The notes below the pieces were generated by a model that was not told the origin of the DNA, made no database searches, and was given only the letters and a program-made list of their open reading frames with translations. Positions 1-40,291 of a DNA stretch of 40,291 bases are shown in pieces. Source of the DNA: Gracilibacteraceae bacterium (GTDB lineage: Bacteria; Bacillota; Desulfitobacteriia; Desulfitobacteriales; Syntrophobotulaceae); NCBI GenBank assembly GCA_031266805.1, contig JAISAH010000099.1:1-40291 (forward strand), given 5' to 3'. Both the position numbers and the translations under genes were made by a program. Within the stretch, counting starts at the first letter, position 1. Every line of letters starts with the position of its first letter.

Positions 1-2
1 TG

Positions 3-2354
3 GGCGAGCATCTGGCCCGGGAAACGGCGTCCACGCTCAGCCTGGAGAGCGAAGTTACAGAAGATCTGGTTTTGCTAAATTCTGGTAATTTCGGCACGAC
101 TATCACTTGGAATTCAAACAAACCGCTGACGATCGACCCGGAAACCGGCAAGGTCACGCCCGGAACGCGGGATATCGCCGTGACTTTGACGGCGACGGTC
201 AGCGCCCCTAAAGGTTTTATGCTTGAGAAGATTTTTGACGTCACTGTCAGGAGCGCCGCTGACGCCAAGGCGGATTCTATCGGCTTCCGTCTGGTCGGCG
301 CGGCCCTGCACCCGGACTATGACGGTTACGGCGAGTGGACCGAATATCAGAACTGGATCAATCCCGTGCGCTATCCCGCAGAGGCGGGCGCGAGCGTCCC
401 CGTGGCCGAGGTCTTTGCCTGGGCGCTGGAAAATGCCGGCCTGAGTTATGTGGAAGGCCAGAGAGGCTATATTACCCAGATCGAGATCCCGGCGAGATTC
501 GGCGGCGGCATGCTGGCCGAGTTCACGAACGGCCCTCACGCCGGCTGGATGTACACGATCAACGGCGAACACTCGGGTGAAAGTCTGCGCGACCATATGG
601 TCGAGGCCGGCGATGAGATCGTCTGGCATTATGCGGACGATTTCCTGCTGGAAACGGACATGGAAGGCGGCACGAAGGAGTACCCGGACGGCTGGCTAAT
701 CCCACCTGACGATGCCACCGACGTCAACGTTCGAATTGATGTCGAGGTCACATCGGATGATATAACAACTGACGAAAACGGCTTCACAGTCGCCGCGGTC
801 ACGGTGGACGCAGATGCGGCGGAAATAGCAGTGAACAAAGCTGTTGACGAGGCGCGCGAGGCGGCGGAGACCAAGGGCGGCGTCGCCGTTACGACGGTGG
901 AGATCCCGGTGACACTGCCGAAGGGCGCTGAAACGCCGGACGCGGTGTATATCGCTTTGCCGGCTGCGGTCGTAAGCGTCCTGAATGACGGCGCTATCGA
1001 CAATGTCAGCGTCACGTCGCCTGTGGGCGATATCAGCCTGAACAGGGCCGCCATCCGCGCTCTGGGCACTGCGGAAAATACCGACGCGCATATCGTGATC
1101 GCCCGAGCGGATGCGGAACTGCCGCAGACAGTGCCGGACTCGGGCGCGGCGCTGTATGAACTGAGCGTTTACCGCTTGCTGAACGACACTTACAATGTGG
1201 AGATCAAATGGTCTTCCGCTACAGAACTGACGATTTCTTTGCCCTATGAGTTGAATGACGGAGAGACCGCGGACGGCGTCACTGTCTGGTATGTGGACGG
1301 CGGCAACGCGGAGGAAGTGCTGTCACGGTACAGCGTGGGGAAAGTCACATTTACCACCAATCACCTCTCGCACTACGCGGTCGGCTATGTGGAACCTAAG
1401 CAAGAAGAACCGCCTGAGCAGCCTGCTCCGGAAGATCCGGTCATATCCAAGCGGCCCATACCGAACGGCGGCAGCGGCCCGGTCTCGAATATTGCGCCGC
1501 CGGTCACGCCGGCTGACCCCGCCGCGCCCATCACGGTCAGCCGGGCCAGTCTCTCCTATATCAGCGGCGCGGATCGGGTCCTCACCTCCGTCGCCATCTC
1601 CCGCCAAGGCTGGGAGAGCGCCGAGACGGTGATCCTCGCCCCCGGCGGACAGAATAATCTGATCGACGCTCTGGCCGTGGCCCCGCTGGCCGGGCAGGAG
1701 GACGCGCCGATACTCCTCAGTACCGGCGGTCTTGACCCGGCTGTGGTCGCGGAGATCCAGCGCCTAGGCGCGAAGAAAGTTTACGCTGTCGGCGCTTTGA
1801 GCCAGGCGGCGATTGAGGCGCTAAGGGCGGCGCTGCCCGGTCTCACGGTTGAGACTTTGCGCGGGGCGAGCCGGTTTGAGACGGCGGCCCTGATCGGGGC
1901 GAAACTGTCCGAGCCGCAGGGGACGTTTGTCGTCGGCTATAACGCCGTGGCGGATGCTGTTTCCGCCGCCTCCTACGCCGCGGCCCACGGTTATCTGATC
2001 CAGATCGCCGGGCCGGACGGCACAGTCGGTCTGGCCGCGGGTACGCCGGCCACAGGCGCTCCGGTCTATATCTTGGGCGGCCCGGCCCTGGTGCGTGACA
2101 TCCCCGGCGCGACGCGTCTCTACGGAGCGACGCGCTACGAGACGAACAAGGCCATCCGCGACGCCCTGCCTTTTGAGTACACGAATATCTACACGGCGGA
2201 CGGCGGCACGTTGGTCGACGCCCTGACCGGCTCGGCTCTCGCCGCCAGAAGCGGCGCCGCCATCGTCCTCACCCCGGGGAATGACCCGGCGGGCGCGGAC
2301 TTCGGAGGCGTCACGGCGGAAACCAAGGTTTACGCCTTCGGCGCCGCGAAGTAG
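3..2354 (+). CDS. Cell-surface protein with CWB2 repeats, 5'-partial
   Basis: The reading frame is open from base 3, so the gene begins outside the window; 783 residues are visible, ending at TAG. Three parts can be seen. Near residues 20-90 there is an Ig-like beta domain (VTLTATVSAPKG). Around residues 115-220 lies a DUF4430/transcobalamin-like region (GWMYTINGEHSG). From about residue 510 to the end there are cell-wall-binding type 2 repeats (PF04122-like), with the typical SRASLSYISGADR, RGASRFETA and YGATRYETN blocks. CWB2 repeats anchor proteins non-covalently to the wall polymers of Clostridia and relatives, so this is probably an exported surface protein; signal peptide and N-terminal domains are not visible. 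A proline-rich linker (EEPPEQPAPEDP) separates the halves. The ligand is unknown. Domain class is fairly sure, function is not. Confidence 0.85.
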   Translation, partial: GEHLARETASTLSLESEVTEDLVLLNSGNFGTTITWNSNKPLTIDPETGKVTPGTRDIAVTLTATVSAPKGFMLEKIFDVTVRSAADAKADSIGFRLVGAALHPDYDGYGEWTEYQNWINPVRYPAEAGASVPVAEVFAWALENAGLSYVEGQRGYITQIEIPARFGGGMLAEFTNGPHAGWMYTINGEHSGESLRDHMVEAGDEIVWHYADDFLLETDMEGGTKEYPDGWLIPPDDATDVNVRIDVEVTSDDITTDENGFTVAAVTVDADAAEIAVNKAVDEAREAAETKGGVAVTTVEIPVTLPKGAETPDAVYIALPAAVVSVLNDGAIDNVSVTSPVGDISLNRAAIRALGTAENTDAHIVIARADAELPQTVPDSGAALYELSVYRLLNDTYNVEIKWSSATELTISLPYELNDGETADGVTVWYVDGGNAEEVLSRYSVGKVTFTTNHLSHYAVGYVEPKQEEPPEQPAPEDPVISKRPIPNGGSGPVSNIAPPVTPADPAAPITVSRASLSYISGADRVLTSVAISRQGWESAETVILAPGGQNNLIDALAVAPLAGQEDAPILLSTGGLDPAVVAEIQRLGAKKVYAVGALSQAAIEALRAALPGLTVETLRGASRFETAALIGAKLSEPQGTFVVGYNAVADAVSAASYAAAHGYLIQIAGPDGTVGLAAGTPATGAPVYILGGPALVRDIPGATRLYGATRYETNKAIRDALPFEYTNIYTADGGTLVDALTGSALAARSGAAIVLTPGNDPAGADFGGVTAETKVYAFGAAK

Positions 2355-2381
2355 TTATAAGCGGGTTCACTCTTTCATCAT

Positions 2382-2420
2382 AACAGAGAACGGGCGGCCG
2401 GCAACCGCCCGTTCCCTGTT
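2382..2420 (+). terminator. Strong hairpin after the surface-protein gene
   Basis: Two 16-base arms (2382-2397 and 2405-2420) pair with a single mismatch around a 7-base loop. The hairpin starts 27 bases after the stop codon. There is no clean T-run after it, so termination may be factor-assisted or the hairpin may protect the mRNA 3' end. Confidence 0.6.
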
Positions 2421-2446
2421 CCCAATCTTTGAATGACAGGTTATGT

Positions 2447-2755
2447 ATGGCAAAGAAAAAAATATTATCGCCGGAAGAACTGGCGGAGAAAAAGGAATGT
2501 ATCGCGATACTCGTCGCCCTGGCCGAGAAATTAGGGCGCCCGCCCATTAAAACGGACACGGCGGGACCCGAGGAGACGCTCAGGATCAAGCGGGCGCTGG
2601 GACCGTGGCCTAGGGCGCTGGAAGCGGCGGGGCTGAAAGCGCCGCGCGAGAGAAAGGCGATACGCAAAGAACGCCAAAGGAAAAAGCAGGTAAAAGCGGA
2701 GGCGTTCAGAGCGGCCAAAGCAGTCGGAACAGCCAAAACAAAAGGGACAGATTGA
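2447..2755 (+). CDS. Small HNH-repeat (homing endonuclease-associated) protein
   Basis: A 102-residue basic protein. Residues about 20-65 match the pattern of the homing-endonuclease-associated repeat (PF18780-like): ALAEKLGRPP, then IKRALGPWPRALEAAGL, with the conserved G-x-W and AAG. This repeat is thought to bind DNA next to HNH nuclease domains, but no HNH domain is present here, and the tail is a Lys/Arg-rich extension. The ATG at 2447 is preferred over an in-frame TTG at 2429 because ACAGG lies 8 bases upstream of it. It stands alone between two hairpin regions, probably as a single-gene unit. It may be a small DNA-binding protein; the function is unknown. Confidence 0.55.
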   Translation: MAKKKILSPEELAEKKECIAILVALAEKLGRPPIKTDTAGPEETLRIKRALGPWPRALEAAGLKAPRERKAIRKERQRKKQVKAEAFRAAKAVGTAKTKGTD

Positions 2756-2772
2756 CCACGTTATCGCAGGGG

Positions 2773-2880
2773 AATGGATTCCGGCATAAAGCCGGAATGC
2801 AGGTACGAGACTGCCGCTTTAGCGGCATAGTCGAGTCCGTACTGGGGCCTAGAGCGCCTTGCGTCGCAGACGCTTAGGCG
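2773..2880. repeat. Cluster of intergenic hairpins, including a REP-like half element
   Basis: Three palindromes lie side by side. Bases 2778-2798 form ATTCCGGC/GCCGGAAT, the same hairpin found at 12691-12711 and, with one change, at 15633-15653. Bases 2812-2827 form TGCCGC/GCGGCA. Bases 2856-2880 form CGCCT..GCGTC/GACGC..AGGCG. No reading frame explains them. They look like a mosaic of REP-type elements, shared with the intergenic gaps of the dsr cluster. Confidence 0.6.
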
Positions 2881-2904
2881 GTCTTGCCAACAGTGACGGG
2901 GGAA

Positions 2905-2933
2905 GGGACGGGCAAGCCCGTCCCTTTCTTTCT
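2905..2933 (+). terminator. Rho-independent terminator between convergent genes
   Basis: GGGACGGGC (2905-2913) pairs with GCCCGTCCC (2916-2924) and is followed on the plus strand by TTTCTTTCT. It lies between the HNH-repeat gene and the end of the minus-strand thioredoxin gene, so the stem could serve both directions, with the better T-rich tail for plus-strand transcripts. Confidence 0.7.
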
Positions 2934-2945
2934 ACGGCGGAACCA

Positions 2946-3254
2946 TTAAAACAGGCTTTCGATGGCTTTCTGAACCACGGGTTTCTGTTTCAGGCCTTCC
3001 AGACGCTCCACTTCGGCGCCGCCTTTGTAAAGCAAGATCGTCGGGAAGCCCTTGACGCCAAGGCGCTCCTTCAGTTCGGCGTTAGCGTCGAAATCGATCT
3101 GGTACATAGGGAAATCCGGCAGGCTTTTCTCGATCTCTTTGAGGACAAAACCCAGCATCTTACATGGGCCGCAAGTCTTCGAGTAAAACTCCACCAAAGT
3201 CGGCGCCGTAATATCCAGAGTTTCGTATTCGGTTTGTGTGATTTCTTTTAACAT
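2946..3254 (-). CDS. trxA: Thioredoxin, linked to the ASST operon
   Basis: A 102-residue, single-domain thioredoxin, the usual length for the family. The active site CGPC is at residues 28-31 (FYSKTCGPCKML), and the cis-proline motif GFPTILLYKGG is intact; the Trp normally before the first Cys is Thr here. It has no signal peptide, so it is a cytoplasmic dithiol-disulfide carrier. It is the third gene of a compact operon: ASST, thioredoxin reductase (1-base gap) and this gene. The pairing gives it a dedicated NADPH-linked reductase. The operon suggests that it supplies reducing equivalents for a reaction involving the ASST; that role is inference. The thioredoxin call itself is secure. Confidence 0.93.
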   Translation of the reverse strand: MLKEITQTEYETLDITAPTLVEFYSKTCGPCKMLGFVLKEIEKSLPDFPMYQIDFDANAELKERLGVKGFPTILLYKGGAEVERLEGLKQKPVVQKAIESLF

Positions 3255-3255
3255 A

Positions 3256-4194
3256 TTATAATAATTCCTTTATATAAGCGGCGGCGCTGTTGGCGGCCAG
3301 AGCGCCGTCAGAGCAGGCGGTGACGATCTGGCGCAGCGGTTTGACCGTGATGTCGCCGGCTCCGAAGACGCCAGGCGCCGCCGTGCGCATCCGCGTGTCG
3401 GCGACGACGCAGCCGGTGCGGTCGGTAATGCCGAGATGGGCGAAAGCTTCCGAGGAAGCGGTAAAGCCGATGTATTCAAAAACGCCGTCACATGCGACGC
3501 GGCGCTCCTCCTGATCGAACTTCGCTCCCCGAAACGAGACGCCGGTGAGCCGGTCCTCGCCGGTGAAAGCCAGCACCTGCTGCCAGATATGGACATCCAC
3601 GTTCGGCAGGGCGCGCAGACGCTCGCAGGCTTTGGGATCGGCGGTCAGATCCAGGTCGGTGACGACGGTCACCCGGCGGCAGATGCTGGCCAGATACAGA
3701 GACTCCTCGACCGCCGAGTTGCCGCCGCCGACGACGACGACGTCCTTGCCCCGGTACTGCGGGCCGTCACAAACGGCGCACCAGGAGATGCCGCCGCCGG
3801 CCCAGCGGTCTTCACCGGGGACGCCCAGCCGCCGCGCCACGGTCCCCGTAGCCAAAATCACCGTTCTGGTCTTAAAGACCGCGTCGTCCTCCTCGCAATG
3901 AACGGTCTTCCACTCGCCGCCGTCATTCACTTTGGTCACGGTGCGATAGTCGAATTCCACTCCCAATTTTTGGGTATGCTCGAACATTTTGATTGCCAGA
4001 TCGGCCCCGCTCAGGCGCCCGGCACCCGGATAGTTTTCGACTTCATTCGTGTTGATGATGTTGCCGCCCGGCGCCAGGCGATCCAGGAGCAGAACCCGGA
4101 GGTTGGCCCGGACGGCGTAAATCGCGGCCGTGAGGCCGGCAGGGCCGGCCCCGACGATCACCGCGTCATAGGTTTTTTCCGCGGACAGTTCCAT
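3256..4194 (-). CDS. trxB: Thioredoxin-disulfide reductase
   Basis: A 312-residue FAD/NAD(P)H-dependent thioredoxin reductase of normal length. The FAD-binding GAGPAG is at residues 15-20, the redox-active CAVC at 139-142, the NAD(P)H-binding VVVGGGNSA near 155-163, and the closing FAD motif VFGAGDI near 275. It passes electrons from NADPH to the adjacent thioredoxin. The start used is ATG at 4194, which overlaps the ASST stop as TGATG and implies translational coupling; a TTG one codon upstream is less likely. It lies between the ASST and the thioredoxin. A second, differently built reductase is encoded at 15667-16899 in the dsr operon, so this genome has at least two specialised thioredoxin systems close together. 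Confidence 0.94.
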   Translation of the reverse strand: MELSAEKTYDAVIVGAGPAGLTAAIYAVRANLRVLLLDRLAPGGNIINTNEVENYPGAGRLSGADLAIKMFEHTQKLGVEFDYRTVTKVNDGGEWKTVHCEEDDAVFKTRTVILATGTVARRLGVPGEDRWAGGGISWCAVCDGPQYRGKDVVVVGGGNSAVEESLYLASICRRVTVVTDLDLTADPKACERLRALPNVDVHIWQQVLAFTGEDRLTGVSFRGAKFDQEERRVACDGVFEYIGFTASSEAFAHLGITDRTGCVVADTRMRTAAPGVFGAGDITVKPLRQIVTACSDGALAANSAAAYIKELL

Positions 4195-6056
4195 CAAATA
4201 CTGATCTCCACACCGGTGTCATACTTATACTCGTCGATGATCAACGAAATCTTGTAGTCGCCGGAAATATTCTCAAAGCTGATCGGCAGTTCCACGGCGC
4301 GCTCGTCGTTTTCCAGGAACGTGCCTACGCACATGGCCAGATACGGGCGCTTCGTCGTGGGGACGAAATAGGCGTGCGTCGTCTTGCCTTCTAGGAGCAG
4401 CATGACCATCTGGCCTTTTTCAAACAAAGCCTTGATCACGAGGCGGTCGGATTCTTGAGCCATCTTCAGGGCGTATTTTTCCGGCACGGCGCCGCCGGCA
4501 GGCAGATCCGGGACCGTCGTGAACTCTTCGGTGACGCCCAGCGAGCCCAGAAGCTCGCCCTTGCCGAAGGTCAGCGCGTCCTCGGGGCAGTAGAGGTCGA
4601 GTTTCTCCGCCCGGTAATAGTTGGCCGGGATCTCCAGCTCGTACATGACCTGATCGTCTTTGACCTCCACGGTGATCGAGTTAAACCGCACGCCCTCGTC
4701 CTGATAGGCCACGGGCGGCAGCTCGCACGCCTCGCCGTTCATATAACCGATACCGCCGGAATGCACGAGGTAGTGGCCTTCGCCGTAGTACTCGACGTTG
4801 CAGATATAGGAGGAAAAGAACTCCGCGCCCCGTTCCTTGCCGTACTGCCAGATCTGCTCGATCTCCATTTTTTCCGTGTCGATCCGGTAGCGCACGCCGC
4901 GGGAAAAATTATCCCTCGCCTTGACGTAGTTCTCCTTGCGTTTGGCGCGCCAATGCCCGTTGTCAAAACACATGACGTCGCCGTCCGGCAGCACCAGACA
5001 GGCGTGCTGCTCATACTGCCAGTCAAAGCGCGAGAGGTCGCCCACCGGTTTGAAGAAATACTTGTCCACCATCTCCTGCGGCCAATTGTCGGGGTCGCCG
5101 ATGATCCACTTCAGCTCGTGGTCGTCATAGCCGATGTTGATGATGATATCCTGGTGGCGCCCGGAGAAAGTCAGGCTGTGCGTTTTTTTATCATACCAGA
5201 CGGCGTTGTTATGGAACCAGTCATGCGCGTCCTGACTGCCGGAACCGCCGGTGGGGTACTGGGGCAGCACCTTCTTGTAGTCCCAGCTCTTCAGGATCTG
5301 GCCGGTGCCGCGGTCGACGAGCACGCACATATCCTCGACGGTGCCCTGCGACGGGTCTTGGGTCAAGATCAGGAGATTGCCGTCTTCCATCTCGAACTGG
5401 TCATGATGGTAGCCGCCGAACAGACGGAATTCTTTGTAAATTTTTCCAATCATGCCCATCTCAAAGAGGCCGGTCACGTTGTAAGGCGGCAGGAGCAGAC
5501 GGTTGGTACCGATGAGCAGGCGCCCGTTTTTGACCCGTTTCAGGTCGAAGGCAAAATTCAGCGTGCCGTACCAGCGCACGTCGCCCCGGTAATCGTAGGC
5601 CGCCGTGCTGGCCGGGGAAGTGGGGCTGAGGAAGACGACCTTGCCGCCGAGATAACCGGGGACGCATTTCACGCCGGTCGGCAGATGGACGGAGTCGGGA
5701 GCTTTTTCGGTGCGGATGCTGAGGGTCTTGACCGCGCCGGTCCCCAGCGTGATCTCCACAGTGTTGTCCGTCTCGGCGTACAGGCCGTAAATCGGCAGGA
5801 GGTGTTCCTTGGCCCGCGGGAAGGAAAAACCGATGTCGCCTTCCGCCTCTTTGCCTTTTACGACGACTTTTGCCTCCGTTTCCTCCGGAGTGGTGAAGCA
5901 GACCAGCGCCGTCAGGGGCGCGATCAGGTAAGGATTCAGTTTAACGTAAGGAGCGTCCAAGGTGTAGGATCCCGCTTTGATCTCCCGCAGCATCGCGGTC
6001 TCCGCCGCGTACTGCTCATCAATAACATGAGCGATTTTCTTGAGCTCGATTCCCAT
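4194..6056 (-). CDS. Arylsulfate sulfotransferase (ASST), cytoplasmic type
   Basis: A 620-residue protein of the PAPS-independent arylsulfate sulfotransferase family, with an N-terminal beta-sandwich region (about 30-120) and a six-bladed beta-propeller. Family enzymes move a sulfuryl group from a phenolic sulfate ester, through a sulfo-histidine, to an acceptor. The motifs fit the known catalytic set: YHHDQ (His218), WFHNN (His282), SGRHQ (Arg300) and YEQHA (His351, the expected sulfated His); the His-to-Arg spacing of 18 matches the E. coli enzyme as I recall it. Unlike the periplasmic E. coli enzyme, no signal peptide is visible (MGIELKKIAHVIDE). The ribosome site GGGAG precedes ATG 6056. 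It is the first gene of an operon with trxB and trxA, which is unusual for this family. Family is confident; acceptor and direction are unknown. Confidence 0.88.
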   Translation of the reverse strand: MGIELKKIAHVIDEQYAAETAMLREIKAGSYTLDAPYVKLNPYLIAPLTALVCFTTPEETEAKVVVKGKEAEGDIGFSFPRAKEHLLPIYGLYAETDNTVEITLGTGAVKTLSIRTEKAPDSVHLPTGVKCVPGYLGGKVVFLSPTSPASTAAYDYRGDVRWYGTLNFAFDLKRVKNGRLLIGTNRLLLPPYNVTGLFEMGMIGKIYKEFRLFGGYHHDQFEMEDGNLLILTQDPSQGTVEDMCVLVDRGTGQILKSWDYKKVLPQYPTGGSGSQDAHDWFHNNAVWYDKKTHSLTFSGRHQDIIINIGYDDHELKWIIGDPDNWPQEMVDKYFFKPVGDLSRFDWQYEQHACLVLPDGDVMCFDNGHWRAKRKENYVKARDNFSRGVRYRIDTEKMEIEQIWQYGKERGAEFFSSYICNVEYYGEGHYLVHSGGIGYMNGEACELPPVAYQDEGVRFNSITVEVKDDQVMYELEIPANYYRAEKLDLYCPEDALTFGKGELLGSLGVTEEFTTVPDLPAGGAVPEKYALKMAQESDRLVIKALFEKGQMVMLLLEGKTTHAYFVPTTKRPYLAMCVGTFLENDERAVELPISFENISGDYKISLIIDEYKYDTGVEISI

Positions 6057-6354
6057 ATGCTCGTCTCCCTTTTCTGAATTTTCCCGAAATCTTATAGCAT
6101 TATTATAAAATGATATGCCGTCAGAAAGGAAGCAAATATTTTTTGGCCTTTTTTAATATTCAAAAAACAAACAGTTGATTGCCCGGCTGAGAAAGCCGCC
6201 AGAATGTCCGTTGTGCGGTTAAAAACTGAGGTTATTTTTAGAAGCGATGGCCACTAAGGACATAAATGTCCCTACCTAAATCAACACAGCAGATCGAAAA
6301 ATATCTTGCTATTGTGTGGACATCGTGATAAGCTGTGGGTGAGGTGTTATATTT
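6057..6354. promoter_or_regulatory. Intergenic region with ASST-operon promoter
   Basis: An A+T-rich gap between the divergent ASST operon and the relB-like gene. On the minus strand a consensus -10 box TATAAT lies at 6102-6107, about 46 bases upstream of the ASST start, but no good -35 box sits at normal distance, which suggests an activator. The plus-strand gene at 6355 is preceded by a GTGAGG ribosome site; its promoter is not clear. No further gene is seen. Confidence 0.4.
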
Positions 6355-6639
6355 ATGGAAAAAGCCGCAAATATTTATGTCCGTGTCAAGCCTGAAATCA
6401 AAGCACAGGCGGAGCAAGTATTCGACGGGTTCGGAATGACTATATCTGAGGCGGTCAACATTTTTTTGCATAAAGCAATTATGGTTGGCGGTATTCCTTT
6501 TGATGTGCGCCCATCCGTTCCAAACGCTGAAACATTGGCGGCTATGCGAGAAGTCGAGCAGATGGAAAAAGACCAGTCCATCGGGAAAGGGTACACCGAC
6601 GTCAAGCAAATGATGGAGGAACTCCTGGCGAAACCTTAG
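6355..6639 (+). CDS. RelB/DinJ-family antitoxin
   Basis: A 94-residue antitoxin. The N-terminal half (NIYVRVKPEIKAQAEQVFDG, then MTISEAVNIFLHKAI) is the ribbon-helix-helix DNA-binding fold of DinJ/RelB proteins; the acidic tail GYTDVKQMMEELL is the toxin-binding end. Such antitoxins repress their own operon and neutralise a YafQ or RelE ribonuclease. The next gene is a YafQ toxin that has lost its first 40 or so residues (6651-6794), so the antitoxin looks like an orphan. It starts at ATG 6355 after GTGAGG. It is part of an accessory patch with several toxin-antitoxin modules. Confidence 0.85.
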   Translation: MEKAANIYVRVKPEIKAQAEQVFDGFGMTISEAVNIFLHKAIMVGGIPFDVRPSVPNAETLAAMREVEQMEKDQSIGKGYTDVKQMMEELLAKP

Positions 6640-6650
6640 ATGCCGTATAC

Positions 6651-6794
6651 AATGATCATCCACTGAAAGGGCAATATTCGGGTTGCCGGGAGTGCCACAT
6701 CACGCCAGATTGGTTACTCATATACAAAATTTCCGGAGATGCCCTATTACTGTTTCTGACGCGCACGGGCACACATTCAGACTTATTTGAGTAG
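6651..6794 (+). pseudogene. 5'-truncated YafQ-type mRNA interferase toxin
   Basis: Reading from 6651 in the frame ending at TAG 6792-6794 gives NDHPLKG, then CRECHITPDWLLIYK, then LTRTGTHSDLFE. This is the C-terminal half of a YafQ/RelE-like toxin, with the residues corresponding to the catalytic His, Asp-Trp and distal His of YafQ. There is no start codon and no N-terminal half: the frame merges upstream into the 3' end of the antitoxin gene, as if a deletion of about 40 codons had joined antitoxin and toxin. YafQ is about 92 residues, of which about 50 remain. It is probably inactive. Confidence 0.75.
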
Positions 6795-6879
6795 TCGCCC
6801 GGCGATATAGACCGAAAAAGTATGACCACATTCAGATGTTTGGCGATTCCCGCCACCGACATTAGGTCGCCTCTTAAAA

Positions 6880-7173
6880 CTACATTCTCCGCGAGTACAA
6901 TTCAACGCCACTGCGGTCAATATGTTCGCGAAGCGGTTGATGGATTATGGTTTCATAGTTCACCACGTCAAATTTATACGGCGTCGGCAGTTCGTCAAGG
7001 TCTGTCAACAGTCCCCCGATATTAACGTCGCCGAATACGGCAATATCAATATCGGAATTATCGCGCCAATTGCCTTTTGCGCGTGAGCCGAACACTACCG
7101 CGCGCGAAACGCCGGAAGCTCTTAATGTATCGATAATAAGCTCAGTGTGTTTATCCGAAAGCCCTATGTTCAT
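6880..7173 (-). CDS. mntA: MntA-type nucleotidyltransferase antitoxin
   Basis: A 97-residue minimal nucleotidyltransferase. The motif GSRAKGNWRDNSDIDIAVFG contains the G-S-x10-D-x-D signature that binds metal and nucleotide. In type VII toxin-antitoxin systems this enzyme (MntA) modifies the HEPN toxin HepT with AMP and so silences it. The ATG at 7173 overlaps the hepT stop as ATGA; a GTG three codons upstream is possible but less likely. The neighbour and gene order (hepT then mntA) support the role. It is cytoplasmic and small, as is normal for the family. Confidence 0.85.
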   Translation of the reverse strand: MNIGLSDKHTELIIDTLRASGVSRAVVFGSRAKGNWRDNSDIDIAVFGDVNIGGLLTDLDELPTPYKFDVVNYETIIHQPLREHIDRSGVELYSRRM

Positions 7174-7580
7174 TTCGCGCACACTTCCAAATAAACCCGC
7201 AATCCTTCAAGAGCGGGGTAAAACTCGCTTTTTATCTGCTGGAAAATTTTGTTAAACGTGCCTTCGTCGTACCTGTGCGACGTCTCGTTACGCGCTTCAA
7301 GCATGTTGATGAACGCTTGACCGTCCACAATCACGTTAGCCGCGAACGCTTCTTTGATAACCGGGCGCGGCGAGGGCTGTACGTCGTGCCCGAGATACCG
7401 CAAATAATCGTTCACGGTCTTCCACGCTAAGTCAAATGTTATCTCGAATCGTTGAATGAAGCCCTCTCGAATAATAGGCGGCGTTTTGTTAAGTTCGTAG
7501 CCGTTGATTTCCGATAACAACGCGCACGCTTTTGAAAAGTTCTCAAATCGTTGTCTCCAGCGAATATCCTGATTATCCAT
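7170..7580 (-). CDS. hepT: HepT-type HEPN ribonuclease toxin (HI0074 family)
   Basis: A 136-residue protein of the 'nucleotidyltransferase substrate-binding' HI0074 family, now understood as HEPN toxins. The R-x4-H active-site motif is present as RNETSH (Arg97, His102), followed by the Tyr that MntA-type antitoxins can modify (HRY). The typical FDLAWKTVNDYL helix is present. It is translationally coupled to mntA. A good promoter lies at 7631-7659 and the ribosome site is AAGGAGC. The module sits next to a remnant of hemA, so it probably arrived at, or beside, a recombination hot spot. Confidence 0.85.
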   Translation of the reverse strand: MDNQDIRWRQRFENFSKACALLSEINGYELNKTPPIIREGFIQRFEITFDLAWKTVNDYLRYLGHDVQPSPRPVIKEAFAANVIVDGQAFINMLEARNETSHRYDEGTFNKIFQQIKSEFYPALEGLRVYLEVCAK

Positions 7581-7630
7581 GCTATTTAAGCTCCTTTTTT
7601 ATTAGCAGAAGCAAAACACCTATCTTTGAT

Positions 7631-7659
7631 ATTTTAAGACATACCGCAGTGAAAGTCAA
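7631..7659 (-). promoter_or_regulatory. Sigma-70-type promoter of hepT-mntA
   Basis: On the minus strand TTGACT (7654-7659) and TAAAAT (7631-7636) are separated by exactly 17 bases. The hepT start is about 50 bases downstream. Confidence 0.7.
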
Positions 7660-7677
7660 TTTGTCTGACGTCCGACG

Positions 7678-7728
7678 TCAAACAAACAGTTGCTCACAGG
7701 CGGCGGCGATAATCCGCTCTCCGCGCCG
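7678..7728. repeat. Distal copy of the hemA 3' end (51-bp direct repeat)
   Basis: This 51-base segment matches 9211-9261, the last 16 codons plus stop of hemA, at 48 of 51 positions. In the hemA frame on the minus strand the three differences are all third-position and synonymous (GGA/GGG, ATT/ATC, CAA/CAG). Homology stops abruptly on the islet side (a TAG appears two codons upstream). With the second copy it bounds a 1.5 kb islet, as attachment-type or recombination repeats do. Confidence 0.85.
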
Positions 7729-7903
7729 CTTCTAAATATGTTTTTCCATTTTCACACCAGCGAATCACTTTTCCATGCAGCACCCTTTATGTCCATTTAC
7801 AAACTTGCTGACCATATTCACCGCCCCAATGTACATCCTCACCATCAAACTCAATTCCCTGAGATAAAACTTCTTCTTTCGTTAAAATATTAAGGTGATT
7901 CAC
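7729..7903 (-). pseudogene. Short coupled gene interrupted by a nonsense codon
   Basis: A GTG at 7903 overlaps the stop of the upstream gene (GTGA), the usual sign of coupled translation. It opens 38 codons (NHLNILTKEEVLSQGIEFDG, later GGEYGQQVCKWT) to TAA at 7787. The same frame continues past the stop as RVLHGKVIRWCENGKTYLEA, which resembles a MORN/YwqK-type repeat (HGKVIRW-ENGK), then runs into the hemA-derived repeat. The simplest reading is a small gene with one nonsense change and its 3' end cut off at the repeat junction. Family assignment is tentative. Confidence 0.45.
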
Positions 7904-8499
7904 TTCATTACCTCCGTGGAGCGTTCTCCGTCATCGTCTATGAAGAAAAACAGCGGTTCCCGCGTTGCGGATTTGAATAAGGTGGGAAGAATGTCCTTGC
8001 TGACGTCGTTCGATATTTTCAAATTCAATGCTTTCGCGATCTCGTTTCGCAAAGTGTCGTAATCGGGCAGTTCATCGCCATAAGCGTCGGCAAACTGTTC
8101 TTTTCCCTCGACTTCATACTTGAGAACGTCGCGCGCGAGCATTTCGGGTGAATCCATGTACTTTCGCTCCGCGTAATTGTACCAACTGTATGCGCAATTC
8201 AATTCCAACTCAAAAACATCGCGCAATGTCTCAGCGACGCGCCCACACTCGCCCTCGGCTCCAAGATAACCTATGCTGCCGTCTTCTAAAAAAATATATT
8301 CCCCGCCGCCGCCGTCTTTTCCGAACGCCATTCCCGGAATACTCGGCTTTACTTGGGCGAATGGCGGTTGTAGCGACGGATAAACGTCGATATTGCAAAG
8401 TGCGCCGACTTTTTCAGAAAGCAAAGCGTCCCTGCGGATTATCGCCAGGATATCATCATTGTCTTTTTGTTTGCCTCTCAGCTTATCGAACAGCCCCAT
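7900..8499 (-). CDS. Hypothetical cytoplasmic protein, SUKH-like in style
   Basis: A 199-residue acidic protein with no membrane segment. I do not recognise it with certainty. The stretch GMAFGKDGGGGEYIFLEDG followed by IGYLGAEGECGRVAETL resembles the core of SMI1/KNR4 (SUKH) immunity-type proteins, which often show a glycine-rich 'FGKDGGG-x-Y' turn and then a regularly spaced acidic helix. ATG 8499 follows a strong AGGAGG. It is in line with a three-helix membrane protein upstream (32-base gap) and overlaps a broken small gene downstream; all three lie inside the islet bounded by the 51-bp repeats. A toxin-immunity role would suit the context but is not shown. Confidence 0.55.
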   Translation of the reverse strand: MGLFDKLRGKQKDNDDILAIIRRDALLSEKVGALCNIDVYPSLQPPFAQVKPSIPGMAFGKDGGGGEYIFLEDGSIGYLGAEGECGRVAETLRDVFELELNCAYSWYNYAERKYMDSPEMLARDVLKYEVEGKEQFADAYGDELPDYDTLRNEIAKALNLKISNDVSKDILPTLFKSATREPLFFFIDDDGERSTEVMK

Positions 8500-8531
8500 T
8501 GTACTTTCCTCCTCTTCTTAAACAGCGTCTT

Positions 8532-9182
8532 TCACGATGACGAAACCCAATACCAATGCTCTTTCTTCTTCACAAGTTCTCGCAAGTCCTCTTTCCGGGC
8601 AAAGGTGTAAACCTCTGATTCCAAATCCGCGGACGAGTATGCGTAGCCCGAAAAATTGTCGAGAACGCCGTCGAACGTGAAGAAAAGCACATCCACGCCG
8701 CTGTCAGTGATATGTATCAGCACATCGCCGCCTTTAGACAGCTTTGCGTACCGCGCGGGGAGCGTGACGCGACCCCTTCGCTCGTCTCCGAAATCAATTT
8801 CCCCATTCTCAATCAAGCGCACGACTTCCTCGCGCCCGGCCGTGTGCAAAGCAAAATCTGCTTCCAGATAAAGGCGATTAAACGGAACATATCGGAGCGC
8901 GAGTAGCAGCGCCGCAACGATAACAAAGGGGGCAAGCAAGCGAACGAGAGGTTTACCGTTGTGCCTTTTGACCGCTTGGATAATCGCCGCCGCAATCATT
9001 CCGATGACTACAACGCCAATAGTTAGCCAATAGAAAGGCATCAGGAAAACGGTTATGACCGTCACGGCATCCCATTGGAACCATACGAGCAACAGGACGA
9101 GCAAAGCCGCCGCGAGGAAAATTATCTCAGTAAAATCACGATGTTTTGGGCTTTCCACGGCGTTACTCATATCTCTTGACAT
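8532..9182 (-). CDS. Hypothetical membrane protein of the islet
   Basis: A 216-residue protein from ATG 9182, chosen because GTGAGGAAG lies 6 bases upstream; a longer frame to 9230 would run into hemA and is unlikely. There are three hydrophobic segments: about 20-38 (IIFLAAALLVLLLVW), 43-70 (VITVFLMPFYWLTIGVVVIG) and 80-100 (LAPFVIVAALLLAL). A soluble C-terminal domain of about 110 residues follows (LYLEADFALHTAGREEVVRL, later DVLIHITDSGVDVLFFTFDG). I do not recognise a family. It is the first gene of the islet, 29 bases from the hemA stop. Confidence 0.6.
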   Translation of the reverse strand: MSRDMSNAVESPKHRDFTEIIFLAAALLVLLLVWFQWDAVTVITVFLMPFYWLTIGVVVIGMIAAAIIQAVKRHNGKPLVRLLAPFVIVAALLLALRYVPFNRLYLEADFALHTAGREEVVRLIENGEIDFGDERRGRVTLPARYAKLSKGGDVLIHITDSGVDVLFFTFDGVLDNFSGYAYSSADLESEVYTFARKEDLRELVKKKEHWYWVSSS

Positions 9183-9210
9183 TTTTTGCTTCCTCACGCC
9201 GATTATAGCC

Positions 9211-9261
9211 TCAAACAAACAGCTGCTCACAGGCGGCGGCGATGATCCGCTCCCCGCGCCG
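9211..9261. repeat. Proximal copy of the 51-bp direct repeat (within hemA)
   Basis: The 3' end of hemA, from an Arg codon to the TGA. It is repeated in the same orientation at 7678-7728 with three synonymous differences. The two copies are 1,533 bases apart, start to start. Confidence 0.85.
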
Positions 9262-10224
9262 GGCCGCCTCGAGCCGGGCCGCCCGGCTGGCCTTTTCGGC
9301 TTCTTTCAGGTCGTCGACGCTCCTGAGCGTGACGCCGGGGATTTTTGCGGCCGCGGGCTCGATATCCCTGGGCACGGCGATGTCGATGAGGATGAGCGGG
9401 CGCGCGGGACGCCCCTTCATGGCCTGAGCGACCGCTCCGGCCGGGAGAACGGCGTGCCGGGCCGACGTGCCGGCCAGAACGATGTCGGCCTGGGCCAGAT
9501 GCTCGGGCAGGGCGCTGAAGCGGGCCGCCCGGCAACCGTGTTCCTCGGCCAGAGCCAGAGCGTTTTCGTAAGTGCGGCTGGCGATGATGATGCTCTCGGC
9601 GCCGGCGTCCCGCAGATGGTTGAGCGCCAGGCGGCACATCTTGCCGGCCCCGAGGATGAGGACGCGTTTGCTGCTGACGCCGCCGGCCAGACGGCGCGTG
9701 AGTTCTATGGCTATATAGGGGATGGAAACGGGGTTTTGGTCGATCCCCGTCTCCGCGCGCACCTTTTTCCCCGCTCGGAGGGCCTGCTGACAAACGCGGT
9801 GAAGCGCGCGGCCGGCGCTCCCCGCCGCCTGAGCCAAGGCATAGGCCTGTTTGACCTGACATTGGATCTGGGTTTCCCCCAAGACCAAAGAGTCCAGACC
9901 GGCGGCGACCCGAAAAAGATGACGCGCGGCCTCGCGGCCTGTGAGAGTTTGGACGCAGGCGGACAGCTCCCCGGTCTCCAGGCCGCTCCGCCGCGCCCAG
10001 TACGCCTTGGCGGCCGCCAGCGCCGCGGCGGAATCCTCCGCGCCCAGATAAAGCTCCGTGCGGTTGCAAGTGGAAAGGATCAGCGCCTCTTTTATCCCCG
10101 GACAAGCTAAAAGAGCGGGCAGGGCTTCCTCTGTCTGCAGGGGGGTGAAAGCCAGCCGCTCGCGCACTTCCACCGGCGCCGCCCGGTGGCTGACCCCGAG
10201 CAGCAGAAGACTCACCTCTCCCAC
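9211..10224 (-). CDS. hemA: Glutamyl-tRNA reductase, short form
   Basis: This enzyme makes glutamate-1-semialdehyde, the first committed step to sirohaem and haem from glutamyl-tRNA. Visible are the N-terminal catalytic domain with LILSTCNRTELY (nucleophile Cys53), the LVLGETQIQCQVK motif and the NADPH-binding VLILGAGKM near residue 187. At 337 residues it lacks most of the C-terminal dimerisation domain present in the roughly 420-residue standard enzyme. Both copies of the duplicated 3' end share the same stop, so the short form is not a fresh break. GTG 10224 overlaps the upstream lysR by 13 bases. As last gene of the dsr train it probably serves tetrapyrrole supply for the sulfite reductase. 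Confidence 0.9.
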   Translation of the reverse strand: MGEVSLLLLGVSHRAAPVEVRERLAFTPLQTEEALPALLACPGIKEALILSTCNRTELYLGAEDSAAALAAAKAYWARRSGLETGELSACVQTLTGREAARHLFRVAAGLDSLVLGETQIQCQVKQAYALAQAAGSAGRALHRVCQQALRAGKKVRAETGIDQNPVSIPYIAIELTRRLAGGVSSKRVLILGAGKMCRLALNHLRDAGAESIIIASRTYENALALAEEHGCRAARFSALPEHLAQADIVLAGTSARHAVLPAGAVAQAMKGRPARPLILIDIAVPRDIEPAAAKIPGVTLRSVDDLKEAEKASRAARLEAARRGERIIAAACEQLFV

Positions 10225-11168
10225 TCGGTCTCTGTCTCCGTCAGGCAGCCGCCTTCCTCATGCAGAACTTTCGCCAAATTGTCGCTGCGCAGGAAATCCA
10301 GGAAAAAAAGCTCCGCCTTAGTCAGATTATGGTCTTTATATGTTATAAGGCGAAACGGGCGGCTCATCTCCAGCCCCTGCACCTTGAGACCGAGCAGCGT
10401 CTGGTCCAGACATTCCTGCCGCACGGTCAGGGCTGAGATGATCGTGACTCCGAGACCGGCCGCGACCAGCTGTTTGATCGCCTGGGTATTGCCCACTTCC
10501 ATCATGATGTTCATATCGCTGAGACGGATGCCGTTTTCATGGAAAATATTCTCGATCACCTTGCGCGTGCCCGAGCCTTCCTCGCGCATGATCAGACGGG
10601 CGGCGGCCAGCTCGCTCAGCGTCACATAGCCTTTTGCCGCCCAAGGATGATGGAACGGCGTCACGACTAAAAGCTCGTCCTGCCAAAACTCCTCCTGGGC
10701 CAGATCCCGATGATCCCGCACCGGCCCCTCGATCAGGCCGATCCGCAGTTTGCGCTCCAAAAGATCCTGGGTCACGGACTCCGTGTTCGCGATATTGACC
10801 TTAAAATCGATGTCCGGACGGACCCGGAACAGATACGTCAAAAGATTCGGCACCACATACTCGCCGATCGTCAGCGTGGCCCCGATCTTCACATACTCGC
10901 GCTGACATTCCGCCAGTTGGGAAAGCTCGTCTTTCAGCTTTTCATGCCGGAGCAGCATTTCGGTGGCGTAATTGTAAAACGTCTGGCCCGCCGCCGTCAG
11001 CTGCACGCCCTTGTTGCTGCGCTCCAGCAGCTTAACGCCGTAGTAACTTTCCATATTTTGGATCTGGAGGCTGACGGCCGGCTGACTGATATGGAGGTGC
11101 CGCGCCGCCAGGGAAATATTGCTGCTCTCCGCCACCGCTTTGAAAACTAAAAATTCCTGTTCGATCAT
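10212..11168 (-). CDS. LysR-family regulator (CysL/YeiE-like) in the dsr operon
   Basis: A 318-residue LysR-type regulator. The N-terminal winged helix-turn-helix (SNISLAARHLHISQPAVSLQ) is followed by the linker helix and a two-lobed effector domain (VKIGATLTIGEYVVPNLL; MREEGSGTRKVIE). The effector-domain sequence resembles the CysL/YeiE/CbbR branch, some of whose members answer to sulfur compounds. The start is ATG 11168, preceded by GGGAGGG; a longer frame upstream lies within dsrN and is rejected. It sits one base after dsrN and overlaps hemA, so it is co-transcribed with the genes it may control. Effector and target sites are not known. Confidence 0.87.
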   Translation of the reverse strand: MIEQEFLVFKAVAESSNISLAARHLHISQPAVSLQIQNMESYYGVKLLERSNKGVQLTAAGQTFYNYATEMLLRHEKLKDELSQLAECQREYVKIGATLTIGEYVVPNLLTYLFRVRPDIDFKVNIANTESVTQDLLERKLRIGLIEGPVRDHRDLAQEEFWQDELLVVTPFHHPWAAKGYVTLSELAAARLIMREEGSGTRKVIENIFHENGIRLSDMNIMMEVGNTQAIKQLVAAGLGVTIISALTVRQECLDQTLLGLKVQGLEMSRPFRLITYKDHNLTKAELFFLDFLRSDNLAKVLHEEGGCLTETETEWER

Positions 11169-11169
11169 A

Positions 11170-12555
11170 TTACCCTCCCCGCGCCGCGTAGCCCCGCGCC
11201 CGCTCCACAAAAGCCGGAGCCCAGGACGGGACCGCCAGCGCCTGAATGTGCGTGTAGGCGGCGTGGACGTTCTTGTAAACAAAACCCTCATGCGCGCCGT
11301 CCAGGCCGCGTCCCTTTTCCACATTATACGCGAAATCCAGACTGTGATCTATATTTTCCAGCTGTGAATAGTGAAATTCATGCCCTCTCAGCGTCAAACC
11401 GGGAAACCAGCTGTTGGCCGCCGTCGCCCGCAGCACGGTATATCCGTGCCCCTGCCGCCGCGAACCCATCACGGCGTCCGCCGGAAGCACTCCCGCCAGC
11501 GGATAGTGCGTATTATCGCCCGTTCTGAGGCTGCGGCAAAGGTACATCAGCCCGCCGCACTCGGCGTAGATCGGCAGCCCCTGCTCCGCCGCCCCCCGCA
11601 CCTCGCGGAGCAAGGAAGTGTTGGCGGCCAGCTCCTTGGCGGCAGTCTCCGGAAACCCGCCGCCGATATAGAGACCGGCGGTGTCGTCCGGCAGCGAGGG
11701 CGCCTCCAGGCTGTTGACGAAATCCAGCTCCGCCCCGGCGTTGGCCAGGGCCTCCAGATTCTCCGGGTAGTAAAAAGTGAAGGGCCGGTCCCGGAAGACC
11801 GCGAGTTTCGGCCGCGCGCCGCCGTGATAGGCCGGCGGAAAAAGCGGGGCCGGCGCCGGCAGGGGCGGAGCGGTCTTCGCCAGACGCCGGAGCGCTTTCA
11901 GGTCCACGTATTGGCACACCGCGTCGGCGATAGCCTCCATGATCTCCTCCCGGGCCGCGCATTCCGCCGCGGTCACCAGCCCCAGGTGGCGGTCCGGGAT
12001 CGTCAGCGTTTTAATATAAGGGAGAGCCCCCAGCACCGGAATGTCACAATTTTCTGTGATCGCCCGGCGGACCAGATTCTCCTGCCGGCTGCCGCTGACT
12101 TCGTTCAGGATCACGCCCGCGACCCGGAGGTCGGGGTCAAAGCGCTGGAGACCGTAAAGCACGGCGGCCGCCGTGCGGGTCTGGCGGCGCACGTTCAAGA
12201 CGAGGACGACGGGGCTCTCCGTCTGTTTGGCCACCTCGGCGGTCGAGCAGCTGCCGTCCGCGTCCAGACCGTCGAACAGGCCCATCGCCCCCTCGATCAA
12301 AGTCAGATCGGCGCCCTCGGCCGCCGTCGCCAAAAGGTTCCGCAGCTGTTCCGGGGTCAGGAAGAAAGGATCAAGGCTCCGGCCCTCCCGCCCAGCGGCC
12401 AGGGCGTGCCAGCTCGGGTCGATGAAGTCCGGCCCTTTTTTGCAGGGCTGGATCCGGAGACCCTGACGGCGGAAAGCGCGCAAAATCCCCAGCGTCAGCG
12501 TGGTCTTGCCGCTGCGGCCGTTAGGAGCGCTTATCACAAATCTCGGTGCTTTCAT
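11170..12555 (-). CDS. dsrN: DsrN: CbiA-like sirohaem amidase
   Basis: A 461-residue protein of the cobyrinic acid a,c-diamide synthase family. The N-terminal P-loop APNGRSGKTTLTLG (residues 10-23) and the C-terminal class I glutamine amidotransferase domain with nucleophile Cys333 (YAECGGLMYL) are both intact. In dsr clusters this family member is called DsrN and is thought to amidate sirohaem to sirohaem amide for DsrAB. Position after dsrC, with no other cobalamin gene nearby, favours DsrN over CbiA. It starts at ATG 12555 behind GAGAGTAGAGG. From sequence alone a role in cobalamin synthesis cannot be excluded. Confidence 0.85.
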   Translation of the reverse strand: MKAPRFVISAPNGRSGKTTLTLGILRAFRRQGLRIQPCKKGPDFIDPSWHALAAGREGRSLDPFFLTPEQLRNLLATAAEGADLTLIEGAMGLFDGLDADGSCSTAEVAKQTESPVVLVLNVRRQTRTAAAVLYGLQRFDPDLRVAGVILNEVSGSRQENLVRRAITENCDIPVLGALPYIKTLTIPDRHLGLVTAAECAAREEIMEAIADAVCQYVDLKALRRLAKTAPPLPAPAPLFPPAYHGGARPKLAVFRDRPFTFYYPENLEALANAGAELDFVNSLEAPSLPDDTAGLYIGGGFPETAAKELAANTSLLREVRGAAEQGLPIYAECGGLMYLCRSLRTGDNTHYPLAGVLPADAVMGSRRQGHGYTVLRATAANSWFPGLTLRGHEFHYSQLENIDHSLDFAYNVEKGRGLDGAHEGFVYKNVHAAYTHIQALAVPSWAPAFVERARGYAARGG

Positions 12556-12586
12556 CCTCTACTCTCCAATCATCCCCCGGATATGT

Positions 12587-12606
12587 AACAGGCCGTAAGG
12601 CCTGTT
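12587..12606. terminator. Hairpin between dsrC and dsrN
   Basis: AACAGGCC pairs with GGCCTGTT around a GTAA tetraloop of the stable GNRA type. There is no T-run on either strand, so it is more likely an mRNA-processing or attenuating hairpin than a full stop. Confidence 0.45.
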
Positions 12607-12639
12607 CGTCTTATCACGAATCCGGATTTGATCTCCTCG

Positions 12640-12715
12640 CGTCATTCCGGGCTTGTCCCGGAATCCAAAAAACGGCGAACGTGAGAATGGATTCCGGCAT
12701 GAAGCCGGAATGACG
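12640..12715. repeat. Palindromic REP-like element in the dsrC-dsrN gap
   Basis: A 76-base element with 11-base inverted ends (CGTCATTCCGG and CCGGAATGACG) and two internal hairpins, ATTCCGGG/CCCGGAAT and ATTCCGGC/GCCGGAAT. A shorter, diverged relative lies at 15606-15659 and a half copy at 2773-2798. The plan resembles the bacterial interspersed mosaic elements of other genomes. Confidence 0.7.
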
Positions 12716-12729
12716 GGGGAAATGTAGTA

Positions 12730-13044
12730 TTATACGCAGCCGGTGGGTTTAGGCAAACCGGCGATCTTGCAGGCGCCTTTCCCGGGGCCCGAGGGGAAAA
12801 GCTCATAGATCTCCGCCTGGGACTTGCCGGTGTCTTTCAGCATTTTACGCACCATAGGCGCCACTTGGAATTCGTCATAGTAGCCGCGCAGATAGCGGAT
12901 GATCGCCCAATGTTCTTCGGTCAGATCCACCTCCTCGGTGGCGGCGATGGCGTTGGCCACCTCCTCGTCCCATTCTTCGGCGTCTTCCAGAAAACCGTCT
13001 TCATCCAGGGCCAGACTCCGGTCGCCTATTTTCAGATCCGCCAT
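12730..13044 (-). CDS. dsrC: DsrC, sulfur-carrier protein
   Basis: A 104-residue DsrC/TusE-family protein. The C-terminal arm GPGKGACKIAGLPKPTGCV carries both redox cysteines (Cys92 and the penultimate Cys103), the hallmark of true DsrC. During sulfite reduction DsrAB delivers sulfur to this arm as a trisulfide; membrane complexes then release sulfide and reset the dithiol. ATG 13044 follows AAAGGAG. It lies downstream of the dsrAB-ferredoxin unit in the same operon. Two thioredoxin-type systems encoded nearby are candidate extra reductants for it; that is inference. Confidence 0.96.
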   Translation of the reverse strand: MADLKIGDRSLALDEDGFLEDAEEWDEEVANAIAATEEVDLTEEHWAIIRYLRGYYDEFQVAPMVRKMLKDTGKSQAEIYELFPSGPGKGACKIAGLPKPTGCV

Positions 13045-13097
13045 TTACAAAACACTCCTTTTTTATTGTGATCCGCCCCCCTTGACGGGGGAGGTCA

Positions 13098-13280
13098 TCA
13101 GTACTCCTGTAAGGTGATAGCTTCCGCGGCGCAGTCCACGACGCAGCTCTCACAGCCCAGACACTCGTCGCCCTTGATCACGGCGACGCTCCCGTCCAGC
13201 CCCAGATACTCGTTCGGGCAGATTTCGACGCAGTTGCCGCAGCCGGTGCATTTTTCATCGTCGATCAGGATGACATACAT
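13098..13280 (-). CDS. Small 2[4Fe-4S] ferredoxin
   Basis: A 60-residue ferredoxin with two clusters, CTGCGNCVEIC and CLGCESCVVDC. It lies 15 bases after dsrB and before dsrC, the spot where many sulfate reducers encode DsrD. It is soluble and is a plausible electron donor to DsrAB. No DsrD-like winged-helix protein is seen anywhere in the window. Confidence 0.92.
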   Translation of the reverse strand: MYVILIDDEKCTGCGNCVEICPNEYLGLDGSVAVIKGDECLGCESCVVDCAAEAITLQEY

Positions 13281-13295
13281 GCTTTATCCTTCTCC

Positions 13296-14375
13296 TTACC
13301 ACTTGAAATTGGTCGTCGAACGCATCGTCGGGATCGAGAAGATGAAATCATCGATATGCTTATCGGAGAAGGGGATGCCGGTCCGCTTGAAAAATGACTC
13401 CCAGCCGATACGGGCGATCCATTCCGCCACCCGCTCGCCCCGGTGGGCGTCCCCCGCCCAGACTTCGACGATGTTGCGCGTCGCTTCCACGACTTCCGGC
13501 CAGCGCGGCGGGTTGTTCGGGAGGAAGGGGATCGCCAGCCGGGAAAATTCCGGCTCGATGCGGGCGTTGGAAACCTTGCCGCCCACCATGATGGCGATGC
13601 CGTCGTTCTTGGGATCGATGATCTCCATAGCCGGGGACATCGTGTAGCAGTTGCCGCAGTACATACATCTGTCTTCGGCGACGACGACGCTCTTGTTCTT
13701 GGGGTCGGGACGGATAGCCGCCGTCGGGCAGCTGGCGATAATGCTGGGGATCTCCCCCGTCTTGGCCACCCGCTCATGGTCGATGCGGGGCGGCGTGCGG
13801 TGGATGCCCAAAATGGCGATGTCGGAGCAGTGGACGGCCCCGCACATATTCAGGCAGCAAGCCATGGAAATGCGGAGTTTCGAGGGCAGGTCCGTATGGG
13901 TAAAATGTTCGTACAGATCGTCCATCACCGCCTTGACGATGCCGCTGGCGTCCGTGGCCGGGGTGTGGCAGTGCAGCCAGCCCTGGGTGTGGACGATGTT
14001 GGTCATGGAGTTGCCGACGCCGCCGACGGGCAGTTTCTTTTCCTCCAGCTCTTGCAGCAGAGGCTCGACGTTTTTTTCCTCGCCCAAGAGAAACTCCACG
14101 TTGTTGCGGCTCGTGAAACGCAGGACGCCGTCGCTGTATTTATCCGCCAGTTCGCAGATCGTGCGGACAAAAGTCAGGCTCACGAGGCGAGGCGAGCCCA
14201 CGCGCACCGTGTAGAGACCTTCGCCGGTCTCCGAAGTGTGCTTCATCACCCCCGGCCGGACAACCTCATGGTAGTCCCATTTGCCGTAATTGCGCGTGAG
14301 CACGGGGGAGAGCATGTCTTTATAGTTGGGCGGACCGATATCGGTCTTTACTTTCTTGGGAGCTTCGGCAGTCAT
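13296..14375 (-). CDS. dsrB: Dissimilatory sulfite reductase beta subunit
   Basis: A 359-residue DsrB, full length. The sirohaem/[4Fe-4S] cysteines are Cys136 ([14 protein letters not shown]), Cys173/174 and Cys178 (ACCLNMCG); their spacing matches what I recall of the Desulfovibrio enzyme. The inserted ferredoxin domain has Cys216 (SCPTAA) and CMYCGNC at 237-243. With DsrA it forms the cytoplasmic alpha2beta2 enzyme that takes sulfite to the DsrC trisulfide. In DsrAB the beta-subunit site holds the catalytic sirohaem. It starts 14 bases after dsrA, behind AGGAGG. Confidence 0.97.
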
Positions 14376-14389
14376 ATCGCACCTCCTGT

Positions 14390-15574
14390 TTATTTTTCTA
14401 AATCATCCTGATCCCAGAATACATAGGGGTTGGCCCGGGGCTGGCGCACCATCTGGGGCACGGCCGGCAGTCCGGTGGCCCGCAGGAACTCCGGCATCCC
14501 CTTGCGGTAAATGAGTTCGCCGATCCGCTCCCGGGACTTGGCGTTCTCGTCCCACCAATCCCATATTTTACCAATTAAATCCTTGAGTTCCGTGTAGGGC
14601 GGCTCCATCTTCATGAACGGGACGATGACCCAGGACATGAAGGCGGAGCGCAAAATCGTGGCCTTGCCGCCGATCAGAAGGGAGGCGCCGCGCTCTTTGC
14701 CGGGTTTCAGGGCTTTCGGCATCTTGTTGATACAGTTCATACAGCGCACGCAATTCGCGTTGTCGATCCGCACTTCTTTTTTCTCGTCGTCATAGTAAAA
14801 GGCCTTGGTCGGACATGTGTTCGTCACATAGCGGTCGATGCTCCAGCTGGCGGCGTACTCTTTTACAGCCTCCTGCCGCACCTGGATCGGCCCTTTCCAA
14901 GTGCCGATGATCGAGAGATCGGAGCGGGCGATGGCGGCCACGCAGTCGTTCGGGCAGCCGGAGATCTTGATCTTGAACTTGTACGGCCAGGCCGGGCGGT
15001 GCATGTAGTCCTGAAAAGCCATGGTCAGATCGTAGCAGAGATCAAGGGTGTCAAAACAGGCCCACTCGCAGCGGGCGGGGCCGACGCAGCTGGAGGGCGT
15101 GCGCAGGGCCGAACCGGAGCCGCCCAGGTCAAAACCCTGTTCGCTCAAGAGGTCGAAGGTCGGCTGCAGTTCCGCCGTGGTCGTGCCCAGCAAAATGATG
15201 TCGCCGGTGGCGCCGTGGAAATTGAAAAGGCCGCTGCCTTTTTCCTCCCAGATGTCGCAGATCTTCTTCAGGGTCTCCGTGTTGTAAAACCAGCCGCCGG
15301 GCTGATTGACGCGCATCGTGTGGAACTCCCGCACGTTGGGGAATTCCTCCGGCAGATCAGAGTAGCGGCCGATGACGCCGGAGCCGTAGCCCTTGACGCC
15401 CACGATGCCGCCGTGTTTCCACAGCCCCTTTTTTTCCTCATAGGACTTTTCCATCTGGCCGATGAGGTCCTCGGCCATGGCGCTGCCTTTGGCCGCCTCC
15501 CGGAGTTCGGTGACGAAACTGGGCCAGGGGCCTTTTTCCAGCTCGTCCATCATCGGGGTCTTATATTCTGTCAT
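14390..15574 (-). CDS. dsrA: Dissimilatory sulfite reductase alpha subunit
   Basis: A 394-residue DsrA, slightly shorter than the 410-440 residues usual in Deltaproteobacteria but with all key motifs. The C-x5-C (163-169, SSCVGPARC) and C-x3-C (207-211, GCPNDC) set binds the [4Fe-4S] cluster next to sirohaem. The ferredoxin domain has Cys254 (NTCPTKAF) and CVRCMNC at 275-281. It is the reductive, bacterial type by context, with DsrC, DsrMKJOP and no sulfur-oxidation genes. Upstream lies a 92-base gap with a REP-like element, so dsrAB may also have its own transcript end or start there. Confidence 0.97.
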
Positions 15575-15605
15575 TTATTGTACTCCTCTCCTATTTTGAT
15601 TCCCT

Positions 15606-15659
15606 CCCGTCATTCCGAGCTCGAGAGAGTGGATTCCGACATAAAGCCGGAATGACGGG
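15606..15659. repeat. REP-like palindrome upstream of dsrA
   Basis: A 54-base element with perfect 12-base inverted ends (CCCGTCATTCCG and CGGAATGACGGG) and an inner hairpin. It fills most of the gap between the reductase-fusion gene and dsrA and is related to 12640-12715. Confidence 0.7.
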
Positions 15660-15666
15660 TGATTGG

Positions 15667-16899
15667 TCAGTTTTCCTGAAACCACGCCCGAAGCGTCGCC
15701 TCCAGCGTGTTGTAGCAGTCGGTGCTGAGGACGCCGCAGGCCGTCTCGTTTTTGACCAGAATGAAGGTCCCCGGCGTCTGTACGTTGTACTTGCGCGCCA
15801 TCATCGTTTTGCGGTAGAGATCGATCTTGACGAGCCGCAGTTTTCCCTGGTATTCGCTGCTCAGCTGTTCCGCCTTGGCGACGGCGTTGATGCTGAATTC
15901 ATTCAGCGGGCTCCAGAAAGCGAGCAAAGTCTTGCCGGCGCCGCTCACCATCTCCCTGTATTCGTCGAATTCCTCCAGATAGCGCCCGGCGGCTGTGGCC
16001 GCCACCGCGCCGTCCGCCGCCGCCGTCACCACCTGGCGCAGATACTTCTGCCGGCAGTCGCCGGCCGCGTAAACGCCGGGCAGCGAGGTCTCCATCCTTT
16101 CCGTGGTCGGGATATAACCGCTTTTATCGGTCTCCACCTGATCTTTGACGACGGCCGTCATGGGGATCATGCCCACATAGAAAAATACGCCGTCCACCTC
16201 TCTCTCCGTCAGGGCGCCGGTCTTGAGATTGCGGATCACGAAGGAGGTCACTTCCTCGTCGCCCTTGATCTCGGCGACCGAGGAGTTCCAGACGAATTCC
16301 AGTTTCGGGTTCTTGAAAGCGATCTCGGCGCTGACCTTGTTACAATCGACTATGCCCTCGTCGTGAATGACGATCACGATCACCTTCGCCGCAAATTTGG
16401 CGATATAGCAGGCTTCTTCCAGAGCCGCGTCGCCGTTGCCGACCACCGCCACGACGCCGTCCTTGAAGTTTTCGGCGTCACAGGTCGCGCAGTAGGAAAC
16501 CCCCAGACCGCGAAATTCTTTTTCCCCCGGCGCCCCGAGCAGCCGCGGCTCGGTCCCCAGCGCGAGGATCACGCTCCGGGCCTTGTACTCCTGTCCTTTT
16601 TTCGTACGCACGGTCTTCACGTCGCCGCTAAGCTCCGCCGCGGAAACCTCGCCCCGCGCGATCTCCGCGCCGAACCTCTCCGCCTGACCGCGGAAGTCCG
16701 CCGTCAAGTCGGGGCCGGAGACGCCGGCCGGAAAGCCGGGATAATTCGCCAGTTCGCGGGTCGAATAGGCCGAACCGCCCATCCCCCCTTTTTCTAAAAT
16801 CAGCGTCCGCAGGCGGGAGCGCCCGCCATAGATCCCCGCCGCCATACCGGCGACGCCGCCGCCGATTATCATGATATCATAAATATTATCCATTGTCAT
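15667..16899 (-). CDS. Thioredoxin reductase fused to a cysteine-free thioredoxin fold
   Basis: A 410-residue fusion. Residues 1-310 are a complete thioredoxin-reductase-like flavoprotein: GGGVAGMAAG (FAD), CATC at 137-140, VVGNGDAALEEA (NAD(P)H) and VYAAGDC. Residues 320-410 form a thioredoxin fold (TLLAFWSPLNEFS, later VQTPGTFILV), in which the CxxC is replaced by NEFS at about 333-336, so this domain cannot do dithiol chemistry and may serve for docking. It overlaps the upstream thioredoxin gene by ATGA, making them a pair inside the dsr operon between dsrP and dsrA. It may transfer NADPH electrons to the CRVC thioredoxin and on to DsrC or sulfite-derived sulfur; this target is inferred. 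Confidence 0.88.
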   Translation of the reverse strand: MTMDNIYDIMIIGGGVAGMAAGIYGGRSRLRTLILEKGGMGGSAYSTRELANYPGFPAGVSGPDLTADFRGQAERFGAEIARGEVSAAELSGDVKTVRTKKGQEYKARSVILALGTEPRLLGAPGEKEFRGLGVSYCATCDAENFKDGVVAVVGNGDAALEEACYIAKFAAKVIVIVIHDEGIVDCNKVSAEIAFKNPKLEFVWNSSVAEIKGDEEVTSFVIRNLKTGALTEREVDGVFFYVGMIPMTAVVKDQVETDKSGYIPTTERMETSLPGVYAAGDCRQKYLRQVVTAAADGAVAATAAGRYLEEFDEYREMVSGAGKTLLAFWSPLNEFSINAVAKAEQLSSEYQGKLRLVKIDLYRKTMMARKYNVQTPGTFILVKNETACGVLSTDCYNTLEATLRAWFQEN

Positions 16900-17213
16900 A
16901 ACTCCGCTATTTTTTCGCGCACCATATCTTCGGAGACCGGTCCGGCCATTTTGCCCTGATAGTCGCCGCCGCTGAAAAACATGACCGACGGCACTCCCTT
17001 GAGCGGGAAGCGCTGATAGAGCGGCGCCTCCTCCTCCACGTCGACGGCGTAGAAGGCGCAGACGTCATGGAGTTCCGGCTCCAGTTCCTCCAGCATGGGC
17101 ACGACTTCCTTGCAGACACGGCAGTTTTTCCGGGAAAACACAACGATACACTTGCCCGAGCCCTGCATGACTTTTTCCTCGAACGTTTCCTGATTCAGTT
17201 TCTCAAGCGCCAT
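16896..17213 (-). CDS. Thioredoxin-like protein of the dsr operon (CRVC)
   Basis: A 105-residue thioredoxin-fold protein with active site CRVC (residues 31-34, SRKNCRVCKEV) and the cis-Pro motif KGVPSVMFF. CRVC in place of CGPC suggests a different redox potential and a specialised partner. There is no signal peptide. It is translationally coupled to the reductase fusion and lies 76 bases after dsrP, within the dsr gene train. It is clearly different from the ASST-linked thioredoxin at 2946-3254. Confidence 0.88.
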   Translation of the reverse strand: MALEKLNQETFEEKVMQGSGKCIVVFSRKNCRVCKEVVPMLEELEPELHDVCAFYAVDVEEEAPLYQRFPLKGVPSVMFFSGGDYQGKMAGPVSEDMVREKIAEL

Positions 17214-17289
17214 ATTCCCTGGCTCCTTCCATTATTTCCCTGTCAGCCGAGACCGCGGCGGCGCGCTGATAATGGCTCCCGCCGCCGTG

Positions 17290-18444
17290 TCAGGCTTCCT
17301 CATGCCTGACGGCTATCACCACCTTGTAAAGCGCCGTCAGCACCAGAGCACCGATGGCATAAACTCCCAACAAAATCAGGATCTCGATCCCGGTCGGGCT
17401 GTAGTCATGAACTTCGCCGAAAGGCGAGGGGACGAAACCGGCGAGGACGAGGCCGACGCCCTTGTCCAGCCAGCAGGCCAGAAAGACCGCCGCCAGACCC
17501 CAGGGCAAAAGCGTGAGGCTGCGACGCCAGCGCGGCGTGATGAGCAGGGTCAGACCCGCGAAGGCCAAGAAGGCCGCCGCCCACATGAAGGGCGTCAGGG
17601 CGTGAAGCCCTTCCAGCCCGAAGAACAGGTAGGACAGCGACTCGGCGTGAGCCGGGACGCCGCTGTAAGTCGCGGTGAACACTTCCAGCAGGAAGAAAAA
17701 CACATTGGCCGCCATGGCGTAGGCGACGACCTTGGCCAGCGAGGTCACCGCCCCGTCTTCTAGGCGCAGGCCGGCCCGGCGGCGGAGCAGGAGGCAGATC
17801 AAGATCAGCAGGGCCGGTCCCGCCGCGAAAGCGGAGGCCAGAAACCGCGCCGCCATGATCGCCGAGAGCCAGTAGTGGCGGCCGGGAAGACCGGCATACA
17901 GGAAGGCCGTCACCGTGTGGATGCTCACCGCCCAGGGGATGGCCGCGATACTCAGCCCGTGCGCCCAGCGCGGCGGCGAGACGCCTTTTTTCTCCGCGCT
18001 CAGCATAGTCCAGCCGATGGTGATATTCAGCAGCAGATAACCCGCCAGCACGCACATATCCCAAAACATGACCGAATGGGGCGAAGGATGCAGGAGGACG
18101 TTCAGCACCCGGGCCGGCTGGCCGAGATCGACGAAGATGAACAGCATACAGACGACGACGGCGCTGACCGCGAGAAACTCCCCCAGGATCACGACCGGTT
18201 TGAAGACCTTGTGATTATGGAAATAGTAGGGCACGGCGACCATGACCGCCGAGGCCGCGACCCCGACCATAAAGGTGAATTGGGCGATATAGAGCCCCCA
18301 GGAAACATCGCGGGTCATGCCGGTGACGCCCAGACCGTGCCGGAGCTGATAGAGCCAGGCCAGGACGCCGGCGGCGATCACGGCGAGAAGCAGCGCCAGC
18401 CAGGCGTAGTAGACTTTGCCGCCGCGCAGGGCTTTTTCAAGCAT
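17290..18444 (-). CDS. dsrP: DsrP, NrfD-like quinone-interacting membrane subunit
   Basis: A 384-residue integral membrane protein of the NrfD/PsrC family with about ten hydrophobic helices (YYAWLALLLAVIAAGVLAWL, then SWGLYIAQFTFMVGVAASAV, and so on). DsrP exchanges electrons with the quinone pool and the DsrO/DsrJ arm of the DsrMKJOP complex. The start is ATG 18444, overlapping the dsrO stop by 8 bases and preceded by GGAGAGGAG; a longer frame to 18612 lies inside dsrO and is rejected. A hairpin, GTCAGGC/GCCTGAC (17289-17310), sits over the stop codon and may stabilise the upstream mRNA. Confidence 0.93.
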   Translation of the reverse strand: MLEKALRGGKVYYAWLALLLAVIAAGVLAWLYQLRHGLGVTGMTRDVSWGLYIAQFTFMVGVAASAVMVAVPYYFHNHKVFKPVVILGEFLAVSAVVVCMLFIFVDLGQPARVLNVLLHPSPHSVMFWDMCVLAGYLLLNITIGWTMLSAEKKGVSPPRWAHGLSIAAIPWAVSIHTVTAFLYAGLPGRHYWLSAIMAARFLASAFAAGPALLILICLLLRRRAGLRLEDGAVTSLAKVVAYAMAANVFFFLLEVFTATYSGVPAHAESLSYLFFGLEGLHALTPFMWAAAFLAFAGLTLLITPRWRRSLTLLPWGLAAVFLACWLDKGVGLVLAGFVPSPFGEVHDYSPTGIEILILLGVYAIGALVLTALYKVVIAVRHEEA

Positions 18445-19210
18445 CGGCCTCAACTCCTCTCCACAGATAATGAACGTTCGGCCCGGTACCCAGTTCCGCC
18501 TTGCGGCGCAGGCTGAAATTGGCCGCCAGCAGCCGGCGGGGGGCCGAGTCCGGGTCGGCCAGATCGCCGAAGACGACCGCGCCCCCGGAAGCCTCCGCGC
18601 AAAGGGGTTCAAGACCCAGGCGCAGGCGTTCTTCGCAGAAGTCGCATTTTTCGACGACGCCCAGAGCGCGGGTCGGGTAATCCCCCCGGATCTCGTCCAG
18701 ATAGCGGCGCGGATCGGTAAAATTAAAACTGCGGGCGCCGTAAGGGCAGGCGGCCATGCAAAAACGGCAGCCGATACAGCGGTGATAATCCATCATGACG
18801 ACGCCGTCCGCCCGCTTGAACGTCGCCTCCGTCGGACAGACGCGGCAGCAGGGCGGGGATTCGCAGTGATTGCAGAGGACCGGCAGGCTGAGCGCGCGCG
18901 GATCTTCCGCGTAAGGGGCCTCCCATTCCGGGAAAACGCGGTCAAAACTCTCGCCCCACAGCCACTTCACCTCATGGCCGGGCTCCGTGACGGCGGGCAC
19001 GTTATGCCCCTCGTGACAAGCCCGGCTCATGCGGGCGATGTCCTCCGCCGTCAAACGCCGCCAGTCGACGACCATGCCATAGCGGACGCTCTGCCCGCCG
19101 CCGCCCGGCGGGAGCAAGGCGGCGCCAAAAGCCGGCAGGAGGGCTGTCCCGGCCAAAATAGCCCCGCCCAGCCCCAGAAAACGGCGACGGCTGATCTTTT
19201 TCCCGCTCAT
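18437..19210 (-). CDS. dsrO: DsrO, periplasmic-side ferredoxin subunit
   Basis: A 257-residue iron-sulfur protein with a Tat signal (SRRRFLGLGG at residues 7-16, then a hydrophobic stretch), which marks export in folded form. Four cysteine blocks follow: CNHCESPPCCRVC, CIGCRFCMAAC, CDFCEERL and an extra Cys near CHEGHNVP. It connects the DsrJ cytochrome to DsrP in the DsrMKJOP complex. It overlaps both dsrJ (ATGA) and dsrP, so the JOP genes are tightly coupled. Length and motifs are normal for DsrO. Confidence 0.94.
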   Translation of the reverse strand: MSGKKISRRRFLGLGGAILAGTALLPAFGAALLPPGGGGQSVRYGMVVDWRRLTAEDIARMSRACHEGHNVPAVTEPGHEVKWLWGESFDRVFPEWEAPYAEDPRALSLPVLCNHCESPPCCRVCPTEATFKRADGVVMMDYHRCIGCRFCMAACPYGARSFNFTDPRRYLDEIRGDYPTRALGVVEKCDFCEERLRLGLEPLCAEASGGAVVFGDLADPDSAPRRLLAANFSLRRKAELGTGPNVHYLWRGVEADA

Positions 19211-19584
19211 GACTTCGCCCCCGCGCTGTGATGGCAGTCCCAGCAGTCCGGATTTACCGCCGTGTAAGCGTGACAGGCGTCACAAAATTCCTCACGGTTG
19301 GCGTGGCAGGTCAGGCAGTTTTCCTCAAAACCGATGTGCGCGCCCCCGGCGCTCAGATCCAAGGTCTTCCCTTCCCGGACGCTGACCGTCCGCCACTCGT
19401 CCAGGATCTGCATATGCCGCTCGCGCATTTCCGCCGCCGAAAACAGACATTCCTCCCCGGCGGCGGCGCTGATTACCACCTCCGGCGCCGCTGTGACGCT
19501 GTTTCCGACATTCAGCCAGAATGGGGCCGTGAACAGGGCGAGGAAGAAAATCAGGCCGATCATGATTTCTTTTTCCTTCATCAT
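19207..19584 (-). CDS. dsrJ: DsrJ, triheme cytochrome c
   Basis: A 125-residue protein with an N-terminal uncleaved anchor or signal (IMIGLIFFLALFTAPFW) and exactly three CxxCH haem c motifs: CLTCH (90-94), CDACH (101-105) and CWDCH (114-118). Cys46 (GEECLFSAAEM) is a candidate for the unusual Cys haem ligand described in DsrJ. It faces the outside of the membrane. It overlaps dsrK by ATGA and dsrO by ATGA. Confidence 0.95.
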   Translation of the reverse strand: MMKEKEIMIGLIFFLALFTAPFWLNVGNSVTAAPEVVISAAAGEECLFSAAEMRERHMQILDEWRTVSVREGKTLDLSAGGAHIGFEENCLTCHANREEFCDACHAYTAVNPDCWDCHHSAGAKS

Positions 19585-21209
19585 TGCGCCTCCCCTCCTT
19601 CTCCCGCCGTCTCATCCCGCCTGGGCAGTTCCTCCGTTCGCAGATCCAGCGTCCGCTCTATCTCCCCGTCCAGCACCAGAGCGTTGCCTACGAGCTCATG
19701 CAGGCCCATGACTTTCGTCCCCGGCACCCAATAGTCCATGATCGGCGGAAACGAGGCCCGGTCCAGAGCGCAGATGTTCGCCAGTACGTTGACGCCGTGT
19801 TTTTCCTTCACTTCCCGCACGGCGTTAGCCCGGGGAAAACCGGCGCGCAGACGAAGCTCCATGTTCTCCCCGGCGTTCAAACCGCTGCCGGAGCCGCAGC
19901 ACAGAGTCTTCTCCCGGATGGTGTCCTCGGCCATCTCGTGAAAATTATTGCAAACTTTTTTCAGCACATAACGTGGCTCGTCCAGCAGACCCATGCCGCG
20001 GGCCGTATTGCAGGAGTCGTGAAAAGTGACGATCAGGTGGTCGTTGCGCGCGGGGTCGAGTTTCAGTTTGTCATGATACATCAGATCGGCGGTAAACTCC
20101 GCGATATGTACCATTTTCGCGGAGCGGGCGTTTTCAAACCGGGTGCCGGTAACGGGCGAGACCGGCGTCTCCAGAAAATCAGCCGGGCCGTTCCAAGTGT
20201 CCATATACTGATTGACCAACCGCCACATATGGCCGCACTCGCCGCCCAAAATCCACTTCACGCCCAGTCTTTTCGCCTCGGCGTACATCTTGGCGTTCAG
20301 GCGCTTCGCCATCTCATTGGAGGTGAAAAAACCGAAATTCCCCCCCTCGGAAGCGTAAGTGCTGATGGTGTAGTCGAGTCCCAGCTGCTCAAAGAGCATG
20401 AAATAGCCCATGCAGGTGTAGATGCCCGGTTCGGCGAACAGGTCGCCGGAAGGGGTGATAAAGAGGATCTCGGCGCCCTTGCGGTTGAAAGTGGGCTCAA
20501 TGCGCTTGCCGGTAATCGTCTCCAGATCGTCGAGCATGAACTCGATATTGCTCAGGATGGTCTGCGGTTCCAGGCCCACATGGTTGCCCTTCATGTAGCA
20601 ATTGGCCACCGGGCCGGCGATCCAGTCGGTGTTCAGGCCGACCAAGTTCAGGAGCTCGCGGCCGATGATGGTGATCTCGGCCTGATCGATGCCGTAAGGG
20701 CAGAACACGGAGCAGCGACGGCATTCCGTACATTGGAAAAAATAATACCACCACTCCTTGAGGACGTCCAAAGTCAGATCGCGGGCCCCGGCCAGTTTGC
20801 CCAGCCGGCCCGCCTTCGTGAAATAACGGCGGTAGACGGAGCGCAGGAGTTCCGCCCGGAGAACGGGCATATTCTTGGGGTCGCCGGTGCCCAGGTAAAA
20901 ATGACATTTGTCGGCGCAGGCGCCGCAGCGCACACAGATGTCCATGAAAAGGCGAAAAGAGCGATATTTCTCCAAACGCTCGGCCATGCCGGCCAAAATG
21001 ATCTCCCGCCAGTCCTCCGGCAGTTTCCAGTCTTCTTCGGCCGGCGACCAGTCACGGGCGTTCGGCATGCCCACGGTTTCCAGGTTTTTGCCCTTGGCGC
21101 CGTAACAATACATGCCGGGGCGCAGCTCAGCCTTGGTCTCCCGCCAGGGGGCCGGGGCCGTTCCGAGGCTGTATTGCGTTAATTCAGCTTTTTTAGGCAG
21201 TTTAGCCAT
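19581..21209 (-). CDS. dsrK: DsrK, HdrD-like catalytic iron-sulfur subunit
   Basis: A 542-residue protein. Two [4Fe-4S] ferredoxin motifs (CVRCGACADKCHFY and CTECRRCSVFCPYG) precede a heterodisulfide-reductase-type C-terminal domain with DSCNTARGMG, LCCGSGSG and NICALD. The end HELVGNAL is typical of DsrK. DsrK faces the cytoplasm and is the expected site where the DsrC trisulfide or disulfide is reduced. It lies one base after dsrM. Its cysteine pattern differs from the second K-type protein at 22190-23779, which keeps a CAPCSNC motif. Confidence 0.95.
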   Translation of the reverse strand: MAKLPKKAELTQYSLGTAPAPWRETKAELRPGMYCYGAKGKNLETVGMPNARDWSPAEEDWKLPEDWREIILAGMAERLEKYRSFRLFMDICVRCGACADKCHFYLGTGDPKNMPVLRAELLRSVYRRYFTKAGRLGKLAGARDLTLDVLKEWWYYFFQCTECRRCSVFCPYGIDQAEITIIGRELLNLVGLNTDWIAGPVANCYMKGNHVGLEPQTILSNIEFMLDDLETITGKRIEPTFNRKGAEILFITPSGDLFAEPGIYTCMGYFMLFEQLGLDYTISTYASEGGNFGFFTSNEMAKRLNAKMYAEAKRLGVKWILGGECGHMWRLVNQYMDTWNGPADFLETPVSPVTGTRFENARSAKMVHIAEFTADLMYHDKLKLDPARNDHLIVTFHDSCNTARGMGLLDEPRYVLKKVCNNFHEMAEDTIREKTLCCGSGSGLNAGENMELRLRAGFPRANAVREVKEKHGVNVLANICALDRASFPPIMDYWVPGTKVMGLHELVGNALVLDGEIERTLDLRTEELPRRDETAGEGGEAQ

Positions 21210-21210
21210 T

Positions 21211-22170
21211 TTATTTTAACCCTCCGGCCGCGCTCTCGGCGCCGCCTTCCGTTTTTTCCGCGGATTCAAGCGGCAGACCCGCCTTGCGCATTTTCTCGCG
21301 GAAATCGTTCTCGTATTCGGCGTAACTGTGTACCGGCGCCGGATAATTCCAAGGGTTCACATGCCGCCTAGCGCGGCTGTTGTTCGCCAGATTGCGGGTG
21401 GGACTGAGGAAGACGCCGCCCGCGTGCGCGAGTTTGCTCCAGGGGAAATAGGCGATAAGACACATGACTAAAATCAGATGGGTCAGAAAAGCGGGACTCG
21501 CCGCCGCCAAGGGCTCCGGTCTTAAAGTGACGAGACTGAGCGCCCATTCCTTGACGCCGGTGATATCGGCGCGCCAGATGAAGCGGGTCGCGAGACCGGA
21601 GAGACCGACGGCGATCAGGAGCAGCACCGCCAGATAGTCGGAAGGGAGGGAAATATACCGCAGCCGCGGCAGCGCCACCCGGCGCAGGAAAAGAAAAGTG
21701 AGACCTGTAAGGAAAAAAATGTCAGTAATATAGAGTACGGGCAGCCCGATCTGCAGGAACCCGTCGGCCGCCTCCAGACCGAGGAGCCAGCCGGGCACAG
21801 GCTGGAGGACGAAGCGCAAATGGCGGAGCAAAATAAAAAGCATCGACCAATGGAACATCAGGGCAAAAAACCAGAGCCATTTCGCGGAGCCGAAGACCAG
21901 CGTCTCACCGCGTTTCTCCGCCTGCGCCCCTCGGAACAGCGAGCGGAAAAGCAATACCTCCAGCAGCATCCGCAGGAAAGCGTGCAGGCGGTCCGGCGGG
22001 TTTTCCAGTTTGTCGGCCCGGATAAAAGGCAGAGACTCCTGCTGGCCGCAGGTCGTCGGGATACGGAAAGGCACCGGCGAGGAAGCCCAGCGCCAGACCC
22101 GGTAGCTCATGCCCGCCAAAAAACTGACGAAGGCCAGATAAGGCATGATCACGGTCGCGAAAAAAGTCAC
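21211..22170 (-). CDS. dsrM: DsrM, NarI-like cytochrome b subunit
   Basis: A membrane protein of 319 residues from GTG 22170, the start that best fits a hydrophobic N-terminus (FFATVIMPYLAFVSFLAG) and a GGAGG 12 bases upstream. Five or more hydrophobic helices with histidines (FFALMFHWSMLFILLRH; LTHLILVMCLIAYFPWSKLAH) mark a di-haem b protein of the NarI type. It couples quinol or quinone to DsrK. It follows the K2 gene by 20 bases. A longer frame beginning at 22221 overlaps that gene and has no ribosome site. Confidence 0.9.
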   Translation of the reverse strand: MTFFATVIMPYLAFVSFLAGMSYRVWRWASSPVPFRIPTTCGQQESLPFIRADKLENPPDRLHAFLRMLLEVLLFRSLFRGAQAEKRGETLVFGSAKWLWFFALMFHWSMLFILLRHLRFVLQPVPGWLLGLEAADGFLQIGLPVLYITDIFFLTGLTFLFLRRVALPRLRYISLPSDYLAVLLLIAVGLSGLATRFIWRADITGVKEWALSLVTLRPEPLAAASPAFLTHLILVMCLIAYFPWSKLAHAGGVFLSPTRNLANNSRARRHVNPWNYPAPVHSYAEYENDFREKMRKAGLPLESAEKTEGGAESAAGGLK

Positions 22171-22189
22171 CGCAGCGCCGCGCCTCCTT

Positions 22190-23779
22190 TCATTGCAGGA
22201 ATTCCAGATAAGGCGTCTCAATGTCGCTCATGGCGTTGACCATGAGTTCCACCAGACCGCCGTATTGCAGATTATAACGGGCCGTAGCCTTATAGGCCTT
22301 AAAAAATTCGCGGATCGTGCCCTTGCAGTTCGAGCAGGGGGCGCAGACATATTTGGGTATGGAAGCGTCTTCCATCTCCGGGGCGAAGGCGCGCAGGATC
22401 TGGTCGAACTTCATCCGGGCGCTCACATGGTCGCGGAAAGCGCCAAAATTCGGGCTGTTCATGATCGCGAAGCCGCTGCCCCCGCCGCAGCAGTAATTAT
22501 GGGCTCCGCAGGGCGACATCTCGCGAAAACCGGGGGCTATCGCCCGGAGAATATCGCGCTGGGGCTGGGAGATCCCCATCTGGCGCACCAGATTGCAGGG
22601 ATCGTGCAAAGTCACGGGGAACGGGTTTTTGGCCGGATCGAAACGGATCTTCCCGCTCTTTACGATCTCCGCCAGAATGGGGAACGAGCTTTCGACGGGC
22701 AGGCGTTCCTCGGCCTTCACATAGCGGTCGGCGACGACCGCCGCCGCCTTGTGGGCGTGGCCGCACTCGCCCACGACGACCCGGCGCACCCCCAGAGCTT
22801 TCATGGCCTCCATCTGTTTGAGGGCGATCTTCTTGGCCTGAGCGTCGTCGTACCAGATGCCGTAGTTCACGCTGTCATAGGTCATGGCCTCGCTGGAGAG
22901 CGTCCAGTCCAGCCCGCCTTCATTAAAAAGGATAGCGTAGGCGGCGGGGTTTTCCGGCCAGGCGACGAATTCACCGGCGTTGTGATAGAGCAAAATATCG
23001 GCGTTTTTCTTGTCCACCGGGATCTTCAAGGGACGCCCGATGCGTTCGCCGATATCTTCTTCCAAAAACTCCACCATATCCAGGAAGGCGGCCTTGCCGA
23101 TCCCGGTGGAGGAGCCGACTTTGAGCTGGAGTACGGAGCCCTTCTCGTGGATCGGCGTCGGCGCCAGACCGAGAGAGCTGAAAATCTTGCGGATCTCTTT
23201 CGCGAACAAAGAGTTGTCGAGACCGAGTGGACATGCCTGGGCGCAGCGGCGGCAGAGGTTACAGCGGTAGGCCAGTTCGCCGAGACGGGCGATCAGTTCC
23301 CAGGTGGCGTCGATATCGCCGGCGGTCAAACGCCGGAGCAGGGGGCCCCCGCCGCCGCAGTACTTGCGATAGAGCTTGCGCAGCGCTTCCGCCCGGAAGA
23401 TCGGGCGGTGAGGCTCGGCGCCGGTCGCCTGAAAGATGTGACATGCCTCGGAGCAGGTGTTACATTTGGCGCAGTATTCGAAGGAGAGTTCCAGCGGCTG
23501 GCGCACTCCTTTGTTCGCGTCGGTGAAAAGCTTGGCCAGGCCGGCAAGGAAGCCGCTGACGAGTTTTTCCCTTTCCTCCTGGGACTGGGGCTGGCGCAAA
23601 GTATCGATGGCCACGCAGCCGTCAAGACTCGTGCAGTATTTTTCCCGCCATTCCGGCTTCACTTCGGCCGGGCCGCCGCCTTTGTCCTCGCTGTAAGGAG
23701 CGCTCAGAGGCATCAGGTCGTCATAATTTATCAGCTGGGCCGCCGGTTTGCCCAGATCTTTTGGTGTGATCAAAGACAT
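22190..23779 (-). CDS. Second DsrK/HdrD-like iron-sulfur protein (K2)
   Basis: A 529-residue paralogue of DsrK. It has two ferredoxin motifs (CAKCNTCSEACHIF and CNLCRRCAQACPLG) and a CCG-type domain with HDPCNLVRQMG, YCCGGGSG and CAPCSNC, the full cysteine set of heterodisulfide reductase HdrD and of HmcF/TmcB-type proteins. It overlaps the upstream NarI-like gene as TAATG. Together they form a complete MK module placed directly before dsrMKJOP. It may serve a separate electron route, for example from DsrC or another disulfide to menaquinone. The start is fixed by the overlap; a longer open frame upstream is not used. Confidence 0.9.
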   Translation of the reverse strand: MSLITPKDLGKPAAQLINYDDLMPLSAPYSEDKGGGPAEVKPEWREKYCTSLDGCVAIDTLRQPQSQEEREKLVSGFLAGLAKLFTDANKGVRQPLELSFEYCAKCNTCSEACHIFQATGAEPHRPIFRAEALRKLYRKYCGGGGPLLRRLTAGDIDATWELIARLGELAYRCNLCRRCAQACPLGLDNSLFAKEIRKIFSSLGLAPTPIHEKGSVLQLKVGSSTGIGKAAFLDMVEFLEEDIGERIGRPLKIPVDKKNADILLYHNAGEFVAWPENPAAYAILFNEGGLDWTLSSEAMTYDSVNYGIWYDDAQAKKIALKQMEAMKALGVRRVVVGECGHAHKAAAVVADRYVKAEERLPVESSFPILAEIVKSGKIRFDPAKNPFPVTLHDPCNLVRQMGISQPQRDILRAIAPGFREMSPCGAHNYCCGGGSGFAIMNSPNFGAFRDHVSARMKFDQILRAFAPEMEDASIPKYVCAPCSNCKGTIREFFKAYKATARYNLQYGGLVELMVNAMSDIETPYLEFLQ

Positions 23780-24567
23780 TATTTGCTCCCCCTGGCGATT
23801 TCCTCCGCCACCTTCGTGCCCTTGAGGTTGGGCGCGTTGTCCCAGAGGAAATGGTGGAAACTGTAGTATTTTCCGACATAGTGGCTCATCTTGCTGAGCG
23901 GGATATAGATAAACAAAGCGAAGAGCAAGGCGAGGTGCACTCCGGTCATAAGGTCCGGCGCCGCCGCCTGAAGACGCAGCACCCCGCCCATGAAGTCCTG
24001 CGCCTTGGCAAAACCGCCGCCCCAGGCGCAGAGCCCGGTGAGAAGCAGGGCGATAAGCAGTCCCAGATTGAGGAATTCCTGCGGCGTCGTATAGACGCGG
24101 TAATGTTCGTCCGCGATCCGCCGGACCAAAAGGAGCAGCGCCCCCAGCAGACCGCAGGCGAAGCCGCCGTACCCCGTGAGCGCGGTGAGAGCGAAGACGA
24201 TCCCCCCGGTCAGACCGGTCAGAGCGGCAAAAACCAAGAGGACCGTCCAGGCGGCCAGCAGATAAAGCCCCAGATGAAAGGGGTAAGAAGCCCACCAGAT
24301 AGCGCGGCTGTTTTCCCGCAGGCGCTTGATCAGCAGGATCTCTTTCAGCATTTCGCTGAATTCAGCGGCTTTGTCCGTCCGCCGCTCCCGCCGCCACCAC
24401 TCCGGGTTTTCCATGTAGGAGCCGCCGTGAGAGCGCCCGGGTTCGCCGGGTACCGGGTAGAGCTCCATCCTTCCGTGCAAGGGCATTTTGGCAAAATAAA
24501 GAAATTTTCTGACGGTCAAAGCGAAAAAGAGTCCTACCGCCGCGTAGGCACAGATCCCGATCAGCAT
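23779..24567 (-). CDS. Second DsrM-like cytochrome b (M2)
   Basis: A 262-residue NarI/DsrM-like membrane protein, first gene of the 15 kb dsr train. ATG 24567 is preceded by AAGGAGG. The helices include CAYAAVGLFFALTV, YLLAAWTVLLVFAAL and HLALLFALFIYIPLSKMSHY; histidines in helices 2 and 5 (YPFHLGLYL; GVHLALLF) are likely haem ligands. The cytoplasmic insert with GRMELYPVP and ENPEWWRRERRTDK is larger than in NarI. It pairs with K2 and supplies its quinone contact. Confidence 0.88.
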   Translation of the reverse strand: MLIGICAYAAVGLFFALTVRKFLYFAKMPLHGRMELYPVPGEPGRSHGGSYMENPEWWRRERRTDKAAEFSEMLKEILLIKRLRENSRAIWWASYPFHLGLYLLAAWTVLLVFAALTGLTGGIVFALTALTGYGGFACGLLGALLLLVRRIADEHYRVYTTPQEFLNLGLLIALLLTGLCAWGGGFAKAQDFMGGVLRLQAAAPDLMTGVHLALLFALFIYIPLSKMSHYVGKYYSFHHFLWDNAPNLKGTKVAEEIARGSK

Positions 24568-24586
24568 CCGCCCGCCTCCTTCCTTG

Positions 24587-24904
24587 ACACATGTCCAAAC
24601 ACTCACTCATCGCGTCTCTGCCGGTAATTCTGAGTGTTTAGAAGTATCTTATTAATCAGTGTACAAAATCACAAGCGCTCTGTAAAATAGCGATTTTTTA
24701 TGCCGCTATCAATTTGGCATATGGCCGCGCTTGATTTTTCCTTAGGATACCTCTAAATACTCAGAGTCGATGCCTCCGCCAGCAATTTTCCCGTCAGGCT
24801 AGGCGGAGGAGGGAGGCATACCCGGGGCGGTATGGTGACTGACGACAACGACGCCTGACGGGAAAAGGGCGGCGGGGGCGCGACGAGTGAGTATTTAGAG
24901 GTGT
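24587..24904. repeat. Nested inverted repeats upstream of the dsr operon
   Basis: Four related ends of the type TGAGTRTTTAGARGTRTC occur here: 24631-24648 (plus), about 24753-24770 (minus) and 24887-24904 (plus), with a fourth, weaker relative near 24587-24614 (minus). The second and third enclose about 150 bases that also hold TTTTCCCGTCAGGC (24786-24799) and its complement (24852-24865), and CCTCCGCC/GGCGGAGG. The plan is that of a small, non-coding miniature transposon, or of a repeated regulator site. No gene is seen in 24568-24907. Confidence 0.6.
24658..24686 (-). promoter_or_regulatory. Candidate promoter of the dsr operon
   Basis: On the minus strand TTTACA (24681-24686) and TACACT (24658-24663) are 17 bases apart, about 90 bases upstream of M2. 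Just upstream lie AATCAAGCGC and GCGCTTGTGATT, an imperfect inverted pair, and ATAGCG/CGCTAT, which could be regulator sites. Confidence 0.4.
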
Positions 24905-24907
24905 CCC

Positions 24908-25804
24908 TTATATCATTTGGATCAGCAGTTTCGTCTCCTCCGGGGTGAGACTGCTCCGCTTGGATTTCAATAAGATGAAAGTATAGTCGAACTCCGCTTC
25001 CCTGGAGCGCACGGGCACGAGGCGCAGCTTGTACTGCTCCGGGATGCCGTTATTGACACATTTGTCATGCATGGCGAACCCGACGCCTCCGCCGTCCCCC
25101 AACGCTTGCCAGAAAAGGCTGCTGTTGGAAGTAGAAAGGACGATGTTCGGCTCCCCGTAGCGGCGGAGGGTGTCCAGCACCATGACGCTGCCGTCCAGAT
25201 ACTCGAAATTCACGAGGGGGAGCTTCAGGATCTCCGGCACGGAGGTGGATTTCAGGCGCGAGAGCGGCAGTTTTTCGCTGACGCAGGCCACGAGCCGGTC
25301 GTTGGCGGATTTTACCACGTCCAGTTCCATCTCCTCATAGTCGGCCTGCCGGTACTCGCGCCGCGGCATCAGGAGCATACCGCCGCTCTTGCTGGCGTTC
25401 CGGAGTTCTTTGAGGATCCCCTCCCGGGATTTGTTGACGACAGTGATCTGAAAATCCGGCTGCTGGCGGCAGAAAGCCGCGACTTTCCGGCCCACCAGTT
25501 CCGGATTGATATTGAAGGGCAGGTAAAACTTGAAATGACATTCGCCGCGGGCCGGCCGCCCGATCTGTTTCAGCTCGCCGACCTTCGCCAGAATCTCCCC
25601 GGCGATCTGGACAAAACGCTCCCCTTCCGGCGAGAGGCTGACTCCCCGCGAACTGCGGCGGATCAAAGTGACGCCGAACTCGTTTTCCAGCTTGCGCAGC
25701 GAGTTGCTGATATTCTGGGGGGTCACGAACACTTCTTCCGCCGCCTTGCTTATAGAATGAGTTTTGCTGACTGCGATCAAATATGATAATTGTTCAAATT
25801 GCAT
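24908..25804 (-). CDS. LysR-family regulator next to the permease-ASST operon
   Basis: A 298-residue LysR-type regulator with an N-terminal helix-turn-helix (HSISKAAEEVFVTPQNISNS) and an effector-binding domain (FYLPFNINPELVGRK; LVNFEYLDGSVMVLDTL). The start ATG 25804 follows AGGAGGAG. It is divergent from the SLC13 permease and lies just upstream of the dsr operon on the same strand, so it could control either side. It differs clearly from the CysL-like regulator at 10212-11168. Its ligand may be a sulfate ester, by gene context only. Confidence 0.88.
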   Translation of the reverse strand: MQFEQLSYLIAVSKTHSISKAAEEVFVTPQNISNSLRKLENEFGVTLIRRSSRGVSLSPEGERFVQIAGEILAKVGELKQIGRPARGECHFKFYLPFNINPELVGRKVAAFCRQQPDFQITVVNKSREGILKELRNASKSGGMLLMPRREYRQADYEEMELDVVKSANDRLVACVSEKLPLSRLKSTSVPEILKLPLVNFEYLDGSVMVLDTLRRYGEPNIVLSTSNSSLFWQALGDGGGVGFAMHDKCVNNGIPEQYKLRLVPVRSREAEFDYTFILLKSKRSSLTPEETKLLIQMI

Positions 25805-25871
25805 TCGCTTTCTCCTCCTCGGGCTTTATTTTTTACTTTATTTTCCATCTCCGCACGCGCATGTTACCGTC

Positions 25872-25900
25872 AGTATAAACGATTAGCCGGCCGATGTCTA
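25872..25900 (-). promoter_or_regulatory. Promoter of the divergent lysR
   Basis: On the minus strand TAGACA (25895-25900) and TATACT (25872-25877) are 17 bases apart. The -35 box overlaps a 12-base tandem repeat (25892-25915, CGATGTCTAAGG then CGATGTCCAAGG), which could be an autoregulatory site. Confidence 0.6.
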
Positions 25901-26204
25901 AGGCGATGTCCAAGGCGTGCTATAGAATTTTATTATGTGTCGATTTGTTTGACTTATTATGTAGGAAGATTTCTGCAAAACGCCCTCAAATCCTGCCCCC
26001 AAATAATGCGTGCAATTATTAATTTTTTAAATTATCAAAAAGCTAAAGCAACATTTGCTTCCCTAATCACGCCATTGGAATTTATAATGATACCGCCCCG
26101 TGAAGTTGCCGGCGCTTCCGGGCCCGGCGCTCGTATCTGCCGGGAATGAGTCCCGTCGCATTCCTAATTTGCGTCGCCGCGCGCAGCGGCGAGATGGAGG
26201 TTAT
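25901..26204 (+). promoter_or_regulatory. Control region of the permease-ASST-MFS operon
   Basis: About 300 bases without a gene. A consensus -10 box TATAAT lies at 26083-26088, with no good -35 at proper distance, as expected for an activator-dependent promoter. A leader of over 100 bases follows, G+C-rich with GC-rich palindromes (GCGTCGCCGC, GCGGCGAG), up to GGAGG just before the ATG at 26205. Confidence 0.4.
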
Positions 26205-27758
26205 ATGGAGACTGTAGAAAAGCTCAAACTGTCTTACAGCAAGGAGTTCCCGAAGTTTCTGATTTTCGCGGGCATCTGTCTCGCGGGCTGGCTTCTGGCC
26301 TTCGCCTTTCCTGTCTCGGCTGAGGACCCCACCACGAATGCCGGTCTCACCCAGATCGGCATCCGCACGCTCTTTGTGTTCATCGCTTGTGTCTACGGCT
26401 GGAGCGCCACGACCGAAGTCTGGCCCAGTATGCTGGCCTTCTGTCTCCTGCCCCTGACGGGCAGCATCACGACCACAGCCCTGCTCGCCGCGGGCTTTGG
26501 CTCCGATCTCGGATTTTTCACCATCGTCCTCTTAGTCTTTATCGGTTATCTTACCCAGATGGGCGTACCCCGCTACATCGCCAACTGGATGCTGACCAGG
26601 AAGATTCTGGCCGGCCACCCCTGGCGTTTTTTCTTCACCGTCCTCTTTGTCACTTGGTTCCTCTCCACCATCAACAACTTCATGGCCGCCTTCCTGATGT
26701 GGAGCATCCTCTACGGCGTCTTTGAAAAAGCCGGCTACAACAAAGGCGACAAATTCTGCACCTACAGCTTCTTTGGCATCGGTCTCTGCGTCGGCGTATC
26801 CCTCTCGGCCATGCCCTGGTCCATGAACGCCATGGTGCTGCACGGCTTCCTGAACCAAACCTTGGGCGTGCCGGTCGACGTGGCCAAATACCTGGCTTTT
26901 TCCATTCCTTTCTCCCTCATTTCGATCGTTCTCTATCTGATCCTCTGCAAATTCGTGTTCCGGGTGGATCTGCAAGGCCTGAAAAACGTCGACATGAGCT
27001 TCATCCCCAAAGAGGAACTGGAAATTACTCCCAGCCGTGGCCTCGGCCTCATCGCCCTCGCCGCGCTCATCCTCATGATGATTGTGCCGGTCTTTACGGT
27101 AAACGTCGCGGCGCTCGCCGGCTTCAACGCGGTCATGGCCAGTTTCGGCTATACCGGCAAATGCCTGGTCATCATCAGTATACTGGTCATCTTCAAGCTC
27201 GGCGAGAACCGGCTCTTTGAGTTTGACAAATTCGCCGCCGGCCTGAAATGGGGCGTCATCGGCATCATCTGGATCGTCGTGCCGCTCGGCTCCTGCCTGA
27301 CGAACCCGGCCTCCGGCATCCAGGCCTTTCTGCGCTCCTCGCTCGTGCCCATGGTGCAAGACCTGGACTTTTTCGTCTTTGTCATCATCGTCACCGCGCT
27401 TGTCGTCCTCATCACCAATTTCATGGCTAACATGCCCGTCTGTATGATGTTCGCTCCCATCGCTTTCCAGATGGCGGCGGCCAACGGCGTCGCCGAAGAA
27501 CAGATCGGCTATCTTCTCATCGTGGCCTGCACCATCGCCTGGTTGGTCCCCTCCTCCTCGCCCGCGGGCATCTTGCTCTATATGAACCCGGAATGGCTGA
27601 AACCGAAAGATATAATCCGGATCGGCATCCCGGCCATGGTCATGTGCGCCGTCATCGCTCTTATCTGCTACTGGTTCATTTTGCAGCCTCTGTTCTCCGG
27701 CATACCGCCTGTCGCCGAGCGTGCCGCTGTTGACGCCGCCATTAGTTTGTTGCCCTGA
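26205..27758 (+). CDS. SLC13/DASS-type anion permease
   Basis: A 517-residue membrane protein with a dozen or so hydrophobic helices, in the style of the SLC13/DASS (divalent anion:sodium symporter) and related ArsB/CitT superfamily: two repeated halves with N-x-M/N-F-M-A turns (STINNFMAAFLMW; ITNFMANMPVCMM) and LVPSSSPAGILLY near the end. These carriers take up dicarboxylates, sulfate or other anions. The start ATG 26205 follows GGAGG; a longer open frame starting at 26100 lacks a ribosome site. It stands before an ASST and an MFS gene in one operon, so an organic sulfate ester is a reasonable substrate, though only by context. Confidence 0.85.
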   Translation: METVEKLKLSYSKEFPKFLIFAGICLAGWLLAFAFPVSAEDPTTNAGLTQIGIRTLFVFIACVYGWSATTEVWPSMLAFCLLPLTGSITTTALLAAGFGSDLGFFTIVLLVFIGYLTQMGVPRYIANWMLTRKILAGHPWRFFFTVLFVTWFLSTINNFMAAFLMWSILYGVFEKAGYNKGDKFCTYSFFGIGLCVGVSLSAMPWSMNAMVLHGFLNQTLGVPVDVAKYLAFSIPFSLISIVLYLILCKFVFRVDLQGLKNVDMSFIPKEELEITPSRGLGLIALAALILMMIVPVFTVNVAALAGFNAVMASFGYTGKCLVIISILVIFKLGENRLFEFDKFAAGLKWGVIGIIWIVVPLGSCLTNPASGIQAFLRSSLVPMVQDLDFFVFVIIVTALVVLITNFMANMPVCMMFAPIAFQMAAANGVAEEQIGYLLIVACTIAWLVPSSSPAGILLYMNPEWLKPKDIIRIGIPAMVMCAVIALICYWFILQPLFSGIPPVAERAAVDAAISLLP

Positions 27759-27795
27759 ATCTAGATGTTTTAATTATTAAGGAGGTTTTAAAATC

Positions 27796-29232
27796 ATGGG
27801 TTATCCGACTGTCCACCCCAAAGGGGTCACCATCTACAAGCCCGAAAAATGCTGGAACGGCTTCACCGTCTTTGGCGTCACCGGCATGGGCGCGGTCCTT
27901 ATGGACATGAACGGCGCGGAGATGCGCGTCTGGAAAGGGGTCTACGGTTTTCCCCACAAGCTTTTCCCCGGCGGATATCTGATGGGCGCTCACGGCGAGC
28001 GCAATCCGGCCTACGGTTTTCAGGACACTTTGGATCTCGTGCAGTGGGACTGGGACGGCAACATCGTTTGGAAATACGACGGCACCGAATATATTGAAGA
28101 TCCCGGCGAAAAAGCCGGCTGGCAGGCGCGGCAGCATCACGACTATCAGCGGGAGGGCAATCCCGTGGGCTACTACGCGCCGGGTCTGGACCCCAAGACC
28201 GACGGCGGCAGCACTCTCGTCCTCTGTCACCGCAACGTCTCTAACCCTAAAATTTCCAATTACCTTCTCGTCGACGACATCATCGTCGAAACCGACTGGG
28301 AAGGGAAGAAGATCTGGGAATGGGCCTGCAGCGACCATTTTGACGAATTAGGCTTTGACCAGACGGCGAAAAACAGTCTCTATCACAACCCGAATCTCCG
28401 CACCGGCGGCACCTTAATGGGCGACTGGATGCATATCAACTCCATGTCGGAACTCGGCCCCAACAAGCGCTACGACGCCGGCGACGAGCGTTTCCACCCG
28501 AAAAATATCATCTGCGACGGCCGGGAGACGAATATCCTTTTCATCATCGACAAAAAAACGGGCAAGATCGTCTGGAAGGTCGGCCCCGACTACAGCCAGG
28601 GCCCGGAGAAAAAACTGGGCTGGATCATCGGCCAGCATCACGCCCATATGATCCCCAAGGGTCTTCCGGGCGAAGGCAATATCCTCGTCTACGACAACGG
28701 CGGCTGGGCCGGCTACGGCGCGGTGAACCCCGCTTCCAAGGACGGCACGAAAAACGCCTGGCGCGACTATACCCGTATCCTGGAGTTCAACCCCGTGAAC
28801 ATGGAGATCGTCTGGCAGCACACGCCGGCGGAGGACGGCCACTCCATGCCTTTCAACAACAGCCATTTCTACAGTCCTTTCGTCAGCTCCGCCCAGCGGC
28901 TGCCCAACGGCAACACTCTGATCTGTGAAGGCTCGGAAGGCCGCTTCCTGGAAGTGACCGCGGCCCATGAGACGGTCTGGGAATACCTCAGCCCCTACAA
29001 TTCCATGGGCAGCCTGAACATGGTCTACCGCTGCTACCGCGCGCCTTACGCTTGGGCGCCGCAGGCCCGGCATACGCCGGAAATCGGGATCGAGCCGATC
29101 GAGTGCGCTTCCTGGCGCGTTCCCGGCGCGTCCAATGACCGCCTCTCCGAGGTCGATATCCCGGACTGCGTCATCCATGAAGCCGTGGATCCCTCCCGCT
29201 CTCTCTGCATCGGCGGTATCGAAGAAGACTAG
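27796..29232 (+). CDS. Arylsulfate sulfotransferase-like protein, short form
   Basis: A 478-residue ASST-family beta-propeller without the N-terminal sandwich domain and without a signal peptide. Candidate active-site residues are ARQHHDY (His115), WMHINSM (His213), ERFHPKN (Arg232) and GQHHAHMIP (His282/284), the same order as in the ASST at 4194-6056. Blade-type repeats such as NIVWKYDG, KIVWKVGP and EIVWQHTP (hydrophobic-x-W at strand ends) are clear. ATG 27796 follows TAAGGAGG. It is between an anion permease and an MFS carrier. Since it is cytoplasmic, its donor would have to be imported. It could transfer sulfuryl groups between phenols or to another acceptor; substrates are unknown. 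Confidence 0.85.
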   Translation: MGYPTVHPKGVTIYKPEKCWNGFTVFGVTGMGAVLMDMNGAEMRVWKGVYGFPHKLFPGGYLMGAHGERNPAYGFQDTLDLVQWDWDGNIVWKYDGTEYIEDPGEKAGWQARQHHDYQREGNPVGYYAPGLDPKTDGGSTLVLCHRNVSNPKISNYLLVDDIIVETDWEGKKIWEWACSDHFDELGFDQTAKNSLYHNPNLRTGGTLMGDWMHINSMSELGPNKRYDAGDERFHPKNIICDGRETNILFIIDKKTGKIVWKVGPDYSQGPEKKLGWIIGQHHAHMIPKGLPGEGNILVYDNGGWAGYGAVNPASKDGTKNAWRDYTRILEFNPVNMEIVWQHTPAEDGHSMPFNNSHFYSPFVSSAQRLPNGNTLICEGSEGRFLEVTAAHETVWEYLSPYNSMGSLNMVYRCYRAPYAWAPQARHTPEIGIEPIECASWRVPGASNDRLSEVDIPDCVIHEAVDPSRSLCIGGIEED

Positions 29233-29247
29233 AAAAGGACTCGCAGC

Positions 29248-30429
29248 GTGGATATAACAGCAAAAACTCCTTACCAAAACTATCTGCTCGTCAGTCTCCT
29301 GATGGTGCTGTGCGCGATGACCGCCGGCATATGCCTTTTTAAGATCCCGATGATCCTGACCGATCTGGCGGAGAGCTACGGTATTCAGCTGACGGACGCT
29401 TCCTGGCTCATGGCGATTTTCACTTTCACCGGCATTTTCTGCGCCGTCCCCGCCGGACTGCTGGGGCGGCGCTTCCACCCGAAGCGGATGCTGACGGCGG
29501 GGATTTTCTGCGTGGCCCTGGGCTCTCTCTTGGGCGCTTTCGCTCCGAATTTCTCCGTCCTCATTCTGACCCGGGCGCTGGAAGGCGTCGGTTTTTCTTT
29601 CGTGGCGGTCTGCGGCACTTTGACGGTAAAACAGGCGGTGGAACCGGCCAATATAGGCAAGGCTCTCGGCATTTGGGCCGTCTGGCTCTGCCTCGGGCAG
29701 ATCGCCGCTTTCGCCGTGACTCCCTCTCTCTACGCCCTAGGCGGGGCGCGCGGCCTCTGGCTCTTTACCGCCGCCCTGGCCGCTTTTATGGGCGTCGTCG
29801 TCGCTCTGGCTTTGCGCGTACCGGGTGAGAGCGCCCCGGCCGGGGAAAAAAGCCCTCCCCTCAGCGCCCTCCTAAGTAACGGAAATTTTTGGAAATTAGG
29901 TCTGGCCTATCTGATCTACAACCTCTTTGTCACCGCCGTCCTCACTTTCGGCCCCGCCTGTCTGACGGAAGGCGGGGTCGGCACGGCCCGGGCGGCCATA
30001 CTGACCAGTCTGCCCATGCTGCTGCCGGTGGCTTCCTCACCGGCCTGCGGCGCCCTCATGGACCGGTTGGGGGTGAAGAAGCCCTTCCTGATCATCACGC
30101 ATCTGGGCACGGTGGTCGGAGCGTGGATGTTTTTTTCCTTCAGCGGCGTCCTCCTGTATCTGGGGGTCGTGATCATGGGCGTTTTCTGCTGCAATCCCAC
30201 CGCGACTTTGAACGTCATCCCCGATATCCTGAAAAACCCCGAGGACTACAGCGGCGCTATCGGTCTCCTCATGGTTTTCCAGAACACGGGCATGTTTCTG
30301 GGTTCGCTCAGCATGTCCTATCTGCTCCTGCCCGCCGGCGGCGTCTGGGCCATAGGCGCCCTGCTTCTACTGCCGGTCGGGCTGCTGGCGGCGCTGCTCG
30401 CCTGGCGGGTCAGCCCCCGCGCCGCCTGA
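29248..30429 (+). CDS. MFS transporter
   Basis: A 393-residue major facilitator with about 12 membrane helices. The family loop motif appears as GLLGRRFHPKRM between helices 2 and 3, and a matching LMDRLGVKKPFL in the second half. It resembles the CynX/NimT-type branch of small-molecule anion and drug carriers, but this is not firm. The GTG start at 29248 follows AAAAGGA, 15 bases after the ASST stop, so it is the third gene of the operon. It may export the desulfated phenol or import the ester. Confidence 0.82.
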   Translation: MDITAKTPYQNYLLVSLLMVLCAMTAGICLFKIPMILTDLAESYGIQLTDASWLMAIFTFTGIFCAVPAGLLGRRFHPKRMLTAGIFCVALGSLLGAFAPNFSVLILTRALEGVGFSFVAVCGTLTVKQAVEPANIGKALGIWAVWLCLGQIAAFAVTPSLYALGGARGLWLFTAALAAFMGVVVALALRVPGESAPAGEKSPPLSALLSNGNFWKLGLAYLIYNLFVTAVLTFGPACLTEGGVGTARAAILTSLPMLLPVASSPACGALMDRLGVKKPFLIITHLGTVVGAWMFFSFSGVLLYLGVVIMGVFCCNPTATLNVIPDILKNPEDYSGAIGLLMVFQNTGMFLGSLSMSYLLLPAGGVWAIGALLLLPVGLLAALLAWRVSPRAA

Positions 30430-30441
30430 GGCCCCGCCCGT

Positions 30442-30469
30442 GTAGGGGTTCAAAATTTTGAACCCCTAC
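30442..30469. terminator. Perfect 28-base palindrome after the MFS gene
   Basis: GTAGGGGTTCAAAA is followed directly by its complement. It is 12 bases after the stop codon and is followed by GTGGTTTTGG. It may be a terminator or a dispersed palindromic repeat. Confidence 0.55.
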
Positions 30470-30494
30470 GGTGGTTTTGGACACGCGTTGAACA

Positions 30495-30524
30495 AAAAGG
30501 ACGAGTCCGCGGACTCGTCCTTTT
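30495..30524. terminator. Bidirectional rho-independent terminator
   Basis: A perfect 30-base palindrome, AAAAGGACGAGTCCG and its complement ending in TTTT. With A-runs before and T-runs after, it can stop transcription on both strands. It closes the permease-ASST-MFS operon. Confidence 0.75.
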
Positions 30525-30593
30525 CAGCGCATTTGACAATGTGCGTATAGCGCATTACAATAATAGACAAAGAATCAAGAAATGAGGGCCGCT

Positions 30594-30869
30594 ATGTCGA
30601 CTGCCAATATTAATCTGCGAACTGACAGCGAAATCAAGGCTCAGGCGGGGCAGATTTTTGAATCTCTGGGGCTGGATATGTCTACAGCCATTAACCTGTT
30701 TCTGCGCCAAACCGTGAAATGCAACAACCTGCCGTTTGTTATAGGCACACAAGCGATGGAAGATGCAGCGGTGCGCCCGCCTTTTCAGTTCGGCTGCATG
30801 GCCGGGAAAATCTCCATATCCGACGACTTTGACGAACCACTGGAAGACTTCAAGGAGTACATGGAATGA
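30594..30869 (+). CDS. Hybrid antitoxin: DinJ-like N-terminus, Phd-like tail
   Basis: A 91-residue antitoxin. The first half (ANINLRTDSEIKAQAGQIFE, then LDMSTAINLFLRQTV) is a DinJ/RelB ribbon-helix-helix. The tail GKISISDDFDEPLEDFKEYM is instead of the kind found on Phd/YefM-like (DUF2281) antitoxins that bind PIN-domain toxins. It overlaps the PIN toxin gene by ATGA. The start at ATG 30594 is favoured by GAGGG just upstream. It seems to be a domain swap that pairs a new DNA-binding part with the toxin-binding end of another family. Confidence 0.8.
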   Translation: MSTANINLRTDSEIKAQAGQIFESLGLDMSTAINLFLRQTVKCNNLPFVIGTQAMEDAAVRPPFQFGCMAGKISISDDFDEPLEDFKEYME

Positions 30870-31249
30870 GATACTTGCTTGATACCCATACAGCGCTTTG
30901 GGCGTTGGAAAACAAAACGAAGCTGTCCGCAAACGCTGCCGCCATCATCGGCGATGTCACCGTTTCCCTTGCCTTGAGCGTTGCTTCGGCCTGGGAAGTT
31001 GCTATCAAAGTGAGCATGGAAAAATTGGATTTTGAAGGCGGTGTTGCGGCATTTTTGCGGAAAATGAAGGATAACGGGGTTGCCATCCTCAATATTGAGG
31101 AAAGGCATGTTGAAGCGGTGGAAAACCTGCCCTACATCCACCGTGACCCCTTTGACCGAGTTCTCATCGCTACCGCGCTGGCGGATGGCATGACGATTAT
31201 CACCGCTGATGCGAACATCAAGAAGTATGACGTAAATTGGGTATATTGA
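30866..31249 (+). CDS. PIN-domain toxin (VapC family)
   Basis: A 127-residue PIN-domain protein, a metal-dependent ribonuclease. The acidic residues expected of the active site are in YLLDTHTALWAL, SVASAWEVAIK (Glu), HRDPFDRVLIATAL and IITADANIKKY. It is translationally coupled to the antitoxin upstream. Together they make a complete type II toxin-antitoxin module. Full length and intact. Confidence 0.88.
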   Translation: MRYLLDTHTALWALENKTKLSANAAAIIGDVTVSLALSVASAWEVAIKVSMEKLDFEGGVAAFLRKMKDNGVAILNIEERHVEAVENLPYIHRDPFDRVLIATALADGMTIITADANIKKYDVNWVY

Positions 31250-31297
31250 ACAAGCAAAGGACCGAAAAATACGCAGCCATTGTAATCAAGAATTGCG

Positions 31298-31707
31298 ATG
31301 GTAGCGCAGAGCGACGGCGACGTATTTCGGATCATCGTTCCGCTGGACGACGCCTATTCGTTTGACGCGCAAATCGGTAAAACGCAAACCGCAAAACCAA
31401 ACCGCAAAATCAAACCGCAAAATCAAACCGCAACGTCAAACCGCAAACCGCAAAATCAAACCGCAAAACCAAACCGCAAAAATTGCGGTTCGTATTACGG
31501 GATGGATTGCAGCGCGACCGAAATCAGTGTTCTGGAGTTTTTGAAAAAAAATCCCGCGGCTACTCACGAGGGCATTGCGGGAGAGATCGGAAAATCGATC
31601 CGGACGGCGCAAACCGTTGTGCGCTCCCTGAAAAAAAGGAGTTGCTGACGCGCGAGGGTTCCCGCAGCGCCGGCCGCTGGATAGTGAAAGTTTTCACATC
31701 GCCTTGA
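31298..31707 (+). pseudogene. 3' fragment of an AlbA_2/COG2865-type regulator, frameshifted
   Basis: The frame from 31298 to 31648 starts with GDVFRIIVPLDDAYSF, which resembles the end of the AlbA_2 ATP-binding domain of COG2865 'RecG-like' regulators. It goes on through a repeated Asn/Lys/Gln-rich linker and a winged helix (EISVLEFLKKNPAATHEGIA, then SIRTAQTVVRSLKK). The usual closing segment is found in another frame (LLTREGSRSAGRWIVKVF, to the stop at 31707), so there is a frameshift at the A-run near 31630. The N-terminal three quarters are missing. It is a remnant. Confidence 0.6.
31384..31482 (+). repeat. 13-bp tandem repeat array
   Basis: Units of GCAAAATCAAACC, with variants GCAAAACCAAACC and GCAACGTCAAACC and two shortened 7-base units, follow each other for about 99 bases. 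As 13 is not a multiple of 3, three units (39 bases) run through all three frames and encode a 13-residue cycle (AKSNRKIKPQNQT-like) with no stop in any forward frame. Confidence 0.85.
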
Positions 31708-32881
31708 AATTGTACAGCGGTTTTATGATATTGTCGATCCGCGCCGTCTCCGCGATGTTTTCCATGATCTCCGCCGCCGGTTTGTAGGCGAAAGGCGACT
31801 CGTCGATCGTGTCCCGGCTGACGGTTGAGGAATATATCCCTTGCATGGCTTGTTTAAAATCGGTGAGCGTGACCTGCTCCCGGGCCGCGGAACGGCTCAT
31901 CAGGCGGCCGGCTCCGTGCGGAGCGGAGTAATTCCAGTCCGGGTTGCCCAGACCCGTGCAGATCAGGCTGCCGTCCCGCATGTTGAGCGGGATCAGCACT
32001 CGCTCGCCCGCCTGAGCGGAAATGGCGCCTTTGCGTAAAATCATGGTTTTCATATCTATATAGTTATGAATAGTGGTAAACTGATCCGCGATATGGAATT
32101 TCATGGCCTGGCAAATATCGTAAACAATGGCGCGCCGGTTCAGTTCCGCGTAACGCTGCAATATGCCCATGTCGTGCAGATAATCGTCAAACAGCTCGTC
32201 TTCCACATAGGCCAAAGCTCTGTTGACGGCGCCGCTCTGGCTTTGGCGGATGCTGCTTTCGATCTCTTTTTCCCGCCCGGCCGCTTTCAGCGAGGCGATG
32301 AGTTCCCGGCGGTCGCCGGCCTTCCTGGTCAAATCGCGCCAGGCCGCGTCCTGATAATATTCCGCCGTCTGTTTTCCCGCCTGACGGCTGCCGGAATGAA
32401 CGACCAGATAGAGCCGGCCTTCCTCGTCCCGGTCCAGCTCGATAAAATGATTGCCGCCGCCTAAAGTGCCGAGACTCCGCTCCGCCCGGGGCAGGTTTAT
32501 TTTTTTCGCGCAGCGCAGCTCAGTCAGGTCGATTTCGCCGGCGAATTTATGACTGGCGGCGCGGATCGAATGACCGGCCGGGATATTGGTTTGAATGAAT
32601 TTATCCAGCTGCTGCGGCTCCGCGCGAGTCTCTTTCAGCACGGCGGTTTCCATGCCGCAGCCGATGTCCACCCCCACGAGGTTGGGGACGATCTTATCCG
32701 TGACCGTCATCGTGGTCCCGATCGTGCAACCCGCCCCGGCGTGAGTGTCCGGCATGACGCGGATAACGCTGCCCGCCGTGAACTCCTGGTTGAGCAGGTT
32801 GATAATCTGCGCAATGGCGGTATTTTCCATATTGTCCGTGAAAACTTTGGCGCTGTTGTATTTTCCGCGCAGCTCAATCAT
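31694..32881 (-). CDS. rtcB: RtcB-family RNA ligase
   Basis: A 395-residue member of the RtcB RNA ligase family, which joins RNA ends with 2',3'-cyclic phosphate or 3'-phosphate to 5'-OH ends using GTP and Mn2+. Key motifs: MPDTHAGAGCTIGTTM and VGVDIGCGM (metal Cys), TLGGGNHFIEL (Asn-His), VVHSGSRQAG and APHGAGRLMSR (the guanylylated His). It is shorter than the E. coli-type enzyme (about 408) and close to the RtcB3-like branch. It follows recQ by 24 bases and probably shares its transcript. Its role may be RNA repair. Confidence 0.92.
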   Translation of the reverse strand: MIELRGKYNSAKVFTDNMENTAIAQIINLLNQEFTAGSVIRVMPDTHAGAGCTIGTTMTVTDKIVPNLVGVDIGCGMETAVLKETRAEPQQLDKFIQTNIPAGHSIRAASHKFAGEIDLTELRCAKKINLPRAERSLGTLGGGNHFIELDRDEEGRLYLVVHSGSRQAGKQTAEYYQDAAWRDLTRKAGDRRELIASLKAAGREKEIESSIRQSQSGAVNRALAYVEDELFDDYLHDMGILQRYAELNRRAIVYDICQAMKFHIADQFTTIHNYIDMKTMILRKGAISAQAGERVLIPLNMRDGSLICTGLGNPDWNYSAPHGAGRLMSRSAAREQVTLTDFKQAMQGIYSSTVSRDTIDESPFAYKPAAEIMENIAETARIDNIIKPLYNFKAM

Positions 32882-32905
32882 CGTTTTTCTCCTCGCCGGA
32901 TCCCG

Positions 32906-35032
32906 TCATGAACCGAGAGCGTCTAGCAGCGCGAATTCCGCGCACACCCGCTGGACGTCCGCGCCAAACAGGCACTGCGTATAATTTCCGCGGGAAGACC
33001 GGCGCTCCACAGTTGTGACGCCGAGTTCCAGCCCGCGTTCCGAGGGCAGTTTCACTCCGTCCGCGTTTTCCAGATAGCCCGCGTCAATCAGCATGGCGTT
33101 CAGCTTCATCCCGCTCGTTTTTGTTTTGCCGTAACGAATGAGCACCGCGTTGATATTGTCGGCGACATGGGAAATTTGCAGCGGACTTTCCGCGATCTCG
33201 ACTTGCTCCCGAAATAATGCGGCGGTCAGCGCGGGAGGCGTCTCCAAGGGCCCGGCGTCCGCCTTTTCCTCGCCGAGAATCTCTAAAAACCGCCCTCCGT
33301 AGCGCTCCATCTTGACCCGGCCCACGCCGCTGACGGCCAGCATTTCCTCCTCGGAGCGCGGGCGCTTCACGCACATATCCGTCAAAGTGGCGTCGGAAAA
33401 AACGATAAACGCGGGCACTTTGTCCTCGCGAGCGATGTCCAGACGCAGTGCTTTCAGCTTGGCCAACAGGCTCTCCGACACGGCATAGCCGGGTGCGGCG
33501 GCGCTTTTCTCGGCCCGCTTCTTTTCCACGGAGGACTCGGGCTTATGCCCGCGGATCGTGACGCTCACGCCGCCGGTCAGCACTTCTTTCGCCTTGGGAA
33601 CGACGCTGAGATAACCGTCGTCATAAATATAGCCCAAGGCCGTCAGTCTGGTGATCAGCCGGCGGATATAGCGGCGCGGGACGCCTTTCATGATCCCGAA
33701 TGTGGACAGATCGGTAAAATCCTCCGACTTCCCGAGCAGAATATCCGCCGTATGGGTGAACATAAAGCGCTTGCCCGCCCGGTTCAGCCGCAGAATATGG
33801 GAGAGGACTTTTTGCGCGTCCACGGTCGCGTCGGTTTCGTCAAAACTGCCAGTGCAATTCCCGCAGCTGCCGCAGCCGCCCTCCGCCTGTTCGCCGAAAT
33901 AATTGAGCATATATTGCCGCAGGCAGCCGTCGGTTTCGCAGTACTGCTCCATTTGGCCGAGCAGCCGTTTATTCCGGGCGATCTCCGCGGGGTTTTCGCT
34001 CCGGCTGATCAGGAAAAGGGCGGTGTTTATATCCTTGCGGGCATAGTATAAAACGCAGTCGGCGGGCAGCCCGTCCCGACCGGCGCGCCCCGCTTCCTGA
34101 TAGTAGCTTTCCACGTTCTGCGGCATATTGTAGTGGATCACGAAGCGCACGTTGGATTTGTCGATCCCCATGCCAAAGGCGTTCGTCGCCACGATGACTT
34201 TTACGCGGTCATAAAGAAAATCGTCCTGCGCCCGGCTCCGCTCTTCGTCGGGCAGTCCCGCGTGATACCGCGCCGCCGCGCAGCCGTCCGTTTGCAGCCG
34301 TTCGGCGACGCTTTCCACTTCCTTGCGGGTGGAGCAGTATATGACGCCGCTGCCGTCCTCTTCTTTCAGGTATCGCGCGAGGGCCGCGTATTTGTCTTTT
34401 GGCTGTTTGACCTCAAAATACAGGTTAGGCCGGTCAAACCCCGTCACCATTGTCAGCGGGTCCCGCAGCCCCAGCGCCGCGAGAATATCCTCCCGCACAC
34501 GCGGGGTGGCGGTCGCCGTGAACGAGGCCAGCACGGGACGCGAGGGCAGTCCCGCGACAAACTTGGGAATGTCCAGATAAGCAGGGCGAAAATCCTGCCC
34601 CCACTGAGAGACGCAATGCGCTTCATCGACGGCGACCAGAGAGATCCGCAGGTTTTGGGCGAGTTCCCGCATAGACGGCGAAAGCAGTCGCTCCGGCGCG
34701 ATGTAGATGATTTTGTACCGGCCCCCGAGGGCGCCCGCCATCGCCTTATTCCACTGCGTTTCTGTCAGCGAGCTGTTGAGAAAAGCCGCGGGAACACCGT
34801 TTGCGCACAGCGCCTGCACCTGATCGCGCATCAGGGAAATCAGCGGGGAGACCACAAGCGTCACGCCGGGAAGGACCATAGCGGGAACCTGATAGCACAG
34901 CGACTTGCCCGCGCCCGTAGGCATAACGCCAAGCGCGTCCCGCCCGGAGACGAGCGCGTCTATAAGTTCGGCTTGCCCGGCGCGGAACGCGTCATAGCCG
35001 AAGTATTGTTTCAGGATAGCGAGGGGAGTCAC
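32906..35032 (-). CDS. recQ: RecQ-family ATP-dependent DNA helicase
   Basis: A 708-residue 3'-5' DNA helicase. Walker A is PTGAGKSLCYQVPA (about 36-49), the DExH box VDEAHCVSQWGQDFRPAY, motif VI YYQEAGRAGRDGLPADCVLYY. The zinc-binding cysteines follow (GCGSCGNCTGSF), then a winged-helix (RQC) domain and an HRDC domain (LLAKLKALRLDIAREDKVPA, later MLAVSGVGRVKMERYG). A C-terminal extension of about 100 residues follows. The start is GTG 35032 behind AAGGAG. It acts in replication and recombination repair. Confidence 0.94.
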   Translation of the reverse strand: MTPLAILKQYFGYDAFRAGQAELIDALVSGRDALGVMPTGAGKSLCYQVPAMVLPGVTLVVSPLISLMRDQVQALCANGVPAAFLNSSLTETQWNKAMAGALGGRYKIIYIAPERLLSPSMRELAQNLRISLVAVDEAHCVSQWGQDFRPAYLDIPKFVAGLPSRPVLASFTATATPRVREDILAALGLRDPLTMVTGFDRPNLYFEVKQPKDKYAALARYLKEEDGSGVIYCSTRKEVESVAERLQTDGCAAARYHAGLPDEERSRAQDDFLYDRVKVIVATNAFGMGIDKSNVRFVIHYNMPQNVESYYQEAGRAGRDGLPADCVLYYARKDINTALFLISRSENPAEIARNKRLLGQMEQYCETDGCLRQYMLNYFGEQAEGGCGSCGNCTGSFDETDATVDAQKVLSHILRLNRAGKRFMFTHTADILLGKSEDFTDLSTFGIMKGVPRRYIRRLITRLTALGYIYDDGYLSVVPKAKEVLTGGVSVTIRGHKPESSVEKKRAEKSAAAPGYAVSESLLAKLKALRLDIAREDKVPAFIVFSDATLTDMCVKRPRSEEEMLAVSGVGRVKMERYGGRFLEILGEEKADAGPLETPPALTAALFREQVEIAESPLQISHVADNINAVLIRYGKTKTSGMKLNAMLIDAGYLENADGVKLPSERGLELGVTTVERRSSRGNYTQCLFGADVQRVCAEFALLDALGS

Positions 35033-35114
35033 CGTAGCCGCGCTCCTTTTTAGATATGGTCTTTATGCGAGACAAGTTCAAACAAAGCGACGCCCAGGCG
35101 GTCGCTACAGGGCT

Positions 35115-35143
35115 ATTATACATTTTTTCGCGAAGCTCGTCAA
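35115..35143 (-). promoter_or_regulatory. Promoter of recQ-rtcB
   Basis: On the minus strand TTGACG (35138-35143) and a perfect TATAAT (35115-35120) are 17 bases apart, with the start codon about 80 bases downstream. Confidence 0.75.
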
Positions 35144-35150
35144 CACGACG

Positions 35151-35241
35151 TGGAGAGTGGGGAGTTGAGAGTTGAGAGAGGAGAGTTGAGAGAGGAGAGT
35201 GGAGGGCGGAGGGCGGAGGGGAGAGGGGACGAGTGGAGAGT
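35151..35241 (+). repeat. Polypurine tract of GAGAGT/GGAGGGC repeats
   Basis: About 90 bases almost purely A and G on the plus strand, made of imperfect GAGAGTTGAGAG and GGAGGGCGGAGG copies. It lies directly upstream of the recQ promoter. It is not coding. Confidence 0.75.
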
Positions 35242-35306
35242 TGATACGCCCCGAACCGAAAGCAGCAGATGAAAACAAACATCAAATAAACATCAAAACA
35301 ATGGAA

Positions 35307-35335
35307 AAGGCTTTCGGCAAAACGCTGAAAGCCTT
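35307..35335 (-). terminator. Terminator of the tRNA-Arg gene
   Basis: AAGGCTTTC and GAAAGCCTT (9-base stem) are separated by 11 bases; on the minus strand TTCCATTGTTTT follows. It is 9 bases after the tRNA 3' end. Confidence 0.75.
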
Positions 35336-35343
35336 GATTTTAT

Positions 35344-35420
35344 TGGCGCGCACATAGGGATTCGAACCCCAGACCCTCTGCTTAGAAGGCAGATGCTCTA
35401 TCCAACTGAGCTATGTGCGC
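35344..35420 (-). tRNA. tRNA-Arg (anticodon UCU)
   Basis: The minus strand folds as a full cloverleaf: acceptor GCGCACA/TGTGCGC, D arm GCTC/GAGC, anticodon stem TCTGC/GCAGA with loop CTTCTAA (anticodon TCT), T arm with TTCGAAT, discriminator G and an encoded CCA. 77 bases with CCA. It reads AGA codons. Confidence 0.97.
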
Positions 35421-35473
35421 GCATATAAAAAACCGGCGGCGACGACCCTTAAGACGCGTGACCGCCAAATCAC

Positions 35474-35502
35474 ATTATAGTACGGATCCCGCCGTCCGTC
35501 AA
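35474..35502 (-). promoter_or_regulatory. Promoter of tRNA-Arg
   Basis: On the minus strand TTGACG (35497-35502) and TATAAT (35474-35479) are 17 bases apart, about 55 bases upstream of the tRNA. Confidence 0.8.
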
Positions 35503-35585
35503 GTTTGGCAAAATATGTCAAAAAGGCCTGCGGTATCGCTTCATTCGCGTTGAGAACGCGACGATACTCGGCGCGTCCGTCGAGC

Positions 35586-36638
35586 CTATGTGCCGCCCTG
35601 TTCCGGACAGCGAATAAGGGCCTCCGCCTCTCGAAGCGAGGGCATGGCGGGTATACCGCCCCGCCTTGAAACGCAGATCGCGGCGACCGCGTTGCCGAAA
35701 CGGGCGAAATCGGCGGCGGCGTCCGGTTCGAATCGGTCCGCCTTTTCCGCGAGCAAGAACCGGTATAAGAAGCCTCCCCAGAAGGCGTCGCCCGCGCCGG
35801 TGGAGTCTACGGCCTGTATTTCAAAGCCGGGGATTTTGTGGCAACGTCCTCCGGCGCATACGAGAGCGCCATGCTTGCCAAGGGTCACAACCGTCATACG
35901 GACGCCTTCGCGGCACAGCGCCGAAGCGGCGTCCGCGGGATCCGATATGCCGATCAGCATCTCGGCTTCTTCGTCCGAAATCTTCAGCATATCCGTCTCC
36001 GCCAAGGGCTCACATATGCGCCGGGCGGCTTCGGCAGGACCCGGCCAGAGGCCGGCTCGGTAGTTGGGATCGTAGGAGATGAGGGCGCCGGCGGCTTTTG
36101 CCCGCCTTATCGCCGCGTAGGTGGCGGAGCGTGCCGGTTCATCGGTCAAAGACAGTGAGCCGAAATGGAAGATCGCACAATTTTCCAAAAGGCCGGCATC
36201 CGTTTCGGACTCGGTGAGACAGGTATCTGCGCCGGGCTTTCTGGCGAAGGAAAATTCGCGCTCTCCGCCTGTCAGCGCCACGAAGGCCAGAGTGGTGAAC
36301 ACGTCGTCGGCCATAATCATGCCGCCCGTACAGATGCCGGCATCTTGCAGGGCGGTCTTCAGGAAGCGCCCGTGCATATCGTCGCCGACCTTGCCTATGA
36401 AGGCCGTTTTGCCCCCCAACTTGGATACCGCGCTCAGCACGTTGGCCGGGGCGCCGCCGGGATTCTGCTCGAATAGGCGGCGTCCGTTTTCGCTCGTCCC
36501 TGCTTCTGTGAAATCTATGAGGGCTTCACCCAAGGCGACCAAGTCGTAAGCTTTGCCTGAAATCCCTGCGCCGGCCGGCGAGCATCCCGTTGGGATCGCC
36601 TTATCCCGCGGTGATCGTGATGTGCCATTCGTTTTCAT
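35586..36638 (-). CDS. PfkB-family sugar kinase (fructokinase-like)
   Basis: A 350-residue ribokinase/PfkB-family kinase. The family signatures NPGGAPANVLSAVSKLGG (substrate side) and DSTGAGDAFWGGFL (catalytic Asp and anion hole) are intact. Bacterial fructokinases of this type make fructose 6-phosphate. The start is ATG 36638 behind AAGGAGAG, which makes a 38-base overlap with the epimerase gene and gives a 30-residue N-terminal extension before the usual YDLVALGEALIDF. As last gene of the isomerase-epimerase-kinase operon, it probably phosphorylates the ketose product (fructose or xylulose). Confidence 0.88.
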   Translation of the reverse strand: MKTNGTSRSPRDKAIPTGCSPAGAGISGKAYDLVALGEALIDFTEAGTSENGRRLFEQNPGGAPANVLSAVSKLGGKTAFIGKVGDDMHGRFLKTALQDAGICTGGMIMADDVFTTLAFVALTGGEREFSFARKPGADTCLTESETDAGLLENCAIFHFGSLSLTDEPARSATYAAIRRAKAAGALISYDPNYRAGLWPGPAEAARRICEPLAETDMLKISDEEAEMLIGISDPADAASALCREGVRMTVVTLGKHGALVCAGGRCHKIPGFEIQAVDSTGAGDAFWGGFLYRFLLAEKADRFEPDAAADFARFGNAVAAICVSRRGGIPAMPSLREAEALIRCPEQGGT

Positions 36639-37509
36639 ACATCTCTCCTTTTCGCAGCGCAACGAGACCCGGCTGCTCTGTGATTTCTTCAATCAGCCCC
36701 TGCCTCGACGGCAGAGAGCTCCAAGGCTCAAGGCAGACGAAGGGCGCGTCCGCGCCCGGCGTGTGCCATATACCCAAGTAGGGAAAGCCGGAATAATCCA
36801 GTTCGAGCCAGAGCGAACCCTTGTCGCTTTGCAGCGCCACCGCACCGGAGCCGGACTTCAGCACTATGGCGTCACGGTCAAAGAGCCGGTGATCGAGAGG
36901 CAGGCGCCGACCCCGCGCCAAGGGAAATTCCTCCGTACCCAAGACGAAGCGCTCATCGGAAAACAGTATCCGTCTCGGGAAGCAGGACTCTGAAAATTCC
37001 AAGTAATAATCCTCGAAAATCAAACCCTTATCCATCGGAAGCCCGAAGCCCGGATGACCGCCGATGCCGAAATACATCGCGCTCTCCCCTGTGTTTTCCA
37101 CCAGATAGCGAACGCTGAGCCGTCCCTCCGACAGCCCGTAGCAAACATTGTAAACGAAAGGGAAAGGATAGCCGGACAGGCTTTCGGCGTCCGATTCGAA
37201 CCGGAAACAGATACTGCTTTCTTCACGCCGGATCGGCGTCATAAGACTGTCCTTCGCGAAGCCGTGGATGTCAAGGCGGTAAGTCTTGCCCTTATATGTG
37301 TACATTCCGCGGCTCAGGCGGCCTATGTATGGGAAGAGGTTCGGCGCCCGGTCCCGCCAAAAGGCTTCGTCGCCCTGCCAGAGAAGCTCTTTGCCGGCGA
37401 AGCGTAGGCTGAGCATCTCGGCGCCGAGCTCCGAAACCCGCAGCTTAAGCGAGCCAAAGGCAATATCCCAAGCGGCCGCAGTGACCGAGGTTGCGGCGCG
37501 CCGACTCAT
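36601..37509 (-). CDS. Aldose 1-epimerase family protein
   Basis: A 302-residue protein of the galactose mutarotase/LacX-like fold. Sequence blocks typical of the family: RAPNLFPYIGRL, DIHGFAKDS (His), IGGHPGFGLP (His) and CLEPWSSLPSR (Glu). Such enzymes interconvert alpha and beta anomers of aldoses, helping an isomerase that takes only one form. It overlaps the isomerase stop as ATGA (37506-37509). Cytoplasmic. The exact sugar is unknown. Confidence 0.88.
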   Translation of the reverse strand: MSRRAATSVTAAAWDIAFGSLKLRVSELGAEMLSLRFAGKELLWQGDEAFWRDRAPNLFPYIGRLSRGMYTYKGKTYRLDIHGFAKDSLMTPIRREESSICFRFESDAESLSGYPFPFVYNVCYGLSEGRLSVRYLVENTGESAMYFGIGGHPGFGLPMDKGLIFEDYYLEFSESCFPRRILFSDERFVLGTEEFPLARGRRLPLDHRLFDRDAIVLKSGSGAVALQSDKGSLWLELDYSGFPYLGIWHTPGADAPFVCLEPWSSLPSRQGLIEEITEQPGLVALRKGEMYENEWHITITAG

Positions 37510-38186
37510 CGGGCTTGCGGATACTCGGTGCAGAGCAAGCGGTATGGCGCCTCGTCTTCCTCTATGGTGGGGAAGCGACCGAGATTTTCATAAAAGCTGT
37601 TGTCGTTTTTATCGTCGTTGCACATGGAAACCTCGCCGAGCAGCACGGCGCCGGAGTCCGCCTCCACCTCAAAATCGTGGTAGAGACGCGGGTAGATGCT
37701 GATGCTCTCACCGGGGGAAAGCCGAACTTGAGAGCCGGGCGCCACAAAATATTCCCGCCCGTCGGACAGCACCTTCACGAGGCTGTCCGCGAAGCCGCTT
37801 TCGGGAGCGGCGTTGTAAACCCGTATCAGCACGGTGCCGCCGCCTCGGTTGATAATATCTTCCATTTTATTCCAATGAAAGTGCATGGGCGAATACTGCC
37901 CGTCCTCTACCATAAGCAGCTTTTCCGCATATGGCTTATTATACCTCTCGCTGCCGGAAAGACCGTTGCGAAGGGTGACCAGAGTGAAGCCGAGCTTATC
38001 GAACCTTCCCTCTCCATAATCCGTGATATCCCAACCCAACATAGCGGCGCGTATCTCGTCGTATTCATGCCCCTTGCTTTTCCAATCCTCAGGGGTCCAT
38101 TTGCAGAAGGGCGGCAACGCAAACGAATATTTGGACAGCAATTCCTCCATACGCCGAATCGCGGCGTTGATCTGTGAGCGTTTCAT
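37506..38186 (-). CDS. D-lyxose/D-mannose isomerase
   Basis: A 226-residue cupin-type sugar isomerase of the D-lyxose isomerase family (COG3822-like). The metal ligands are visible: SPMHFHWNKMEDI (two His and a Glu) and YPRLYHDFEVE (His). Family enzymes convert D-lyxose to D-xylulose and D-mannose to D-fructose with Mn2+. It is the first gene of the sugar operon, preceded by GGGAGG. With the epimerase and the PfkB kinase it makes a short route such as mannose to fructose to fructose 6-phosphate. Confidence 0.9.
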   Translation of the reverse strand: MKRSQINAAIRRMEELLSKYSFALPPFCKWTPEDWKSKGHEYDEIRAAMLGWDITDYGEGRFDKLGFTLVTLRNGLSGSERYNKPYAEKLLMVEDGQYSPMHFHWNKMEDIINRGGGTVLIRVYNAAPESGFADSLVKVLSDGREYFVAPGSQVRLSPGESISIYPRLYHDFEVEADSGAVLLGEVSMCNDDKNDNSFYENLGRFPTIEEDEAPYRLLCTEYPQAR

Positions 38187-38243
38187 AAAAATTTACCTCC
38201 CAAAAATTCGTACCCGTTGAGATAACTATATCAAAAAAAAGAG

Positions 38244-38276
38244 TTTGTCAAATGATTTGTCAATTAATTTGACAAA
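38244..38276. promoter_or_regulatory. Operator with TTTGTCAA half-sites
   Basis: TTTGTCAA occurs at 38244-38251 and 38256-38263, and its complement TTGACAAA at 38269-38276. The last two form a palindrome with a 5-base spacer. It lies in the divergent region between the isomerase operon and the ROK gene and is a likely site for the ROK regulator. More TTGAC half-sites follow at 38316, 38321, 38331 and 38349. Confidence 0.65.
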
Positions 38277-38320
38277 AATAACCCAAGCAAGGACATTTCA
38301 AAATAATTTTGTAAATTGAC

Positions 38321-38349
38321 TTGACATAATTTGACGAGGGGTTTACAAT
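38321..38349 (+). promoter_or_regulatory. Promoter of the ROK gene
   Basis: TTGACA (38321-38326) and TACAAT (38344-38349) are separated by 17 bases, close to the sigma-70 consensus. The start codon is about 53 bases downstream. TTGAC half-sites overlap the -35 box and the spacer, which suggests autorepression. Confidence 0.8.
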
Positions 38350-38402
38350 TGACAGCAATAGGGCGCTTGTCATATCCTTGTCATATCTTTGAGGAGTGAA
38401 AC

Positions 38403-39608
38403 ATGGAAACACATGGTTTGAACGCGGCCCGTATGAAGGAAAGAAACTATCGGCGCTTTATCAACGCCTTGCGCTTCAAACCCATGACCCGCGCTCAGAT
38501 GGGCAGGGAGATGGGCTTAACGCGAGCCGCCACCGGCGTCATCGCGGAGAATCTGATTTTCGCGGGCGTAATCCGGGAGGGTCCTCTCCACTATCAAGGG
38601 CAGTACAGCTCAAAGGCCCTGTTTTGGAACAAGGATTTCTGCCATATCGGCGGCATCAATCTGGGCAGGGACAGCATCAAGGCGGGGCTTGCCGATTTTT
38701 CCGGCAACGTGCTCGATTCCCGGCACATCCCCATCTCGGAATGCTGCAGCGGACCGGATGCCATACATCGAATTTCCCTCTGCTTGGAACAAATGCTGGA
38801 AGCCCGCAAACCCGCCGGGCGGTTTTTGGGCATAGGCGTCGCGTCGCCCGGGCCGCTGAACACCGAAAGCGGTACGATACTCAAGCCGCCTTCCTTCGAT
38901 CTGATGTGGAATTGCCCCGTGTCCTCCCTGCTGAGCGACCGGTTTCACTGCGACGTGGTGCTGGAAAACGACGCCAACGCCTTGGCTATGGCAGAGCGTT
39001 GGTATGGGCTGAACGGCAAATACGATCGCTTCATGGAACTTTTGGTCGACACCGGCGTGGGCGCGGCTCTTATCCTGGACGGGCGCCTGTACATCGGTTC
39101 CGCCGGCTTCGGCAACGGCTTCGGGCACACCAGCATAGATATGAACGGGCCGCGCTGCGTCTGCGGCAACAACGGCTGCGTCGAGATGTACGCCGCCATT
39201 CCGCGCATCGCGGAAGCGGCCAAGAAGACGGACCCCTCCTTGGACAGTTGGCGGGCCATCGTGGACGCGGCCTGCGACGGAGAAGCCTTGGCGCTGCAAG
39301 CCCTGAACAACGAGGCGCAATACTTGGCCCTGCTCATCGTAAACGCAAGCAATGTGCTGAACATACAGGCCGTCGTATTCGCCGGCGAACAAGTGCTTTA
39401 TCGCCCCGCTCTGCTGCTGGCGACCGTGGAGCAGGAAGTTAACCGCCGCATCGCCGCGAGCGGCGAGCGTTCCATCGCCATCCTGCCTTCTCAGATACCG
39501 GACAATGCCAAGATACTCTCCTGCACCAACCTCATGGCGGAAAAATACCTTGAACAACCTTTTATGTTTTCCGACGCGGTCAAGCAATCCGAAAGTGACG
39601 GTGACTGA
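38403..39608 (+). CDS. ROK-family transcriptional regulator
   Basis: A 401-residue ROK repressor of the XylR/NagC type. An N-terminal winged helix-turn-helix (MTRAQMGREMGLTRAATGVI) precedes a sugar-kinase-like domain with the ATP/sugar motifs (IGVASPGPLN, VVLENDANALAMAE, LVDTGVGAALI) and the zinc signature GHTSIDMNGPRCVCGNNGC. It binds a sugar as inducer. It is divergent from the isomerase operon and co-directional with the ABC transporter gene, with a run of TTGAC sites between. ATG 38403 follows GAGGAG. Confidence 0.92.
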   Translation: METHGLNAARMKERNYRRFINALRFKPMTRAQMGREMGLTRAATGVIAENLIFAGVIREGPLHYQGQYSSKALFWNKDFCHIGGINLGRDSIKAGLADFSGNVLDSRHIPISECCSGPDAIHRISLCLEQMLEARKPAGRFLGIGVASPGPLNTESGTILKPPSFDLMWNCPVSSLLSDRFHCDVVLENDANALAMAERWYGLNGKYDRFMELLVDTGVGAALILDGRLYIGSAGFGNGFGHTSIDMNGPRCVCGNNGCVEMYAAIPRIAEAAKKTDPSLDSWRAIVDAACDGEALALQALNNEAQYLALLIVNASNVLNIQAVVFAGEQVLYRPALLLATVEQEVNRRIAASGERSIAILPSQIPDNAKILSCTNLMAEKYLEQPFMFSDAVKQSESDGD

Positions 39609-39610
39609 AT

Positions 39611-40264
39611 ATGACCGAGAAGCAAAGCATTGTGGAAATGGAAGGCATAAGCAAGTCTTTCGGCGGTGTCAGGGCGCTCAGCGAGGCCGAATTCACGCTG
39701 AGAGCAGGCGAAATTCACGCCCTTTTGGGAGAAAACGGCGCCGGGAAGTCCACGCTGATGAAGATTCTCGGCGGCATTTACTCCAAGGACGCGGGAACCG
39801 CGCGCATACTGGGCAAGACCGTTGAAAATCTGAACCCTAAGAGAGCTCAGGACATGGGCGTTTCCATTATCCACCAAGAGCTTAATATGTGCACGCATCT
39901 TTCGGTGGCGGAGAACATCTTCCTTGGGCGAGAGCTGAAGAAGGCCGGTATGTTGGACAATCGCCGCATGAACGCCGAAACACGCCGGATTTTGGATAAT
40001 TTCAAGATGAACATCGATCCGGAAACCATTGTCGGCGCCCTGCCGGTTTCCAAGCAGCAGATGGTGGAGATCGCCAAGGCATTGTCCACAAACAGCAAGG
40101 TGCTCGTCATGGATGAGCCGACCTCGGCTCTGACCGCCTCCGAGATAATCGAGTTGTTCCGGCTGATGCGTAGGTTGCGGGAGGAGGGCTGCGGTATCGT
40201 GTACATCTCTCATCGCTTGGAGGAGCTTCAGCACATCGTGGATCGGGTGACGATTCGGGTGTAG
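39611..40264 (+). CDS. Sugar ABC transporter ATP-binding protein (RbsA/MglA-like), truncated
   Basis: The first 217 residues of a carbohydrate-importer ATPase, which normally has two ATPase domains and about 500 residues. Walker A GENGAGKST (39-47), the signature region LPVSKQQMVEIAKAL, Walker B VLVMDEPTSAL and the H-loop YISHRLEEL are present. After DRVTIRV the frame meets TAG at 40262 and the last 27 bases are A+T-rich and unlike the gene. Either the gene is broken here or the sequence end is faulty. It begins 2 bases after the ROK stop and would be the first gene of a sugar-uptake operon. Confidence 0.8.
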   Translation: MTEKQSIVEMEGISKSFGGVRALSEAEFTLRAGEIHALLGENGAGKSTLMKILGGIYSKDAGTARILGKTVENLNPKRAQDMGVSIIHQELNMCTHLSVAENIFLGRELKKAGMLDNRRMNAETRRILDNFKMNIDPETIVGALPVSKQQMVEIAKALSTNSKVLVMDEPTSALTASEIIELFRLMRRLREEGCGIVYISHRLEELQHIVDRVTIRV

Positions 40265-40291
40265 ATAAAAATAGTAGGTGATAAGAATAAA

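Follow-up and report, generated by a model that had tools for sequence, protein, structure and literature searches.

The locus examined here raises the question of why a thioredoxin (Trx) and a thioredoxin reductase (TrxR) should be encoded in the middle of a dsr operon. In the window, i.e., the whole stretch of 40,291 nucleotides from a Gracilibacteraceae bacterium that was analysed, both genes lie on the minus strand between dsrP and dsrA, as the first-pass annotation had read them: a Trx of 105 amino acids (16896..17213) with the active site CRVC at residues 31-34 (17112-17123), and a TrxR of 410 amino acids (15667..16899) with the redox site CATC at residues 137-140 (16480-16491). The Trx gene begins 76 bp behind dsrP, overlaps the TrxR gene by 4 bp, and the TrxR gene is followed by dsrA after 92 bp. 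Family searches and motif reading support both assignments, and both proteins depart from the standard types. The Trx matched PF00085 (58.7 bits, E=6.5e-16) and shares the PF00085 fold and a CxxC motif with canonical TrxA, but has CRVC in place of WCGPC and missed the TIGR01068 equivalog (50.7 bits against a cut-off of 96.8); nearly all relatives of this CRVC protein carry CHVC. The TrxR matched PF07992 (E=2.9e-45) and had TrxR structures as the top fold matches of its predicted structure, although its TIGR01292 score of 337.9 bits was slightly below the cut-off of 343.45; the CATC site is present in all 67 of its relatives. A plasmid search with the Trx returned no match.

The dsr operon around the pair is complete for dsrABC and dsrMKJOP, with all genes on the minus strand. 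Upstream lie dsrM (21211-22221), dsrK (19581-21209), dsrJ (19207-19584), dsrO (18437-19210, assigned by position and by its ferredoxin-like sequence) and dsrP (17290..18612 as the longest open reading frame; the NF045798 match of 449.4 bits starts from residue 57, and the true start is probably further in). Downstream follow dsrA (14390..15574; TIGR02064, 554.9 bits against a cut-off of 392.85), dsrB (13296..14375; TIGR02066, 497.5 bits against 341.5), and dsrC (12730..13044), which was identified by family search and by its sequence, including both C-terminal cysteines (C92 and C103). Between trxR and dsrA lies a palindromic repeat of 54 bp with perfect arms of 12 bp (15606..15659), so that a single transcript across this junction is not certain; the repeat is compatible with a secondary joining of the pair to the dsr genes. 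A half-site of the palindrome occurs behind dsrC (12706-12716). The REP-like element flanks the dsrABC block, and a related copy was seen on contig C113.

The C-terminal part of the TrxR (residues 321-410; 15670..15939, minus strand) is a redox-dead domain of thioredoxin fold. Its predicted structure, a beta-alpha-beta-alpha-beta-beta-alpha succession, was obtained with high confidence (mean pLDDT of 89 for the whole protein), and alignment of the region to the Trx family profile (95.3% probability, E=2.2e-8) placed the stretch NEFS (15892-15903) under the CxxC column; a weak PF00085 match covers residues 313-388. The structure prediction of the fusion and the profile alignment confirm the earlier claim of a fused thioredoxin fold with NEFS in place of CxxC; the same claim erred in calling the domain cysteine-free, since C388 and C395 are present, though not as CxxC. 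A CxxC at the thioredoxin position was found in none of the 67 TrxR-fusion relatives, one of which carries an unrelated CxxC at the very end of the chain, and the recent decay of an active fusion was set aside because all relatives are dead at this site. A TrxR with a C-terminal thioredoxin fold is also known from NTRC and from the TR-Trx fusion of M. leprae; the Trx domain of these proteins has an active CxxC, whereas here the motif is lost family-wide and the neighboring gene encodes a separate Trx. The dead domain may possibly dock this CHVC/CRVC Trx. Docking of DsrC, the other partner that had been suggested for it, is unlikely and was set aside, since the domain is equally dead in relatives beside ASST/AP genes (67 fusions) and is common to relatives that have no link to dsr. 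In genome G000, contig C40 (L011) carries a second TrxR fusion without Trx, beside LeuCD-, PrpD-, PrpF- and PrpB-like genes, and a near-duplicate fragment at the opposite contig end.

The electron source of the reductase had been given as NADPH, a reading that the sequence does not support: the motif HRRxxxR is missing in the window TrxR and in all 67 relatives, whereas it is present, as HRRNEFR, in an ordinary TrxR encoded by the host genome. The motif GxGDxAxEE and the TrxR fold are retained, which makes NADH as likely as a ferredoxin or a membrane donor.

The occurrence of the pair in other dsr operons had been named at the outset both as a check on its proposed function and as a point on which the proposal could fail. 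The pair was found in none of the 17 other dsrA contigs of the order, within a surveyed stretch that was short for several contigs. The window thus has all dsr genes of the dsrAB-dsrMKJOP-dsrC operons of this order, but it is the only one of 18 loci with the pair between dsrP and dsrA, and its gene order is rearranged. A weaker link was seen in two congeners and in Pelotomaculum. The TrxRs of the congeners G002 and G004 are 77-78% identical to that of the window. In two congeners, the gene order is DsrM-like, DsrK-like, Trx, TrxR, and ferredoxin; the first two genes, directly before the Trx-TrxR pair, are relatives of the DsrK-like paralog K2 (22190-23779, minus strand) and the DsrM-like paralog (23779-24606, minus strand) of the window. 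The small 2[4Fe-4S] ferredoxin gene overlaps the TrxR stop in these congeners (L128:11554-11754, L129:8267-8518), and its product is a possible electron donor or acceptor. The DsrK- and DsrM-like paralogs precede dsrM in the window and precede dsrA in many relatives; in the two relatives inspected, a CoA-disulfide-reductase-like gene stands between the paralogs and dsrA. In Pelotomaculum propionicicum, dsrA is preceded at approximately 4.5 kb by an AP fragment and a Trx; a probable MFS transporter and a TauE-family protein are encoded in the intervening stretch. The dsr-linked TrxRs group together as a single clade with three members (98% SH-aLRT), whose branch is long and of uncertain depth.

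A different and more regular neighborhood emerged when named genomes were searched with only the Trx as query, which yielded 79 loci, dominated by Desulfosporosinus and not independent of each other; AP, ASST, Trx and TrxR profiles, built from the neighbors in relatives from the order, were then applied to these loci. In 57 of the 79 loci (36 AP, 21 ASST), an AP or ASST gene lay no more than 1 kb away and in every case on the same strand, the distance being within 300 bp in 53; five further loci had one at 1.0-1.9 kb, and 17 loci had none within 2 kb, some of them at contig ends and others genuinely. A TrxR gene was within 1 kb of the Trx gene in 66 loci, and in 64 of these the TrxR carried the dead domain. 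Viewed from the ASST side, a CHVC-type Trx occurred within 3 kb of 13 of the 37 ASST domains in relatives from the order, where 0.2 would be expected. The commonest gene order is LysR, transporter, AP or ASST, Trx, and TrxR, and the genera with this module include Desulfosporosinus, Desulforamulus, Pelotomaculum, Clostridium, Enterocloster, and Lachnoclostridium, together with a MAG of the Desulfohalobiaceae. The Trx and the TrxR fusion of the window are homologous to those of the module and contiguous as in the module, and no ASST or AP gene adjoins the dsr-linked pair itself; the nearest ASST genes, one on each flank of the dsr operon, lie at a distance of approximately 10 kb. The Trx-TrxR pair of the window belongs to a conserved, widespread set of genes that in most cases stands behind an enzyme handling sulfate esters. 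The first-pass annotation had also offered a sulfonated carrier from the ASST route as the target of the pair, and this suggestion gains strong support from genomic context, in the contiguity of Trx-TrxR with ASST/AP genes in many genera. A description of the module was not found in the open literature (preprints and most subscription journals lay outside the scope of the search); the component families are known, and their union and the reaction proposed below appear to be new.

The tree of TrxR sequences shows how freely the partners interchange: the partner label (AP, ASST or dsr) switches no fewer than 10 times, and at least two changes between AP and ASST are forced by well-supported branches, so that two unrelated group-transfer folds draw on one Trx system. 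The transporters of the module vary as well (BCCT, MFS, DASS, TRAP, and taurine/sulfonate-type ABC), which would be expected if the compounds handled differ between paralogous modules; in three Clostridium loci, AP-Trx-TrxR comes after genes for taurine/sulfonate-type ABC transporters, and one of these loci was scanned against families. As a second marker, the sulfite exporter TauE/SafE was found in one of the 79 loci only, in Pelotomaculum. MttB-type methyltransferase and corrinoid-protein-like genes occur upstream of AP-Trx-TrxR in L130 and L124, and BCCT transporters in L120, L121 and L180; these neighbors hint at sulfated quaternary amines as substrates. In gut Peptococcaceae (L193, L194, L203), a lone CHVC Trx lies beside a DNA exonuclease-like gene with no ASST, AP or TrxR gene nearby, and the Trx may serve another purpose there.

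Of the four ASST genes in the host, two flank the dsr operon in the window. The ASST of the long type (4194..6056, minus strand; 620 amino acids) has no signal peptide; in an alignment to E. coli AssT (3elq) its His, His and Arg residues match, with catalytic roles that we take to be those of AssT, one of the aligned catalytic His residues reads asparagine in entry 4p04, and the two-cysteine disulfide loop of E. coli AssT is absent. Directly behind this gene follows a second Trx/TrxR pair (2946-4197), on which the first-pass annotation was silent: a TrxR of 313 amino acids (3256..4197, minus strand), overlapping the long ASST by 4 bp, and directly behind it a Trx of 102 amino acids with TCGPC (2946..3254, minus strand). 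The three genes form a tight cluster (2946-6056) whose arrangement recurs in L220 and L228 and, in a shortened version, in L227; this distantly related type of Trx/TrxR stands directly behind an ASST not only in the window but also in one congener and in a further genus of the order. The ASST of the short type (27796..29232, plus strand; 478 amino acids) is preceded by a CitMHS-type anion transporter (26208..27758, plus strand), and a LysR regulator (24908..25804, minus strand) is divergent from both. It carries invariant His and Arg residues; the structure, predicted from a shallow alignment (mean pLDDT of 70), was used for fold assignment only and gave Cpz4 as the top match. The conserved Cys471 falls in a tail predicted with low confidence, and a cysteine at 4-24 residues from the C-terminus is found in 18 of 18 short ASSTs, the tail being otherwise variable.

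The AP enzymes of the module, read against members of PF01663, retain the Thr nucleophile and the metal ligands of the AP superfamily. Members of PF01663 are typically phosphodiesterases, and the module enzymes give weak matches to PafA and phosphonoacetate hydrolase models; their assignment to sulfuryl chemistry is suggested by genomic context. Some cysteines are conserved in both the AP and the ASST families. None of the 68 module proteins (45 AP, 9 short and 14 long ASST) has a strongly hydrophobic N-terminus, and these enzymes are thus most likely cytoplasmic, unlike the AssT of enterobacteria. On contigs C53 and C136 of the host genome, a CHVC Trx lies beside AP genes with no reductase next door.

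The Trx is also associated with the genetic potential for sulfite reduction. Among 41 genomes of the order, dsrA accompanied the Trx in 15 of 15 relatives and was present in 3 of the 26 that lack the Trx (Fisher P=1e-8, uncorrected for kinship). The host, which is probably gut-dwelling, and four congeners had no sat match and no aprA over the cut-off in their assemblies, which are incomplete (95% completeness for the host); elsewhere in the order, a single other genus has both sat and aprA, in seven genomes. A gene of the NIR_SIR family, which includes assimilatory and nitrite enzymes, occurred in 23 of 25 module genomes and was not found in the other two, but it was also present in most control genomes, which makes this family a weak indicator.

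The sharing of the pair by two enzyme folds, the second Trx/TrxR type behind an ASST, the co-occurrence with dsrA, and the absence of sat and apr are best explained by a role of the Trx as acceptor or releaser of the sulfuryl group. We consider it an even call that the Trx/TrxR family of this pair is specialised in the reductive release of sulfite from organic sulfate esters. Slightly more tentatively, and a little short of even confidence, we propose an undescribed pathway of reductive desulfation, in which a cytoplasmic ASST or AP transferase and its dedicated Trx/TrxR would convert a sulfate ester to alcohol and sulfite, the ester would serve bacteria with dsr or other sulfite reductases as electron acceptor without ATP-dependent activation of sulfate, and the Trx system would be the physiological acceptor of bacterial ASSTs. 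The presence, order and conserved residues of the genes are observed, and the chemical steps that we infer from them would run as follows. A dedicated transporter, suggested by the neighboring genes, would import the ester. A cytoplasmic sulfuryl transferase would take SO3 onto a His in the ASST beta-propeller, whose family has an established sulfuryl-transfer chemistry, or, by extension, onto the Thr of the PF01663 AP enzyme. The SO3 would then pass to a cysteine thiolate of the Trx or of the transferase itself (e.g., Cys471 in the tail of the short ASST), forming S-sulfocysteine, and by analogy with APS/PAPS reductases the Trx dithiol would expel sulfite and become a disulfide. The TrxR would re-reduce the Trx, probably not with NADPH, the motif being absent, with the dead Trx domain presumably positioning the partners; the dsr-linked TrxR may also serve the orphan CHVC Trx proteins beside AP genes on C53 and C136. 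Sulfite would finally enter DsrAB, DsrC and DsrMKJOP, or other sulfite reductases elsewhere, as the presence of these genes suggests. Ordinary sulfatases need formylglycine to release sulfate to water; with a thiol as acceptor, formylglycine would not be needed. As a caveat, the role of the dsr-linked pair of the window may have changed: it is less certain than that of the module, since the pair lies approximately 10 kb from either ASST, the long ASST has a Trx/TrxR pair of its own, and the dsr-linked reductases form a distinct, long-branched clade.

Other explanations accommodate parts of this evidence. The soluble route that had been proposed for the pair, in which it would reduce DsrC trisulfide and bypass DsrMK, finds its arguments in the placement between dsrP and dsrA and in the DsrM/DsrK-like paralogs that adjoin the pair in two congeners; yet the 17 other dsrA contigs lacked the pair in their surveyed stretch (short in several cases), DsrC and DsrMKJOP are complete and leave this route unsupported, relatives of the pair stand beside non-dsr enzymes, tied to ASST/AP and occurring in genera such as Enterocloster, and the palindromic repeat at the dsrA junction is consistent with secondary joining, so that we regard it as very unlikely. 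The same paralogs, followed by Trx, TrxR and the ferredoxin in two congeners, raise the prospect that in the genus of the window a DsrM/K-like paralog or the 2[4Fe-4S] ferredoxin supplies electrons to the Trx system or withdraws them from it, and links sulfite release to energy conservation. The lack of HRRxxxR in the reductase would agree with such a donor, but comparable neighbors were not noted in the other loci inspected, and a reductase that keeps GxGDxAxEE and the TrxR fold could use NADH equally well; this variant appears rather improbable, and it modifies the reductive release of sulfite without excluding it.

The pair could alternatively keep the cysteines of ASST and AP enzymes reduced and the enzymes active, as a cytoplasmic counterpart of DsbA or DsbL/DsbI, in which case the products would be sulfate or sulfated acceptors and not sulfite. 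Some cysteines are indeed conserved in both families, and enterobacterial ASSTs of the AssT type have thiol oxidoreductases (DsbL/DsbI, DsbA) encoded beside them (PMC13426309); those systems are periplasmic and oxidising, whereas the pair considered here is cytoplasmic and reducing. We consider this explanation unlikely, since the long ASST of the window lacks the E. coli disulfide loop, to equip every one of a genome's several paralogous modules with its own Trx and reductase would be costly for housekeeping, the pair is common to two unrelated enzyme folds, and the Trx co-occurs with dsrA. Finally, the retained Thr nucleophile and metal ligands of the AP enzymes, the phosphodiesterases that typify PF01663, and the weak matches to PafA and phosphonoacetate hydrolase would suit a module acting on phosphate or phosphonate esters, with a secondary association to ASST. 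This is highly improbable in view of the equal contiguity of the same pair with ASST, the interchange of partners on the tree, and the sulfonate-type ABC transporter before the AP gene in Clostridium; moreover, thioredoxin has no evident role in phosphoester cleavage.

The reductive release of sulfite has its closest chemical precedent in the APS/PAPS reductases (CysH), which form an S-sulfocysteine intermediate on a cysteine of the C-terminal tail and have sulfite released by Trx. The likeness lies in this proposed chemistry, including the cysteine on a C-terminal tail; the donor here would be an organic sulfate ester and not APS or PAPS, the folds are those of ASST and AP, ATP activation is not involved, and homology is not claimed. 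In agreement with this distinction, the pair and the window ASSTs matched other Pfam families and no CysH/PAPS-reductase family. With the PAPS-independent aryl sulfotransferases (E. coli AssT, D. hafniense DhAST, and Cpz4), the ASSTs share PF05935/PF14269 and the catalytic His and Arg, but differ in having no signal peptide and no E. coli-type cysteine loop, and in their coupling to Trx/TrxR; a protein thiol as acceptor of an aryl sulfotransferase was not reported in the literature searched.

According to a 2026 review that does not mention thioredoxin, it is unknown for most bacterial aryl sulfotransferases which role they play and what their natural acceptor is (PMC13426309); the present proposal supplies a candidate for such an acceptor. 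If the Trx thiol fills this role, organic sulfate esters would be respiratory electron acceptors that spare the ATP cost of sulfate activation, which would explain the several ASST genes in genomes with dsrAB but without sat and apr, and sulfide formation in guts and soils would gain an entry that is missed by sat/apr screening. Related modules in gut Clostridia, for example in Enterocloster bolteae, carry the question beyond the sulfate reducers.
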